From Pseudomonadota bacterium (GTDB taxonomy: Bacteria; Pseudomonadota; Gammaproteobacteria; Steroidobacterales; Steroidobacteraceae), in contig JAJZFQ010000005.1 in NCBI GenBank assembly GCA_021805275.1, forward strand, positions 27,475 through 91,474: a DNA stretch of 64,000 nucleotides. The letters run 5' to 3'. The notes beneath the pieces are model-generated. The model did not search any database, was not told the origin of the DNA, and saw only the letters and a list, made by a program, of their open reading frames with translations. The position numbers and the translations under genes are program-made. Numbering within the stretch: position 1 is the stretch's first letter; every line of letters starts with the position of its first letter. Shown here one piece after another: positions 1 through 64,000 of this stretch.

Positions 1-2234
1 GGCCCGACAACCTGCAGGAAATCGTCGTCACCGCGCAGAAGCGCCGCCAGCTGCTCGCCAAGGTCCCGGAGAGCATCACCGCCTTCACCTCCCAGGCGCT
101 GCACGACTTTCACATCAAGTCGTTCGACGACTACGCGGCGATGACCCCGAACCTGTCGTTCTCCTACGGCGGTGGCCCGACCGGCATCGCCGATTCGCGC
201 ACGGTCGCCATTCGCGGCATCACCGGGCAGAACCTGTTCGGTACCTCCGGCGCCACCGGCTTCTACATCGACGACACGCCGCTGCCGAGCTCCGTCGACC
301 CGCGCATCGTCGACATCGCCAACATCCAGGTCCTCAAGGGCCCGCAGGGCACGCTCTATGGCGAGAGCTCCCTCGGTGGCAACATCAAGATCGTCACGCG
401 TCAGCCGAACCTGAAGCGACGCACGCTGCACTTCACGGTGCACGGCGGCGCGACCTCCGGCGGCGGCAGTCCGGACGAAGGCGGCAGCGCGATCATCAAC
501 CTGCCGATCGTGCGCAACACGCTCGGCGTGCGCATCGTGGCGTTTGCCAATCACGATGCGGGATACCTCACGCGCACGTATCCCAATCCATCGAGCCCCG
601 GCGTGACCGACCCCTTCCTGAGCGTCCCGCGCACCAGCGTCGGCAACCAGGGGGCCATCACCACGTACGGCGGCAGCGTCACGGCGCTGTGGGCCGTGAC
701 ATCACGGTTCAAAGCCACGCTGCGCATCATGGCGCAGGAGCAGAACGATCACGGCTTCCCGGCGACGTTCGCGCCCCTGCCTGCCTTTACCCCCGTCTAC
801 ACGCTCAATCGCGCCTTCAACGTACAGCCCAAGGCGAGTGACCGGTGGGCGACATCGTCGCTGGAGCTGAAATACCGCGGCCACGGCTGGAATCTGGTGT
901 CGGCGACCAGCTACTTCCACCGCCATACCCAGGACATCGAGGACTCGACGTACGGCACCCAGCAGATCTTCAGCTCGTACTATCAGGTCTCAGGCCTGCC
1001 GGCGCAGCCGTTCCTCTGGAACGGCGAGCACTACTTCAACCAGATTAACAGCGAGACACGCTTCTCCTTCGACCCGATCCACGGCGTGAGCGGCACGTTC
1101 GGCGTGTTCGTGTCGAACTCGCGCGCGCTGTTCTGGATTCCGCCGACCAACGCACAGGGCCTCGTGGCGGCGACGGCGAACAACACGGTGGTCGGCCCGT
1201 GGCCGAACGATCTGATCTGGACGCAGCGCAACCCCGGCAGTGAGAAGGACTACGCGATCTTCGGTCAGATCTACTGGAAGTTCCTCAACAAGTTCACCCT
1301 GACCCTGGGCGCGCGTCAGTACTGGCTGAAGCAGCACAGCGACTACACGGCCAACGGTTTCATGAACTTCGGCCCGACGCCGAGCGATCCGCAGAGCAAC
1401 AGCCAGAACGGCACGGATCCGAAGTTCGCACTGTCCTACCAGGCGAACCAGGCCACTATGCTGTACGTGTCGGCGTCCAAGGGGTTCCGAGCGGGCAACG
1501 CCCAGGCATCCCTGCCCTTCTGCGCCGAGCCGAACCTGCCGGTCAACGACATCACGCATCTGAAGTCCGACACGCTCTGGACTTACGAGGCGGGCGCCAA
1601 GGTGCAGCTGCAGAACCCGCAACTGCTGCTCACCGCCGACGGCTTCCACATCGACTGGAACAACATTCAGCAGCAGGTGGCGCTGCCGTGCGGTGCATAC
1701 TTCGAGATCAACGGCGCCAAGGCCAAGATCGACGGTGCGGAATTCGAGGCCATGGGCTACGTGCTGCCGCAGCTGCAGGTGCGGCTCGGACTCGGTTACG
1801 AGGCGACCGACATCACCAATCCGGGCGCGCTCGGCCTGGTGGGACTCTCACCCGGCTCGCGGATCATGGGTGTGCCGGCCTGGACGGCGAGCGCCGGCAG
1901 CATCTACCGCCATGCGCTCACCGACAACGTGAGCGGCTTCGTGTCGGCCGACTACAGCTACACCGACAGCAGCGAGTCGTTGCTGAACGGCGGAGCAGGT
2001 GCGATCGCGACGCGGCCGAGCTTCTCGCTGGTCGGCGCGCGCATCGGCATTGACTGGGGACGCTCGGAGCTCTCTCTCAATGGCACCAATCTCACCAACG
2101 CCAAGCCGAACCTCGGGGATCTCGGCTACGTCGGCTACGCGCAGTACAGCGCCACCGGGGTGGTCATTCCCGAGGTCGCCACCATGCGTCCGGCGACCGT
2201 GACCATCGAGTATTCGCGCTCACTGTCATTCTGA
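1..2234 (+). CDS. TonB-dependent outer-membrane receptor (5' truncated by window edge)
   Basis: The reading frame is open from base 3 and continues to the TGA at 2232-2234, so the true start lies left of the window. The first visible residues contain a TonB box-like LQEIVVTAQKR. A plug domain follows, with typical motifs such as VAIRGITGQN, DDTPLP and VLKGPQGTLYG. A long beta-barrel then ends in the aromatic-terminal SLSF typical of outer-membrane proteins. The barrel resembles the FecA/iron-complex-like receptors common in oligotrophic proteobacteria. The substrate cannot be read from the sequence. It sits beside a carnitine/betaine catabolic island, so uptake of a quaternary ammonium compound or conjugate is possible but unproven. 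It converges with the tetR gene downstream. Confidence 0.9.
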   Translation, partial: PDNLQEIVVTAQKRRQLLAKVPESITAFTSQALHDFHIKSFDDYAAMTPNLSFSYGGGPTGIADSRTVAIRGITGQNLFGTSGATGFYIDDTPLPSSVDPRIVDIANIQVLKGPQGTLYGESSLGGNIKIVTRQPNLKRRTLHFTVHGGATSGGGSPDEGGSAIINLPIVRNTLGVRIVAFANHDAGYLTRTYPNPSSPGVTDPFLSVPRTSVGNQGAITTYGGSVTALWAVTSRFKATLRIMAQEQNDHGFPATFAPLPAFTPVYTLNRAFNVQPKASDRWATSSLELKYRGHGWNLVSATSYFHRHTQDIEDSTYGTQQIFSSYYQVSGLPAQPFLWNGEHYFNQINSETRFSFDPIHGVSGTFGVFVSNSRALFWIPPTNAQGLVAATANNTVVGPWPNDLIWTQRNPGSEKDYAIFGQIYWKFLNKFTLTLGARQYWLKQHSDYTANGFMNFGPTPSDPQSNSQNGTDPKFALSYQANQATMLYVSASKGFRAGNAQASLPFCAEPNLPVNDITHLKSDTLWTYEAGAKVQLQNPQLLLTADGFHIDWNNIQQQVALPCGAYFEINGAKAKIDGAEFEAMGYVLPQLQVRLGLGYEATDITNPGALGLVGLSPGSRIMGVPAWTASAGSIYRHALTDNVSGFVSADYSYTDSSESLLNGGAGAIATRPSFSLVGARIGIDWGRSELSLNGTNLTNAKPNLGDLGYVGYAQYSATGVVIPEVATMRPATVTIEYSRSLSF

Positions 2235-2410
2235 TCGCGGGCGCCCCAGTTGCAGGCCAGGGATGGCCTACCGCCACACAGTCGCCCGGGCATGGGTTTC
2301 GCGCCGGGCGGCTCCAGCGGGTATTGACGCGACCGCCGGTGAGTGCCCGATTTTCAGGGTGGCGCCAGGCGCCAAAGGGGGGCCCAAGCGCCCTGCCGGT
2401 CGGACAATCG

Positions 2411-3052
2411 CTAGCGCCTCGTGCGGACCCGCTTGCCGGTCCCGTCTGGGGCGGCGTGGTCGGCCCAGGTCTCCACCATGGACAGGTGCAGGCGCAGCTG
2501 CTCGATCTGCCGCGCCGCCGGCCAGTCCCCGGGGCTCGCCACGGTGCTGGCGGTGAGGCCATTGAGGAAGGTGACCACCGAACGCAGTACGCGCTGTTGC
2601 GTCTCGGGCGACCAACTCGACCATTGCGGCCAGCCGCGCGCCAGACAGCGTTCGAACAGCTGCATGTAGGCGCGATGCATCCGGCTGTTGATGCTTTTGA
2701 GGCGCTTGTCGGCCGCCACCTGACCCCAGAAGGCGGTCCAGAAAGCGCACTCGGTGAACCGCGCTGCATCGATAGGCAGGGCCTCGGTAAGCAGCGCAAG
2801 CAGGTCCGGCTCCCCGCCCGCATCCGGCGGGCGGGTGAGTCGGTGCTCGATGCGGCGCAGGATCAGCCGCAGCGCGGCGATAACGATTTCCTGCTTGGTA
2901 TCGAAATAATGCGCCACCATGCCGGTGGTGTAACCGGCCTCGCGCGCGATGCGCACGATCGTCGCCTGCTCGAATCCGTACTTCGCGACGACTCGACACG
3001 CCACAAAGGCGATTTCGTCGCGCCGCCGAGCATGGTCGACTATTTTTGGCAT
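2411..3052 (-). CDS. BetI-like TetR-family regulator
   Basis: A 213-residue protein with an N-terminal TetR helix-turn-helix at about residues 10-56 (TIVRIAREAGYTTGMVAHYF), the form seen in BetI-type regulators. The C-terminal ligand domain contains a FWTAFWGQV segment that matches the conserved K/R-x-W-x-x-FW region of BetI. BetI proteins repress choline/glycine-betaine genes and respond to choline. The gene lies 4 bp downstream of the carnitine dehydrogenase stop on the same strand, so the two are probably co-transcribed. That makes it a candidate local regulator of the island and a candidate ligand for the AT-rich palindromes described here. The effector is unknown. Confidence 0.85.
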   Translation of the reverse strand: MPKIVDHARRRDEIAFVACRVVAKYGFEQATIVRIAREAGYTTGMVAHYFDTKQEIVIAALRLILRRIEHRLTRPPDAGGEPDLLALLTEALPIDAARFTECAFWTAFWGQVAADKRLKSINSRMHRAYMQLFERCLARGWPQWSSWSPETQQRVLRSVVTFLNGLTASTVASPGDWPAARQIEQLRLHLSMVETWADHAAPDGTGKRVRTRR

Positions 3053-3056
3053 TCCG

Positions 3057-4547
3057 CTAGCGCACTCCCGGCGATCCGCTGCCCTGCAAGCCTACATGAC
3101 TTGAGGCCTGCTCGGGAACAGCCAGCCGGGCGTGAGCGGTCCGGATCGCCTGCAGGCGCGCGCGCGCTGCCGCGTCGATCGGCGTCGCCGCCCCCGAGGC
3201 GGCATGGCTGTACTGATGGAGCTGATCGGCGGTGGCGATCAGCTGGCCGTCGCTGCGGCGCCTGAGCCAGTGGAACAGATGAACCCGGCTGTCCGCCAGT
3301 CCCAGCACCTGCGTGGTCACGGTCACTGGCTCGAGCGCCCCGGCCCGAGCATGGCGGATCAGATGCGTCTGCACTGCCCCGAAGCCCCGGTCCGCGCCGT
3401 CCGCGCCGCTCGTGCGAAACAGGGCGTCCGCGGCGTCGTCGAACACCTGCAGGCAGCGAGAGTCGCTCAGTTGCCCGTCACGGCCGACCCATTCGGCGCG
3501 CACCTCGGTCTTGAGCGTCTCGAGCGGCCGCTCGCCGGCCGCGGCGCCGGGCTGCACACGCGCGGCGCTTTCGGCATACAGCCGATCCTCGAGCGCACGC
3601 AGGGTGGAGCCCGCACCGATGTCAAACTGCTTCAGGACCTGCTGGATGGCCACCAAGTAATCATCGCGCAGGCGCTCCAGCTCGCGGATCGAACGGCCCG
3701 CAGCCTGGGCCTGTGTCCCCTCGACCATGCGGTCGATGAGCTGCTCGGTAAGCTCCGGCGCCTCGAGCCGCGTCCAGGGCCACTTGAGGCACGGCCCGAA
3801 CTGCCGCAGCATATGCCGCATCCCCGTCTCACCCCCGGCGAGATGATAAATCAGGTTCGTACCCATACCGGCCCAGCGCAGACCGGGGCCGTAGACGATG
3901 GATTCGTCCAGCTCGCCGGTGCTGGCCACCCCGTCGTTGACCATGTGCAGAATCTCGCGCCACAGCGCCTCCTGCAACCGGTCGGTGAGGTGACCCGGCA
4001 CCTCGCGGCGCACCGTGAGCGGATGCATGCCGATATAGGTGAAGAACGTGGCGGCCGCCTTCAGAGACTGCGGGGACGTTGCCTTTCCGCCGACCAGCTC
4101 GACCAGCGGCAGCAGATACACCGGATTGAACGGATGGGCCACCAGGAAGCGTTCCGGGAAGCGCATGTCGCGCTGCAGGTCGGAGGGCATCAGGCCCGAC
4201 GTGCTGGAGGCGATGAGCACGTCCGCGGGCGCATGGCCGCTGACGTCGGCGAGCATCTTCTGTTTCAGCTCCAGCTGCTCCGGGATGTTCTCCTGGATGA
4301 AGTCCGAGCGGCGCGCCATGTCGGCCGGATCGGTCGTGAAGGACAGCGTGCCCTTCGGCGGCAGCGGCGCGCTGGTCAGCTTCGCCAGGGCACCCTCGGC
4401 GTTCGCGACCGCACCGCGAATCCACTCCTCCATCTTGGGATTCACGTCCGCGGCGATCACGTCGATGCCGAAGTGCAGCGCGCGCGCGGCCCAGCCACCC
4501 CCGATCACTCCCGTGCCCAGCAGACCCAATGTCTTGACGCGTCTCAT
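3057..4547 (-). CDS. lcdH: L-carnitine dehydrogenase fused to C-terminal thioesterase
   Basis: A 496-residue protein that would oxidise L-carnitine to 3-dehydrocarnitine with NAD. Residues 8-18 carry the GxGxxG dinucleotide fold (GLLGTGVIGGG). A 3-hydroxyacyl-CoA-dehydrogenase-like body runs to about residue 310. From about residue 335 a hotdog-fold thioesterase-like segment (EVRAEWVGRDGQLSDSRCL onward) is appended. This two-domain layout is known for carnitine dehydrogenases of several proteobacteria, where the extra domain hydrolyses betainyl-CoA. The start at 4547 is preferred over an in-frame ATG at 4604 because AGGCGAGAG lies just upstream of it. The gene is divergent from the NCS1 permease across an AT-rich palindromic region. 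The expected next enzyme, the BKACE that cleaves 3-dehydrocarnitine, is not visible in the window. Confidence 0.85.
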   Translation of the reverse strand: MRRVKTLGLLGTGVIGGGWAARALHFGIDVIAADVNPKMEEWIRGAVANAEGALAKLTSAPLPPKGTLSFTTDPADMARRSDFIQENIPEQLELKQKMLADVSGHAPADVLIASSTSGLMPSDLQRDMRFPERFLVAHPFNPVYLLPLVELVGGKATSPQSLKAAATFFTYIGMHPLTVRREVPGHLTDRLQEALWREILHMVNDGVASTGELDESIVYGPGLRWAGMGTNLIYHLAGGETGMRHMLRQFGPCLKWPWTRLEAPELTEQLIDRMVEGTQAQAAGRSIRELERLRDDYLVAIQQVLKQFDIGAGSTLRALEDRLYAESAARVQPGAAAGERPLETLKTEVRAEWVGRDGQLSDSRCLQVFDDAADALFRTSGADGADRGFGAVQTHLIRHARAGALEPVTVTTQVLGLADSRVHLFHWLRRRSDGQLIATADQLHQYSHAASGAATPIDAAARARLQAIRTAHARLAVPEQASSHVGLQGSGSPGVR

Positions 4548-4605
4548 GCTCTCGCCTGTCACTTGAATTACCTCCCGTCGGCAACTTGCGGCCGCCGGCG
4601 CCATT

Positions 4606-4630
4606 TTATAATATTGACCTCATAATATAA
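4606..4630. promoter_or_regulatory. AT-rich palindrome-like element in the lcdH/NCS1 divergent promoter
   Basis: The arms TTATAATAT and ATAATATAA flank a GACCTC core in an otherwise GC-rich sequence. Read on the minus strand it gives TTATGAGGTCAATATTATAA, which resembles elements at 16988-17037, 22939-22963 and 27071-27095. The position between divergent starts suggests both -10 regions and an operator. The bound regulator is inferred, not shown. Confidence 0.55.
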
Positions 4631-4680
4631 ACAGTTTTGCCGCAGTGGGGTCGCACAAGTGCGGCGTCGGAGAAGATCTG

Positions 4681-6141
4681 ATGGCCAGGACCAGGCTGCT
4701 CGAAAAACGCTCCATTGATTACGTTCCGCTCGCCGAGCGGCACGGCAAGGTATGGCACCTCTGGCCGGTATGGTTCTCGGGTGATGCGCACCTCGCCACG
4801 CTCGCGGTCGGCGTGCTGGGCAGCGCCCTCGGCGGCAACCTGTTCTGGTCGGCGCTCGCGGTCGTGCTCGGTTGCGCGATCGGCACCTTCTTCATGGCAT
4901 TCCACTCGGCACAGGGCCCGCAGCTTGGCCTGCCGCAGATGATCCAGTCCCGTCCGCAATTCGGCTATGTCGGCGCCCTGCTGGTCTGGGTCGTCGCGCT
5001 GGTCAGCTACATCGGCTACAACGCCTTCAATCAAGTGCTCGCGGTGCAGGCACTGCACGCGCTGCTCGGCGGAATCCCGATAGGCACCGACACCATCGTG
5101 ATCGGCTTCGCGATTCTCGCCGCGAGCCTCGCGGCATTCGGCTACGACTCGATCCACCTCGCGCAGCGCGGGCTCGCGTACCTGATGATCGCGATCCTCA
5201 CGCTGTTCACGATCTGCGCGGTGTGGCTGCTGCCGATCCCACCGGCGCAGTGGAGCTCGGCCGATTTCCGCCTCATTCCGTTCCTGACGCAACTGCTGGC
5301 CGCGGCCTCCTACCAGCTGAGCTGGTCGATTTACGTCTCCGACTATTCGCGCTACCTGCCGCACACGGTGAGTATCCGCGCCTCGTTCTGGTGGACCTAT
5401 CTCGGCGCCTTCATCGGCGGGACCTGGATGATGCTGGTCGGCAGCGTGGCCGCCGCCGTGGTGCCCAACCTGGACGTTCCGGCGGCACTCGAACGGGCGG
5501 CGGACATCATGCTGCCGGGCTTCGGCAGGGTGGTGCTGGTCGGCTCGCTGCTCGGTCTGGTAACGATATCGGCGCTCAATTACTACGGCACGTCGCTGAC
5601 GCTGCTCAGTGTCTGGGACACATTCAAGCCCCTGCGCAGCACCGCGGCGAAGCGGCTGCTCAGCCTGGTGCCGGCGCTGATCATCTCCACGTCGATCGCC
5701 ATGGAATCCTCGAGCCACTTCCTGACCCGCTTCTCTGACCTGCTCGAGATTCTTCTCTACCTGTTCACGCCCTGGACGGCCATCAACCTCGCGGACTTCT
5801 ACCTGGTGCGCAAGGGACACTACTCCGTGCGGGAGATCTTTAATCCCCACGGCATGTACGGGCGGTGGAACTGGCACGGACTGCTGGCGTACGCGGTCGG
5901 CTTCCTGGCCATGTCGCCATTTTTCAGCACCGGCCTGTACACCGGGCCGGTGGCGCGGGCCCTGGGCGGGGCGGATCTGTCGATTCTGATCGGTCTGCCC
6001 GTCTCGGCCGGCGCCTACATCATCTCCTGCCGGTCCCTGGATCTGCAGGCGGATCGGCGGGCCGCCGAGGCGGCTGACGCCGGCCTGGAGCCCGCCGCGA
6101 TTGCCGCCGCCCCCCCCGGCGGCGCGGCCCACAACGCCTGA
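4681..6141 (+). CDS. NCS1-family (nucleobase:cation symporter-1 type) permease
   Basis: A 486-residue integral membrane protein with about 12 hydrophobic segments. NCS1 hallmarks are present: the early WFSGDAHLATLAVG segment in helix 1, LPQMIQSRPQFGYVGA before helix 3, and SWSIYVSDYSRYLP in the middle. Family members import cytosine, allantoin, hydantoin, thiamine and related cyclic compounds. The start at 4681 is chosen over a GTG at 4645 because GGAGA at 4669-4673 is well spaced from it. Its divergent pairing with carnitine dehydrogenase suggests it imports an amine or betaine substrate of the island. That substrate is an inference outside the classical range of the family. Confidence 0.85.
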   Translation: MARTRLLEKRSIDYVPLAERHGKVWHLWPVWFSGDAHLATLAVGVLGSALGGNLFWSALAVVLGCAIGTFFMAFHSAQGPQLGLPQMIQSRPQFGYVGALLVWVVALVSYIGYNAFNQVLAVQALHALLGGIPIGTDTIVIGFAILAASLAAFGYDSIHLAQRGLAYLMIAILTLFTICAVWLLPIPPAQWSSADFRLIPFLTQLLAAASYQLSWSIYVSDYSRYLPHTVSIRASFWWTYLGAFIGGTWMMLVGSVAAAVVPNLDVPAALERAADIMLPGFGRVVLVGSLLGLVTISALNYYGTSLTLLSVWDTFKPLRSTAAKRLLSLVPALIISTSIAMESSSHFLTRFSDLLEILLYLFTPWTAINLADFYLVRKGHYSVREIFNPHGMYGRWNWHGLLAYAVGFLAMSPFFSTGLYTGPVARALGGADLSILIGLPVSAGAYIISCRSLDLQADRRAAEAADAGLEPAAIAAAPPGGAAHNA

Positions 6142-6170
6142 ACCGCCCGACATGGTGTGCCGGTCGCTCA

Positions 6171-7694
6171 CTACGATGGCCGGTAGGATGCGGCGAAGCG
6201 CTCGCGGATAGCCATCAGCTGCCCGGCGATCGCAGCGCTCAACGGCTCCGCTCGGTGCTCGAGGAGCCTGTGCAGGTCGGCGTCGATTCGGGCGAGGAGA
6301 TCCTCATCGGGCAGCGAGCCGCTGCTCACCGGCAGCCGCGCGCCGAAATAGCGGCTCTCCCACAGGTGTTCCCGGCAGTGTGCAGCGGTGTGCGCAAGGC
6401 CGAGGTAGTTGCCGCGCGCACCGACTTCACGTGCGAGATCCAGACCGATCGACTCGGCGTCGATCGGCAGCCCTTGCCACAGCGTGCGCAGCAGGCCGGC
6501 CAGGTCATCGCACAGACATAACGCGTGCAAGGAGAACGTCAGGCCCTGATCGATCGAACCGAGATAATCGAGTGTCGCCGGACGGCTGTAGAAAGCCTGC
6601 ATCATGCCGAGCGCGATCTCGGCCACCGCGTCCTGATTGAAGCGGCGCGCTCCGCTGTGCCCACCCGCACCGGTGAAGCACGGCAGTCCTAGGCGGCGGC
6701 GCACCTGGCACATGAGCATGTCCGCGAGCGAGGCCTGGGCGAAGTTGCCGATCCCGCCGGTGGCCGGCTCCATGAATGAGACGTCCGAGCTGCCGATGCA
6801 GAATGCGCCGCGGCGAACGAGTTGCGCCAGAACCATGCCGGCGAAATCCGTGGCGAGGCTGTTCACGATGCAGCCGGCCGTCGTGATCGGCGTGGAGGCA
6901 CCGCCGATGGGCAGCGTTCCGACGCTCACCGGCACGCCCGCCTGGACGCACTTGAGCAGCTGTTCGACGTGCGCACGCGGATAGTTGAGCGGCAGCGGCG
7001 TGATGATCTGCAGGAAGTACGGCTTGTCGAACAGCGCGGCGCGGCCACCGCGTATCGCCGCCGCCATCTCCAACACCGGGTCGAGCGATTCAGCGTTCTC
7101 GCACAGATACTCCAGCGGCTTGGTCGTGTTCGCCGCCATGATGGCGAACTCCTCAATCTCGCCATGGATATCCGAGCGGGCCACGTTCTTCACCGCCACA
7201 CAGACCGCATCGATGTTGGGTAGCGCGTCGGCGACGCGCGTCACCCGCGCGAGATCCTCGCCATTGCTCGCGCGCGGCTCGCCGCTATCGAGGTCGAAGA
7301 CCTTGATACAGGTCATGCCCGGCATGAACCAGGTGTGCCGGTCGTCGAGCTCGATGCAGCGCCGGCCCGGTCGGTCCCAGAGCTTCGCGGACTTCGCGCT
7401 CGAGGCAAGCGCGTCCCAGACCACCTGCGTCGGAAAGCGCACGATGCCGTCGGCCGAAGCATCGCAACCGGCCTCGCGGAACAGGCTCATTGCCGATGTG
7501 GCGGGATCGAACGCGACGCCGCAGTCATGCATCAGCGTGAGCGCTCCCTCGATCAGCTGCGTGGCGAATTCCCCGGGTACCGGCTCGTACGGGGCGGTCG
7601 CACCGAAATGCAGCCCCGGATCCGCCGGTGGCTCCTCGGACGCGCGGACAGGTTGTCTTCTGGGGCGGCGTGCGGCGCGGGTGTCGTTGGGCAT
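6171..7694 (-). CDS. MttB-family (non-pyrrolysine) quaternary/tertiary amine methyltransferase
   Basis: A 507-residue protein of the trimethylamine methyltransferase MttB superfamily. Visible family segments include WFMPGMTCIKVFDL, EFAIMAANTTKPLEYLCENAES, PLNYPRAHVEQLLKCVQAGVPV and the glycine-rich GAGGHSGARRFNQDA. Archaeal MttB reads an internal UAG as pyrrolysine. Here there is no internal UAG, and the frame ends in tandem stops TAG-TGA. Homologues without pyrrolysine (MtgB, MtcB, MtpB types) transfer a methyl group from glycine betaine, carnitine or proline betaine to a corrinoid protein. No corrinoid-binding partner or reactivase is seen in the window. A longer upstream open frame is only the antisense of the neighbouring flavoprotein; the ATG at 7692-7694 precedes the first conserved sequence. 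Convergent with the permease and divergent from the flavoprotein. Confidence 0.85.
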   Translation of the reverse strand: MPNDTRAARRPRRQPVRASEEPPADPGLHFGATAPYEPVPGEFATQLIEGALTLMHDCGVAFDPATSAMSLFREAGCDASADGIVRFPTQVVWDALASSAKSAKLWDRPGRRCIELDDRHTWFMPGMTCIKVFDLDSGEPRASNGEDLARVTRVADALPNIDAVCVAVKNVARSDIHGEIEEFAIMAANTTKPLEYLCENAESLDPVLEMAAAIRGGRAALFDKPYFLQIITPLPLNYPRAHVEQLLKCVQAGVPVSVGTLPIGGASTPITTAGCIVNSLATDFAGMVLAQLVRRGAFCIGSSDVSFMEPATGGIGNFAQASLADMLMCQVRRRLGLPCFTGAGGHSGARRFNQDAVAEIALGMMQAFYSRPATLDYLGSIDQGLTFSLHALCLCDDLAGLLRTLWQGLPIDAESIGLDLAREVGARGNYLGLAHTAAHCREHLWESRYFGARLPVSSGSLPDEDLLARIDADLHRLLEHRAEPLSAAIAGQLMAIRERFAASYRPS

Positions 7695-7740
7695 CGAGAC
7701 GATCCACCGTGGTTTGAATGGTCCGCGCGAGCGGGCCTTG

Positions 7741-7787
7741 TATACGATTATATAAGTCTTGTCAGAGTAATTATATATACATATAGT
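7741..7787. promoter_or_regulatory. AT-rich divergent promoter/operator between mttB-like and flavoprotein genes
   Basis: A 47-bp AT-rich island in GC-rich flanks. On the plus strand TTGTCA (7759-7764) and TATAGT (7782-7787) are spaced by 17 bp and face the flavoprotein gene. On the minus strand AGACTTATATAAT matches AGACTCATATAAT found at 17023-17035. Arms TATATAA and TTATATA form an inverted repeat. Confidence 0.55.
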
Positions 7788-7859
7788 TTGAAGCGCATAC
7801 CGTCGCCTGCTCGAGGCGACAAAGATCAATGCCGGCCGACGGCACGCAGCGGAGCCTCC

Positions 7860-9890
7860 GTGAACGCCCCATCCCGTTACGACACGTTGTTTGAGCCGGT
7901 CCGCATCGGCCCCCTGACGGCGCGCAATCGCTTCTTCCAGGTGCCGCACTGCACCGGCATGGGCGCCGCTCTGCCCCGGACGCTGAATGCGATGCGCGGG
8001 ATGAAGGCCGAGGGCGGTTGGGCGGTGGTGTGCACCGAGTATTGTTCGATCCACCCGAGCTCCGACGATCAGCCCTATCCGTCTGCTGCGCTCTGGGACG
8101 ACGGTGACCAGCACAATCTGGTCGCCATGGCCGATGCCGTGCACGAACACGGCGCCCTCGCCGGAATCGAGTTGTGGCACGGCGGCAGCTACGTCTCGAA
8201 CCTGGCCAGCCGGGTGCCGAGCATCGGGGTCCGCTCGATGCCGAGTCGCTGCGAGCCGATTCAATCGGCACGCATGGACCGGCGCGACATCCGGCGCTTC
8301 CGGCAGTGGCACCTGGAGGCGGTGCGGCGCGCCCGGGCCGCCGGCTTCGATGTGATCTACGTCTATCCGACGCACGGCTACCTGGTATCGGAGTTTCTCT
8401 CCCGGACGCTCAACGACCGCAGTGACGAGTACGGCGGATCGCTCGAGAACCGCACCCGGCTGTTTCGCGAGCTGCTGGAGGAAGCCCGCTCGGCGGTCGG
8501 CGACCGGTGCGCGGTGGCGGCGCGGTTTTCCGCCGAGGGCCACGGCGAGGCGCACCTGAGCGGCGATGAGGCGCGGGACGTGCTCGGGATGGTCGGTCAC
8601 CTGCCGGACCTGTGGGACGTGGTCGTTGCGGATTACTACGGCGAGGAGATGGCCAGCTCCAGATTCGTCAAGGAGGGTTCGCTCGAAGCCAAGGTTGCCT
8701 ACGTGCGGACGCTCACCGGCAAGCCCGTCGTCAGCGTCGGACGGTTCACCTCGCCGGACAACATGGTGCGCCAGATCCGCAGCGGCATACTCGATTTCAT
8801 CGGCGCCGCCCGACCCTCGATTGCCGATCCGTTCCTGCCCAGCAAGATCCGCGAAGACCGCATCGAGGACATTCGCGAGTGCATCGGCTGCAATATCTGC
8901 TATGCGCACAATTACCGCGGCGCTGCGTTGCGCTGCACGCAAAACCCCACCATGGGCGAGGAATGGCGCAGCGGCTGGCACCCCGAGAAGATCCCCGCCG
9001 GCCGCGGCGGCTCCGTATTGATCGTGGGCGCCGGCCCCGCCGGGCTCGAGGCCGCCCACGTGCTCGCCAAGCGCGGCTACACGGTGACCGTGGCCGAAGC
9101 GGCCGGCGAGCCCGGCGGTCGTGTGACGCTCGAGAGCCGTCTGCCCGGCCTCGCCGAATGGGCGCGCGTGCGCGACTATCGTCTGGGCCAGATACGGCGC
9201 CTGCCCGGCGTGTCGCTGTACCTCGGCAACCGGGTGTCTGCCCAGCATGTGCGTGATTTCCAGGCTGAGCATGTGCTCATCGCGACCGGTGCGCGCTGGC
9301 GTCGCAACGGCGTCGGACGGTGGCACGCCGCGCCGCTCGCCCCGCTGCACACGCCGGCGGTGCTCACGCCCGATGACTTGATGGCCGGGGCCGAGCCCAG
9401 CGGGTCAGTCACGCTCTTCGACGACGATCACTATTACATGGGGCCGGTTCTCGCCCTGCGGATGGCGCAGGCCGGGGCCCGCGTCACTTACGTCACCACC
9501 GAAGGTCGGGCGGGCGCCTGGAGCCACTACACGGGAGAGCAGGACGCGACGCAGCGGCAGATGTTGGCGCTCGGCATCGAGATCATCGTCGACACCTGCG
9601 TAGCGGGATTCGACGGCGCGAGCGTCTCGCTGGAATGCATTTACACCGCCGCGGTGCGGGCCCACCCCGCCGAGACGCTGGTCCTGGTGACCTCGCGCGA
9701 GCCCGACGATGCCCTCTACCGCGAACTGGTCGCGGACACCGAGGAATCCGCACCGCGCATCCAGCGCATCGGCGACTGCCTGCAGCCCGCCCTCATTGCC
9801 CACGCGGTGTACTCGGGACACAAAGCCGGCCGGGAACTCGATGCGCTCCCCGACCTGCCATCCCCGCGCCGCGACCGCGTGATCGTCTGA
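7860..9890 (+). CDS. OYE/trimethylamine-dehydrogenase family flavoprotein, DgcA-like (dimethylglycine or di/trimethylamine demethylase)
   Basis: A 676-residue protein with an N-terminal FMN TIM barrel of the old-yellow-enzyme type (LFEPVRIGPLTARNRFF), then a 4Fe-4S site, then an FAD/ADP-binding half with GAGPAG near residue 390. The iron-sulfur cysteines are C341, C344, C347 and C359, almost the positions found in trimethylamine dehydrogenase. YVYPTH contains the Tyr-x-x-His used by that enzyme. Dimethylamine, trimethylamine and histamine dehydrogenases, stachydrine demethylase and the dimethylglycine demethylase subunit DgcA share this architecture. Beside a GbcA-like Rieske enzyme, the DgcA role (dimethylglycine to sarcosine) is most likely. 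Start is GTG at 7860 with GGAG at 7851-7854; the frame upstream is antisense to mttB. A DgcB partner is not visible. Confidence 0.85.
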   Translation: MNAPSRYDTLFEPVRIGPLTARNRFFQVPHCTGMGAALPRTLNAMRGMKAEGGWAVVCTEYCSIHPSSDDQPYPSAALWDDGDQHNLVAMADAVHEHGALAGIELWHGGSYVSNLASRVPSIGVRSMPSRCEPIQSARMDRRDIRRFRQWHLEAVRRARAAGFDVIYVYPTHGYLVSEFLSRTLNDRSDEYGGSLENRTRLFRELLEEARSAVGDRCAVAARFSAEGHGEAHLSGDEARDVLGMVGHLPDLWDVVVADYYGEEMASSRFVKEGSLEAKVAYVRTLTGKPVVSVGRFTSPDNMVRQIRSGILDFIGAARPSIADPFLPSKIREDRIEDIRECIGCNICYAHNYRGAALRCTQNPTMGEEWRSGWHPEKIPAGRGGSVLIVGAGPAGLEAAHVLAKRGYTVTVAEAAGEPGGRVTLESRLPGLAEWARVRDYRLGQIRRLPGVSLYLGNRVSAQHVRDFQAEHVLIATGARWRRNGVGRWHAAPLAPLHTPAVLTPDDLMAGAEPSGSVTLFDDDHYYMGPVLALRMAQAGARVTYVTTEGRAGAWSHYTGEQDATQRQMLALGIEIIVDTCVAGFDGASVSLECIYTAAVRAHPAETLVLVTSREPDDALYRELVADTEESAPRIQRIGDCLQPALIAHAVYSGHKAGRELDALPDLPSPRRDRVIV

Positions 9891-9982
9891 ACCGAGCTTC
9901 CGCGCGTCGCCATGGCGCCGTCGCCTGCCGCGCCGCGAGGACAGACCCCGGGCCGAGGTCCATTCGGCACGCCCTGCGGCCG

Positions 9983-11128
9983 TCATGACTGCAGAATGAT
10001 CGCCCCGTCTGCCTGCCAGCTGACGTAGACCTCGTCGTTCCAGTCGATCGCCCATTCCGAGGTGCGCCGCTCGTTCTGCGCCTGGACCGTCACCAGCTTG
10101 CCGCTCGGGATCTTGATCTGATAGGTCGACGTCTTACCCAGATAGCCGAGCTCCCAGACGACGCCCCGCAGGACGTTGACCCGCTCTCCTGTGGGGGGCT
10201 GCTTGCCGAGGCGGATCTTCTCCGGCCGCAGCGCCACCCAGACGCGCTGCCGCGGAGAGAATCGACCGACGTCATCCACCAGCAGCTCACCGCCCGTCTC
10301 GTTGCACTGGACCCGCACCAGACCGGTCTCGACGGCCGTCACCGTGCCCTCAAACAGATTTGTCGTACCGACGAAATCGGCAACAAAGCGGCTGTTCGGG
10401 AATTCGTAGATCTCCGAGGGCGTACCGACCTGCACAACCTTGCCGCGATCCATCACGGCAATGCGGCTCGACAGCGCCATGGCCTCGTCCTGATCGTGCG
10501 TGACCACGACGAAAGTGATGCCGACCTCGTGCTGCAGGTCCATCAGCTCGAACTGGGTCTTCTCGCGCAGCTTCTTATCGAGCGCTGAGAGCGGCTCGTC
10601 GAGCAGCAGCACCTTCGGTCGACGGATAAGCGCGCGCGCCAGCGCCACGCGCTGGCGCTGTCCGCCGGAGAGCTGATGCGGCTTGCGCTGCGCCAGATGC
10701 GCAAGCTGCACCATCTCGAGCGCCTGCTCGATGCGCCGTTTGCGCTCCGCGCGATCGATGCGGAAGCGGCGGATGCCGTAGCCCACGTTGCTTTCCACGG
10801 TCATGTGCGGAAACAGCGCGTACGACTGGAACATCATGTTGACGGGCCGCTCGTGCGGCGGCACGTCGCTCATCTCGACGCCGTCGATGCTGATGTGACC
10901 GCTCGTCTGGCGCTCGAATCCCGCGAGCGTGCGCAGCAGCGTGGTCTTGCCGCACCCGGATGAGCCGACCAGCGCGAACATCTCGCCCTGGTAGATGTTC
11001 AGACTGACGTTGTCGACGGCATTGACCACGCCGAATGTCTTGCTCACCGCGTCGATGACGATCTGCGGCTTGGCGCTCGGATCCATCCACGGCCGACCGC
11101 TGTCCGCCTTCAGCCCGTTGTTCGTCAA
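9983..11128 (-). CDS. PotA-like ABC importer ATP-binding protein
   Basis: A 381-residue ATPase of the spermidine/putrescine type. Walker A is GSSGCGKTT, the signature is LSGGQRQRVALARAL, Walker B is VLLLDEPLSALD and the H-loop is VVTHDQDEA. A C-terminal TOBE segment follows (VWVALRPEKIRL onward). It would energise the permease pair at 19864-21643, from which it is separated by about 9 kb. It is the last gene of the minus-strand operon that begins with the aminotransferase at 16932. The start shown is TTG at 11128; an in-frame ATG at 11086 is an alternative, and neither has a strong ribosome-binding site. Confidence 0.85.
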   Translation of the reverse strand: MTNNGLKADSGRPWMDPSAKPQIVIDAVSKTFGVVNAVDNVSLNIYQGEMFALVGSSGCGKTTLLRTLAGFERQTSGHISIDGVEMSDVPPHERPVNMMFQSYALFPHMTVESNVGYGIRRFRIDRAERKRRIEQALEMVQLAHLAQRKPHQLSGGQRQRVALARALIRRPKVLLLDEPLSALDKKLREKTQFELMDLQHEVGITFVVVTHDQDEAMALSSRIAVMDRGKVVQVGTPSEIYEFPNSRFVADFVGTTNLFEGTVTAVETGLVRVQCNETGGELLVDDVGRFSPRQRVWVALRPEKIRLGKQPPTGERVNVLRGVVWELGYLGKTSTYQIKIPSGKLVTVQAQNERRTSEWAIDWNDEVYVSWQADGAIILQS

Positions 11129-11209
11129 GATAGCGTCCCGTGGTGCTTTTCCGAACCAGTTCGCAGCGATCCAGGCTCGAGCATACTGCGGTTGAGTCCG
11201 GCGAATCGC

Positions 11210-12412
11210 TCAGAAATCCGCCGGCGGCGTCAACCGGCGCCGTTGCGGGGCAAAAAACGGCCGCTGAACCACCCGCGCCGGCACCATGCGACGCTCCCAG
11301 ACCAGCTCCCGATTGATGTAAATCTCCGCCCACACCTGACGTCCGGCCTCAAAATGCGGTGTATCGAGCATGGCGAGGGCGATGTTGCGCTTGCAGGTGG
11401 GCGACCATGTCGCCGAGGTCACGCTGCCGATCTGGCGCCGCCCCTTGCCGTTCGCATAGAGCAGCGCGTTCTGCGCCGGCTTGTTGCCGGCCACATCAAG
11501 GCCGGCGAGCCGCCGCAAGGGACCGCGCTGCTGCTCGCGCAGCAGCGCCCGGCGCCCGGTGAAATGCCCCTTCCGGAAGTCGATGAGCCACTCGAGACCG
11601 AGCTCGAGCGGCGAGCGGGCCGTGCCGCTGCGCAGGGTGCGCACGCTCGACACGAACTCGACGTTCGGCAGCAGAAAGCCCGCCTCGAGCCGCGCGACAT
11701 TGAGCGCGCGCGAACCGATCGGGCGGATCGTGCGCACCCGCCCGGCCGCCATCAGCCCGTCCCAGAGCCGCTCGGCGTGCGCCGGCTCGACCCAGAGCTC
11801 GTAGCCCAGATCCCCTGTGAACCCAGTGCGCGAGACCATCAGCGACATCGACCCGAGCGTGAACGACCGGAACTCGAACGGCGCGAGCGCCTCGATGCCC
11901 TGCAGCCCAAGCGCCCGCAGTACCCAGCACGAACACGGTCCCTGCAGCGCCAGTGCCGCGATCCCGGCGGTGACCTCCTCGACGTGCACGTCGAAACCGA
12001 TGCTCGAGTCGAGCAGCCAGTCGAGCTGATGCTCGGCCGTGCATAACCGATACTCGCTCGGGGCGAAGCGGAAAACGGTACCGTCGTCGATCAACTTGCC
12101 GTCATCGTCGCACCAGACCACATAGGCCACCCGACCCGCTCGCAGTTTGCCGATCGACCGCGTCACCAGCCGGTCGAGATAGCGCGTCGCATCGGGCCCG
12201 GCGATCCGGTACTTGACCATGGGTGTCAGGTCATAGAGCGAGGCGCCGTTGCGGATCGCGAAATACTCCTGTTCCATCGTCGTGAAGACATCGACGGTGC
12301 TGTATCCGGACCACGGGATGAAGCTGTCGATCTGGCTGAAGGCGCGCATCCGCTCGTGGAATGGGGTGCGCAGCAACGGCTGGCGGAAATGCGGTTCGCT
12401 CTCGTGCCGCAT
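11210..12412 (-). CDS. GcvT/aminomethyltransferase-family (folate-dependent) protein
   Basis: A 400-residue protein of the GcvT/DmdA/sarcosine-dehydrogenase C-terminal family. Visible family segments are YDLTPMVKYRIAGPDA, LALQGPCS and SRTGFTGDLGYELWV, with a C-terminal beta-barrel (FEAGRQVWAEI). Such proteins bind tetrahydrofolate and accept methyl or methylene groups from amines or sulfonium compounds. Here it may collect C1 units released by demethylation of betaine derivatives. Its ATG lies one base after the TGA of the upstream FAD oxidoreductase, so translation is probably coupled. The exact methyl donor is unknown. Confidence 0.8.
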   Translation of the reverse strand: MRHESEPHFRQPLLRTPFHERMRAFSQIDSFIPWSGYSTVDVFTTMEQEYFAIRNGASLYDLTPMVKYRIAGPDATRYLDRLVTRSIGKLRAGRVAYVVWCDDDGKLIDDGTVFRFAPSEYRLCTAEHQLDWLLDSSIGFDVHVEEVTAGIAALALQGPCSCWVLRALGLQGIEALAPFEFRSFTLGSMSLMVSRTGFTGDLGYELWVEPAHAERLWDGLMAAGRVRTIRPIGSRALNVARLEAGFLLPNVEFVSSVRTLRSGTARSPLELGLEWLIDFRKGHFTGRRALLREQQRGPLRRLAGLDVAGNKPAQNALLYANGKGRRQIGSVTSATWSPTCKRNIALAMLDTPHFEAGRQVWAEIYINRELVWERRMVPARVVQRPFFAPQRRRLTPPADF

Positions 12413-12413
12413 C

Positions 12414-13976
12414 TCAGCGGGCCTCCCTCAGCACCTGCCGCGCGGCGTTGCGCCCGGCAAGTCCCATCACGCCCCCGCCCGGGTGACAGCCCGCCCCGCA
12501 CAGGAACAGTCCCGGCAGCGGCGAGCCGTATTGGGCGGCGCCGACCACCGGACGCATCATGAGAAACTGATCGAGTGCAAGCTCCACGTGATGCCAGCTC
12601 CCGCCGCTGATGCGCAACTGCACCTCCAGGTCGCGCGGGGTGAGCAGTTCAGTGGCACTGACGGCGGCGCGCAGCCCCGGCGCGTGCTGCTCCAGCGTCG
12701 CGAGAATCAGCTCCGCGAAGCGCTCGCGCTGCCCGTCCCAACCACCCCGCAGCTGATAGGGCGCGTACTGCACGATGGCCGAGAGCACATGCTTGCCGGC
12801 CGGCGCGAGCTGGCTGTCGCTGCTCGTCGGCACGACGACTTCCAGCACCGGGCGCGCGGAGAATTCACCATATTTGGCATGGTTGAAGGCCCGCTCGATC
12901 GCATCGGCCGACGGTGCGATCACGAGCCGTCCGCGCGGCACGCCGTCGACGCCGGTAAAACTCGGCGCTCTGTCGAGCGCCGCGTGGAACTTCGCTGTCA
13001 TCCCCTGGGTGCGCAGGTGCGCAACGCGGCGCACGAACCCCGCATCCAGATGCTGCGGACCGAGCAGCTTCAGGAAAGTCGTGCGCGGATCGGCGCTCGA
13101 GATCACGCAGTCCGCCTCGATCTGCTCGCCCGAGTCGAGCTGCACCCCGACCGCGCGGTCGTCGGCCACCATGATCCGCGCCACCGGCGCTGCCGTGCGC
13201 ACCGTCGCGCCCGAGGCGCTCGCGGCGCTCTCGATCGCCTCGCAGAGCGCCCCGACACCGCCCGAAGGCAGCGCGAGCCCACCGCCGGCGGCGCTCTCGG
13301 CGGCCATCCGGTACAGCAGCGTGAACACCGTGCCCGGCGAGCGGGGGCCGTAATTGGTGCCCAGCACCGCATCGAACGCGAGGGCACCCTTGAGCAACGG
13401 ACTGTGAAAGTGCTCGTTGAGCAGATCGTGAACGCACATGCCGGCGATCCGCAGCAGCTCACGCAGGTCGCGCCGCCCGAGCAGTCGCACCTTGGCCCCG
13501 AGGCGCAGCAGCCTCAGCCGGTCGCGCCAGTCGCCGCCACCCAGTCGCGGCGGAACCGTCTCGAGCAGCGGCTGCAGGGCGGCAGCGAGCCGTCCCATGC
13601 GCCCGAGGAACTCCGCCAGCGCCTGTGCATCGGCCCCGCTGAGTCCGCCGGCAACGCCCGTGGCAGCCGCCTCGATGCGCAGCGCGGCACCGCCCGGCGC
13701 CAACGCATAGGTGGGCATGCGCTCGGCGGCCATAGTCAGCCCGTGACGGGCGAGGCGGAGCTCATTGACGAGTTGCCGTGGCATCAGGTGCAGCAGGTGC
13801 GCACCGGGGCAAGCCCGGAAACCGGGCGCGAACTCCCGCGTCGCCGCCGCGCCTCCCACGTGCTCGGCGGCCTCGAGTACCAGCACGGATCTTCCGGCGT
13901 GTGCCAAGTACGCCGCGCAGACCAGCCCGTTGTGGCCAGCGCCGATGACGATCGCGTCGTAACACGAGCCGCTCAT
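12414..13976 (-). CDS. Phytoene-desaturase-like FAD oxidoreductase (paralogue 2)
   Basis: A 520-residue protein of the amine-oxidase/phytoene-desaturase-like NAD(P)/FAD superfamily (PYROXD2-like). The FAD-binding N-terminus is YDAIVIGAGHNGLVCAAYLAHAG, followed by VLVLEAAEHVGGAA. A C-terminal cofactor-contact motif (LFLCGAGCHPGGGVMGLAG) closes the FAD site. The start at 13976 overlaps the stop of the upstream paralogue by ATGA, and RBS logic favours coupling. It is a clear paralogue of the next gene upstream, with the same motifs in the same order. No defined substrate is known for this subfamily; oxidation of an amine- or carnitine-derived intermediate is inferred only from the operon. Confidence 0.8.
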   Translation of the reverse strand: MSGSCYDAIVIGAGHNGLVCAAYLAHAGRSVLVLEAAEHVGGAAATREFAPGFRACPGAHLLHLMPRQLVNELRLARHGLTMAAERMPTYALAPGGAALRIEAAATGVAGGLSGADAQALAEFLGRMGRLAAALQPLLETVPPRLGGGDWRDRLRLLRLGAKVRLLGRRDLRELLRIAGMCVHDLLNEHFHSPLLKGALAFDAVLGTNYGPRSPGTVFTLLYRMAAESAAGGGLALPSGGVGALCEAIESAASASGATVRTAAPVARIMVADDRAVGVQLDSGEQIEADCVISSADPRTTFLKLLGPQHLDAGFVRRVAHLRTQGMTAKFHAALDRAPSFTGVDGVPRGRLVIAPSADAIERAFNHAKYGEFSARPVLEVVVPTSSDSQLAPAGKHVLSAIVQYAPYQLRGGWDGQRERFAELILATLEQHAPGLRAAVSATELLTPRDLEVQLRISGGSWHHVELALDQFLMMRPVVGAAQYGSPLPGLFLCGAGCHPGGGVMGLAGRNAARQVLREAR

Positions 13977-15607
13977 CGGCGCAGGTCTGCGAGTATCGCG
14001 CTCGCGGCGTTCGCACCCGGTGCGCCCATCACGCCACCGCCCGGATGGGTGCTCGATCCGCACATATACAGGCCGCGCACGGGCGAGCGGTACCGGGCGT
14101 AGCCCGGGATGGGACGATTGAAGAACAGCTGGTCGAACGTCAGCTCGCCCTGGAAGATGTTGCCCTCGGTGAGCCCCACTTCCTGCTCAAGCTCCCAGGG
14201 TGTGCGGATCTCGGCGTGCAGGATCAGATCCTTGAAGTTCGGACTATGCGCGGCGATGGCATCGATGACGGTCCTGCCGAAGCCCGTGCGCCGCTCCTCC
14301 GTCCATGGTCCGTCGGCGAGCTCGTAGGGGCAGTACTGCACGAACACCGACATGTAGTGCTTGCCCGGCGGCGCCATGGTCGGATCGATCTGCGTCGGGA
14401 TCAGCATGTCGACGTACGGCCGCTGCGACCAGCGTCCTTCTTTCCAGTCGTCGTACGCCCGCTCAAGCATCTCGATGGTGTCGGTAATGTGCATGTCGCC
14501 GCGCGTGCACGGCGAGCCGGCCGGGATGGCGGGGAAGCTCGGCAGAGCGTCGAGGGCGATGTTGAGCTTGCCGGAGGAGCCGCGGATCTTGAACTTGCGC
14601 ACCTGGCCGAGGAACTCATCGGGCAGATCCGCCGGATCCATCGACTCGAGAAACGTGCGGCGCACATCGAGGTTCGACACAACGACCTGGGCCCGAATCT
14701 CCTCGCCGCTCGCCAGCACCACACCGGCCGCGCGGCCGTTGTGCGTCAAGATGCGTTGCACGGCCGCCTCGCTGCGGATCTGCCCGCCCGCGGCATGCAA
14801 TGCCGCACCGAGCGACTGTGTGATCGCGCCCATGCCGCCGCGCGCGAACCCCCAGGCGCCCACGGTGCCGTCGATGCTGCCCATGTAGTGATGCAGCAGC
14901 ACGTAGGCGGTTCCGGGCGAGCGTGGACCGAGCGCCGTACCAATGATCGAGCTGCCGGCCAGATGGGCCTTGACGATCTCGCTCTCGAAGTACTCATCGA
15001 GCAGGTCGGCGCAGCTGAGGGCGAACAGGCGCATGGTGTCGTACATGCGCTCCTCGCCGAGGCCGTAGAGATGCCGGCCGAAGTCGAGCAGCTCGCGGAT
15101 GCCGCCTGGCGTCAGGGTGGCCGGATCCGGAGGAGCGCGCAGCAGCAGCGGCTTGATGAACCGGCAGTGGCGCAACATGTCGCGCACGAACCGGTCGTAG
15201 GCCTCGGCATCCTTGTGCGAGTGTCGCGCGATCTCGCGCCGCAGCGCATCGTGGTTGTCGTAGAGCGCCAGATGCCCGCCGTCGCGCATGAACGTGCAGC
15301 CGCCCTCGTAGGGGATGATCTGCAGGCCGTGCGCGGGCAGGTCCAGCGAACGGATGATCTCGGTGCGCAGCAGACTGCACACGTACGAGCAATTAGAGTA
15401 CTTGAAGCCGCTGTACAGTTCCCGGCTGACCGCCGCGCCACCGATGTACGGATTGCGCTCGAGCACCAGCACGTTCAGGCCGGCGCGGGCCAGGTAACAG
15501 GCTGCCACCAGCCCGTTGTGCCCGGCGCCCACCACGATGACGTCATGCGGCTCCCGCCGGGGCGAGCGCCACGCCATCCCTGAGGCGGGCGCCGAGCTAT
15601 CGCTCAT
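13973..15607 (-). CDS. Phytoene-desaturase-like FAD oxidoreductase (paralogue 1)
   Basis: A 544-residue protein with the FAD fold HDVIVVGAGHNGLVAACYLARAG and VLVLERNPYIGGAA near the N-terminus. A C-terminal motif GLYMCGSSTHPGGGVMGAPG completes the FAD site. The middle holds the LGPRSPGTAYVLLHHYMG segment, which is parallel to YGPRSPGTVFTLLYRM in the downstream paralogue. ATGA overlaps link it to both neighbours: its start overlaps the aminotransferase stop and its stop overlaps the start of paralogue 2. The pair may act as a heteromer or on successive steps. A frame extending upstream to 16132 is the antisense-phase shadow of the aminotransferase and was not used. Confidence 0.8.
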   Translation of the reverse strand: MSDSSAPASGMAWRSPRREPHDVIVVGAGHNGLVAACYLARAGLNVLVLERNPYIGGAAVSRELYSGFKYSNCSYVCSLLRTEIIRSLDLPAHGLQIIPYEGGCTFMRDGGHLALYDNHDALRREIARHSHKDAEAYDRFVRDMLRHCRFIKPLLLRAPPDPATLTPGGIRELLDFGRHLYGLGEERMYDTMRLFALSCADLLDEYFESEIVKAHLAGSSIIGTALGPRSPGTAYVLLHHYMGSIDGTVGAWGFARGGMGAITQSLGAALHAAGGQIRSEAAVQRILTHNGRAAGVVLASGEEIRAQVVVSNLDVRRTFLESMDPADLPDEFLGQVRKFKIRGSSGKLNIALDALPSFPAIPAGSPCTRGDMHITDTIEMLERAYDDWKEGRWSQRPYVDMLIPTQIDPTMAPPGKHYMSVFVQYCPYELADGPWTEERRTGFGRTVIDAIAAHSPNFKDLILHAEIRTPWELEQEVGLTEGNIFQGELTFDQLFFNRPIPGYARYRSPVRGLYMCGSSTHPGGGVMGAPGANAASAILADLRR

Positions 15608-16932
15608 GCTTTGGCCTGGCGGGATCGGTTCTGCGCATCCAGGGTGGCATCGACGGCCTTCTCGAAGGCCGTCAATGTGTGCGTCAGGCACGATTGGTCG
15701 TGCGCCGCACACACGAACCACGGCTCGCGCGAATCCGGTTCGCACAGCACGCGCTCGTCGTGCAGTACTTTGGCGACCGCATCGTAGAAGCTGTAGTCGC
15801 TGCCCTTCCAGTCGCGGTACGTGCGCGGCGGGTCCTGCGCGAAGTACAGGCCGCTCATCGAAGGATGACCGACGAAGCTGTGCGCAATTCCGCGGGCGCG
15901 CAACACGGCGCTCAGGCCCTGACGCAGCGCGGTGCCGTACTCGGCAATCCGTTCGAGCGCGTCGGTCTCGTCGAGAATCTGCAGCGTCCGCTCCGCGGCC
16001 GCCAGCGAAACCGAGTGGGCCGTGTAGGTGCCACCGTGCGCCACACCACGCCCGATCTTGCGCATGATCTCCTCGCGCCCGGCCAGCACCGAGATCGGAT
16101 AGCCGTTGGCGAGCGCCTTGGCAAACGTGCACAGGTCGGCCCGCACGCCGTAGAGTTCCTGCGCACCGCCGCGCGCAACGCGGAATCCGGTCTTCACCTC
16201 GTCGATCAGCAGCAATACACCGTAGCGGTCACACAGCTCGCGCGCGGCGCGCATGTAGAGCGGGTCGGCCGCGATCCCGAGGCAGTTGCCCATGATGGGC
16301 TCGATCAGCAGGCAGGCAATTCTGCCGGCGTAACGCTTGAAGACGTCCTCGAGCTGGTTGGCATCGTTCGCCTGCACGAAATGCGCGAAGCTGCGGGTGC
16401 TGAGCGGTACGCCCTGGCTGTACGGATAGACCTCCGGATCGCCGACCTGCGACCACTTGTCCATGGGCGTGTACCACATGGCCGCGTCGAACAGCCCGTG
16501 ATAGCTGCCCTCGAGGATCACGTAATCGTCCTTGCCGGTGTAAGCGCGGGCCAGGCGCAGCGCGGCCATCACCGCCTCGGTCCCCGAGTTGGAGAAGCGC
16601 ACGAGCTCGGCAGCGGGCACCATCTTGGCGATGCGTTCGGCGACCCGGTACTCGCGCTCAGTGGACAGCGCGAACACCCCGCCAACCTCTATCCCCTCGC
16701 GCGCCGCATCGTCCACACGCGGATCGGCGTAGCCGAGAATCGCCGGACCGTAGCCGAGACGGTAATCGACGTACTCGTTGTCGTCGATGTCGACGATGCG
16801 TCCGCCGCGGCCGCGCTTGATGTAGATCGTGCGCTCCTCGCCCCAGAAGCGGAAATTCGAGGCGACGCCCAGCGGCAGTCGCCTCAGGGCCCGGCGGTAG
16901 TGGGCATGGCTCTTATCGAGGACTCGGGACAT
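15604..16932 (-). CDS. Class-III PLP aminotransferase (glutamate-1-semialdehyde aminomutase-like)
   Basis: A 442-residue PLP enzyme. Family marks are RFSNSGTEAVMAALRLARA, ILEGSYHGLFD, LLIDEVKTGFR (cofactor-binding Asp) and the Schiff-base Lys in TFAKALANGYP. It resembles HemL/GSA aminomutases, but its place at the head of a catabolic operon argues for an amine- or amino-acid-specific transaminase. The start at 16932 is preferred over 16971 because GGAGAG lies just upstream. It is the promoter-proximal gene of the five-gene minus-strand operon and is divergent from the Rieske oxygenase across an AT-rich operator region. The true substrate is unknown. Confidence 0.8.
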   Translation of the reverse strand: MSRVLDKSHAHYRRALRRLPLGVASNFRFWGEERTIYIKRGRGGRIVDIDDNEYVDYRLGYGPAILGYADPRVDDAAREGIEVGGVFALSTEREYRVAERIAKMVPAAELVRFSNSGTEAVMAALRLARAYTGKDDYVILEGSYHGLFDAAMWYTPMDKWSQVGDPEVYPYSQGVPLSTRSFAHFVQANDANQLEDVFKRYAGRIACLLIEPIMGNCLGIAADPLYMRAARELCDRYGVLLLIDEVKTGFRVARGGAQELYGVRADLCTFAKALANGYPISVLAGREEIMRKIGRGVAHGGTYTAHSVSLAAAERTLQILDETDALERIAEYGTALRQGLSAVLRARGIAHSFVGHPSMSGLYFAQDPPRTYRDWKGSDYSFYDAVAKVLHDERVLCEPDSREPWFVCAAHDQSCLTHTLTAFEKAVDATLDAQNRSRQAKA

Positions 16933-16987
16933 ACGCACTCTCCTTCGCCCGTGGTGCTCGCACGGTAGCACCGGCCCCGCAGGCTGT

Positions 16988-17037
16988 CTATATGATTATA
17001 TAGTTTTATGAGCTACAATTATAGACTCATATAATTT
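16988..17037. promoter_or_regulatory. AT-rich promoter/operator between aminotransferase operon and Rieske oxygenase
   Basis: CTATAT-GATT-ATATAG at 16988-17003 is a perfect 6-bp inverted repeat. TTATGAG at 17006-17012 and CTCATATAA at 17026-17034 form a second, wider repeat. A consensus TATAAT (17030-17035) points to the Rieske gene and predicts a transcript starting a few bases past 17040, just before GAGG at 17044. The same TCATAA/TTATGA half-sites occur at the other island promoters. Confidence 0.6.
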
Positions 17038-17055
17038 ATGAGTTCGAGGCTTCCC

Positions 17056-18219
17056 ATGAACGCGCCCGCCGCAGCCCGGACCTGCCCGCCATCAACCTCG
17101 CCGCGCGCCCTGCCGGCCTGGGCCTACAACCATCCCGAGATGAGCCGCCTCGAACTCGAGCGCATTCTCGAGCCGAGTTGGCAGGTCGCCTGCCACCTGA
17201 GCGCCGTGGCGAAACCAGGCGATTTCGCGACCTTCGAGCTCGGCACCAACGGGGTGGTCGTGTTACGCGCTGCCGACGGGCAGATTCACGCCTACCACAA
17301 CGTCTGCCGGCATCGCGGCGCGCGGCTGCTCGAGGGCACGGGCCATTGCTCCGGCCACATCGTCTGCCCGTACCACGGCTGGACCTACCGGCTGAACGGT
17401 GAGCTCAAGGGTGTCTCTGAGCGCGAGAGCTTCCCGGACCTGGATCGCTCGCAATGGAGCCTGAAGCCGGTGCGCACTCAGGTGGCGTTCGGATTCGTGT
17501 TCGTGTGCCTCACCGGCGATCCGCCGTCCGTCGAGGACGCCTGGGGCACACTCGCCGCGGAGCTCACGCCCTACCGCATCGGGGAGATGCGGCCGCTCGG
17601 CCCGCTGTACATCGAGCATTGGGATTGCGACTGGAAGATCGCCATGGACAACTACCTCGAGTCCTACCACGTGCCGCTCGGACACCCGGGCCTGCAGCGC
17701 ATGTTCACGCCCGATTACCAGGACCAGAGGGTGCTGCCAGGCGGCGTCGCGCGCGGCATCAGTCACCTGCGGGAGCAGCCCTCACGCCTCTGGTCGGAGC
17801 GGCTCTACCAGCGGCTCGTCGGCACGACCTGCACCGATCTGCCACCGCCGATGCGCAGCCGCTGGATGTTCTACAGCGCGCTGCCCAACCTCGGCATCGA
17901 CATTTTTCCCGATCAGATGGACTTCTTTCAGGTTCTGCCGCGCGGTCCGGGCAAATGCACCATCCGTGGCGGCAGCTTTGCGCATCCGGATGGACGGCGC
18001 GAGATGCGCGCCCTGCGCTACCTGGGCGCGCGCATCAACCGCCAGGTGCAACGCGAGGATGAGTCGCTCTGCCTGCGTGTGCAGCGCGGCCTCGGCTCGC
18101 GCTCCTACGAGCCCGGACCGCTCTCGCAGCTCGAGGGCTGCATGCTGCAGCTCCACGATCTGTTGCGCGAACGGATCCCGGAAGTGCGCGAGCCTCGCGC
18201 CCCGGCACGGTTCGCCTAG
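17056..18219 (+). CDS. GbcA-like Rieske non-heme iron oxygenase, alpha subunit (glycine betaine/quaternary amine monooxygenase type)
   Basis: A 387-residue oxygenase. The Rieske 2Fe-2S ligands are C84, H86, C104 and H107. The catalytic mononuclear iron site has D198-N199 and H205/H210 in DNYLESYHVPLGH. In this family glycine betaine is N-demethylated to dimethylglycine (GbcA), or carnitine is split to trimethylamine (CntA); stachydrine demethylase is similar. With carnitine dehydrogenase and a DgcA-like flavoprotein nearby, the GbcA role is favoured. An in-frame ATG at 17038 lies inside the promoter box, so the ATG at 17056, with GAGG upstream, is used. No reductase subunit is found in the window. 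Its last codons overlap those of the converging TetR-Rieske fusion, which aligns with this protein along its length. Confidence 0.87.
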   Translation: MNAPAAARTCPPSTSPRALPAWAYNHPEMSRLELERILEPSWQVACHLSAVAKPGDFATFELGTNGVVVLRAADGQIHAYHNVCRHRGARLLEGTGHCSGHIVCPYHGWTYRLNGELKGVSERESFPDLDRSQWSLKPVRTQVAFGFVFVCLTGDPPSVEDAWGTLAAELTPYRIGEMRPLGPLYIEHWDCDWKIAMDNYLESYHVPLGHPGLQRMFTPDYQDQRVLPGGVARGISHLREQPSRLWSERLYQRLVGTTCTDLPPPMRSRWMFYSALPNLGIDIFPDQMDFFQVLPRGPGKCTIRGGSFAHPDGRREMRALRYLGARINRQVQREDESLCLRVQRGLGSRSYEPGPLSQLEGCMLQLHDLLRERIPEVREPRAPARFA

Positions 18220-19829
18220 CCCGCGCCGCTCCGCGTCGCACCGAGGAGCGGCAAGAGCATGGCCACCAAGCCGCGAAACCGCCGCAGCGCCGGCGAGGCC
18301 GGAGCGCTCGGCTCCCGCTCGATCGGCAGCGTCTCGATACCGCGCTGCGTCGACTCCGCGATGGCGAGCTGCGCAGCAAGATCCGCGCTGGCCGCGCTCC
18401 TGGCACGACTCGCCCGCCCCCCGCGCCCGCGACGCAGTCTCAAGCTGAACACCCGTGCGCGCCCAGGGGCCTCCGGCACCACCTGCAAGAGCCGTGCATC
18501 GTTCGCCGAGAGATCAAGCAGTTGATTCGGGGACAGAAAGTATTGATCGGGCACTTCCCGCTCGAGCCACTGCTCGACGATGAGCTTCCAGTCGGCGGCC
18601 ACCGCCAGGGTCTCGAGCGGCCCGGCGCCCAGCTTTGGCCAAACCGCCAGCGGCACGACTGGCAGGGCCGCCGGGGCGACGCCTGCGGGCAGCGGCGAGC
18701 GCACCAGCACCAGCGGCCCGAGCTGCGCCAACTCGAGGCGAGTCAGGTCGCCCGGCGGGGCACCGCGCAGCCGGGCGCCCGTGAAATCGTAGGCCAGATC
18801 ATGGGCTGCACAGACCAACTCGCCCGAGAGACGTCCCGAGGGCGCCTCCACCAGAGCATGCGGCTGTCGACCGCAGGCATTGCGCAGCGCGTGCAGCCGT
18901 CCGTCGGTCCCGCGCACCACCAGCGCCCGCTCCCACGGCCAGGACACGCTGAGATACTCCCCGGTGCGCGCCAGCTGCTCGCCCAATCCCACCACCTGCC
19001 AGGTCGGGCGCAGCAGCCGCTCGCGCTCGAGCGCGAGCAGCGGCGCGCTGCGGTACGCCCACGGCGGCAGGGGGCGGTCCGTGGCCTGGGGCAACGAGCC
19101 GTTGAGATCGCCGTCGATCCGGCCGATGGGTTCCCCACCCACACGCGCCCCATCAGTCCGGGTCGCCACGGGGAACACGCCCGGGAACACCGAGCCCAGA
19201 TAGGCCAGCGAGCGGCGGCGCGCGGCCTCCCGGTCGATGTCGGCCTCGCTCTGAAACGCGAAGCCCTGCCAGAGCAACTCCAGCACGCCGATCAGACCCA
19301 GCGAGATCGCATCACCGTCGAGATGGTGCAGTCCACACTCAGCCATGAGGCCATCGATGAGCTCGCGCACCAGCAGCGCGAAGTCCTCGTCCTTCTTGCC
19401 GCAGATGTCCTGGTATTCCTGCCGGGAGCTCGCCTCGCCCCAGAACGAGTACCAGACGGAGATCTTGCGCGGGCTGGCGATCTGCGGATCGAGATACAGC
19501 TCGACCAAGCGCTCCAGCGCATGGGCAGGGGTGCTCTTCAGCCGGGAGACCACCGCGAGCACGCGCTCCTCGAACTCGGTGGCAAGGTACGCCAGCGAGG
19601 CGACCAGCATCGCGTCCTTGGAATCGAAATAGAAGCGGACGATTCCCGGGGAAAGATTCGCGATCGCGACCACCTTCTCGACGGTCGTGCGCGACGGGCC
19701 GTACAGATGCAGCGCTGAGATGCACGCATCAATCAACCGCTGCCGCTTGCGCATACGCGGCGTGCGGCGTGTCTGGGGAGTCGGTTCGGCTTCGCGTCCG
19801 GTTGACACGGCGGCAAGTCTATCCTGCAT
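18216..19829 (-). CDS. BetI-like TetR regulator fused to a degenerate Rieske oxygenase domain
   Basis: One uninterrupted 537-residue frame. Residues 26-215 are a complete TetR/BetI protein: the helix-turn-helix is TTVEKVVAIANLSPGIVRFYF (residues 48-68), and the BetI-type RKISVWYSFWGEA is at 121-133. After a linker, residues 252-530 align collinearly with the neighbouring Rieske oxygenase from its N-terminal LPPWAY onward. The Rieske site keeps C319, C340 and H343, but the first His is R321. The iron site is lost: DWKLIVEQWLEREVP replaces the Asp-Asn and first His, and about 60 residues that should carry the second His are missing. It is therefore probably a regulator whose dead oxygenase domain senses a substrate of the pathway; sensing is inferred. 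The start at 19829 lacks a clear RBS, and M26 is an alternative. Confidence 0.85.
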   Translation of the reverse strand: MQDRLAAVSTGREAEPTPQTRRTPRMRKRQRLIDACISALHLYGPSRTTVEKVVAIANLSPGIVRFYFDSKDAMLVASLAYLATEFEERVLAVVSRLKSTPAHALERLVELYLDPQIASPRKISVWYSFWGEASSRQEYQDICGKKDEDFALLVRELIDGLMAECGLHHLDGDAISLGLIGVLELLWQGFAFQSEADIDREAARRRSLAYLGSVFPGVFPVATRTDGARVGGEPIGRIDGDLNGSLPQATDRPLPPWAYRSAPLLALERERLLRPTWQVVGLGEQLARTGEYLSVSWPWERALVVRGTDGRLHALRNACGRQPHALVEAPSGRLSGELVCAAHDLAYDFTGARLRGAPPGDLTRLELAQLGPLVLVRSPLPAGVAPAALPVVPLAVWPKLGAGPLETLAVAADWKLIVEQWLEREVPDQYFLSPNQLLDLSANDARLLQVVPEAPGRARVFSLRLRRGRGGRASRARSAASADLAAQLAIAESTQRGIETLPIEREPSAPASPALRRFRGLVAMLLPLLGATRSGAG

Positions 19830-19863
19830 AATGATTTAGGGGGAGATTATCAGCACCCAGAGC

Positions 19864-20754
19864 ATGCATCGCACCAGAAACCCGTGGCGCTGGCTCATCA
19901 TCCTGCCGCCCCTGGTGTTTCTGCTGACCTTCTTTCTGGTGCCGTTCCTCTACACCCTGAAGATCAGCTTCGCCGACTCGGTGATCCGGATACCACCGTT
20001 CAGCGACATATTCACGCGGACGCCCGATCACCACCTGCGCCTGATCCTCAGCCTCGCCAATTTCCGACGCATCTTCACCGAGCGGCTCTACGTCCTCGCG
20101 TATCTGTTCTCACTGCGCACCGCCCTGTGCTCGACGCTGATCTGCCTGCTGCTCGGCTATCCGATTGCCTACGCAATCGCACGGGCGCGGCCGGCAACGC
20201 GCAACATCCTGCTGATGGTCATCATCCTGCCGTTCTGGACCTCGTTTCTGCTGCGTGTCTATGCGCTCGAGGCCATCATCGACAACGACGGCTTGCTGAA
20301 CACGGTGTTGCTGCGCCTGCACATCATTTCGCATCCGCTCGTCATCATGCACACGAATTTTGCCATTTACATCGGCATCATCTACTCGTATCTGCCGTTC
20401 ATGGTTCTGCCGATATTCGCGACGCTGGAGAAGCTCGATTCCTCGCTGCTCGAGGCCGCCGCCGACCTCGGCAGCCCTCCGTGGCGCACATTCCTCGACG
20501 TCACGCTGCCGTTGTCGATGCCTGGTGTGGCAGCCGGCTCGATGCTGGTGTTCATTCCGGCGGTCGGTGAATTCGTCATCCCCTCGTTGCTGGGAGGGCC
20601 GGGCAACCTCATGATCGGCCGTGTCATGTGGGACGAATTCTTCCTCAACCACGACTGGCCGATCGCCTCGGCCGTCGCCATCATGTTCCTGATCGTGCTG
20701 GTCGGTCCGATCGCGGCCTACCGGCACTTCAGCGACCGCAACGCAGAGAGCTGA
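19864..20754 (+). CDS. PotB-like ABC importer permease
   Basis: A 296-residue inner-membrane permease with about six transmembrane helices. It carries the EAA cytoplasmic loop EAAADLGSPPWRTFLDVTLP that docks the ATPase. Its best family fit is the first permease of spermidine/putrescine or related amine importers. The potC-like gene follows after 4 bp. The ATPase of the system is probably the gene at 9983-11128 and the binding protein the one at 21627-22760. A G-rich stretch at 19838-19845 is 18 bp before the ATG, so the start is not fully certain. Divergent from the TetR-Rieske gene across only 34 bp. Confidence 0.88.
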   Translation: MHRTRNPWRWLIILPPLVFLLTFFLVPFLYTLKISFADSVIRIPPFSDIFTRTPDHHLRLILSLANFRRIFTERLYVLAYLFSLRTALCSTLICLLLGYPIAYAIARARPATRNILLMVIILPFWTSFLLRVYALEAIIDNDGLLNTVLLRLHIISHPLVIMHTNFAIYIGIIYSYLPFMVLPIFATLEKLDSSLLEAAADLGSPPWRTFLDVTLPLSMPGVAAGSMLVFIPAVGEFVIPSLLGGPGNLMIGRVMWDEFFLNHDWPIASAVAIMFLIVLVGPIAAYRHFSDRNAES

Positions 20755-20758
20755 GCCC

Positions 20759-21643
20759 GTGCAGCGACGTTACCCCCTGTTCCGCATCACCACCCTGTGC
20801 CTCGGAATCGCCATCCTGTACGTACCCATCGTGGTGCTGATCGGGTACTCCTTCAACGCCTCGCCGCTGGTTAGCCTCTGGGGCGGACTGTCGACCCGGT
20901 GGTACTTTGCACTGCTGCACAAGCACACCCTGCTGCACGCCGCATTGCTGTCACTCGAGATCGCAGTCACCGCTTCCACGACGGCCGTGCTGTTCGGCAC
21001 TCTCGCCGCCATAGCGCTGGTACGTTTCAAGCGCTTCCCGGGACGCTTCCTGCTCACCGGGATGGTCACAGCACCCCTGGTCATGCCGGAGGTCATCACC
21101 GGCATCACACAGCTGCTGTTGTTCGTCTCGCTGCTGCAGACCTTCGGCTGGCCCCACCGCGGCTTCCTGACGATCGTCCTCGCGCACGTGACGTTCTGCA
21201 TCGCCTACGTCACTGTGACGGTGCGCTCACGGCTGCTCAGCGCCGATCGCTCGCTCGAGGAGGCGGCCATGGATCTCGGCGCCGGACCGACGCGAGCCTT
21301 CCTCGAGGTCACACTGCCGCTGATCGCCCCGGCAATCCTGGCGAGCTGGTTGCTCAGCTTCACTCTGTCGCTCGATGATCTGGTCATCTCGAGCTTCGTG
21401 GCCGGTCCGGGCAGCAACACTCTGCCGATGCTGATCTATTCGAAGGTCAAGCTCGGCGTCAGCCCGGTGGTCAACGCGCTGGCGACGTTGATCATCACGC
21501 TGGTCGGCGTGTGTGTCATCGGCGCCGGCTGGATGATGCGCCGGTCCGAGCGGCACCGCGAGCTCGAGATCCGTCTCGCCGAGCAGTCCAATGCGGCTCC
21601 ACCGAACCCCGCGCCGAACGAGGCGCTCAGAGCCCCGTCGTGA
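20759..21643 (+). CDS. PotC-like ABC importer permease
   Basis: A 294-residue permease with about six transmembrane helices and the EAA loop EEAAMDLGAGPTRAFLEVTLP. Conserved PotC-type segments (PIVVLIGYSFNAS near the N-terminus, TLSLDDLVISSFVAGPGSNTLP near the C-terminus) are present. It starts with GTG at 20759, just after the potB-like stop and behind GAGAG. Its 3' end overlaps the converging binding-protein gene by 17 bp. It forms the second half of the transmembrane channel for an amine or betaine importer. Confidence 0.88.
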   Translation: MQRRYPLFRITTLCLGIAILYVPIVVLIGYSFNASPLVSLWGGLSTRWYFALLHKHTLLHAALLSLEIAVTASTTAVLFGTLAAIALVRFKRFPGRFLLTGMVTAPLVMPEVITGITQLLLFVSLLQTFGWPHRGFLTIVLAHVTFCIAYVTVTVRSRLLSADRSLEEAAMDLGAGPTRAFLEVTLPLIAPAILASWLLSFTLSLDDLVISSFVAGPGSNTLPMLIYSKVKLGVSPVVNALATLIITLVGVCVIGAGWMMRRSERHRELEIRLAEQSNAAPPNPAPNEALRAPS

Positions 21644-22760
21644 CACGCATCCAGATGCGCAGCCGCAGCCGCTCGAGCTTCGCGGAAACTTCCTTGGCCT
21701 CGAATAGCCGCGCCTCGACCTGCGGCGGCGGATAGATGGCCGGATCGTGCAGGATCGAAGGATTTACGTAAGGGTTGGCCGCGCGGTTATCGTTGCCGTA
21801 ATGAATTTCGTTGGTGATCGCGGCGATGACGCGCGGTTTGAGCAGATAGTTCAGCCACTCGAGCGCTGCCTGCGGATGCGCCGCACCGGCCGGAATGAGC
21901 CAAGCGTCGTAGGAAATGTTCGCGCCCTCCACCGGAACGGTGAAGGCCAGATCGAGCGTCTTGCCCGCCGCCCGCGCACGCGCCTCGGATACGGAATAGT
22001 CTCCGGAATACGACATGGCGATGCAGAAGTCGCCGTTGATCAGGCCGTTCATGTACTCGGCGGAATCGAACGCTCGGATATACGGGCGCACCGACAGCAG
22101 CAGCTTCTCGGCACGCAGATAGTCGCGCTTGCGGGTGGTGTTCGGGTCGAGATGCAGATAGACCAGTGCCAGCTGCTCGACACCCTCGGGGGAGTTGAGG
22201 AAGGACACCCCGCAGCCCGCGAAATGCTTGACGACATTCGGATCGAACAGCATGCGCAGGCTGTTGACCGGAGCGTTCGGCATGCGCGCGCGGATCTGCG
22301 CGATGTTGTAGGCGAATCCATCGACGCTGTGCAGGTAGGGCACGGCGTAGCGATTGCCCGGGTCCGCCTTCGCCTCGACGGCGAGCGCGTGCGGATCGAG
22401 ATTCTTCCAGTTCGTCAGCTTCGAACGATCCAGCGGCTGGTAGACACCGGCCTTGATCTGCCGGGCGAAGTAATCGGACGAAGCGGCGACTGCATCGTAG
22501 CCGGAGTCTCCCGCCAGCAGCTTCGCCTCCGCGGTCTGCTGGGAATCGTAGGTGTCGTAGATCACCCGGATCCCGGTCTCGGCCTCGAAGTCGCGGACCG
22601 TGTCTTTGCCGATGTAGTCGGCCCAGTTGTATATATAAAGCACGCGCGGGCGATGCGCCTTCGGCACGGCATGCCCGCAACCGCTCGGCGCGAGCACCAC
22701 CGCCGCCAGCAGCGCCGCACGGGCGCAACCGCCGAGGATCGAGTTCATTCTCATGCGCAT
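21627..22760 (-). CDS. PotD/PotF-like periplasmic polyamine/quaternary-amine binding protein
   Basis: A 377-residue exported solute-binding protein. An N-terminal hydrophobic stretch ends at APSGC, either a signal peptidase site or a weak lipobox. The mature part starts with VLYIYNWADYIGKDTVRDFEAETGIRV, the signature of spermidine/putrescine-binding proteins. IPAGAAHPQAALEWLNYLL is the typical C-lobe segment. The start at 22760 is chosen because GGGGAGAG is ideally placed upstream; a longer frame to 22796 lacks this. It delivers substrate to the permeases at 19864-21643. In this island carnitine, betaine or a related amine is more likely than a polyamine. Confidence 0.85.
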   Translation of the reverse strand: MRMRMNSILGGCARAALLAAVVLAPSGCGHAVPKAHRPRVLYIYNWADYIGKDTVRDFEAETGIRVIYDTYDSQQTAEAKLLAGDSGYDAVAASSDYFARQIKAGVYQPLDRSKLTNWKNLDPHALAVEAKADPGNRYAVPYLHSVDGFAYNIAQIRARMPNAPVNSLRMLFDPNVVKHFAGCGVSFLNSPEGVEQLALVYLHLDPNTTRKRDYLRAEKLLLSVRPYIRAFDSAEYMNGLINGDFCIAMSYSGDYSVSEARARAAGKTLDLAFTVPVEGANISYDAWLIPAGAAHPQAALEWLNYLLKPRVIAAITNEIHYGNDNRAANPYVNPSILHDPAIYPPPQVEARLFEAKEVSAKLERLRLRIWMRVTTGL

Positions 22761-22938
22761 TTTCGCTCTCCCCGCGAGCCGCACTGGAGATTTCACCGCG
22801 CTGTGGCCTGCCCCAGTGTAAACCTTACGTGTGCCGAGGAACGGCCCGCGGGCGACAGCACCGCGCGCCGGGCCGTCGCCTGCCGACTGTCAATCCGCTC
22901 GCCCCCCGCGGATCTTGCCGCACGCTGCGATGCTATCG

Positions 22939-22963
22939 TATTATCGGAGTCATAATATTATAA
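22939..22963. promoter_or_regulatory. AT-rich palindromic element upstream of the acyl-CoA synthetase
   Basis: TATTAT at 22939-22944 and ATAATA at 22952-22957 are inverted around CGGAGTC, and the run continues as TTATAA. The right half TCATAATATTATAA resembles the lcdH/NCS1 element. It lies 18 bp before the start codon of the synthetase, so binding here would block transcription or initiation. Confidence 0.5.
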
Positions 22964-22980
22964 CATGAAGGCCGAGAATC

Positions 22981-25062
22981 ATGGGTAGAACCGCCCTCGA
23001 GCGACTGCTCGCGCCGCGCAGCGTCGCGCTGTTCGGCGGCGTTTGGGCGGACGCCGCTGCGGCGGCCTGCCGCACCATTGGCTACCGCGGCGACATATGG
23101 CGCGTCCACCCGAACCGACCGGCCAGTGCCACCCTGCACTACTTCCGCTCGGTGGAGGATCTGCCGGGGGCGCCTGATGCATCGTTCATTGCGGCGCCGG
23201 CGCGCGAGCTGCCCGGCATCGCAGCATCGCTCGCGCGGCGCGGCGCGGGCGGCTTTGTCTGCTTCGCCTCCGGGTTCGCCGAAACCGGATCGGCCGAGGG
23301 ACGACAGCTCGACGCGGACCTGCGTGCCGCTGCCGGCGAGCTGCCCTACTTCGGGCCGAACTGCTACGGCATCGTCAATTTCTTCGACCGCGCCGCGCTG
23401 TGGCCCGATCAGATCGTCGGCACACCGCCGGAGCGCGGTGTCGCGCTGATCTGCCAAAGCGGTACGATTGCGCTGAATCTGCTGTTCAATCGTCGCTCGC
23501 TGCCGATCGGCTACGTGCTCACCGTCGGCAATCAGGCCCGGCTTGCCCTGGAGGACCTCATCGAGGCGCTCGCGGACGACGAGCGCACGACGGCCTTCGG
23601 CCTGTACGTCGAGGGCGTGAAGGACATGGAGCGATTCGCGCGCGCCGTGGACAGGGCCCGGGCGGCCGGTAAGCCCATCGCACTGGTGAAGACCGGCCGC
23701 ACGGAAGCCGCCGCGCGCACGGTGCACAGCCACACCGGGTCGTTGGCCGGAGCCGATGCAGTGTTCGACGCCTATTGCCGGCAGAGCGGCATCGCCCGCT
23801 GCGACACGCTGACGACGTTGTGCGAGACGCTCAAGGTGCTACACGCCTGCGGTCCTCTGCCCGGCCGGCGGATTCTGTTCATGGGCGCATCCGGGGGTGA
23901 CATGGCGATGAGCGCCGACACCGCCCGCGGACTGCCGTTGAGTTTTCCGCCACTCCCGGCCGAATCGGCGGTCGAACTGCGCACGCTGCTCACCGATCGC
24001 GTTACGCTGTCCAACCCCTTCGATTTCCACACGCACATCTGGTTCGATCGCCCGCGCCTGAATCAGCTGTTCAACATCGTCGGACGGGCAGGCTATGACG
24101 CGCTCGGCTTCGTGCTCGACTGTCCTCCGGCCGACGCGGCGGACGCGAAGAGCTATCTGGACGTCATCGATGAGTTCCAGGGCGTGATGCGCGACGCCGC
24201 GACCCGCGCGGCCCTAGTCAGCTCACTGCCCGAATCGATGCCGGCGCCGGTGCGCACGCAATGCCTGGCCGCGCGCATCGCCCCGTTGCAGGGGCAGCGC
24301 GAGGCGCTCGAGGCGCTCGCGCTCGCCGCCGCGGTAGGCGAAGCGTGGCGGGAGCGCGAGACGGTGCGCCTGCTGAAGCCGGGCCGAGGTTCGGATCGAC
24401 CCGGCCCGCACACCGCGCGGGCCGCAACCTTGACCGAGCACGCCGGCAAGGCAGCGCTGACGGCCTATGGCGTGCGCATCCCTCAGTCGCAGGTCGTGGC
24501 TGCAGCGGAGGCGCCGGCGGCAGCGGCGGCGCTCGGCTTCCCGGTGGTGATCAAGGCCACGGGCGCGAGCCTGGAGCACAAGTCGGACGTGGGCGGCGTG
24601 GTGCTGAACGTCCGTACCCCGCAGGAGGCCGCCGCGGCGGCGGGCCGGCTGGCGCTGCTTTCGGATGAGCTGCTGGTCGAGCAGATGATCGACGACGGGG
24701 TCGCCGAGATGCTCGTCGGCATTACGCTGGACCGGCAGTTCGGGCTGGTGTTGCTGCTTGGCGCCGGCGGTGTACTCGCCGAGCTGCTCGCCGACACCGT
24801 CGTGCTGCTGCCACCATTCACCGCCGGGCGCATCGAACGCGCGGTCCGCGGGCTTGCGGTCGCGCGGCTGCTCGCCGGCTACCGCGGCCGGCCGGCCGCC
24901 GATGTGCCGGCGCTCATCGAAACGGCGCTCGCCTGCGCGCGCTACGCGCAGGATCATCTCGAGCGGCTGCTCGAGCTCGATCTCAACCCGGTCATCGTCC
25001 GCCCTGCCGGCCTCGGCGCCGTCGCGGTCGATGCGTTGGTCCGTCTGAGTGAGGAGTCCTGA
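22981..25062 (+). CDS. NDP-forming acyl-CoA synthetase, putative carnitine/gamma-butyrobetaine:CoA ligase
   Basis: A 693-residue single-chain ligase of the ADP-forming acetyl-CoA synthetase family. An N-terminal CoA-binding domain (PRSVALFGGVW; FGPNCYGIVNFF) is followed by the flavodoxin-like ligase part (ALICQSGTIALNLLF). The phosphohistidine loop is ARTVHSHTGSLAG, and a C-terminal ATP-grasp domain (PVVIKATGASLEHKSDVGGV) closes the protein. Its stop is directly followed by a caiD-like gene, and a caiA-like gene converges. It therefore takes the place of CaiC, which in Escherichia coli is an AMP-forming ligase. The CoA substrate is inferred as gamma-butyrobetaine, crotonobetaine or carnitine. 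Confidence 0.82.
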   Translation: MGRTALERLLAPRSVALFGGVWADAAAAACRTIGYRGDIWRVHPNRPASATLHYFRSVEDLPGAPDASFIAAPARELPGIAASLARRGAGGFVCFASGFAETGSAEGRQLDADLRAAAGELPYFGPNCYGIVNFFDRAALWPDQIVGTPPERGVALICQSGTIALNLLFNRRSLPIGYVLTVGNQARLALEDLIEALADDERTTAFGLYVEGVKDMERFARAVDRARAAGKPIALVKTGRTEAAARTVHSHTGSLAGADAVFDAYCRQSGIARCDTLTTLCETLKVLHACGPLPGRRILFMGASGGDMAMSADTARGLPLSFPPLPAESAVELRTLLTDRVTLSNPFDFHTHIWFDRPRLNQLFNIVGRAGYDALGFVLDCPPADAADAKSYLDVIDEFQGVMRDAATRAALVSSLPESMPAPVRTQCLAARIAPLQGQREALEALALAAAVGEAWRERETVRLLKPGRGSDRPGPHTARAATLTEHAGKAALTAYGVRIPQSQVVAAAEAPAAAAALGFPVVIKATGASLEHKSDVGGVVLNVRTPQEAAAAAGRLALLSDELLVEQMIDDGVAEMLVGITLDRQFGLVLLLGAGGVLAELLADTVVLLPPFTAGRIERAVRGLAVARLLAGYRGRPAADVPALIETALACARYAQDHLERLLELDLNPVIVRPAGLGAVAVDALVRLSEES

Positions 25063-25063
25063 T

Positions 25064-25855
25064 ATGGTTCAAGTCAACGAGGCGGCGGGCGTGCGCACAG
25101 CCGTCGACGGCGCGGTGCTCGAGGTGACGATCGATCGGCCCAAGGCGAATGCGATCGACCTGCCGGCCAGCCGCCGGTTGAACGACGTGTTCAGCGCGTT
25201 CCGCGACGACCCGGCGCTGCGCGTGGCGATTGTCACGGGCGGTGGCGACCGGTTCTTCAGCGCCGGCTGGGACCTCAAGGCGGCCGCCGGCGGGGAGCGC
25301 TCGGACTCGGACTGGGGCAGCGGCGGCTTCGGCGGATTGAACCATCCGCGCAATCTCGACAAGCCGCTCATCGCCGCCATCAACGGCATTGCCTGCGGCG
25401 GAGGCTTCGAGATCATGCTCGGCTGCGACATCATCGTCGCGGAGGATCACGCGCGATTCGCGCTGCCCGAAATCAACGTCGGGGTGCTGGCAGATGCCGG
25501 CACGATAAAGCTGCGGCGGCGCATTCCCTATCACGTGGCGGTGGAGTTCCTGATGACCGGCCGGTGGATGGACGCCGCCGAAGCCAAGCATTGGGGGCTC
25601 GTCAACCACGTGGTGGCGAGCGGCGAGGCGCTCGCCAAAGCGCGTGAAATCGCCCGTCAGCTCGCCGCCGGCCCCCCGCTGCTGTTCCCGGCGATCAAGC
25701 AATTGCTGCGCCACAGCGAGATGGTCGCGGAGCATCCGGCATTCGAGCTGCACGACAGCCTCGACGCGGTGCAGAAGGTGCTGCGCTCGGAGGACCTGAA
25801 GGAGGGCGCGAGCGCGTTCTCCGAGAAGCGCCCGCCGCGCTGGCAGGGTCGCTGA
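25064..25855 (+). CDS. caiD: CaiD-like crotonobetainyl-CoA hydratase / carnitinyl-CoA dehydratase
   Basis: A 263-residue crotonase. FFSAGWDLKAAAGGE, GGFGGL, NLDKPLIAAINGIACGGGFE and the C-terminal FSEKRPPRWQGR match E. coli CaiD closely, including the CaiD-specific GWDLKAAA segment and the C-terminal KR-x-P-x-W-x-GR. The enzyme interconverts crotonobetainyl-CoA and L-carnitinyl-CoA. The start at 25064 has GAGGAG at 25051-25056 and begins 1 bp after the synthetase stop, so the two genes are one operon. This is the strongest marker that the island handles carnitine or gamma-butyrobetaine. Confidence 0.88.
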   Translation: MVQVNEAAGVRTAVDGAVLEVTIDRPKANAIDLPASRRLNDVFSAFRDDPALRVAIVTGGGDRFFSAGWDLKAAAGGERSDSDWGSGGFGGLNHPRNLDKPLIAAINGIACGGGFEIMLGCDIIVAEDHARFALPEINVGVLADAGTIKLRRRIPYHVAVEFLMTGRWMDAAEAKHWGLVNHVVASGEALAKAREIARQLAAGPPLLFPAIKQLLRHSEMVAEHPAFELHDSLDAVQKVLRSEDLKEGASAFSEKRPPRWQGR

Positions 25856-25874
25856 GCGGCCCGACGCGGCCCAC

Positions 25875-27038
25875 TCACCCCCCGAGGGGACGCAGCAGCG
25901 AGCGCGAGATGATGTGGCGCTGCACCTCGCTGGTGCCGTCCCAGATGCGCTCGATGCGCGCATCGCGCCAGATGCGCTCGAGCGGCAGCTCGCTCATCAG
26001 GCCCATGCCACCGTGAATCTGCAGCGCCTCGTCCGCGACCATGGCGAGCATCTCGGTCGCCTTCAGTTTGGCGATCGCCATATCCATTTCGGCGGCCGTG
26101 CCCTGAGCGAGCTTCCAGGCCGCCTCGAGCGTCAGCAGCTCCGCGGCGCGCAGCTCCACGGCCATGTCGGCGAGCTTGAAGCCCACGCCCTGGAACTTAC
26201 CGATCTGCTGGCCGAACTGCACCCGGTCCACGGCCCACCGCTTGGCGAGCTCGAGCGCCCGTTCGGCGCGCCCCAGGCAGCCCGCCGCCACCTGCAGGCG
26301 CGTTGCGCCGAGCCACGTGTTGGCGACCTCGAAGCCCTGGTGCAATTCCCCGAGCACAGCCGACCTCGGCACGCGGCAGTCGGTGAAGCGCAGGATGCTG
26401 TTGGTGTAGCCGCGGTGCGATACGTTCTGGTAGCCGGGCAGCACCTCGAAGCCCGGCGTGCCCATGTCGACCAGCAGCGCGGTGATGCGCCGGCGCGGAC
26501 CGCGCGCCGTATGCTCCTCGCCCGAGGCGGCGAACAGGATGACGAAGTCGGAGTGATCGGCGTGACTGATGAAGTGCTTGGTGCCGTTGATCAGCAGCTC
26601 ATCGCCCTGTATGAGCGCGGTCGTCTTCATACCGCGCAGGTCCGAGCCGGCGCCCGGTTCGGTCATGGCCAAGCACTCGGTTCGCTCGCCGCGCACGGTC
26701 GGCAGCAGATAGCGCTCGCGCTGCTCGCCCTGGCAGGCGAGGAGGATATTCGACGGCCGCCCGACGCAGGCGTAGTGCAGCACGTAGCTGGTGTACCCGA
26801 GCTCCTTCTCGTACAGCACCCAGCTGACCGGGTCGAGCCCACCGCCGCCGACTTCCACCGGCATGTTGGCCGCATACAGCCCGGCGCCGATCGCCTTGGC
26901 CTTGAGCTGTTCGTGCAGCTCAGGCCGCAGCCGGCCGGTCGCCTCGACCTCGGCCTCGTGCGGACAGAGCTCCCGGCGGACGAAATCCCGGGTCGTCTGG
27001 ATGATGAGCTGCTGCTCTTCGGTGAGCGAGAAATCCAT
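25875..27038 (-). CDS. CaiA-like acyl-CoA dehydrogenase (gamma-butyrobetainyl/crotonobetainyl-CoA oxidoreductase)
   Basis: A 387-residue acyl-CoA dehydrogenase. FAD contacts appear as CLAMTEPGAGSDLRGMKTTA and NGTKHFISHAD. RVQFGQQIGKFQGV and the C-terminal WDGTSEVQRHIISRSLL are standard. Asp367 stands where most family members have the catalytic Glu in the EGT motif. In an aerobic degrader it would oxidise gamma-butyrobetainyl-CoA to crotonobetainyl-CoA, the reverse of E. coli CaiA. GGGGGA precedes the start. It converges with caiD and is likely controlled from the AT-rich region at 27071-27095. Confidence 0.8.
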   Translation of the reverse strand: MDFSLTEEQQLIIQTTRDFVRRELCPHEAEVEATGRLRPELHEQLKAKAIGAGLYAANMPVEVGGGGLDPVSWVLYEKELGYTSYVLHYACVGRPSNILLACQGEQRERYLLPTVRGERTECLAMTEPGAGSDLRGMKTTALIQGDELLINGTKHFISHADHSDFVILFAASGEEHTARGPRRRITALLVDMGTPGFEVLPGYQNVSHRGYTNSILRFTDCRVPRSAVLGELHQGFEVANTWLGATRLQVAAGCLGRAERALELAKRWAVDRVQFGQQIGKFQGVGFKLADMAVELRAAELLTLEAAWKLAQGTAAEMDMAIAKLKATEMLAMVADEALQIHGGMGLMSELPLERIWRDARIERIWDGTSEVQRHIISRSLLRPLGG

Positions 27039-27070
27039 GATTCCCCCTGCGTCACGCCAACCGGTTGCGA

Positions 27071-27095
27071 ATTTTATATCACATTATCATAACAA
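27071..27095 (-). promoter_or_regulatory. AT-rich promoter/operator-like element upstream of caiA-like gene
   Basis: On the minus strand this reads TTGTTATGATAATGTG then ATATAAAAT. The TTATGA half-site and the ATATAAAAT box resemble the lcdH-side reading TTATGAGGTCA followed by ATATTATAAAAT at 4604-4627. It lies 33 to 57 bp upstream of the caiA-like start in a sharply AT-rich patch. Confidence 0.45.
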
Positions 27096-27119
27096 TAAAA
27101 AAATTCTACGGCCCGCCGG

Positions 27120-28970
<1,851 letters not shown>

Positions 28971-29168
28971 CGGGGCCTGAGACTGGAGGCGCAGTGAGTC
29001 GAATGCAAGGGCCGCCCCGGCGCGACCCGCGAGGGCGGCACAGCTAGACCGGGACGGTCAGGCGGCTACGGCGCGGCCGCCGGCGAAGGAGCCAGATGCT
29101 GGATTCGATAATCTGCTATGCTTCGAAGTCTTTGTCAGCCGGCCCCGATTCGGCCCCGCGATCCTCCC

Positions 29169-30996
<1,828 letters not shown>

Positions 30997-31007
<11 letters not shown>

Positions 31008-31251
31008 GCAGCCGCTCCATTCGCGCCACCAGCGTCGAGGGCGCGACCTGCAGGACCCGGGAGAGCTTCACCAAGGTGGTCAGCGTCGGCTGGCGGACGC
31101 CGCGCTCGATCTGGCTGACGAACGTTCGATCCACCTCGGCATGCAGCGCCAGCTGCTCCTGTGAGAGCTTCAGGCGCTTGCGCTCCTCGCGCAGCACGCG
31201 GCCGAAAACCGCGGGAATTTGGTTGGGACTGGTGTGATTCGGCGCCTTCAT
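30997..31251 (-). CDS. Small XRE-family helix-turn-helix regulator
   Basis: An 84-residue single-domain Cro/CI-type protein. The helix-turn-helix spans about residues 18-70: [20 protein letters not shown], then [12 protein letters not shown] and [15 protein letters not shown]. No sensor domain is present. An alternative ATG at 31266 adds five residues; longer frames upstream have no protein character. It converges with and overlaps typA by 11 bp. Its target is unknown. Confidence 0.8.
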
Positions 31252-31618
31252 GCCGGCCTTGCGCATCGCCCCGGGGGCGGCGCGAAGATGCGGCGGACTG
31301 CGCGATTGGGTCCACGGGATATATCCGACAGATCTCTCGCAGCACGCACGGCGCCAGCTGGACGCTGCGGCGCACCGTGAGACACCTCGCCGCTCTGGCG
31401 CGACCGAACGCGCGGTTGGCACGCCGGCCAATCGAGCCCGGCACCGGCCGGAGCTCGCCAAACCACCGCAGCCGCCCCCTTGGGTCAACATGACGTAAGT
31501 CACTGATATTGAAGCGGTCCGTCGACCAGCCGCCTCGTCGTTGCTTTCGCACGACAGCGAAAAACCCTCAGCCGCCCTAGTGCAACGCGCACTTTTGCGC
31601 TGCGCGCCACAACCATGG
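31252..31618. other. Intergenic region with no gene recognised
   Basis: About 370 bp upstream of the XRE gene. Open frames here are rich in Arg and Pro and show no family resemblance. The XRE promoter should lie here, but no convincing boxes were seen. Confidence 0.4.
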
Positions 31619-31663
31619 TTGCATTGAAAACATGACATCGATATCATTTGTTATCGATGTCAT
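31619..31663 (+). promoter_or_regulatory. Promoter with tandem LacI-type operators upstream of TonB receptor
   Basis: A -35 box TTGCAT (31619-31624) and -10 box TATCAT (31642-31647) are spaced by 17 bp. The -10 lies inside a perfect 12-bp inverted repeat, ATGACATCGATA (31632-31643) and TATCGATGTCAT (31652-31663). Each half is itself a CG-centred palindrome of LacI-family type: TGACATCGATATCA and TGTTATCGATGTCA, with centres 16 bp apart. A near-identical array is at 47371-47403. A further partial half-site, ATGACATGGAT, is at 31678-31688. The repressor gene is not in the window. Confidence 0.8.
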
Positions 31664-32003
31664 CGACCCTCACGTGGATGACATGGATCTTCTCAGCGGT
31701 ATTTCGGGGGGGAACCGCCATGCGCTCTGTATTCGGATCGGCATCCGCCGCAACCAGATCGCCCCGGGCGAGGGCTGCGGCCGGCCGCCAATCCCAGCAC
31801 ACCGCGCGGCGGGGCGGCAGGGGACGTACCGATTTGACCTCGGGGCAACACCGGGGTCCGGTTTCAGCCGCGGCGCCTGGACAGCCAGTCCTTGGGCGCA
31901 CATTCCACTCACGGAGATTCCTCTGTTGCCGACGCGCGCGCGGGTCAACCGACGCGGCCATCCACATCTGACACGTTCAGTTTTCCTATTAGGAGGATCT
32001 TGC
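31664..32003 (+). other. Long 5' leader of the TonB receptor gene, no gene recognised
   Basis: About 340 bp between the operator-overlapped promoter and the receptor start. The receptor frame happens to be open through it, but the encoded residues have no signal peptide or family resemblance, and a perfect AGGAGG sits at 31991-31996. It would be transcribed as an untranslated leader if the 31619 promoter is used. A second promoter closer to the gene cannot be excluded. Confidence 0.5.
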
Positions 32004-34637
32004 ATGAGAGTGAACCAGAAGAAGGCGCCCCGCGCGGGCGTCGGTCGGGCCGGTCGGATGGCCGCTGCGCCCGCCGCCACCAGCAGCGTCGCGGCGGTCG
32101 TCGCCGGCATCCTCGGCAGCGCTGCGGGCCTGTGCATCGCGCCCGCCTTCGCGCAGGGCGCGCCCACGCCGCCCCCGGCGACGATCAACGCGGGGAACAT
32201 CCAGTCATCGCAGAACCTGCAGGAAGTGGTGGTCACCGCCACCGCGACACACGTCAAGCTGCTGAACGCCAGCTACAACATCGTCGCGGCCAACCGCCAG
32301 CTCATCCAGGAAACCAACCCGATGAGCTCCGCGGACATCCTGAAGCTCTCCCCGGGCATCTGGCCGGAGTCCACCGGCGGCCAGACCGGCGCGAACATCG
32401 AAGTCGCCGGCTTCCCGAGCGGCGGCGATGCGCCATTCTTCACCAACATGATCGAGGGAATGCCCCTCTACGGCACCCCGTCGCTGTCCTTCATGGACTC
32501 GAGCTCCCTCTACCGTCTCGACGACACCATCCAGCGCGTCGAAATCGTCCAGGGCGGTCCCTCGGCCATCTTCGGTCCGGGCCAGATGGGCGCCACCGCC
32601 AACTACATCTTGCGCACCGGCTCGGCCCACCCGCACGGCGAGGTCAAGGTGACCTACGGGAACCAGGGTCTGTGGCGCACCGACATGTTCTACGGCTTCC
32701 AGATCGCCCCGGGCTGGTACGGCAGCATCGGCGGCTTCTACCGCGTCTCCAAGGGCGTGCGTGCGCCGCAATTCCCCGCCGACAACGGCGGTCAGTTCAC
32801 GGCCACCCTGAAGCATGATCTTGACGGCGGCTCGGTCGTCTTCTGGACCCGCGTCCTCGACGACAAGAACCAGTTCATGGCGCCGTTCCCCCTCATCGAG
32901 AGCTCGAGCGGCTCGTACTCCCCCTACCCGGGCTTCAACCCGCTCACCGGCACCTACGGCAGCTATGCCATTCAGAACGTCACCCTGCCGAACCCGGCCG
33001 GCGGCTTCGAGCACGCCAACCTCGCCAACGGCCGTGGCGGCAAGCTGTACTACCTCGGCAGCAACTACAACCAGGACGTCAATGGCTGGAACCTGCACAA
33101 CGGGTTCCTGATCGACGGCGGCGGCCTCGACACCAATGCGCTGTTCTCGGGCACGAACCCGCGCCCGTTGAGCTACTACCTGTATGGCTGCCAGGTCGCC
33201 GCGCCGACCGGGTTCTGCAACGGCTCAACTGCGATCGACGCGAACAACCTCGGCCCGCACGGCCAGGGTCTCTCGCCAAGCCTGAACGTGTCGGCCAATT
33301 ACGCCGGCTCCGGCACGCCGGTGCCCATGAGCCAGAGCGTGATCTCACAGGGCTGGTGGTACATCCAGAAATCCCTGCAAAGCATCACCGACGAGTTCCG
33401 TGTCAGCCACAAGATATTCAAGGGCGACACGCTCACCGCGGGCGTCTATCTCGCCCGTTACAGCATGAACGACAACTGGTCGCTCGGTAACCAGATGCTG
33501 ATGACCAACACCAGCAACGCCACGCCGATAACCCTGAGTTACGTGCAGGGCGGCCAGGCGTACAACCTGACGAGCTCACAGGGCTTCGTGAACGACAACG
33601 GCAACTACAACATCCTCGAGCACGGCGACGGCACGAACATCGCCGGCTACTTCTCGAACCAGTGGCATCATGGCCCGTGGCTGATCGACCTCGGGGCGCG
33701 CCTGGAGAACGTCAACATCCACCAGCGCACCTGCAACACCACGCCGCAGCAGCTCTCCGGACCGAACAACCTGTGGGACAATGCCGTCCCGGTGTGCAAC
33801 GGCACCTGGACGTACCTGCACTACGTGCGCACTCGCCCAACCTTCACCGGCGGCATCAACTACGACTTCTCCTCGCACATGAGCGCGTACATCCGCCTGA
33901 ACAACGGCGTGCACTACGACGACTTCGACAACGGCATCCGCGGCAGCGGTGGAAACTTCGGACCGCTCGAGACCATCCACAACTACGAAATCGGCTACAA
34001 GTACCAGAACAGCTGGATGTTCGCCGACATCAGCGCGTATGAGCGTATCTTCGACGGCCTGCAGACCACCGCCACCAACGCGCAGGGCCAGGGCATCCCG
34101 GGCGACATCGTCACTTTCGGAGCCATCACCCACGGCATCGACTTCAACGGCTATGTGCGGCCGTTCCAGCACGCCACCATCCGGGTGGTCGGCGATTGGA
34201 TGCAGGGTCACTACCGAAACGCCAATTCGTGCGCACCGTACTTCACCATCAACGGAGCGCCGGCTTGCGCCAACATCAGCGGTGCGCCGCTACAGCGCCA
34301 GCCGGACTTCCAGGTCCAGGTCACACCGAGCTATGCCATCCCGACCAACTGGGGCGTGGTGTCGGCGTGGGTCAACTACGAGTACGTCGGCAAGCGCTAT
34401 GAGGACCTCGCCGGCCTGCAGCCGCTGGGGACCTACAACGAGGTGGGCGCCGGCATCGTGGCGGACGTCGGCTCGCACTGGCAGCTTGCCGTGCAGGGCA
34501 CGAACCTGACCAACACGATCGCCCTGACGGAAGGCAATGCGCGTCAGGCAGGCGTCTCCCTCGGCGTGAACAACGTGCTGCTGGGTCGCGCGCTGTTCGG
34601 CCGGGAGATCAACTTCAGCGCCCGTTACAGCTTCTAG
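32004..34637 (+). CDS. TonB-dependent receptor, probably carbohydrate uptake
   Basis: An 877-residue outer-membrane receptor. A long signal peptide ends near IAPAFAQG. The TonB box is LQEVVVTATA. The plug domain has SADILKLSPGIWPES and VEIVQGGPSAIFGPGQMGATANYI. The barrel ends in a terminal aromatic (FSARYSF). The start at 32004 has AGGAGG at 31991-31996. The promoter is overlapped by the same tandem LacI-type operators as the trehalase/glycosidase divergon, which points to an alpha-glucosyl oligosaccharide as the cargo. A strong terminator follows, so it is transcribed alone. Confidence 0.92.
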   Translation: MRVNQKKAPRAGVGRAGRMAAAPAATSSVAAVVAGILGSAAGLCIAPAFAQGAPTPPPATINAGNIQSSQNLQEVVVTATATHVKLLNASYNIVAANRQLIQETNPMSSADILKLSPGIWPESTGGQTGANIEVAGFPSGGDAPFFTNMIEGMPLYGTPSLSFMDSSSLYRLDDTIQRVEIVQGGPSAIFGPGQMGATANYILRTGSAHPHGEVKVTYGNQGLWRTDMFYGFQIAPGWYGSIGGFYRVSKGVRAPQFPADNGGQFTATLKHDLDGGSVVFWTRVLDDKNQFMAPFPLIESSSGSYSPYPGFNPLTGTYGSYAIQNVTLPNPAGGFEHANLANGRGGKLYYLGSNYNQDVNGWNLHNGFLIDGGGLDTNALFSGTNPRPLSYYLYGCQVAAPTGFCNGSTAIDANNLGPHGQGLSPSLNVSANYAGSGTPVPMSQSVISQGWWYIQKSLQSITDEFRVSHKIFKGDTLTAGVYLARYSMNDNWSLGNQMLMTNTSNATPITLSYVQGGQAYNLTSSQGFVNDNGNYNILEHGDGTNIAGYFSNQWHHGPWLIDLGARLENVNIHQRTCNTTPQQLSGPNNLWDNAVPVCNGTWTYLHYVRTRPTFTGGINYDFSSHMSAYIRLNNGVHYDDFDNGIRGSGGNFGPLETIHNYEIGYKYQNSWMFADISAYERIFDGLQTTATNAQGQGIPGDIVTFGAITHGIDFNGYVRPFQHATIRVVGDWMQGHYRNANSCAPYFTINGAPACANISGAPLQRQPDFQVQVTPSYAIPTNWGVVSAWVNYEYVGKRYEDLAGLQPLGTYNEVGAGIVADVGSHWQLAVQGTNLTNTIALTEGNARQAGVSLGVNNVLLGRALFGREINFSARYSF

Positions 34638-34651
34638 TCCTGTCTGAAACT

Positions 34652-34687
34652 GCCCTCGCGCCCGCGCCGGGCGCGAGGGCTTTTTTT
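34652..34687 (+). terminator. Rho-independent terminator after TonB receptor
   Basis: A perfect 12-bp stem, GCCCTCGCGCCC (34652-34663) with GGGCGCGAGGGC (34669-34680), has a 5-base loop and is followed by seven T (34681-34687). It starts 14 bp after the receptor stop. Confidence 0.95.
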
Positions 34688-34781
34688 GCCCACCGTTCAC
34701 CGGCGCCGCGCCGTGCTGCGCGAGGCGCTTCCGTGCGAGAATCCCGCACATGATGCCCGCGCGGCCCGCCCCGATCCCCCC

Positions 34782-36611
34782 ATGACCTCTCCGCCCGCCC
34801 TGCTCGAGGAGATGCGCGCCATCGGCGCTCTGCTGCAGGCAGGACAGTTTCTGCCGGCGCGCGAGCGCCTGGAGCGAGTCGTCGCCGAGCATCCAAACTT
34901 CGTCGAGGGTCTGCGGCTGCTCGCGGGCACGCGCCTCGCGCTCGGCGAGGCTGCAGCCGCCGAGGCGCTATTGCGCCATGCCCTCGAACTCGAGCCACAC
35001 TGGCCGCCGACTCTCACGACGCTGGGCGAGCTGCTGCTCTCGGCGGGACGGGCGGAGCAAGCCGAGCCGCTGCTGCGCCGCGCGGCCACCCGCTCACCGG
35101 CCGATCCGCGCGCCGCCTGGGTCCTCGGGCGCCTCTACACGGACTCCGACCGCCCGGCCCAAGCGCTCGAGATCGTTGCGCCGTTCTGTGCCGGCGCCCG
35201 GCTCGATCCAGCACTCGCCGCGCAGCATGCCGGCGCGCTGGCTGCCCTCGGGCGCGCCGAGGAGGCCGTGGCGCTCTACGGGAAGCGACACGCGCAGGCA
35301 CCGGACGATCCGGCCGCCGGCCAGGCACTCGCCATTGCACTCGGTGCCGATGGTCGGTCCGGAGAGGCCGGCCAGGTGGCGGAACGGATGCTCAAGCGCG
35401 GAGCGAGGACCGCCGCACTCTGGCTCGCCTACGCCCGGGGGCTGCTGGCCGACGGCGCAGGTCCGCGCGCGGAGGAGGCGTTGCGCGAGAGCGTGCGGCT
35501 CGATCCGCATCTGGTGGAAGCGCACAACAGCCTCGCGCAGCAGGTCTGGGTACGCAGTGGCGATTTGCAGCAGGCCACCGCCTCGATCGACGAGGCGCTC
35601 GGCAAGTATGCCGAGGACGATGCGCTCTGGGGCGCCAAGGCGGCCATTCTGCAGGGGGGCGGCGATGCGCGAGCCGCCTACGCGTGTCTCGCGCCGCGCA
35701 CGCAGCGCGCGCACGTCTCACCGGCGCTGTTGGTGCGCGCGGGTCTGGCCGCGCTGGAATTCGATCCCGGCGTGGCGCTCGAGCTGGCCGAACGAGCGCT
35801 GCAGAACGCCCCGGACGGCACCTCGGCCCGCACCCTTCTGGTGGCTGCCCAACTCGGAGTCGGCGCGGCCGACGCGGCGCTCGGGCACTGTGAGAAGCTC
35901 CTGCTCGCCGCGCCCGATGATCAATACCTGATCGCGCTCCACGCCACCGCGCTGCGCGTGCTCGGCGATGCGCGCTATGCGGCGCTCTGCGATTACCGCT
36001 CGCTGGTGCTGCCGCTGATGTTGACTCCGCCGGCTCCGTGGACGGATCTGGCCTCATTTCTCGGCGACGTGCGTATCGCTTTGAACCGCCTGCACGACCC
36101 GGACGGACATGCGCTGCTGTTCCAATCGCTGCGCCGCGGCACCGAGACGACCCAGGACCTGATGCGCAGCCGCGATCCGGCCATCCAGGCGCTGTTCGGC
36201 GCGTTCGCCGCGCCGATCGAGCGCTATCTCGAGCACATCGGCAGAGGCACCGATCCGCTGCGCCGGCGCAACGGCGGCGGCTGGCGCTTCAACGGCAGCT
36301 GGTCGGTGCGGCTGCGCAACCGTGGCTTTCACATGAGTCACGTGCATCCGCGCGGCTGGATCTCCTCGGCCTGCTACATCGAGTTACCCGGGTGCATGGC
36401 CGAGGGGCGCACCGATGAGGGCATCCTTTCCTTCGGCCAACCGGGCATCATCACCGCGCCGCCGCTCGGGCCCGAGCACGCCGTACGGCCCGAGCCGGGC
36501 ATGCTGGTGCTATTCCCTTCCTATTGCTGGCACGGCACCGTGCCGTTCGAGAGTCCCCAGGCACGTCTGACCGTTGCCTTCGACTCGGTTCCCTCCGCAC
36601 GGCGCGGCTGA
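34782..36611 (+). CDS. TPR protein with C-terminal 2OG-Fe(II) oxygenase domain
   Basis: A 609-residue protein. From about residue 5 to 380 it is a series of tetratricopeptide repeats; the pattern is clear in PHWPPTLTTLGELLLSAGRAEQA and later copies. The C-terminal third is a putative 2OG-Fe(II) oxygenase: residues 517-522 (HMSHVH) are candidate iron ligands and H584 lies in LVLFPSYCWHGTVPF. This end matches the small oxygenase at 39557-40207, which has LLVLFPSWMEHYVEP. Such fusions recur beside TonB receptors for carbohydrates in Xanthomonas, Caulobacter and Shewanella-like genomes, but their substrate is unknown to me. The ATG at 34782 has no strong RBS. Confidence 0.75.
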   Translation: MTSPPALLEEMRAIGALLQAGQFLPARERLERVVAEHPNFVEGLRLLAGTRLALGEAAAAEALLRHALELEPHWPPTLTTLGELLLSAGRAEQAEPLLRRAATRSPADPRAAWVLGRLYTDSDRPAQALEIVAPFCAGARLDPALAAQHAGALAALGRAEEAVALYGKRHAQAPDDPAAGQALAIALGADGRSGEAGQVAERMLKRGARTAALWLAYARGLLADGAGPRAEEALRESVRLDPHLVEAHNSLAQQVWVRSGDLQQATASIDEALGKYAEDDALWGAKAAILQGGGDARAAYACLAPRTQRAHVSPALLVRAGLAALEFDPGVALELAERALQNAPDGTSARTLLVAAQLGVGAADAALGHCEKLLLAAPDDQYLIALHATALRVLGDARYAALCDYRSLVLPLMLTPPAPWTDLASFLGDVRIALNRLHDPDGHALLFQSLRRGTETTQDLMRSRDPAIQALFGAFAAPIERYLEHIGRGTDPLRRRNGGGWRFNGSWSVRLRNRGFHMSHVHPRGWISSACYIELPGCMAEGRTDEGILSFGQPGIITAPPLGPEHAVRPEPGMLVLFPSYCWHGTVPFESPQARLTVAFDSVPSARRG

Positions 36612-36619
36612 CACGCGGC

Positions 36620-37469
36620 TCACAGGCCGCGCGTGCAGGACTCGACGAACGCGCGCAGCTTGGGCTGATTGCCGCTCGCCGGCGGAAAAAGTTGATGAAG
36701 ATCGCATCCTCGGCGGGAGAGAACCGCTCCAGCACCGGCTCGACGGTGCTCTGCTCGAGCTCGCCAGCCACGCTGAGCGTCGCGGTGTAGATGAGCCCCA
36801 GGGCCTGCCGGGTGAGTGCGCGCGGGCCGCCCGCCGTCGTTGACCAGAATGAAATCCTGAGCATCGATGGCGAGCGCTTGCCCCCAGCGCTCGAATTTCC
36901 AGCGGTCGATGTCGCCCACCTCCGGCCTGCGACAGCAGATGCACTCGTGTCGCGCGACGTCCTCCGGCACCTTGGGCCGGCCGTGCGACTTGAAGTAGTC
37001 CGGCGCGCCGAATACCCGCCAGCGCAACGAGCGCGACACCCGCACCGCCACCCTGTCGCGTTCGATGTACTCCCCGATGCGCACGCCACCGCCGTAATCG
37101 GCACCTACGAGGCTCCCGCGGTCATCTTCCACGGTGATCTCCACCCGCACGCCGGGGTGCTCGCGGCGAAAGCGCTGCACCAGCAGGGGCAACGTGCCGC
37201 CCGGCTGCGCGCCCATCGGCAGCGGCTCATCGAGCGACTCGGTGATGGCCCCCGCGGCCAGACCCACGCGCCCGAGCAGGCGCTCGCCGGCCTCGGTCAG
37301 CGGTCGGCCGGTGAGACAGCGGCACTCCAAGCGGCCGCGCCAGGCCGTGCACCGCCTGGCTCACCGCGCCCGGGGTCGCGCCGAGCCCGTTCACGCCCTT
37401 GCGGAAACTGCCGTAACGGGCAACGGCCATGAACTCGGTCGATCCGACGACGGCAGCGTTGCGCGGCAT
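36620..37469 (-). pseudogene. LysR-family regulator, decayed by frameshifts
   Basis: LysR features are scattered over different frames. The N-terminal helix-turn-helix (STEFMAVARYGSFRKG and GATPGAVSQAVHGL) is in one frame at 37469-37340. The linker LTEAGERLLGRV and most of the effector domain (FRREHPGVRVEITVEDDRG to DAQDFILVNDGG) are in a second frame. The next part (RQALGLIYTATLSVAGELEQ and VEPVLERFSPAEDAIFINFF) is in a third. The end (PKLRAFVESCTRGL) returns to the second frame. At least three indels, near 37325, 36830 and 36680, break it, and part of the domain junction appears deleted. It lies divergent to the aldo/keto reductase it probably once regulated. Confidence 0.8.
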
Positions 37470-37593
37470 GGCCGTCGTCCGAGCGCACGCAAATAATCCA
37501 GTTCAGCTGAACAGCGCATGCAACGAACGGGCTCACTTATGCAAACCAAGGCAAACCTCTAGGCTATGCCTATTCGTGGTTCAGGAGATGCCC

Positions 37594-38628
37594 ATGCGCT
37601 ATCGGACCCTCGGCCCAACCGGCCTGCTCGTCTCGGAAATCTGCCTCGGCACCATGACCTTCGGCGGCCGCGGGTTCTGGTCGGCCATGGGCGGCCTGGA
37701 TCACTCGGTCGCCGAGCGCATCGTCGGCCGCGCGCTCGACGCCGGAGTCAACTTCATCGACACCGCGGATGTCTATTCCGAGGGCATGGCGGAGGAAATC
37801 ACCGGCCACACGCTGCGCACCTGCGGCCGTCCGCGCAGCGCCCTGGTGCTCGCCACCAAGGTGTTCGGCTCGACCGGCCCGGGCCTCAACGACCGCGGCG
37901 CCTCGCGCGGCCACATCATCGACGGCGCGAAGGGGAGCCTGAAGCGGCTCGGGACCGACTACATCGACCTGTACCAGATCCACGGACTCGATCAGATCAC
38001 CCCTATTGAGGAGACGATCCGGGCGCTCGATGATCTGGTCCGCCAGGGTCACATCCGCTACGTCGGCGTGTCGAACTGGTCAGCCTGGACTGTGATGAAG
38101 GCGCTCGGCATCGCCGATGCGCATGGCTGGGTGCGGCCCGTCACGCTGCAGGCCTACTACACCATCGCCGGCCGCGACCTCGAGCGGGAGATCGTGCCGC
38201 TGCTGCAGGCGGAGGGTCTGGGGCTGATGGTGTGGAGTCCGCTAGCCGGCGGTCTGCTCTCGGGCAAGTTCACCCGCGACGGCCAGGGGCCGGCCGATGC
38301 GCGCCGCGCCAGCTTCGACTTTCCGCCGGTAAACCGGGATCGCCTCTTCGCATGCCTCGATGTGCTGCGCGCCATCGCCGAGGCACGCGGCGTGTCGGTC
38401 GCACGCATCGCGCTGGCCTACGTGCTCGCCAAGCCGTTCGTGATGTCGATGATCATCGGCGCGCGCACGCTGGAGCAGCTCGATGACAATCTCGCCGCCA
38501 CGGACATCCGCCTGACGGAGCCAGAACTCGCCGAGCTCGACAAGGTGAGCGCGCTGCCGCCCGAGTACCCCGGCTGGATGATCGACTTCCAGCACGCCCG
38601 CACCCGGCTGGCGCAGGGCCAGCCGTGA
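37594..38628 (+). CDS. Aldo/keto reductase
   Basis: A 344-residue NADPH-dependent oxidoreductase with a TIM barrel. The catalytic tetrad is visible as Asp and Tyr in DTADVYSEG, Lys in LATKVFG and His in YQIHGLD. The C-terminal cofactor part is SMIIGARTLEQLDDNLAA. An ATG at 37588 touches the ribosome-binding site AGGAG (37583-37587), so the ATG at 37594 is preferred. The following SDR starts inside its stop codon, so the two are co-translated. Such pairs detoxify or convert aldehydes and ketones; the substrate is not evident. Confidence 0.87.
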   Translation: MRYRTLGPTGLLVSEICLGTMTFGGRGFWSAMGGLDHSVAERIVGRALDAGVNFIDTADVYSEGMAEEITGHTLRTCGRPRSALVLATKVFGSTGPGLNDRGASRGHIIDGAKGSLKRLGTDYIDLYQIHGLDQITPIEETIRALDDLVRQGHIRYVGVSNWSAWTVMKALGIADAHGWVRPVTLQAYYTIAGRDLEREIVPLLQAEGLGLMVWSPLAGGLLSGKFTRDGQGPADARRASFDFPPVNRDRLFACLDVLRAIAEARGVSVARIALAYVLAKPFVMSMIIGARTLEQLDDNLAATDIRLTEPELAELDKVSALPPEYPGWMIDFQHARTRLAQGQP

Positions 38629-39509
38629 GCGCCGGGACCCCGACACGGACAGCCGCCAACGGGCCGGGCGGGAAAGTCTGGTTCATCACGGGAGTCTCGC
38701 GAGGCTTCGGCAAAGCGCTCGCGCAGACCTTGCTCGCCGCAGGGGCAACCGTGATCGGCACGACGCGCAGCGGCGCCGCGCCGCTCGCGCCCGACCGCGG
38801 AACGCTACACCTGTTGCCGCTCGAGCTCACCGACGCGGCAGCCATCCGGCGGGCCGTCGCGACGGCCTTCGGGCTCGGGCCGGTCGACGTGCTCGTGAAC
38901 AATGCCGGCTACGGGTTGCTCAGTTCCGTCGAGGAAGCGACCGAGGCACAGATCGAGCACCTGTTCGAGGTGAACTTCCACGCGCCCCGCCGCGTGATCC
39001 AGGCGGCCTTGCCCCATCTGCGCGCGCAGGGCTCGGGCCACATCGTCAACATCACCTCGATCGCCGGCGTGGCGCCGGCCGCCGGTTCAGGCTACTACGC
39101 TGCGGCGAAGATGGCCGTCGAGGGATTCTCCCAGAGCCTGGCGCGCGAGGTCGGCCCCCTCGGCATCCGCCTCACCCTGGTCGAGCCCGGCGCGTTCCGC
39201 ACGGACTTCCTCTCGGAGCACTCGATCCGCCGCGGCGCATCGGATCTGTCAGCGTATGCCGAAACGGCCGGCGCCGCCCGACGGCGACTGAGCGAAATGG
39301 CCGGCAGACAACCGGGTGACCCGGCGCGCGCCGCCGCCGCGATCATCGCCGCGGTGCAGTCCGACTCACCGCCCCTGCACCTGGTGCTGGGGCCCGATGC
39401 CTATGCTCGCGCCCGCCAGATGCTCGATGCGTTCAGCGCTGAGCTGGCAGCCTGGCGGCGCGTGACGCTCGGCACCGACTTCGCCTCGGGCGAGGCGCGG
39501 ACCACCTGA
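38625..39509 (+). CDS. Short-chain dehydrogenase/reductase
   Basis: A 294-residue classical SDR. The cofactor motif is TGVSRGFG, NNAG is at VLVNNAGYG, and the catalytic Ser and Tyr-x3-Lys are in NITSIAG and YYAAAKMAVEG. It starts with GTG at 38625 that overlaps the stop of the aldo/keto reductase (GTGA). Together they probably act on one carbonyl compound. It converges with the glycosidase operon across 47 bp. Confidence 0.87.
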   Translation: MSAGTPTRTAANGPGGKVWFITGVSRGFGKALAQTLLAAGATVIGTTRSGAAPLAPDRGTLHLLPLELTDAAAIRRAVATAFGLGPVDVLVNNAGYGLLSSVEEATEAQIEHLFEVNFHAPRRVIQAALPHLRAQGSGHIVNITSIAGVAPAAGSGYYAAAKMAVEGFSQSLAREVGPLGIRLTLVEPGAFRTDFLSEHSIRRGASDLSAYAETAGAARRRLSEMAGRQPGDPARAAAAIIAAVQSDSPPLHLVLGPDAYARARQMLDAFSAELAAWRRVTLGTDFASGEARTT

Positions 39510-39556
39510 GGCGCCGCCGCACGACCGCGCCGCAACGCGGATCCGCCAGCCGCTCT

Positions 39557-40207
39557 CTACGGCGCTTCGCCGTCATGCACCGGATTGGCGTTAAAGGCAA
39601 TGCAGATGCGCGCCTGGTCGCCTTCGTGTGGCTCGACGTAGTGCTCCATCCAGCTCGGAAACAACACCAGCAGACCGTCGCTCGGCGCGAGCCGGATGTC
39701 GCTGTGGCCGTTCGGCACCGGACCCTTGACCGTGCTGTGCAGCACGCCGGGGCGGGGGTCGCGGAACACCAGCGCACCGGAGCGTGGCGGCACCTGCAGA
39801 TAGAACGTCCCGGACAGGAGCGACCCCTCGTGCATGTGCAGGTAGTTAAAGCCACCGCGGTCGTGCAGGTTGATCCAGGACTGCAGCGTGAAGCGCTGCG
39901 TGCCCAGCCCCATCTCCCCGAGCACGCGCGCGCACGAGAGGCGCACCGCCTCGCGCAGCGGCGCGACCTGCGGCCGCTCGAGCACCGTCATCTCTTTGCT
40001 GTTCCAACCGCTGCGGTTGGTACGGCCCGCCGGCTCCGGGTACTCGGCGCGAAGCGCATGCACCCAGGCGACCCATTCCGGCAAGTTCGAGCACAGCACC
40101 GTGAGTCGCGCCTGCCAGATTCGGGTCGGGAACAGATCGTAGGATTCGAGCGCTGCAGCGCCGCCCGCGGGCGGCGCTGCAGCGGATGCAGATGGACTCA
40201 GCGCCAT
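39557..40207 (-). CDS. Small 2OG-Fe(II) oxygenase-family protein
   Basis: A 216-residue protein of the putative 2OG-Fe(II) oxygenase family once described as a conserved hypothetical (TIGR02466-like). Candidate iron ligands are in NYLHMHEGSLLSGTFYLQVP and the distal His in LFPSWMEHYVEP; the co-substrate Arg is in ARICIAFNANP. It is the last gene of the glycosidase operon: its start overlaps the GH31 stop by 10 bp. The similar C-terminal domain of the protein at 34782-36611 suggests a shared but unknown modification function in this locus. The longer open frame to 40696 is antisense-phase to GH31. Confidence 0.78.
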   Translation of the reverse strand: MALSPSASAAAPPAGGAAALESYDLFPTRIWQARLTVLCSNLPEWVAWVHALRAEYPEPAGRTNRSGWNSKEMTVLERPQVAPLREAVRLSCARVLGEMGLGTQRFTLQSWINLHDRGGFNYLHMHEGSLLSGTFYLQVPPRSGALVFRDPRPGVLHSTVKGPVPNGHSDIRLAPSDGLLVLFPSWMEHYVEPHEGDQARICIAFNANPVHDGEAP

Positions 40208-42963
40208 GTGATCACCACTTGTTGGCGAATGCTGCTCTGTGGCAAACGGACCTGTGCGACGCCCCGCGTCGCATCCCAGCGCAGCCCTTTGATGGCGCGT
40301 CCATCGACCGCCAGCGCGCCGGGCCGTCGCCGGGTATGGATGCGCAGCATATAGCCTCGGGCCGCCAGCTGCCCACGATATGCGCCGCGCGTCGGCCCGA
40401 TCCGCAGGCTGTGCAGCCCGGCCTGCGTGCGGTAGAGGATGGGCGTGAGTGCGTAGCGACCCTTGCGGTACGCCATCGAGACCGCGTCGTCCTGGTACAG
40501 GTCGAACCGCCCGTCTCCCGACCCATACACCTGCAGCACGAGCGGATCGAGCCGCAGGGCATCGGAGTATGCGCTCGGCACCTGCTCTGGAATGACCGAT
40601 CCGGCGCGCACGAACACGGGCGTGTCGCTCGTCCCATAGTGCGCGCTTACGGTCTGCCCGCCGGCGAGGTGAGCGCCGGTGAACAGCTCGATCCACTGTC
40701 CCGGGGGGAGGTAGACCGCGCGTCTGCCGCTTGCATCCAGCACCGGGGCCACCAGCAGCTCATCACCGAGGAAATACTCGTGCGGATGGCGGTACGCCTC
40801 GGCGCCAGTGACGCCCTCCAGGTACAACGGGCGCAGGATCGGCAGCGCCCGCCGGTGCGCGACCCAGGCATAGGTGTATAGATAGGGGATGAGCTCGGTA
40901 TGCAGCTTGAAATAGCGGCGCATCAGGGCAATGCCCCGCGCCCCGTACGTCCAGGGCATACGCAGATTGCCCTCGATCGGATTCTCGTGCGCACTGTGCA
41001 TGCGCAGCAACGGGCCGAACGCGCCGAATTCGATCCAGCGCGCATACAGATCGAAGGGGATCTTGCGGCCGTGAAACCCGCCGATGTCGTGGCTGACGTA
41101 GTCGATGAGCTCGTTGCCGGCTCGAGCGGAGAAGGCGACCTCGTAGGCGAGCACCGGCCACTCGGAGTAGGTGTCCCCGGTGAACAAGCCCGGATAGCGC
41201 TCGCTGCCCCAGCCACCGTACCGCGCCAGGATGAACGGCCGCTCGCCGCTCTCGCGCCGCGCGGCCCGGTCATACACCTCGTTGGTCCACAACTGGGGGT
41301 TCAGGCCCGCCATGCGCGCCGCGCCACTGCCGCCGTCGACCCACCAGAAATCCACCCCCTCGCGCACCAGCGGCGCGTGCAGATCGCGCATGAACACCGC
41401 CGCCTGTCGCGCGTCGGCGAGGTTGAAGCGGATCGGCGCAGGCGCCAGGAGGTTGCGAATCGCAGTCGGACCGAACATCAGCCCGCCGCCCTGCGGGCCT
41501 GACCGCACGCGCAGCGCAATCGTATTGATGCCGCCCCGCACGAGCGCTTGCGAAAGATCCGCCGTGGTCAGTCGCCGCGGCCATTGCACGTGGCTGTGTC
41601 GCATCGGCGTGCCGTTGACGAACAGCTGATAGGACTGCCTCACCCCGCCGAGATACAGATACAAGTGCTGCGGCGCGCCGGCCGGCACTCGCACCGTGGC
41701 GCGGTACCAGGCGGTCCCGTCCTGTCCGCGCAGCCCCTGCGTACGCCAGGTGAAACCGACCCGGACCGGGTGCCAGCGCGCCGTATCCGCGCTCCCGGGA
41801 ACGTAGGGCCCGTCGCTGAAGCGCCACTGCCCCGTCAGATCGAGCGTGAAGGTCGACCGCGGTGGCTGCGGCAGCCCCAGACCGCGCAGCACCTCGGGGG
41901 CCTGGCTGTCGTGGTACGACAGACCACTCTCCTCGGTGTTGGCGTAGCCCGGATGATCGTTGAGCGCGAGCTTGAAGCCATGACCGTGCAGCCAGCGCAT
42001 GAAGCGCAGCGGATGGGCAATGAGCGGGGTCCAATCGTAACCGCCCTGCCAGCCATAGTTGTGCCAACCGAAATCCAGCACCAGCGTGTCGACCGGAATA
42101 CGCTCGTGGCGCAATCGTGCGAGCTCGCGCTCGATGTGCCGCTCGCCATAACGGGCGAAGGCGGTACTGCGCACCGTGGGCGAGTCGGGAAAGTACTCGA
42201 AGTTCAGGTCCGTGACCATCGGCCCGAGCACGTAGCGCGGGATCATCGGCACCGGCCCGCAGAGCTCGGCGTATTCGCGCAAGGCACGCCGGTAGTGTGA
42301 CCCGTACGCAAACAGATACCAGTCCTGGCCACCGCTCACGCGGCGCGGCTCGATCCACGTGTGGGCGGCGTTCCACACCGGCGTGACGCTATCGTCGATC
42401 AGCCCGTAGCCCGAGCGGCTGAGCAGTCCCGGCTGTGCAGGCGCGAGCCGTACGTCGATGCCTGGAATGACGTCGTTCACCGGGCTGTCCAGATTGGCGC
42501 GGCCCGGCGGCAGGTTGACGCTGCTGACGTTGTCGAGCGAGTAGGTCAGCCCGCCGAGATTGCGCGGGTCGCGTTGGCCCGGATGCCAGCGCCGCCGCGC
42601 ACCGCCCGTCGTCTTCCAACTGACCTCAAGATTACCTGGCGTGAACCGCCCGGAATGCAGCCGATAGCGCACGCTCAGCGCAGCGCTCGAGGCGACCAGC
42701 CAGCCGCGCTGCGAGCGGATCCGCACCACCACGGCCGGCCAGCTGCGCTTGCGCACCACGACGGAAGGGGCGTCCACGAATACTCTGGCGGGCGAGTATT
42801 CCAGGCGCACCAGCGAGGGCGTCAGAAATTCAAACCGCGCCCGACCCGCGACGATGGTCGAGCCGCGCTGCACGGGATGGGTTGCGTGCGCGCAGGCGCC
42901 GAGCAGCAGCGCGACGGCAGCCGCGCCGCCGGCGCGACCGGTGCGGCGGGTCGCTGCGCTCAT
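40198..42963 (-). CDS. GH31 alpha-glycosidase lipoprotein with inserted beta-sandwich domain
   Basis: A 921-residue hydrolase. The signal ends in a lipobox LLGAC, so it is a membrane-anchored lipoprotein. An N-terminal beta-sandwich precedes the TIM barrel. Nucleophile candidate D543 is in FWWVDGG and the acid/base candidate D626 is in SHDIGGF, the two GH31 landmarks. Residues about 370-500 interrupt the barrel with a jelly-roll segment resembling the sugar-binding domain of GH2 enzymes (LDLTGQWRFSDG and WYRATVRVPAG). GH31 enzymes release alpha-glucose or alpha-xylose from non-reducing ends. Its ATG overlaps the GH65 stop. Confidence 0.87.
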   Translation of the reverse strand: MSAATRRTGRAGGAAAVALLLGACAHATHPVQRGSTIVAGRARFEFLTPSLVRLEYSPARVFVDAPSVVVRKRSWPAVVVRIRSQRGWLVASSAALSVRYRLHSGRFTPGNLEVSWKTTGGARRRWHPGQRDPRNLGGLTYSLDNVSSVNLPPGRANLDSPVNDVIPGIDVRLAPAQPGLLSRSGYGLIDDSVTPVWNAAHTWIEPRRVSGGQDWYLFAYGSHYRRALREYAELCGPVPMIPRYVLGPMVTDLNFEYFPDSPTVRSTAFARYGERHIERELARLRHERIPVDTLVLDFGWHNYGWQGGYDWTPLIAHPLRFMRWLHGHGFKLALNDHPGYANTEESGLSYHDSQAPEVLRGLGLPQPPRSTFTLDLTGQWRFSDGPYVPGSADTARWHPVRVGFTWRTQGLRGQDGTAWYRATVRVPAGAPQHLYLYLGGVRQSYQLFVNGTPMRHSHVQWPRRLTTADLSQALVRGGINTIALRVRSGPQGGGLMFGPTAIRNLLAPAPIRFNLADARQAAVFMRDLHAPLVREGVDFWWVDGGSGAARMAGLNPQLWTNEVYDRAARRESGERPFILARYGGWGSERYPGLFTGDTYSEWPVLAYEVAFSARAGNELIDYVSHDIGGFHGRKIPFDLYARWIEFGAFGPLLRMHSAHENPIEGNLRMPWTYGARGIALMRRYFKLHTELIPYLYTYAWVAHRRALPILRPLYLEGVTGAEAYRHPHEYFLGDELLVAPVLDASGRRAVYLPPGQWIELFTGAHLAGGQTVSAHYGTSDTPVFVRAGSVIPEQVPSAYSDALRLDPLVLQVYGSGDGRFDLYQDDAVSMAYRKGRYALTPILYRTQAGLHSLRIGPTRGAYRGQLAARGYMLRIHTRRRPGALAVDGRAIKGLRWDATRGVAQVRLPQSSIRQQVVITWR

Positions 42964-45245
42964 AACACTCTCCGTCTGATCTGAACCGAGCCATTGGCGG
43001 CGCGGCTGAGCGTGATGTCCAGCCGCTGCCCCCGGAAGCTCACCCCGCGCAGCGTCAGGGAGCGCCAGCCGAGCGGCAGTGCCGCAGGGTATGCGTCGAG
43101 CAGCCCGGCGGCGCGGATGCGCAGTCCGGTCAGTCCGAAGATCAGACTTTGCAGATAGCCGCCCGAGCCGGTGAGAAACGGACCGACGTTGTTGGTCGAG
43201 GTTTCCGTTCTGACGTTGAACGGCGCCTTCAGCGTAGCGCCGGTCAGGTACAGCTGCACAAGCCGGCCGGCCTCGGCGAGCCGACCCACCTCATCGGCTG
43301 CCGCCACGCACGGCAGGATGCCCATGCTGGTGCGTGCGAGGCGGGACGAGGGTATCGGCCGCACCGCGAAGTCGTAATCGCCGCGGCGCAGCGCCGGTGG
43401 AATGCGCAGATCCAGCGCCGGCAGAAACAGCAGCGGCAGCGGACCTCCGCCGAAGGCCTTGCCGCCGACCGCGCCGCCGGATTCCTGATAGGGCAAATGG
43501 TGCTGCCCGTCCGCGGCGAGCGGTATCTTGAGCGCACCGGCGATGCGGCCCCAGCGCGGATCGGCCTTCGCCCCAAGCACGCCCGCCGCAGCCGCAGCGA
43601 TCCGCAAGGCCTTGGCCGCCACCAGGTTCGTGTAGGTGTCGTTCGGAATGTCCCCGTGCGATTCGGACACCGACGTGACGTGCACAATCCCGTAGTGGTG
43701 CCTCTGCGCGTCATACGTTGCGCGGCTCGCGAAGAATTGCGCTACCGCGCGGATGACCGGCCAGCCGTGCGCGCGCAACCAGGCCCGATCGAGCGTCGCG
43801 AGGTAATACTGCCACTGTGCGATCGCAATCTCCGCGTCGACGTGGATCTCGGTCAATGACAGCGCCCGTGCCGAGTACGGTGTCTGATCGCTGCCGTTGT
43901 ACGGATCGGATTCCCACGGGTACATGGCGCCCGCGTAGCCGAGCCGCCGGGCGCGCGCTTCGGCAGCGCCCAGCGTGCGCTCGCGGAATGCAAGCAGCGA
44001 GCGGGCCCGTCGCGGATGCAGCAGCAGCAGCGCGGGGTAGACCCAGGTGTCGCTGTCCCAGAAGACGTGCCCCGCGTAGCACAGCGTCAGACCGCAGGGG
44101 CCCACCGCCCAGCCCGTGTCCGGCGTCGTATTCACCAACAGGTAGTACAACGCCGAGTGCGCGACCTGCTGCGCCTTCGGGTCCCCGGCGATACGGATAT
44201 CAGCCCGCCACAGTCGCCGCCATGCGGCGCGCTGGTGGACGCGCAGTGCGTCGAATCCGGCCACGCGCGCGAGACGGGCCAGGCGCACATCCGCCGCCGC
44301 AGTGCCGCCCCAGCCGGCACGCGAGACGGTGACGTACTTGGTGAACGCATAGGTTTGTCCCCGCTCGACTTTCACGCTCGCGACGATCGCGAGGCGGCCG
44401 TGCGTGCGGTGCACCGCGAGCGATTGCACGGCGCCCTCCGGTAATGCGACAGCGACGGCCATCGCGACCGACAGGCCGCCGACGGCTCTGCCGGTGAGCC
44501 ACAGCGAGCGCGTACGGGCCGACCCGCCGGAGGCGAGCACGGCCACATGGCCCGGGTACCACAGCGCAGCGCGGTCGGACGTGGCCGGTGCCTTCGGCGT
44601 CAGCGACAGACCGTCGGCCGCCAGGGCGCGCTCGACCTGCGGACCGGTGAGGCGCCCGAGTGCGAAGCGCGGCGCATACGCCTTCCATTCGCTCAGCGGG
44701 AACGACACTGTCACCCGGCCGCTGTACTGCGGAGTGATCTGCAATCGCACCACCGCCAGGTGGGGCTGCGTCTGGCTGATGAAACTGACCACGGTGACGG
44801 CGGTGCGCCGTGCGCGCTCGAGGTATTGATAGCGTGTCGTCAGCGTCGCGTCATGCAGGTCGAGCGTCTGCAGGTAATGCCGGAAGCGCGCCGTGCTGAG
44901 CGGTGCGCGGTTCAGCCAGCCGCTCGGGCTCTGCGCCGGATCGGGATTGAAGTCGACGGCATTCCAGCCGGGCAACAGCGCCGGGCGGGCCATGTCGCCA
45001 GGGGCGCGGTCCATCAGTCCCACCATGTAGCTCTGTGCGGCCTCGGTGCCGCGGGGGGCGGTGAGCGTACCGAGGTAGCCGTTGCCCAGCATGCCCGGGA
45101 AGTAATCGGCAAGTCCGCCTGCGGCCACCCTCAGGCGGAAACCCCCGGCGGCCCGCGCCGGACCGATGGTCGCGACCAGCAACGCCGCGCTCAGGAGCGC
45201 CGCGGCACGCAGCGACCGCAGCGCGGGGAGCCCGCGCGGTGTCAC
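42960..45245 (-). CDS. GH65-type glycoside hydrolase, secreted
   Basis: A 761-residue exported protein. A signal peptide (AALLSAALLVATIGPARAAG) is followed by a beta-sandwich and an (alpha/alpha)6 barrel. GHVFWDSDTWVYPALLLLHP matches the GH65 substrate-binding segment, in the form seen in acid trehalases and glucosylgalactosyl-hydroxylysine glucosidases rather than phosphorylases. A candidate catalytic Glu is in SVSESHGDIPNDTYTN. Likely substrates are alpha-linked glucose disaccharides such as trehalose or kojibiose; this is inference. The start is GTG at 45245 overlapping the upstream stop (GTGA). Confidence 0.78.
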   Translation of the reverse strand: MTPRGLPALRSLRAAALLSAALLVATIGPARAAGGFRLRVAAGGLADYFPGMLGNGYLGTLTAPRGTEAAQSYMVGLMDRAPGDMARPALLPGWNAVDFNPDPAQSPSGWLNRAPLSTARFRHYLQTLDLHDATLTTRYQYLERARRTAVTVVSFISQTQPHLAVVRLQITPQYSGRVTVSFPLSEWKAYAPRFALGRLTGPQVERALAADGLSLTPKAPATSDRAALWYPGHVAVLASGGSARTRSLWLTGRAVGGLSVAMAVAVALPEGAVQSLAVHRTHGRLAIVASVKVERGQTYAFTKYVTVSRAGWGGTAAADVRLARLARVAGFDALRVHQRAAWRRLWRADIRIAGDPKAQQVAHSALYYLLVNTTPDTGWAVGPCGLTLCYAGHVFWDSDTWVYPALLLLHPRRARSLLAFRERTLGAAEARARRLGYAGAMYPWESDPYNGSDQTPYSARALSLTEIHVDAEIAIAQWQYYLATLDRAWLRAHGWPVIRAVAQFFASRATYDAQRHHYGIVHVTSVSESHGDIPNDTYTNLVAAKALRIAAAAAGVLGAKADPRWGRIAGALKIPLAADGQHHLPYQESGGAVGGKAFGGGPLPLLFLPALDLRIPPALRRGDYDFAVRPIPSSRLARTSMGILPCVAAADEVGRLAEAGRLVQLYLTGATLKAPFNVRTETSTNNVGPFLTGSGGYLQSLIFGLTGLRIRAAGLLDAYPAALPLGWRSLTLRGVSFRGQRLDITLSRAANGSVQIRRRVL

Positions 45246-47314
45246 GGCCGGGCTCCCGCCCTCGTGCGCCCGAAGTTGCGCGGGGGTCGGATCGCCAGGT
45301 ACACCGTGCTCCAGAGCTGCGCGGCGTCGGCTTCAGAGGCGTCGGAACTCGCCGCGCCGAACGGTCGGATATGGTAGCGGCCCGCGCGATAGCTCCACGA
45401 CCACAGCTCGGTGTTTGCCATCGAGCGGGTTGCGTCGATGACACGCCACAGCGTGCGCTCGGCCGCGTGCAGCCGCGCCCGTACCGCGGGCGGCAGATCG
45501 TTGCGCCGCAGCTGCCGCGCCAGGCCGGCGGCGAGCAACGCCTGCTGCCACGACCACACGACGGTACCGTGGTAGGCGTGGCGCGTGAATTCTCCCTGGA
45601 GAGACTGCGGGGCGAAGGCAGGATCGGCCACGAGCAGGCCGGCGCCGGTGATCAGCCCGGCGGGAAAGGGCCGCATCACGGCGCAGACCCAGCGGTCCAG
45701 ATCACCGACCGCGGGCTTGCCGAACAGCAACAGATAGCCGATGTCCGACTGCATCACGCGGATCGGTCGGCCGGCCCGGCTCAGTGCAAGCGCAGGGAAC
45801 GTCACCGCCGCTCGGCCGAGCGCCTGCAATGCCGGCTGCGCCGGGATGCCGTCGGCGCTCGAGTAGCGGCGCACGTCCTGCACTGCCGCCGCGTTCGGCA
45901 CCGTCACGCGGAACAATGGCGGGGCACGGCGGCTCCAAGTGCGGGCCAGCCGGGCCGCCACGGCAAACCGCGCGCGCTCGGATGCCGTCACGTATGGATC
46001 GAGCAGGCCGCTGGCAAAAAGCCGGGCGGTCGCCTCGAGCGCCGCCGGCACCAGAGCCGCATTCACGTCATACGGGTAATACCCGCCGCCGAGGCCCGTG
46101 TTGCTGTCGCGCCAGTCGCCCACCGGAACGCCCGGCTTCAGCCCGATCAGATGCGCGACGCTCGGATCGCGCGCGAAGGGCGCGGCGCTCTGCAGAACGA
46201 AGCGCAGGTTCCTCACCAGCGCCGCGCCATGGCTGCCGCGGCGTGCCTGCGGGCCGCCAACCGGTGCGGCAAGAAACGCCGCGGCGTGTGCGCGCTCGCG
46301 CGGACTGAGCAGCCAGGCGGCCGCATCCGGCGCGAGCATGTAATTCTCGTCGATCATCAGGTAGGTGTAACTGGGCGCAGCCGAGCGCACGCCGTGCTTG
46401 AGATTCTCCAGCACGGCCTGCTCACCGATGTTCTCCTCGTGCGCCACCTGTCCGTCGGCTGACAGCCGCTCGAGCACCGAGTCGAGCGCATCGTCGATTG
46501 CGCCGGCGGCGAGCGCCGGCATGAGCAGCCGCACGCTCATCAACGTGTCGCGCCCGAAATAGGTATCAAAGCGCCAGGAGCCAGCGAGAAATTTCTCGCG
46601 GTACGCCAGGAACGTCAGCGTCTCACGTGCCGCGACGCTGCCGGCCGCGGGGTGACGCAGCAACTGCCGCCCCGCGAGCGGCCGCAGCGGCGGCTCGCCC
46701 GTAAGGCCGGTGACACGCAGGCGGATGACCCCGGCGTGATCGGCAAGAATGCGGGTTCCCTGCACGCGACCGCGCAGCACCTGAAGCGTCAGGCGGTAGC
46801 TCACCTGCCCATCGAGACGCTCGCGCGACCAGGCGATGCGCCGGGCGGCGACAGCCGGTACCGTGGCGATGCCCGGCGGCAGCCTGCCGAGCGATCCATA
46901 ATCGCGCAGCACGCGGATGCTCGAGAGCACGGCCTGGCGAACCCGCAGCACCGGGGCGCCAGAGAGCTGCACCTCGGCGCTTAGGCCGTAAAGCGGTCGA
47001 CCGTGGCCGTCCTTCGCCTGCACCGGATGCAACGGGCCGAGCAGGCGCCAGCTCGCCCAGTGCGACTGCGGCTTGAACCAGACGCCGACGCCGCTGTCGC
47101 CGGCCGGAAATGCGATGATGAGGCGGGGGTCCGGACCGGACCGCAGCACCAGGTCGCCCGCCACGGGGCCTTGCCGCAGAAAGGCGTTCAGAAAGCGCCC
47201 CTGGTGGACGACGAAGGCCAACGGGTGCGTGGCCGCAGCCGCAGCCGGGACGGTCGCCGCCGCGCAGCACAGCGCGGCCAGCGGCCCAGCCCAGGATGAG
47301 ATCCCATTGCGCAT
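45242..47314 (-). CDS. Secreted six-hairpin glycosidase-like protein, family uncertain
   Basis: A 690-residue exported protein with a signal peptide ending near AAAAATHP. Residues about 25-230 look like a beta-sandwich. The rest has the helical pattern of an (alpha/alpha)6 barrel: SWRFDTYFGRDTLMSVRLLMP, HEENIGEQAVLEN and GTVVWSWQQALLAAGLARQL are the best-defined parts. The FGRDT segment is reminiscent of glycogen-debranching-type glucosidase domains, but I cannot place it in a numbered family. The start at 47314 has GGGAGG just upstream; a longer open frame to 47617 covers the promoter and is rejected. First gene of the operon. Confidence 0.75.
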   Translation of the reverse strand: MRNGISSWAGPLAALCCAAATVPAAAAATHPLAFVVHQGRFLNAFLRQGPVAGDLVLRSGPDPRLIIAFPAGDSGVGVWFKPQSHWASWRLLGPLHPVQAKDGHGRPLYGLSAEVQLSGAPVLRVRQAVLSSIRVLRDYGSLGRLPPGIATVPAVAARRIAWSRERLDGQVSYRLTLQVLRGRVQGTRILADHAGVIRLRVTGLTGEPPLRPLAGRQLLRHPAAGSVAARETLTFLAYREKFLAGSWRFDTYFGRDTLMSVRLLMPALAAGAIDDALDSVLERLSADGQVAHEENIGEQAVLENLKHGVRSAAPSYTYLMIDENYMLAPDAAAWLLSPRERAHAAAFLAAPVGGPQARRGSHGAALVRNLRFVLQSAAPFARDPSVAHLIGLKPGVPVGDWRDSNTGLGGGYYPYDVNAALVPAALEATARLFASGLLDPYVTASERARFAVAARLARTWSRRAPPLFRVTVPNAAAVQDVRRYSSADGIPAQPALQALGRAAVTFPALALSRAGRPIRVMQSDIGYLLLFGKPAVGDLDRWVCAVMRPFPAGLITGAGLLVADPAFAPQSLQGEFTRHAYHGTVVWSWQQALLAAGLARQLRRNDLPPAVRARLHAAERTLWRVIDATRSMANTELWSWSYRAGRYHIRPFGAASSDASEADAAQLWSTVYLAIRPPRNFGRTRAGARP

Positions 47315-47357
47315 AAGTGCCTCCCTCTCTCGGTCTGCGGCCGGGCGTTGGATGGTA

Positions 47358-47416
47358 TTGCAACGCCTGGATGACATCGATATCATCATGGTATCGATGT
47401 CATGCTGCACGGGCAA
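47358..47416. promoter_or_regulatory. Bidirectional promoter with tandem LacI-type operators (treA and glycosidase operon)
   Basis: For the trehalase, TTGCAA (47358-47363) and TATCAT (47381-47386) are 17 bp apart on the plus strand. For the glycosidase operon, minus-strand TTGCCC (47416-47411) and TACCAT (47393-47388) are also 17 bp apart. Both -10 boxes lie in a perfect 12-bp inverted repeat, ATGACATCGATA (47371-47382) and TATCGATGTCAT (47392-47403). The single operators are TGACATCGATATCA and TGGTATCGATGTCA. The arrangement copies the one at 31619-31663. Confidence 0.8.
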
Positions 47417-47626
47417 CCGTACCGGTGGCGTGCGCACACAACATTCAAGGGACTGCGCCGCAGCGCGGAGTCTCGGCGAACCAGGCAGGAGGGGTGGGTG
47501 AGCAGAATGCCTTGTGCGTCCTTCGAGCGACGCAGGTGCCCCCGATAGTGTGATCGGATAAGCCCCGCCGCTCTCCCCCAAGATGCTCAGCGGATCGGCG
47601 TCATCCGTGCAAACCAACGGTTACCC

Positions 47627-49258
47627 ATGATCATGCATTCAAGGAACGCTGCCCGCCGCCGGCCGGCACATCGGGTTGCGGCGCTCGGCGGACTGCTCGC
47701 TGTGCTGTGCGCCACGAGCGCCGCCGCCACGCCCACGGTCTATCCGACTCCGAGGAAGCTCTTCGGTCCGCTGTTTGTCCGCGTGCAGATGGCCGCGGTG
47801 TTCCCGGACGGCAAAACCTTCGTCGACGCCGTTCCAAAGGCGGCCCCGGCCGTCATCCTGCAACGGTTCCGCACACGCAATCCGCGCACGCGCGCAGCAT
47901 TGGCGCGGTTCGTGGATCGCAACTTCATCCTGCCAGCCCCCGACCGCACCCGCGTGCCAAAAAGCGCGACGCTGCAGGAGCACATCGCGGCCCTCTGGCC
48001 GCTGCTGACGCGTCCGGCCATCGTTCCGCCGATGTACTCCTCGCTGCTGTACGTGCCCAAGCCGTACATCATCCCCGGCGGGCGCTTCAGGGAGTTCTAC
48101 TACTGGGACTCCTATTTCACGATGCTCGGGCTCATTCCCGACGGGCGCATGGCGAGCGCACGCAACATGGTGGATGATTTCTCCTTCCTGATCCGCACGT
48201 ACGGCCACATTCCGAACGGCACACGCACTTATTATCTGTCGCGCTCCCAGCCGCCGGTCTACTACCTGATGCTCGGGCTGCTCGATGCGCACGACCCGGC
48301 GCACGAATGGGCAAAACACCTCACCCTGCTGCGCCGCGAGTATGCGTACTGGATGCGCGGCGCGGCGGGCCTACGCCCAGGACAGGCGCGGCGCAACGTC
48401 GTGGCGATGCCCGACGGAGTCGTGCTCAATCGCTACTGGTCGTCGGCCGCTACGCCACGCGATGAATCGTACCGCGCCGACGTGTTGCTCGCGCGCGCCT
48501 CCGGCCGGCCACCCGCCCGCCTGTACCGCAACCTGCGCGCGGCGGCGGAGAGCGGTTGGGACTTCAGCTCGCGCTGGCTCGCAGATCGGCACCACCTGGC
48601 CACCATCGACACCACCAACATCGTGCCGATCGATCTGAACAGTCTGTTGTACGGCATGGAGCGGGCGATCGCCGGCGGCTGCGCCGAGCGGCGCGACCTC
48701 GCCTGCACACGTCGATTCGCCGCCCTGGCGCAACGGCGCAAACGCGCCATCGACACCTACCTGTGGGACAGGCGGCTCGGCTACTACGAGGATTACGACT
48801 GGCGCAACCGCGCGCGCACGCATGAACTCAGTGCCGCAACGCTCTATCCACTGTTCGTCGGACTGTCCGACGCCCGCCAGGCGCAAGCCGTCGCCACCGT
48901 CACGCGGACCCGGCTGCTGCAGCTCGGCGGCATCGTAACCACGACGCTCGTCACGGGCCAGCAGTGGGATGCGCCGAACGGTTGGGCTCCGCTGCAATGG
49001 ATCGCCGTGGAAGGCCTGCGCCGCTACCACCATCCGGGACTCGCCTACCGCATCGCTCGACGCTGGGTGAGCACGGTGCGGCGCGTGTACCAGCACACCG
49101 GCAAGCTGGTTGAGAAGTACAACGTCGAGCGCGATATTCCCGGCGGCGGTGGTGAATACCCGCTGCAGGACGGCTTCGGCTGGACGAACGGCGTGACCCA
49201 GGCTCTGCTCACGCTGTACCCTCGGCTGCAGCACCCCTCGAGCGGCGGCGCGCACTAA
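47627..49258 (+). CDS. treA: Periplasmic trehalase, GH37
   Basis: A 543-residue exported enzyme that hydrolyses trehalose to two glucoses. A signal peptide ends near SAAATP. Trehalase signature 1, PGGRFREFYYWDSYF, begins at residue 150; signature 2, QWDAPNGWAPLQ, begins at residue 446. HIPNGTRTYYLSRSQPP and the GGGGEYPLQDGFGWTNG end are also diagnostic. Length fits the family. A second ATG two codons on is an alternative start. Its promoter is shared with the divergent glycosidase operon and carries LacI-type operators. Together with the exported GH65 and GH31 enzymes it suggests periplasmic breakdown of an alpha-glucosyl oligosaccharide. Confidence 0.93.
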   Translation: MIMHSRNAARRRPAHRVAALGGLLAVLCATSAAATPTVYPTPRKLFGPLFVRVQMAAVFPDGKTFVDAVPKAAPAVILQRFRTRNPRTRAALARFVDRNFILPAPDRTRVPKSATLQEHIAALWPLLTRPAIVPPMYSSLLYVPKPYIIPGGRFREFYYWDSYFTMLGLIPDGRMASARNMVDDFSFLIRTYGHIPNGTRTYYLSRSQPPVYYLMLGLLDAHDPAHEWAKHLTLLRREYAYWMRGAAGLRPGQARRNVVAMPDGVVLNRYWSSAATPRDESYRADVLLARASGRPPARLYRNLRAAAESGWDFSSRWLADRHHLATIDTTNIVPIDLNSLLYGMERAIAGGCAERRDLACTRRFAALAQRRKRAIDTYLWDRRLGYYEDYDWRNRARTHELSAATLYPLFVGLSDARQAQAVATVTRTRLLQLGGIVTTTLVTGQQWDAPNGWAPLQWIAVEGLRRYHHPGLAYRIARRWVSTVRRVYQHTGKLVEKYNVERDIPGGGGEYPLQDGFGWTNGVTQALLTLYPRLQHPSSGGAH

Positions 49259-49488
49259 CCCCCTCGCGCGCTTGCGCCGGGCTCGCGGACAGGGACATCC
49301 GCGCAGTCCATGCCGGTGAGGACCGTCGGCCGCAGCAGGCCGACTGGAATTAAACTTCCGATTCGCTCGCTCTGGCGATTATTGACTAGCCTGCCCAGGC
49401 AAGCATCGCTAAGATGGTTGGTCTGGCGCGCGTTTTTTTGCGCCGGAATTACAGCCACGGACATGGCTGACACCTAGGAGCTCCACTC

Positions 49489-50694
49489 TTGCCCCCCGAG
49501 ACGCGTCTGTCAAGAAGTGCAAAGAAATGCCTCGCCCGCGGACCGGGTCGGGCAAACTGGCGCGCGCTCGTGCTCGTCGCCCCGGCGGCGGCGCTGCTCG
49601 GCGGATGTGGCGCCTCCCATCCGAAAAAGGCTGCACCGGCACCCCCGGTCGTCACGGTCCTCGCCCTTCAGCCTCAGCCGGTAACCGTGACGGCTCGGTT
49701 CGTGGGCAGGCTCTCAGCCTATCGGGAAGCCAACGTACTGGCTCGCGTCGCCGGTGTCCTGCTCAAACGCCGTTATGTCGAGGGCGCCGAGGTGCGGGCG
49801 GGCCAGCCCCTGTTTGAAATCGACCCGGCGCCCTACCGTGCCGCGCTCGACGCGGCGGTGGCCGCGCTCGATCAGGCCAAGGCCAATGCCGCCAATGCTG
49901 CGGTCATCGCGAGCCGCGACCAGGCGTTGATCGGCGCCCACTTGGTCTCCCAGTCGCAGTTCGATAACGATCAGGCAGCTGCGCGCTCCACCGCGGCGCT
50001 GGTCCAGCAGGCGCAGGCCAATGTCGAATCGGCGCGCATCAACCTAGGTTACACCGACGTCACCTCCCCCATCGCCGGCATCGCCGGCGAACAGCAGGTG
50101 ACCGAGGGGGCCTTGGTCGGACAGGGCACCGCGACGCTGCTCGCGACCGTCGATCAGATCAACCCGATCTACGTCAACTTCAATGAACCGGCCGCGCAGC
50201 AGGAACAGCTGACGGCCGCGATGCAGACCGGCCGCATCCATCTCGCGGGAGCGCAGGCTCGAGTACAGCTCACGCTTCCCGACGACACACCGTACGGCCA
50301 GCCGGGCCGTCTCGATTTTCGCGCCGCCAGCGTCGATCCGACCACCGGCACGATCGCACTGCGTGGTGTCATACCCAATCCCGGCGGTCGCCTGCTGCCC
50401 GGGATGTTCGTCACCGTCCGTCTCACGCTCGGCACCGCGCCTCATGCCTTCCTCGTGCCGCAGGCGGCCGTGCAGCGCGAGGCCTCCGGTGCCGCCTACG
50501 TACTCACGGTCAATAGCAGCGATAAGGTGGTCGAGAAGCCAATCGAGACGGAGGGGACCTCGGGCAACAGCTGGATCGTCTGGCGTGGCCTTACCGCCGG
50601 CGATCGGTTGATCGTCTCCGGCATTCAAAGCGCCCATCCGGGCGCCAAGGTCGCCCCGCGCAGCGGGCTAAGCAGCCCTGGCGCAAGCCGCTAG
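49489..50694 (+). CDS. RND efflux periplasmic adaptor (AcrA/MexA type) lipoprotein
   Basis: A 401-residue membrane-fusion protein. A lipobox ALLGGC anchors it. The biotinyl-lipoyl hammerhead is split by an alpha-helical hairpin (AALDAAVAALDQAKANAANAA onward), and the beta-barrel contains LVGQGTATLLATVDQINPIYVNFNE. The start is TTG at 49489, supported by TAGGAG at 49475-49480. The RND pump gene begins 9 bp after its stop. No outer-membrane channel gene follows, so the pair probably uses a channel encoded elsewhere. Confidence 0.9.
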   Translation: MPPETRLSRSAKKCLARGPGRANWRALVLVAPAAALLGGCGASHPKKAAPAPPVVTVLALQPQPVTVTARFVGRLSAYREANVLARVAGVLLKRRYVEGAEVRAGQPLFEIDPAPYRAALDAAVAALDQAKANAANAAVIASRDQALIGAHLVSQSQFDNDQAAARSTAALVQQAQANVESARINLGYTDVTSPIAGIAGEQQVTEGALVGQGTATLLATVDQINPIYVNFNEPAAQQEQLTAAMQTGRIHLAGAQARVQLTLPDDTPYGQPGRLDFRAASVDPTTGTIALRGVIPNPGGRLLPGMFVTVRLTLGTAPHAFLVPQAAVQREASGAAYVLTVNSSDKVVEKPIETEGTSGNSWIVWRGLTAGDRLIVSGIQSAHPGAKVAPRSGLSSPGASR

Positions 50695-50703
50695 GAGCCG
50701 CGC

Positions 50704-53700
50704 GTGCCGCAGTTCTTCATCGACAGGCCGGTCTTTGCCTGGGTCATCGCCATCCTGATCTGCCTCGGCGGGGCCATCGCGGTCAGCCGGCTGCCGATCG
50801 ACTCCTATCCGGACGTCGCACCGCCGCAGGTCGTCATTAGCGCCAATTATCCGGGCGCAAACGCCAAGACCGTCGAGTCGACCGTGACTGAGGTCATCGA
50901 ACAGCAGCTGACCGGCATCGACAACCTGCTCTACTTCACCTCGCAGTCGAGCTACGGCCAGTCGCAGATCACTCTGACCTTCGCCACCGGCACCGACCCG
51001 GACATCGCCGAGGTGCAGACTCAGAACCGCGTCGCGCTGGCCGAGCCGCAATTGCCCGCAGAGGTGAACCAGCAGGGCATCAACATCAACAAGTCGAGCG
51101 CCGGATTCCTCGCCGTGTTCGCGCTGCGCTCCGGAGCGGGCGGGCCCAGCCGTGCCGCGCTCGATCACTGGGTGGCCGCGCACGTCCTCGATCAGATCGC
51201 GCGCGTGCCAGGGGTCGGGTCAGCCAACCTGTTCGGTTCCGACTACGCCATGCGCATCTGGCTCAATCCAGCCCAGCTGCACGCCTATGACATGTCGGCC
51301 TCGAGCGTACTGCAGGCCGTGCAGGGGCAGAACCTCCAGATCGCCGCCGGCTCTATCGGAGCCGCTCCGGCGGTGCCGGGACAGCAGACCACGGCAACAG
51401 TGACGACTCAAGGGTGGTTCAGCTCACCGGCCCAGTTCAGTAACATTCTGCTGCGCACCAACCCCAACGGCACGTCCGTCTTTTTGAAGGACGTCGCCAC
51501 GGCACAGCTTGGCCTGCAGAACTATTCCTTCGCCGGCACCGTGAACCGCACCCCTGTCGCGGCGTTCGGCGTTCAGCTGCTGCCCGGAGCGAACGCGCTG
51601 ACGGTAATGAAGCTCGTCGAAGGCAAGATGCGTCAGCTGCAGCTATCGTTTCCGCCCGGCGTAACCTGGTTCGCGCCGGTCGACTCGACGATCTTCATCA
51701 AGGCCGCGATCAAGGATGTTGCCATCACGCTTGCCGAGGCGTTCGTGCTGGTGTTCATCGTAATGCTGGTATTCCTGCAGAGCTTCCGCGCCTCGCTGGT
51801 ACCGATGCTGGTGGTGCCGACCGCGCTGCTCGGGGCCCTGATCGGCGTCTACGCGCTCGGCTACTCGATCAACCAGCTGACATTGTTCGCGCTCGTGCTC
51901 GCCATCGGCATTGTGGTCGATGACGCGATCGTGGTGGTCGAGGCCGTCGACCGCATCATGCGCGAGGAACACCTGCCACCGAAAGAGGCGACGCGCAAGG
52001 CGATGGGGCAGATCACCAGCGCCATCGTCGCAATCACGCTGGTGCTAGCAGCCGTGTTCATTCCAAGCGCGCTGCAGACCGGCAGCACCGGCGTCATCTA
52101 CCGCCAGTTCGCCCTCACCATCGCCCTGTCCATCGCCTTCTCGGCCATGTTGGCGTTGTCGTTCTCCCCGGCACTGTGCGCATCGCTGCTGCGCCCCGAG
52201 CACCTGAAGGCGAACTTGGTATTCCGCAGCTTCAATCGGGCGTTCGAAGGCACTCGAGCGGCATATGTGCGCCGCGTCTTTCAATCGGTCGCGCACCTGC
52301 CGCGCTGGATGACCGGATTCGCGGTGATGCTCGTGCTCGGGCTGTTCCTGCTCATCAAGCTGCCCGGCAGCTTCGTGCCCGACGAGGACCAGGGCGACAT
52401 CATGGCGAGCGTAGAACTGCCGGCCGGCGCGACGCTGCAACGCACGGAGGCGGTGCTGCACCACTTCTACCAGATCATGATCAAGAACCCGGCGGTGCAC
52501 GACGTATTCCAGCTCGCCGGCAGCGGCTTCGCGGGTAATTCGGAGAACACCGGCCGGGCGTTCATGCACCTGGTGCCCTGGAGCGATCGGGCGGCGACGG
52601 CCAATCAGGTGATCCGTTGGGCAAACACTCAGGCTCAGGCACACATCCATAACGCGAAGATCTCCGTCGTCAACAAGCCGACCATTCAGGGCCTCGGCCA
52701 GTTCGGCGGGTTCGACTTCTACCTGGAGGACCGCGCCGGCCTCGGGCGCAAGGCGCTCGATCAGGCGGCCAATGCCCTGATCGCCAAGGCCAACGCTGAC
52801 CGGCGACTCTATAATGTGCGCGTCAACGGGCTCGCGCCTCAGCCGGAGCTGCACCTGCACGTCGACCGGGTGCAGGCCGGCTCGATGGGCGTGTCGGTCG
52901 CGCAGGCTTATCAGGCAATCCAACTGATGCTCGCACCGGTCTTCGCGAATGATTTCATCTACGACGGGCGCGTCGAGCAGGTGCTGGTACAAGCCGCAGC
53001 GCCGTACCGCATGGGCACACGCGACCTGCAGCAGTTCTACCTGGACAGTACGTCCGGCTCGATGGTTCCGCTGTCGCAGTTCGTGCAGACCCGCTGGACG
53101 GTAGCCGCGCCCGCGCTGACCCGATACAACGGGTATCCGGCGGTCGAGATCATCGGCGCGGCCGGCCAGGGCTACAGCTCCGGACAGGCGATGAGCGAAA
53201 TGGAGCGGTTGGTCAATCGCGACCTGCCGCCCGGGTTCGGCTACGACTGGGCGGGGCAATCGCTACAGGAAATGTTCTCCAGCGCGCAGGCCCCCATGCT
53301 GTTCGCGCTGTCGATCCTCGTGGTCTATCTGGCGCTCGCCGCTCTGTACGAGAGCTGGAGCATTCCGGCCTCCGTGCTGCTCGCCGTACCGATCGGGCTC
53401 ATCGGCAGCGCCGCGGCGGCGACCCTGCACGGCCTGCCGAACGACGTGTTTTTCAAGATCGGCCTGATCACCATCATCGGCCTGACGGCCAAGAACGCCA
53501 TCCTCATCGTGGAATTCGCGGTCGAGCTGCAACGCAAGGGCCACAACCTGCATCACGCCGTGCTAGAGGCTGCCCGCCTGCGCTTCCGCCCCATCATCAT
53601 GACCTCGTTCGCCTTCATCCTCGGGGTCTTCCCGATGGTGGTCTCGACGGGAGCCGGGGCCAACGCGCGGCACGACATCGGCACGTGCGTCGTCGGCGGC

Positions 53701-53829
53701 ATGCTGGCCGCCGCGCTCATCGGCGTTCTGATCATCCCCCTGTGTTACGTCGCGGTGCGGCGCCTGCTCGGCGACAAACTCGATGCGCCGGAGCAGCTCG
53801 CCGCTACGCCCTCGAGCGGCGAGCCGTGA
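50704..53829 (+). CDS. RND efflux transporter (AcrB/MexB type, HAE1)
   Basis: A 1041-residue inner-membrane pump with the two-fold repeat of six transmembrane helices plus large periplasmic loops. FFIDRPVFAWVIAI starts the protein. The proton-relay aspartates D406 and D407 are in GIVVDDAI, and GSFVPDEDQGD begins the second half. The start is GTG at 50704 with AGGAG at 50693-50697. It exports drugs, detergents or other amphiphiles. Its tail overlaps the converging permease gene by 26 bp. Confidence 0.93.
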   Translation: MPQFFIDRPVFAWVIAILICLGGAIAVSRLPIDSYPDVAPPQVVISANYPGANAKTVESTVTEVIEQQLTGIDNLLYFTSQSSYGQSQITLTFATGTDPDIAEVQTQNRVALAEPQLPAEVNQQGININKSSAGFLAVFALRSGAGGPSRAALDHWVAAHVLDQIARVPGVGSANLFGSDYAMRIWLNPAQLHAYDMSASSVLQAVQGQNLQIAAGSIGAAPAVPGQQTTATVTTQGWFSSPAQFSNILLRTNPNGTSVFLKDVATAQLGLQNYSFAGTVNRTPVAAFGVQLLPGANALTVMKLVEGKMRQLQLSFPPGVTWFAPVDSTIFIKAAIKDVAITLAEAFVLVFIVMLVFLQSFRASLVPMLVVPTALLGALIGVYALGYSINQLTLFALVLAIGIVVDDAIVVVEAVDRIMREEHLPPKEATRKAMGQITSAIVAITLVLAAVFIPSALQTGSTGVIYRQFALTIALSIAFSAMLALSFSPALCASLLRPEHLKANLVFRSFNRAFEGTRAAYVRRVFQSVAHLPRWMTGFAVMLVLGLFLLIKLPGSFVPDEDQGDIMASVELPAGATLQRTEAVLHHFYQIMIKNPAVHDVFQLAGSGFAGNSENTGRAFMHLVPWSDRAATANQVIRWANTQAQAHIHNAKISVVNKPTIQGLGQFGGFDFYLEDRAGLGRKALDQAANALIAKANADRRLYNVRVNGLAPQPELHLHVDRVQAGSMGVSVAQAYQAIQLMLAPVFANDFIYDGRVEQVLVQAAAPYRMGTRDLQQFYLDSTSGSMVPLSQFVQTRWTVAAPALTRYNGYPAVEIIGAAGQGYSSGQAMSEMERLVNRDLPPGFGYDWAGQSLQEMFSSAQAPMLFALSILVVYLALAALYESWSIPASVLLAVPIGLIGSAAAATLHGLPNDVFFKIGLITIIGLTAKNAILIVEFAVELQRKGHNLHHAVLEAARLRFRPIIMTSFAFILGVFPMVVSTGAGANARHDIGTCVVGGMLAAALIGVLIIPLCYVAVRRLLGDKLDAPEQLAATPSSGEP

Positions 53830-55177
53830 ACGCGCGCCACAGGAAATACACCGGGACCCCGGTGACGATCACCAGCAGCGTGACGCCCGTGTCGCGCGGG
53901 TCTGTGACCAGCGCATTCGCCAGCATTCCGAGTGAGGCGAGTAGAAACACCGCCGGCACCAGCGGATAGCCCCAGGTGCGATACGGGCGCGGCAGCTCGG
54001 GCTGGGTGCGCCGCAGCACGTACACGCCGGCCACGGTGAGCACGTAGAAGGGCCACAAGCCGAGCACGAAGCGGTCGGCGAGCTGCGCGAAATCGTTCTG
54101 CATCACGTAGACGCAGCCGAGCACCGTAGCCACCCAGATCGCCACGGACGGGCTGCGAAACCGCGGCGACACTCGTCCGACGCTGCGAAACATCAGTCCC
54201 CGGTCGCCCATTGCAAAGATGACCCGCGAGCCGGTCATGAGCGAGGCGTGCAGGCCACTGAACGTCGAGAGCAGCACGACGGCTGCGATCAGCGCCGCGC
54301 CCGCGCTACCGATGAGCGGGATGTGCTGCGCCACGGCGGTCGCGACCAGCGGCGCATCGGCGATCTGCTTGGCCGACAGTGCGTACCAGAAACCGAGGTT
54401 GACCACCAGATAGACCAGCATGACGCAGCAGGTCCCGATGATGAGCGCGAGCGGTAGCGTGCGCTGGGGTCGGGCCACTTCTCCGCCCATGAACGACAGG
54501 TCGGCCCAGCCGTCGTAGGTCCACATCACCGGCACCAGCGCCGAGGCGATCAACGACAGCTGCGCGCCGCCCTGCCAGAGGACGCGGTGCGGCGCCGCAC
54601 CGCCGCCGGAAACGGCAGTGAACGCCAACAGACCGAGCACCAGCAGCGCTGCGTACTTGGCGACGGTGGCCGGTGTCAGCACGGCGACGGCCCGATTGAC
54701 ACCCACGTAGTTGATCGTGCCGACCACCAGGATGGTCGCGGCGGCGACCAGGTGCACCTGCTCGGCGCTGAGCGGAATGAAATACCCCAAGTACTCGGCG
54801 AAGATCGTCGATGTCGCCCCGAGGGCCGAGGCGCGGATGACCGCCAGCTCCGTCCAGCCGAACAGGAATGCGGGCAGCGGGCCGTACCCCTCGAGCAGGT
54901 AGGCGAAGATGCCCCCGGAGCGCGGCATGGCTGCCGCGAGTTCTGCCACCGACAGCGCCCCGGCGAGCGCCACAATGCCGCCGAGCGCCCAGCAAAGCAT
55001 GGCCGGGCCGGGGGACTGCAGGGTCGCTGCGACGGTCGCCGGCACGCGGAAGATGCCGCTGCCCACGGTGACCCCGACGAGCACCGCGACGGAACTCCAC
55101 AGCCCGACGGTGCGCGGCATGCGCTCGCCCCAGGGATCGGCGGCCACGGCCTGATCTTCGCCGACGGATACCCTCAA
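53804..55177 (-). CDS. APC-superfamily amino acid permease
   Basis: A 457-residue integral membrane protein with about 12 helices. The helix-1 motif GVTVGSGIFRVPATVA and the helix-6 to 8 region (MWTYDGWADLSFMGGEVARPQRTLP) are typical of the amino acid-polyamine-organocation family, near the LAT group. The start is TTG at 55177, supported by GGAGG seven bases upstream; no in-frame ATG gives a complete first helix with a comparable site. The substrate is probably an amino acid; no neighbour helps. Confidence 0.85.
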   Translation of the reverse strand: MRVSVGEDQAVAADPWGERMPRTVGLWSSVAVLVGVTVGSGIFRVPATVAATLQSPGPAMLCWALGGIVALAGALSVAELAAAMPRSGGIFAYLLEGYGPLPAFLFGWTELAVIRASALGATSTIFAEYLGYFIPLSAEQVHLVAAATILVVGTINYVGVNRAVAVLTPATVAKYAALLVLGLLAFTAVSGGGAAPHRVLWQGGAQLSLIASALVPVMWTYDGWADLSFMGGEVARPQRTLPLALIIGTCCVMLVYLVVNLGFWYALSAKQIADAPLVATAVAQHIPLIGSAGAALIAAVVLLSTFSGLHASLMTGSRVIFAMGDRGLMFRSVGRVSPRFRSPSVAIWVATVLGCVYVMQNDFAQLADRFVLGLWPFYVLTVAGVYVLRRTQPELPRPYRTWGYPLVPAVFLLASLGMLANALVTDPRDTGVTLLVIVTGVPVYFLWRAFTARRSRA

Positions 55178-55233
55178 CGTCGATCCTCCGGTAAATTGCC
55201 GCAGGATAGCAAACGCCGCGCGAGGCGGACGTC

Positions 55234-56685
55234 TCAGTACCGACGCGCGAGTGCCTCGATATCGGACCGCTCGGCCCCGATCGCCTGGTACAGGGGTACG
55301 TGGCGCCAGCGCGGACCGCCGTTGACAATGGCGGCAAAGGCGATCCAGCCGCCGTCGCGCTTGCGCAGGTAACCGGCGATGCCGCAGACCGAGCGTGGCT
55401 CATCGAGCGTCCCGGTCTTCAGCGCGACCCGGTTAAGCCACGCCGTATCACCCTGGCGCAGGAAGAGGAACGGCGCGTCGTGCGGCGCGACCAGGCCGGC
55501 ATAGAACGCCGGGAAGCGGCGGGTGTCGTGGTACTGGTGCATCAGCAGCCGCACCAGATCGTTCGCCGAGAGCCGATTACCGGTCGTCAGCCCGCTGCCG
55601 CTGAACAACGGCGGGGGGCCGAGCGCGGGCGGATCACCCACCTCGGCGCGCGCCACGAAATCCGCGAGCAGCTGGCTCGCCGAGGCCAGCGTCTCGTGCG
55701 ACTGAGTCAGCGCGCCCATGTCGAGCGTCAGCACGTCAGCAATGTAGTTGTTGGAATACTGCAGCATCCGCCAGAGTTGCTCGCGGACCATCAGGCCGTC
55801 AACCCGTGCGAGCATGTTGGCGTGGAGCGGCAGCGGCGCGAAATGCACCACGACCGGGCCGTCAACCCGTACCCCGATTTCGCGCAGCGCCTCCTTCAGC
55901 AGCAGGCCCGCGCCGCGCGCCGGATCGGACATGGCGCGGTAGACGCGCTGACCGTCCCCGACGGGCACATCGCCGCCGACCGCGAGCGTATCCTCGCCGT
56001 TCACCGTGCGCCGCTCGACCCAAAAGGTCTGCCGGGCGCCGCGCCGCACGGTACGGATGTGCCCGGTCACCGCGATCGGCAGGTGCGTCACGCCGCAGCC
56101 ACCGACGCGCGCATTCGCCCAGGGCGTCGTCGGCACGATTCGGACGCACCACGTGCCGAAGTCCACACCGATCGCCGAGAGCGGCGCATTGTAGGCATTG
56201 TCGCTGCGCAGCAGCGCCGCGCAGCGATCCTGGTTGCCGCAGGCGACCGTGCCGAACGGCAGCGGGTCGACGACGAGCGCGCCGGTGACCTCGCGCAGTC
56301 CTGCGCCGCGCGCCTCGGCCGCCAGCTCCCACAGCGCCCGGTCATCGAGCGAGGGATCGCCCGCACCGGCGAGCAAGAGCTCGCCGCGGAGCACGCCACC
56401 ACGCATGGGCTGCACGGACAGCAAGCGCGTCTGGAACTGCTCGTTGGGCGGCCATTCCTGCAGCGCCTCGGCCGCCGTCGCCAGCTTCGTCAGCGAGGCC
56501 GGCGTCAGGCGCCGGTCGGGATCGAGCTGCTGGATCACCCGGCCGCTGTCCAGGTCCACCGCCAGCGCCGACACCAGCGCACCCCGGCGCTGCAGGCGTG
56601 CCACCGCAGTCCACTCGGCCTGAGCCGGCAGCGTGGCCAGCAGCGAAAGCGCTGCCAATAAAAAAGAAGAGAGCCTCAGGCGCAT
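55234..56685 (-). CDS. dacB: D-alanyl-D-alanine carboxypeptidase/endopeptidase (PBP4, DacB)
   Basis: A 483-residue periplasmic peptidase S13 protein. A signal peptide ends at LPAQA. The catalytic motifs are SLTK (Ser64, Lys67), SNN in LQYSNNYIAD, and KTG in ALKTGTLDEP. It trims or cleaves peptidoglycan cross-links. No neighbour forms an operon with it. Confidence 0.92.
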   Translation of the reverse strand: MRLRLSSFLLAALSLLATLPAQAEWTAVARLQRRGALVSALAVDLDSGRVIQQLDPDRRLTPASLTKLATAAEALQEWPPNEQFQTRLLSVQPMRGGVLRGELLLAGAGDPSLDDRALWELAAEARGAGLREVTGALVVDPLPFGTVACGNQDRCAALLRSDNAYNAPLSAIGVDFGTWCVRIVPTTPWANARVGGCGVTHLPIAVTGHIRTVRRGARQTFWVERRTVNGEDTLAVGGDVPVGDGQRVYRAMSDPARGAGLLLKEALREIGVRVDGPVVVHFAPLPLHANMLARVDGLMVREQLWRMLQYSNNYIADVLTLDMGALTQSHETLASASQLLADFVARAEVGDPPALGPPPLFSGSGLTTGNRLSANDLVRLLMHQYHDTRRFPAFYAGLVAPHDAPFLFLRQGDTAWLNRVALKTGTLDEPRSVCGIAGYLRKRDGGWIAFAAIVNGGPRWRHVPLYQAIGAERSDIEALARRY

Positions 56686-56850
56686 GGCTGGCGATTATGG
56701 TAATTGAAAGTCACGACGGGAAGGGGCGTTGCGACGGGCGGTCAGGTTCGGCGGATGCGTCCTGGCACTGGAGCGGACGGCGGCGCACTGAGCGCCGCCC
56801 CCCCGGAGGAGCTCCCGGGGAAAGACAGAGACGATTGAGAGCAGGACAAT

Positions 56851-56927
56851 TGGCGCGCCCGGAGAGATTCGAACTCCCGACCTCATGGTTCGTAGCCATG
56901 CGCTCTATCCAACTGAGCTACGGGCGC
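56851..56927 (-). tRNA. tRNA-Arg (ACG), CCA encoded
   Basis: A 77-nt cloverleaf on the minus strand. The acceptor stem is GCGCCCG with CGGGCGC, the D arm begins TAGCTCAGTTGG, the anticodon loop is CTACGAA with anticodon ACG, and the T arm is GGGAGTTCGAATCTCTC. The 3' end GCCA includes an encoded CCA. ACG (inosine-modified) reads CGU, CGC and CGA. Confidence 0.97.
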
Positions 56928-57019
56928 GCCGCCTGCCGCCACTGCGGCCGAGGTCGCTTGCGCGAGGCCGCCCAACGGCGGGGGCGCGCATCCTAGCACG
57001 GCTGCCAGCGCACGCAAAA

Positions 57020-58306
57020 TCAATACAGCAGGGCGACGGCCACACCGACGACGGCCACGGCCACCAGCGCCACGGCAGGCTTGCGGCAGACCTTCCAGCC
57101 CCCGAATGTCACCGCGTAAACGGCCTTGAGCACGTTGTTCGAGGAGGCCGCGATCAGGATTGCCGCGGCCAGGCTGCCGAGCGACATACCGGCCACGCTG
57201 CCCTGGGCCAGATTGAGCACGAAGGGGTCGATGTCGGTCACGCCGGAGATTGCGGCCAGGCCGAAGACCCCGGGGCGCCCGAAGCTGGCGCGGACCCAGG
57301 TGGAGGCGAGCGCCACCGCGACGAACAGCCCGGCGAAGGTGGCGGCCGCGAGCAGCTGCAGAGGATTGGTCACGGGCAGCTTGGCGGCGCCCTGCCCCGC
57401 GATCGGCGCTCGCCGCCACCACAGGACGGCGGCAATCACTGCGGTCAGCGCGAACAGCCCCACGCTCGGGGGCAGCAGCATCAGGGCCAGGGGGCGGTTG
57501 AACAGCGCCACGACCACATCGATCCGCAGATACATGATGGCGGTGGCGACGATCATGCCCACCGTCAGTTCCGGTCGCTCGGCGCCGGCCTCGCGCTGCG
57601 CGCGTGCCAGCACCACCGTGGTCGCCGTGGACGAATAGGCTCCCCCGAGGATCGACGGCGTCAGCGCACCGCTCGCCGGAACGTAGCGCTGCAGCAAGTA
57701 GCTCAGGTAGGAAAGACTCGAGACGGCCACCAGAGCCAGCCACACCTGCAGGGGCGTGATCGGTGTCCAGGAGACGACCGGATGGTTGGGCACCAGCGGC
57801 AGGATGATCCCAACCAGAATCAGGAACTTGCCGAGCGTGTACACCTCGTCCCCGGAAACGCGCTGCGCCAGCTGGTGCAGCGCGGAGCGACTCTCGACCA
57901 GCAGGACGATGGCCACCGCGGCGGCCACCAGCACCCACGAGGGCTGCGTGATCGCGACCGGACCGAACGCGTAGGTCAGCAGGCTCACGGCCGGAACGAT
58001 CAGGGTCGGCGGCGTGCCCTCACGCTCGTAGGACCCGCGCGCATGCGCATAGAGCCAGATCGCCACGGCCCCGAGGCCGGCCAGGAAAGGCACCAGCGAC
58101 GGGGCACCGATCAGGTAGAGCAGTTCCCCGAGAAGCGTCAGCAGCGGGAACGTGCGAATGCCGCCCGGCGGTGCGCTGCGCTCGCGCTTATAAACTCCCT
58201 CGAACGCCAGGCCGACGAACACGGCCATCGCCAGTGCGAGCCCGAGGTGAGTCGCCCACTGGAGCCGGAGCAATCCGTGGACCGCCGGGATGCTCGCCCC
58301 GTTCAA
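57020..58306 (-). CDS. MgtC/SapB-DUF4010 family membrane protein
   Basis: A 428-residue integral membrane protein with about 12 hydrophobic segments. The N-terminal half resembles MgtC/SapB (QWATHLGLALAMAVFVGLAFEG). The C-terminal half is DUF4010-like, with GGAYSSTATTVVLARAQRE and ISGVTDIDPFVLNLAQG. The function is unknown; MgtC relatives are tied to magnesium and phosphate homeostasis. The start is TTG at 58306, which overlaps the stop of the VOC gene (TTGA); a longer frame crosses the VOC gene and is rejected. It is the last gene of the cobalamin-linked operon. Confidence 0.8.
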   Translation of the reverse strand: MNGASIPAVHGLLRLQWATHLGLALAMAVFVGLAFEGVYKRERSAPPGGIRTFPLLTLLGELLYLIGAPSLVPFLAGLGAVAIWLYAHARGSYEREGTPPTLIVPAVSLLTYAFGPVAITQPSWVLVAAAVAIVLLVESRSALHQLAQRVSGDEVYTLGKFLILVGIILPLVPNHPVVSWTPITPLQVWLALVAVSSLSYLSYLLQRYVPASGALTPSILGGAYSSTATTVVLARAQREAGAERPELTVGMIVATAIMYLRIDVVVALFNRPLALMLLPPSVGLFALTAVIAAVLWWRRAPIAGQGAAKLPVTNPLQLLAAATFAGLFVAVALASTWVRASFGRPGVFGLAAISGVTDIDPFVLNLAQGSVAGMSLGSLAAAILIAASSNNVLKAVYAVTFGGWKVCRKPAVALVAVAVVGVAVALLY

Positions 58307-58752
58307 GCCACGTGCCCCGGCGCCGCAGCGGCCTTCAGCTCGATGCCGTTGCCCTCCGGATCCTGCAAGTACAGCGACGGCCCTTCCCCTTCGGCGCCAT
58401 AGCGCACGGCCAGCTCCCCCGGCGCCACGCCGCGCGCGCGCAGGTGCGCCCGGATCCTCGCCTCGTCGAACGGCCGGATGAGCAGGCACAGGTGATCCAG
58501 ATTCGGGTCGGCGGCACCGCCCGGCGCCGGCTCACCCGGTCGCGCACGGCGCGGCACCACGTCGATCAGGCAGCGACCCGCGCGCAGCTGGACGAGCTCG
58601 ATGTCGGGCTGCTCACGCTCGACGGGGCAGCCGAGCACATCGCGATAGAAGGCGATCAGCCGGCGGGGGTCATGGGCTCGGAGCACCACGTGATCGATCC
58701 CGGCGATGGTGAAGGGGACGAACTCCGGCTGCTGATCGCTGTGCGCCGCCAT
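58303..58752 (-). CDS. VOC-family (glyoxalase/bleomycin-resistance type) protein
   Basis: A 149-residue metal-binding protein of the vicinal-oxygen-chelate superfamily. The first half has the ligand His in GIDHVVLRAHDPRRLIAFYRDVLG; the second half has LDHLCLLIRPF and the Glu in DPEGNGIELK. It is a lactoylglutathione-lyase-like or dioxygenase-like enzyme without a defined substrate. It begins 37 bp after the cobQ stop, and its stop overlaps the DUF4010 start. Confidence 0.85.
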   Translation of the reverse strand: MAAHSDQQPEFVPFTIAGIDHVVLRAHDPRRLIAFYRDVLGCPVEREQPDIELVQLRAGRCLIDVVPRRARPGEPAPGGAADPNLDHLCLLIRPFDEARIRAHLRARGVAPGELAVRYGAEGEGPSLYLQDPEGNGIELKAAAAPGHVA

Positions 58753-58789
58753 GGGCGCATTGTAGGCCAAGAAGCGCCCGACCGAGGAC

Positions 58790-60247
58790 TCAGCCCGGCG
58801 CGAGCAGCCGCTCCAGTGCGAGGGCCCGCTCGCACTCGTCCGCGAGCCGCTCCAGCGACTGCTCGCGCCGCTGCCCGGGATCAAATGCCGCCGGCGCGGC
58901 GAGGCCCGCCCAGCGCAGCAGCGCGGCGCAGGCGGCCGGCTCCTCGAACAGGCCGTGGACGTAGGTTCCGAGCACCTGCCCGTCGTCCGATAGCGCCCCG
59001 TCGCGGCGCCCCTCCTCGAGCACGAGGAGTGGGCGCTCCAGGGCCGCCCCGGCGCTGCAGCCCATGTGAATCTCGTAGCCGCGCACCGGCTCCCCGCCGA
59101 ACGCGAGCCGCCCCCGGACGTTGCGCAGCTGTTTCTGCGGCGCCAGCTCGGTGCGCAGCCTGAGCCAGCCGAGTCCGGCGCTGCTGCCAGCCGGCCCTTC
59201 GAGACCCAGCGGATCGTCAATCGCATCCCCGAGCATCTGCAATCCCCCGCAGATACCGATCACCCTGCCGCCGTAGCGCAAGTGCCGCTCCAGGTAAGCA
59301 CCCCAGCCATGCTCGCGCAGCGCGGCGAGATCCGCGCGCACGGCCTTGGAGCCGGGCAGGATGAGCAGATCGGCGCCACCGACGTCCCGCGCATCCGCCG
59401 CATAGCGGAAATCGATCTGCGGATGATGGCGCAACGGATCGAAGTCCGTGTGGTTGGAGATTCTCGGCGGCACCGGAACGACCACGCGCAGCAGCTCGGC
59501 CGCACCCGTCCGCCCGAGCGGCTCGCGGCTGATGCCGTCTTCGGCGTCAAGATGCAACTCCTTCAGGTACGGCAGCACTCCGAACACCGGCTTGCCGGTG
59601 CGTCCCTCGAGCCAGCGCAGCCCCGAGTCGAGCAACGCCAGATCGCCACGGAAGCGGTTGATCACGAAGCCGGTAACCCGCGCGCGCTCGGAATCGCCCA
59701 GCAGCTCGAGGGTCCCGACCAGCTGTGCGAACACCCCGCCCCGCTCGATGTCCGCGATCAGCGCCACGGGACAATCCACCGCCTCGGCGAATCCCATGTT
59801 GGCGATGTCGTTGGCGCGCAGGTTGATTTCCGCGGGCGAGCCGGCCCCTTCGACCAGGACGAACTCGTAGGCCGCGGCCAGACGGTGAAACGACTGGAGC
59901 GCCGCCTCGCGCGCGATCCGCTTGTAGTCCTGATAGCCGCTCGCCGAGAGCGTACCGACAGCGCGTCCCTGGATGATCACCTGGGCGTCCTGGTCGCTCT
60001 GCGGCTTCAGCAGGACCGGGTTCATGTCACTGGTCGGCTCGATGCCGGCGGCCTGCGCCTGCAGCGCCTGCGCGCGGCCGAGCTCACCGCCGTCGATTCC
60101 GACCGCGCTGTTGAGCGACATGTTCTGTGGCTTGAACGGCGCGACCCGCACGCCGCGGCGCTTGAGCACGCGACACAGGCCGGCGACCAGCGTGCTCTTG
60201 CCGGCATCCGACCCGGTACCCTGGATCATGAGCACGCGCGCGCTCAT
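58790..60247 (-). CDS. cobQ: Cobyric acid synthase CobQ/CbiP
   Basis: A 485-residue glutamine-dependent amidotransferase that adds four amides to adenosylcobyrinate a,c-diamide. The N-terminal synthetase has [13 protein letters not shown] and [11 protein letters not shown]. The C-terminal glutamine amidotransferase has its catalytic Cys in [10 protein letters not shown] and a His in GTYVHGLFE. The start overlaps the BtuF-like gene stop by ATGA. It is co-transcribed with cobB behind the cobalamin riboswitch. Confidence 0.93.
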
Positions 60248-61077
60248 CGCTCGTTCCGCGCGTCGGCTCCGCCCATCTGGCGCGCGCACTGCGCGATGAT
60301 CCGGTGCAGGTGCGCGAGCCCATCCGTAAGCGCCGCAGGCCCAGGCTGGAGGATATCGCTCGATGGAACCGAGAACAGCCGTCCGTGGCGCACCGCCGGG
60401 ATCGAGGCCCAACCGGGCCGCTCGCGCACGCTCTGCGGGTTGAATTTCTTGCCGCACCACGAGGCGATGAGTACGTCGGGGGCGCGCCGCACGACCTCGA
60501 GCGGATCGGCGATGATGCGCGCCTTGGCATGGGGTTGGACGGACAGCTCCGCAAAGCACTCCTCGCCGCCGGCGATCGTGACGAGTTCCCCGACCCAGCG
60601 AATGCCCGAGATCAGCGGCGCGTCCCACTCCTCGAAATACACGCGCGGCCGGCACGGCAGCCGCGCCGCTGCGCGCCGGACGCCTTCGAGTGAACGGTGC
60701 ATCCGCCCGATCAGCGTCTGCGCGCGCCGCTGCGCGCCGACCATTCGACCGAGCACGCCCATGAACTCGAAAATCTCCGCGACGCTGCGCTGGTTGAAGA
60801 TGTGCACCGCGAGTCCGGCGCGGACCAGATCCGCGGCAATGCCCGCCTGCAGGTCGGAGAAGCCGAGCACCAGGTCGGGCTGCAGCGCCACGATGCGCTC
60901 GATCTTGGCGCTGGTGAAGGCCGAGACCCGGGGCTTCTCGCGGCGTGCCTGCGGCGGGCGCACCGTGAATCCGGAAATACCGACAATGCGCTCCTGCTCC
61001 CCGAGCAGGTAGAGCCACTCTGTGGTCTCCTCCGTCAGGCACACGATGCGCCGCGGGCCGATCGTGCGCGTGCTCAT
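60244..61077 (-). CDS. BtuF-like cobalamin/corrinoid-binding protein without visible signal peptide
   Basis: A 277-residue protein of the periplasmic-binding-protein type 3 (BtuF/FhuD) family. It has [42 protein letters not shown] and [22 protein letters not shown]. No signal peptide or lipobox precedes the family fold at this start, and the start is fixed by its ATGA overlap with the cobB stop. It may therefore act in the cytoplasm in corrinoid handling. BtuC and BtuD partners are not in the window. Confidence 0.85.
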
Positions 61078-62369
61078 GAGCGGAACAGCGCCGCGGCCGC
61101 CCTGGGGTTCGACGGCCAGTAGAAATGGATGTAGCTGGCCGTCACCGAGCCCTGACGAAACACCGCCTCGCCCGGGCCGCCGCGCTGCGTGCGCGCGAGC
61201 CACGCCGGAGTGAGCGCGGTGCGCAGGCGCGAATGGTGGAAGCTGTGTCCGCGCAGCTCCCCCTCGGGAAAGACGACGCTCTGCAGCGCCAGCGCCTGCA
61301 GCCGCGGCTGCATGTCGGTCTGCCCCGGCAGCACGCCCGCCATCGGGTGCGAGCGGCCCTCGAGGTCGGTCAGCTGCTCGAACAGCAGCATCATGCCGCC
61401 GCACTCCGCCACGAGCGGCGCGCCGCGCTGCACGTGCCGGCGCAGACTATCGAGCAGCTCGCGATTGGCGGCGAGACGCCCCGCATGCAGTTCCGGATAG
61501 CCGCCCGGCAGATACAGCGCATCGGCCGGCGGCACCGCTGCGTCGTGCAGCGGGGAGAAGAACGCGAGTGTCGCCCCCATGGCACGCAACAGATCGAGGT
61601 TGGCCGCATAGACGAACGAGAACGCCGCATCCTGCGCCACCGCGATGCGCGCGCCGGCGAGCAGCGGGGGCGGGCGGTCGGAGGCGGCCGCAGGAAAGCT
61701 CACGCGCGGGACCGCCTCCAGCGGCACGCACGCGCCGATTGCCTCGGCAGCGCGATCGAGCCGCGCCTCCAGATCGGCGATCTCGGCGGCCTGGACCAGT
61801 CCCAGGTGCCGCTCCGGGAGGGCCACCGCCGCATCGCGCGCCAGTGCGCCGAGGAAGCGCAGGTCCGCCGCGGGACCGGTGAGACTCGCCTCGAGCATGG
61901 CCGTGTGGCCGGCTCCACCGACACGGTTCGCCAATACGCCGAACACCGTCAGTTCCGGTCGATAGGCACGCAGCCCAAGGGCAATCGCACCGAACGTGCG
62001 GGCCATGGCCGCGGCATCGATGACCAGCAACAGCGGCAGATTGAACTCCAGCGCCAGATCAGCGCTGGAGGGATCTCCGTCATGCAGTCCCATCACACCT
62101 TCGACCAGCAGCAGGTCAGCCTCCTGCGCCGCCCGGCCGAGCAACTCGCGGCAATGCTCCCGCCCACCCATCCACAGATCGAGCTGCTGCACCGGCTGTC
62201 CCGCGGCGCGCGCGAGCAGCATCGGATCGATGAAATCCGGGCCGGTCTTGAACACCCGCACCCGCTTGCCGCTGCGTGTGGCGTGACGCGCGATCGCCGC
62301 GCTCACCGTGGTCTTGCCCTGGCCTGATGCGGGTGCCGAAATCAGCAGCGCAGGCACGCTTGCACTCAT
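61074..62369 (-). CDS. cobB: Cobyrinate a,c-diamide synthase CobB/CbiA
   Basis: A 431-residue amidotransferase that converts cobyrinic acid to its a,c-diamide. [15 protein letters not shown] is the ATP loop and [13 protein letters not shown] follows. The C-terminal glutamine amidotransferase has its catalytic Cys in [10 protein letters not shown] and ends with [10 protein letters not shown]. An ATG at 62369 with a G-rich upstream region is used; GTG at 62372 is adjacent. Its stop overlaps the BtuF-like start. Confidence 0.93.
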
Positions 62370-62469
62370 CACTCACCGCCCCCTGCCGATATCCGCGCGT
62401 AACACGCGCCAAGGCCGCGCGACGCAACACGAGTGCGCCGCGCGGCGATCCGACGCGAGAACTTCCGTC

Positions 62470-63048
62470 TCAGTGCGCCCGCAGGCCTGCACGCACCGGC
62501 GAGAGACGCACCACGGCGATATGAACCACCGCCGCGACTGCGACGTAGGCGCAGGTGACTAGCAGGAACCGGCCGTACCAGCTGGTGAAGTTCGCCCACC
62601 ACCCTGACAGACTCGGCTCGGCCACGCGACTGCCCAGCCAGTAGAAGCTGCCCTGCGTCAGCAGGAAGCAGGCCGTGACGCTCGCGAGCACACTCCCGGC
62701 CAGCCGGGCCAGATCGGTCGCGTGGTGCCGGATGCTGCGGCGCAACCAAGCCCCGCCAAACCACAGCACCGAGTAGGCGGGCACGATGAACCAGTACGCC
62801 AGCGTCACGCAGTAGTTACTGACGCCGTAGTACTGAATGGCCACGAAATCGATCGCGATGGCCTCGAGCAACAGCAGCGGCAGCAGCCAGCGCCGCTCGG
62901 CGCCGAAATAGAAGCCCGCCGCGAAAAACACCGCCCAGGACGCATCCGGCAGGACAGAGGCGCTGCCCACATGCCCCCAGCGCGTCGCGGCCATCACGAG
63001 CGCCAACGTTGCGAACCCACCCCACTGCAACCACTTTGACCACTGCAT
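62470..63048 (-). CDS. Small integral membrane protein, first gene after the cobalamin riboswitch
   Basis: A 192-residue protein with five or six hydrophobic segments (GGFATLALVMAATRW, WLLPLLLLEAIAIDFVAI, YGRFLLVTCAYVAVAAVVHI). I do not recognise a named family. The start at 63048 has GGGAG well placed upstream; longer frames run into the riboswitch leader. As the first gene behind a B12 riboswitch and 100 bp before cobB, it may be a corrinoid or cobalt transport component. Confidence 0.75.
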   Translation of the reverse strand: MQWSKWLQWGGFATLALVMAATRWGHVGSASVLPDASWAVFFAAGFYFGAERRWLLPLLLLEAIAIDFVAIQYYGVSNYCVTLAYWFIVPAYSVLWFGGAWLRRSIRHHATDLARLAGSVLASVTACFLLTQGSFYWLGSRVAEPSLSGWWANFTSWYGRFLLVTCAYVAVAAVVHIAVVRLSPVRAGLRAH

Positions 63049-63429
63049 CGAAGAACTCCCTCCGGCACCCATTACGCCGGCATGACTGGTGAAAAACGTC
63101 GGACAAGGACCGAGGCCCGCCGGTCCTCGCCGAGATCCGGCAGACGGCGAGCTGGGAAACGTCGCATAGCAATGGACTGCTGCGGCCCACGCGCGCCACC
63201 CGAAGCGGGCCGGGGCGCCGGCAGAGCGTGCGCAAGAAGGTTTGACGCCGTAGACCCATGTGCGGGCAGCGGTAGCGTCGCCCGGGACGCCGCGTCCATC
63301 AAGTTGCCCATCTGCCCGCTCCTGCACGCGCTCCACGCGCGTAACGGTTGATATCGAGGGCAGTGAGGGATCCGAGGCAGAGAGTCGCGACATCCGGAAC
63401 GTCGCGAACGGTCTGGCTTCGCCCATCGC
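63049..63429 (-). other. Leader between cobalamin riboswitch and first gene, no gene recognised
   Basis: About 380 bp, expected to be transcribed. On the minus strand a hairpin AGGACCG with CGGTCCT (63127-63106) is followed about ten bases later by five T (63095-63091), a candidate regulated terminator. Open frames through it have no protein character. Confidence 0.45.
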
Positions 63430-63640
63430 GAGCCGCCCAGTCTGTCTCGGCCGGTCTCCGGACTCGCGAGTGATGCCTTCGTCGGACCGCACCTTCCCGT
63501 GCCGGCGGCACAGTGGTCTATTGCGGTCTCGGCCTCGCTTACCGTTGCGTGGGCAGCGCCGGAATTGCATTCCCATCGGAGTGCGCACCGGCTTCCCGTT
63601 TCACCCCAGGGCAATAAGCCACTGGGACACCTGAGACGCT
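63430..63640 (-). ncRNA. Cobalamin (B12) riboswitch
   Basis: On the minus strand the conserved order is complete. The 5' part reads GGTGAAACGGGAAGCCGGTG. CTGCCCACGCAACGGT then matches the CTGCCC-x-CGCAACTGT core. The B12 box AGTCCGGAGACCGGCC lies at 63464-63449. It precedes the membrane protein and cobB-btuF-like-cobQ genes, and would lower their expression when cobalamin is plentiful. The outer boundaries are approximate. Confidence 0.92.
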
Positions 63641-63763
63641 CTAGAGTCTACGCGGGCGCCGGAAGCGGCGCAACCGCTCGCCGGGCTCTTCGATATTGCC
63701 GATTGCGACCGCCCGCGGTCACCGCTAGCGTGCGCACGACCCTTCACGCACGGGAGAAGCGCC

Positions 63764-64000
63764 ATGGAGCTCGGACTTCGCTCAAAGCTAGCCCTCGTCA
63801 CCGGCTCGACGGCCGGCATCGGCTTTGCCACTGCCGAGGCGCTGGTACGCGAGGGCGCAGAGGTCATCGTCAACGGCCGCACGAACCCACGCGTCGAAGC
63901 CGCTATGGCGCACCTGCGCTCGGCCGTACCCGGCTGCCGAGTGCAAGGCATCGCCGCCGACGTCAGCACCGCGGCGGGCTGCCAGAGCGTGATCGAACGC
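63764..64000 (+). CDS. Short-chain dehydrogenase/reductase (3' truncated by window edge)
   Basis: The first 79 residues of a classical SDR. The cofactor motif is TGSTAGIG at about residues 14-21. GGGAG at 63752-63756 supports the ATG at 63764. The frame is open to the last base of the window. Divergent from the cobalamin operon; substrate not predictable. Confidence 0.88.
   Translation, partial: MELGLRSKLALVTGSTAGIGFATAEALVREGAEVIVNGRTNPRVEAAMAHLRSAVPGCRVQGIAADVSTAAGCQSVIER

Follow-up and report, generated by a model that had tools for sequence, protein, structure and literature searches.

A single gene in the analysed stretch of DNA (64,000 nucleotides, referred to here as the window) encodes a BetI-type TetR repressor fused to a Rieske oxygenase alpha subunit whose catalytic site, to judge by its residues, is dead. 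The fusion is not an assembly error: other genomes of uncultured bacteria have it too, next to the same cluster for quaternary-ammonium catabolism. We tentatively favour, at a little short of even confidence, the reading that the repressor senses a quaternary amine and that the dead oxygenase supplies a second, metal or redox input. The coordinates of all features are given in Table 1.

Table 1. Features of the window around the fusion gene
Feature	Position	Strand	Remarks
TetR(BetI-type)-dead Rieske oxygenase fusion gene	18216..19829	minus	longest ATG frame, 537 aa
TetR_N DNA-binding domain	19599..19736	minus	residues 32-77; Pfam 24.3 bits, cut-off 24
TetR_C_6 BetI-type domain	19188..19529	minus	residues 101-214; Pfam 39.3 bits, cut-off 27
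Low-confidence linker	19098..19160	minus	residues 224-244, pLDDT <50
Rieske-fold domain	18756..19004	minus	residues 276-358; Pfam PF00355 30 bits, cut-off 20.3
Altered cluster loops C319-x4-H324 ... C340-x2-H343	18801..18875	minus	R321 replaces canonical His
Oxygenase catalytic-domain remnant	18231..18632	minus	residues 400-533, about 64 residues deleted
EQWLE catalytic-helix remnant	18561..18575	minus	residues 419-423; iron ligands absent
Conserved 22-base element, candidate promoter/operator	19815..19836		between divergent regulator and permease genes
Intact Rieske oxygenase RHO1	17038..18219	plus	convergent, 4-base overlap; group Va marker Y206
Class III aminotransferase	15604..16971	minus	cluster gene
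FAD amine-oxidase-like gene	13973..16132	minus	true start probably inside frame
Second FAD amine-oxidase-like gene	12414..14063	minus	cluster gene
GcvT-like folate-dependent protein	11210..12412	minus	cluster gene
PotA/PotG-like ABC transporter ATPase	9983..11128	minus	cluster gene
PotH/PotB-like permease	19864..20754	plus	divergent from regulator
Second permease	20759..21643	plus	cluster gene
PotF-like solute-binding protein	21627..22796	minus	cluster gene
Carnitine 3-dehydrogenase-like protein, thioesterase-like domain	3057..4604	minus	outlying; adjoins cluster in L022, L038

The gene is one continuous frame from its ATG, as the first-pass annotation had described without naming the strand; the plus strand over 18216-19829 encodes a different product. 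Candidate starts lie at ATG 19829, GTG 19808 and ATG 19754, and the true one is uncertain; the close homologue P0001 has 512 aa, a length that would fit the start at ATG 19754. Both TetR domains score above their Pfam cut-offs, in keeping with the BetI-like regulator described earlier for the first part of the protein. A fold search likewise found the TetR fold for the repressor half, and the pLDDT of the TetR_C_6 domain in the predicted structure is mostly above 90. The BetI equivalog model TIGR03384 gave 70.8 bits, below its cut-off of 201.3. The C-terminal half has the overall fold of a Rieske non-heme iron oxygenase alpha subunit and is confidently folded in the predicted model, and Ring_hydroxyl_A gave no Pfam match in the 537-aa protein.

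We searched about 5.8 billion proteins, scored 7994 candidates and obtained at least 1716 matches to the fusion at E<=1e-3, most of which need not be fusions. Among the best 120 homologues listed, 119 carry TetR_C_6 and a Rieske part in the same protein, the exception being P0070, which lacks the Rieske part. In other words, TetR plus Rieske in one protein is a recurring architecture, and these independent homologues exclude a frameshift, chimera or sequencing artefact as its source; no stop or frameshift separates the two parts. With the TetR half as the query and one genome per species (GTDB 220), 72 loci were found, in records mostly titled Gammaproteobacteria or Proteobacteria MAGs, including six Steroidobacteraceae. 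When 200 genomes of the closest locus's family were sorted by E-value and extent of match, 51 carried a complete or almost complete dead fusion and another 12 an eroded, TetR-only or cut form. A search from the divergent locus L053 gave three matches. Locus L066 (6457-7773, record titled Rhodospirillales) carries the same TetR lineage next to the same oxygenase, and its C-terminal part is different and has no Pfam match.

The surrounding genes, which also include an OYE-type flavoprotein, are best explained as a cluster for the uptake and catabolism of quaternary-ammonium (carnitine/betaine-like) compounds, to go by their predicted products. In 66 of 70 lineage loci the permease is the regulator's neighbour; the aminotransferase was present in 49 of the 70 stretches examined, many of which are short. 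An aldehyde dehydrogenase gene is inserted in some clades (L017 and L019 tested), and a second Rieske oxygenase with the motif ENYNECLH lies between the fusion and RHO1 in L019, L020, L021, L023, L030, L033, L039, L047, L050 and L064. RHO1 had been called GbcA-like; the aromatic residue that it has where CntA has Tyr203 is a marker of the CntA-like group Va and not of GbcA (group Vb). No oxygenase reductase was recognised by Pfam among the 28 window proteins, and a scan of 16900-20000 found no promoter or terminator. The fusion gene and RHO1 converge and overlap at 18216-18219. Elsewhere in the window, a second, unfused BetI-type TetR (TetR_N, TetR_C_6; 2411-3052, minus), only a distant relative of the fused regulator, lies beside the carnitine-dehydrogenase-like gene; a cobalamin riboswitch (113 bits) lies at 63432-63650 (minus), and a TPR protein with a 2OG-Fe(II) oxygenase domain is encoded at 34686-36611 (plus).

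BLASTP matches the fusion to RHO1 at 30% over residues 247-423 and at 24% over residues 430-507. RHO1 residues 209-278 lie opposite only fusion residues 424-429, so that about 64 residues are absent from the fusion, close to the 60 or so estimated in the first-pass annotation. The stretch deleted in the window's protein is longer in other clades. According to the accessible part of PMC7948474, the iron ligands of CntA are His208, His213 and Asp323, and Glu205 is the acid that bridges to the Rieske centre; by comparison, the ligands of RHO1 are H211, H216 and D341. The fusion has a gap opposite H211, a V opposite H216 and a Q in the place of D341 (the position being counted from the QRG motif), which leaves the window's protein without a 2-His-1-Asp iron site. 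The reported loss of this site is thus upheld for all three ligands, although the Asp-Asn pair to which it had been ascribed (RHO1 204-205) is not among them. None of the 121 aligned rows has a His opposite RHO1 H211. An Asp occupies the third iron-ligand place in 10 of 56 loci. Three of the loci, L040, L041 and L044, combine this Asp with an H-x4-H that is closer by two residues than its counterpart in the oxygenase; in L043 the second His of that H-x4-H is missing, and the canonical Rieske His is kept in L041, L043 and L044. Since this sub-clade retains parts of a possible iron site, some of its members may still bind iron.

The cluster-binding loop is changed, not simply degraded. Three of the four Rieske ligands had been said to remain, and C319, C340, H343 and R321 are indeed as described; the invariant H324 (C+5), which follows P323 three residues beyond the canonical first His position, had been overlooked. 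Instead of the canonical C-x-H ... C-x2-H motif, the window's protein begins with C-x-R. We counted the 56 loci with more than 100 aligned C-terminal positions (L058, L061, L063 and L065 fall below this) and found C319, H324, C340 and H343 together in 53 of them, as well as in 119 of the 120 best homologues listed; the exceptions among the loci are L011 (deletion), L053 (last His to Asp) and L066 (different C-terminal part). Position 321 is variable (R, K, Q, E, V, H or others), with the canonical His in just 7 of the 53 full-quartet loci and 2 of the 119 homologues. Few parts of the dead half are as conserved as the loop: the columns of this half average 0.41-0.57 majority residue, against the nearly invariant loop quartet. 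What is new about the loop, as far as the alignments tell, is that the canonical His became dispensable and the C+5 His did not. From this pattern we infer that H324 may act as a cluster ligand in place of the His lost at 321. A His at C+5 also stands beside the canonical His in CntA (CPHRGH) and in all of the best 120 intact fusions listed (see below), and is therefore probably ancestral. Given that the C+5 His of CntA is not a ligand in the accessible part of PMC7948474, H324 may alternatively be kept for structure.

The dead half is not indispensable, because it has been lost or eroded in several lineages. It is absent from L051, L052, L055-L057, L059, L060 and L062, which are TetR-only, and most or all of the cluster residues are lost in L011, L058, L061, L063 and L065. 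The eight TetR-only loci form two separate sets in the TetR tree, within a group of 33 rows (support 98) that are mainly fusions; parsimony requires two changes for this state, one of them forced by well-supported branches, and four changes, two of them forced, for the eroded rows. Over 19 of 20 pairs for each half, dN/dS was 0.05-0.18 in the TetR half and 0.18-0.55 in the C-terminal half, the latter being 1.6 to 8.4 times the former, with many dS values near or above 1, pairs that share rows, and an L040/L069 comparison based on 61 codons. By these estimates, the C-terminal half is under relaxed selection, yet constrained (dN/dS <1). Such relaxation, together with the erosion, the complete losses and the existence of fusions with intact ligands, is what would be expected if the dead half were a passenger, that is, a decaying remnant of an ancestral live fusion that has no sensing role and perhaps only supports the fold. 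We consider this improbable, since nearly every row that has kept the loop also has all four potential ligands, against a far lower average over the domain columns, dN/dS stays below 1, and the half is confidently folded in the model. TetR-only regulators in this gene setting suggest that neither the binding of DNA nor basic induction depends on the oxygenase half, which therefore looks like an added input.

One candidate for this input is the old substrate pocket. W421 of the fusion occupies the CntA Tyr203 position, and this W is found in all 120 best homologues listed and in 42 of 54 loci. The bridging acid persists as E423, and E or D is present there in 121 of 121 aligned rows, in 120 of 120 best homologues listed and in 40 of 54 loci. 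Tyr203 of CntA makes a cation-pi contact to the ammonium group, and the Y203F variant remains active, as reported in the accessible part of PMC7948474. The best structural matches of the dead half are the quaternary-ammonium oxygenases CntA and Stc2. The dead half might thus bind a quaternary amine by cation-pi contact with W421 and signal to the DNA-binding half, as in MocR/GabR. However, the domain has lost about 64 residues in the window's protein, 12 of 54 loci have no aromatic at position 421, the TetR half has conserved aromatic residues of its own that may line a pocket, and the eight TetR-only loci lie in the same gene setting. We therefore regard a substrate-sensing dead half as rather unlikely. 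The TetR half itself may do the ligand sensing, because its structural matches, when it is searched alone, include among other TetR structures one that was determined with both choline and N,N-dimethylmethanamine. TetR structures lacking a ligand of this kind match equally well (3crj 21.0, 3e7q 20.8), and the choline-bound TetR is absent from the best 60 sequence matches listed.

We also considered whether the dead alpha subunit binds to the trimer of the active RHO1 or to the reductase of that enzyme; the regulator would then sense the level of the enzyme or leave the DNA. Across the 200 genomes, the regulator lineage and RHO1 occur together in 59, the regulator alone in 4, RHO1 alone in 2 and neither in 135 (Fisher p 3e-43, kinship ignored). 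RHO1 accompanies the dead fusion in 48 of 51 genomes and was found in all five tested genomes in which it is not adjacent, in one of them as a 111-residue piece (such a piece is present in G001, one of the four regulator genomes without RHO1), and many rows retain the residues that usually form the Rieske/bridging-acid interface. However, such co-occurrence is also expected from membership of one pathway, and RHO1 also accompanies 11 of the 12 eroded, TetR-only or cut regulators. Thus, a docking role seems quite improbable.

Related fusions with all ligands intact were found in 5 of the 200 genomes (L073-L077; same bacterial family). A database search for intact fusions gave at least 854 proteins at E<=1e-3 among 7999 scored, and each of the best 120 listed (P0124-P0243) retains every Rieske, catalytic, bridging and Tyr203 position. 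They share with the window's protein TetR_N, TetR_C_6 and Rieske domains in identical order, and similar pathway genes surround four of the five loci; they differ in that every oxygenase ligand is intact and in that the TetR half is 34-40% identical. A close RHO1 orthologue (E<=1e-145) occurs in none of the five intact-fusion genomes, as against 48 of 51 dead-fusion genomes, and one of the five (G016) has another oxygenase at 44%. The same genome carries, at about 5049-6865 (minus) of L078, a TetR gene and a Rieske oxygenase gene that lie in tandem, unfused but overlapping in an ATGA stop/start, a possible pre-fusion arrangement.

The trees place the fused oxygenase domains in one group apart from RHO1 and do not support a recent duplication of the adjacent RHO1 as their source, although a clade of RHO1 and the dead domains is not rejected (p 0.478). 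The oxygenase-half tree, calculated without the fused rows L022, L025, L048, L050 and L071, does not reject intact and dead domains as one group (p 0.674; support 54 in a separate analysis), and a group of intact domains and RHO1 is not rejected either (p 0.59). The TetR-half tree groups intact with dead fusions (97/69), with the unfused L070 falling inside the dead group; holding only the fused rows together gave p 0.059, and the TetR paralogues were represented by usable frames from 6 of 12 regions. Intact and dead fusions may share one fusion event. A TetR gene would have fused with an oxygenase gene, plausibly by way of a live repressor-enzyme resembling the intact relatives.

A conserved 22-base element lies in the gap between the divergent genes, overlapping the first regulator ATG (19827-19829) and lying 27 bases from the permease start. 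The element was searched in 14 of 44 delimited upstream regions; it lies 24-27 bases from the inferred permease start in 12 of the 14 regions of the window's clade, is found in similar form at 55 bases in L011 and is absent in L014. It scores 28.4 bits, whereas ten single-base shuffles averaged 13.2 and reached at most 13.8; this control ignores kinship. A palindrome search of 66 upstream regions found only sequence read as permease coding.

Taken as a repressor with two inputs, the fusion would control its own quaternary-ammonium (carnitine/betaine-like) uptake and catabolic cluster. The DNA target of its TetR half would lie in the short gap between the regulator and the divergent permease genes, and the BetI-type pocket of that half would most likely sense a quaternary amine or a product of it. 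The C-terminal half, a dead group-V-like Rieske alpha subunit, would be retained as the second input; most likely it still holds a metal cluster through C319, C340, H343 and H324, and it might report redox state, oxygen or Fe-S supply, and hence whether conditions allow the oxygenase pathway to operate. A regulator can receive a redox signal from an oxygenase chain, as in the case of ThnA3/ThnY (PMC4814904, accessible part). Given the strong conservation of the loop within the dead half and the example of such a chain, a metal or redox input appears likeliest and reuse of the substrate pocket second; of the options offered in the first-pass annotation, the conserved loop favours the iron-sulfur or redox one.

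Several known systems resemble the fusion in part. BetI/TetR_C_6 repressors have both TetR domains, the BetI-type C-terminal domain and a quaternary-ammonium gene context, but not the additional oxygenase-derived domain of 280 residues. Conversely, the group V oxygenases CntA and Stc2 possess the His-His-Asp site and the canonical Rieske C-x-H, both absent from the fusion, and are not joined to a repressor. MocR/GabR regulators, as far as the sources consulted describe them, also combine a DNA-binding domain with an enzyme-derived effector domain, but theirs are a GntR-type winged helix and a PLP aminotransferase fold with no metal cluster, whereas the folds here are TetR and Rieske oxygenase. 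In tetralin degradation, the accessible part of PMC4814904 describes oxygenase electron-chain components or look-alikes (ThnA3, ThnY) that regulate oxygenase genes; ThnY, however, is not a Rieske-TetR fusion but a separate flavoprotein, similar to ferredoxin reductases, that works with a LysR activator. Similarly, the TetR repressor Rv3160c controls the adjacent putative Rieske oxygenase gene Rv3161c, but these are two separate proteins (PMC7810876, accessible part). Enzyme-domain regulators are thus known, and among the papers listed from the open-licence literature on TetR/Rieske fusions and quaternary-amine oxygenase repressors there was no transcription factor based on a Rieske oxygenase, in agreement with the first-pass annotation, which knew of no described regulator of this kind.

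It is possible, though doubtful, that the fusion represents a class of one-component regulators that is new: a re-wired Rieske-type cluster (C-x4-H ... C-x2-H) would serve a TetR repressor as a redox, oxygen or Fe-S sensor, the regulator having evolved from a bifunctional repressor-oxygenase that survives as the intact fusions. The dead family, the intact fusions, the unfused tandem pair and the secondary losses in related genomes allow each step of an origin from enzyme to sensor to be tested. A cluster in the loop, if there is one, would add to the ligand patterns known from Rieske proteins and provide a redox-gated repressor for quaternary-amine metabolism; if the fusion is indeed a new class, these genomes would display a visible path from a catalytic enzyme-repressor to a pure sensor.
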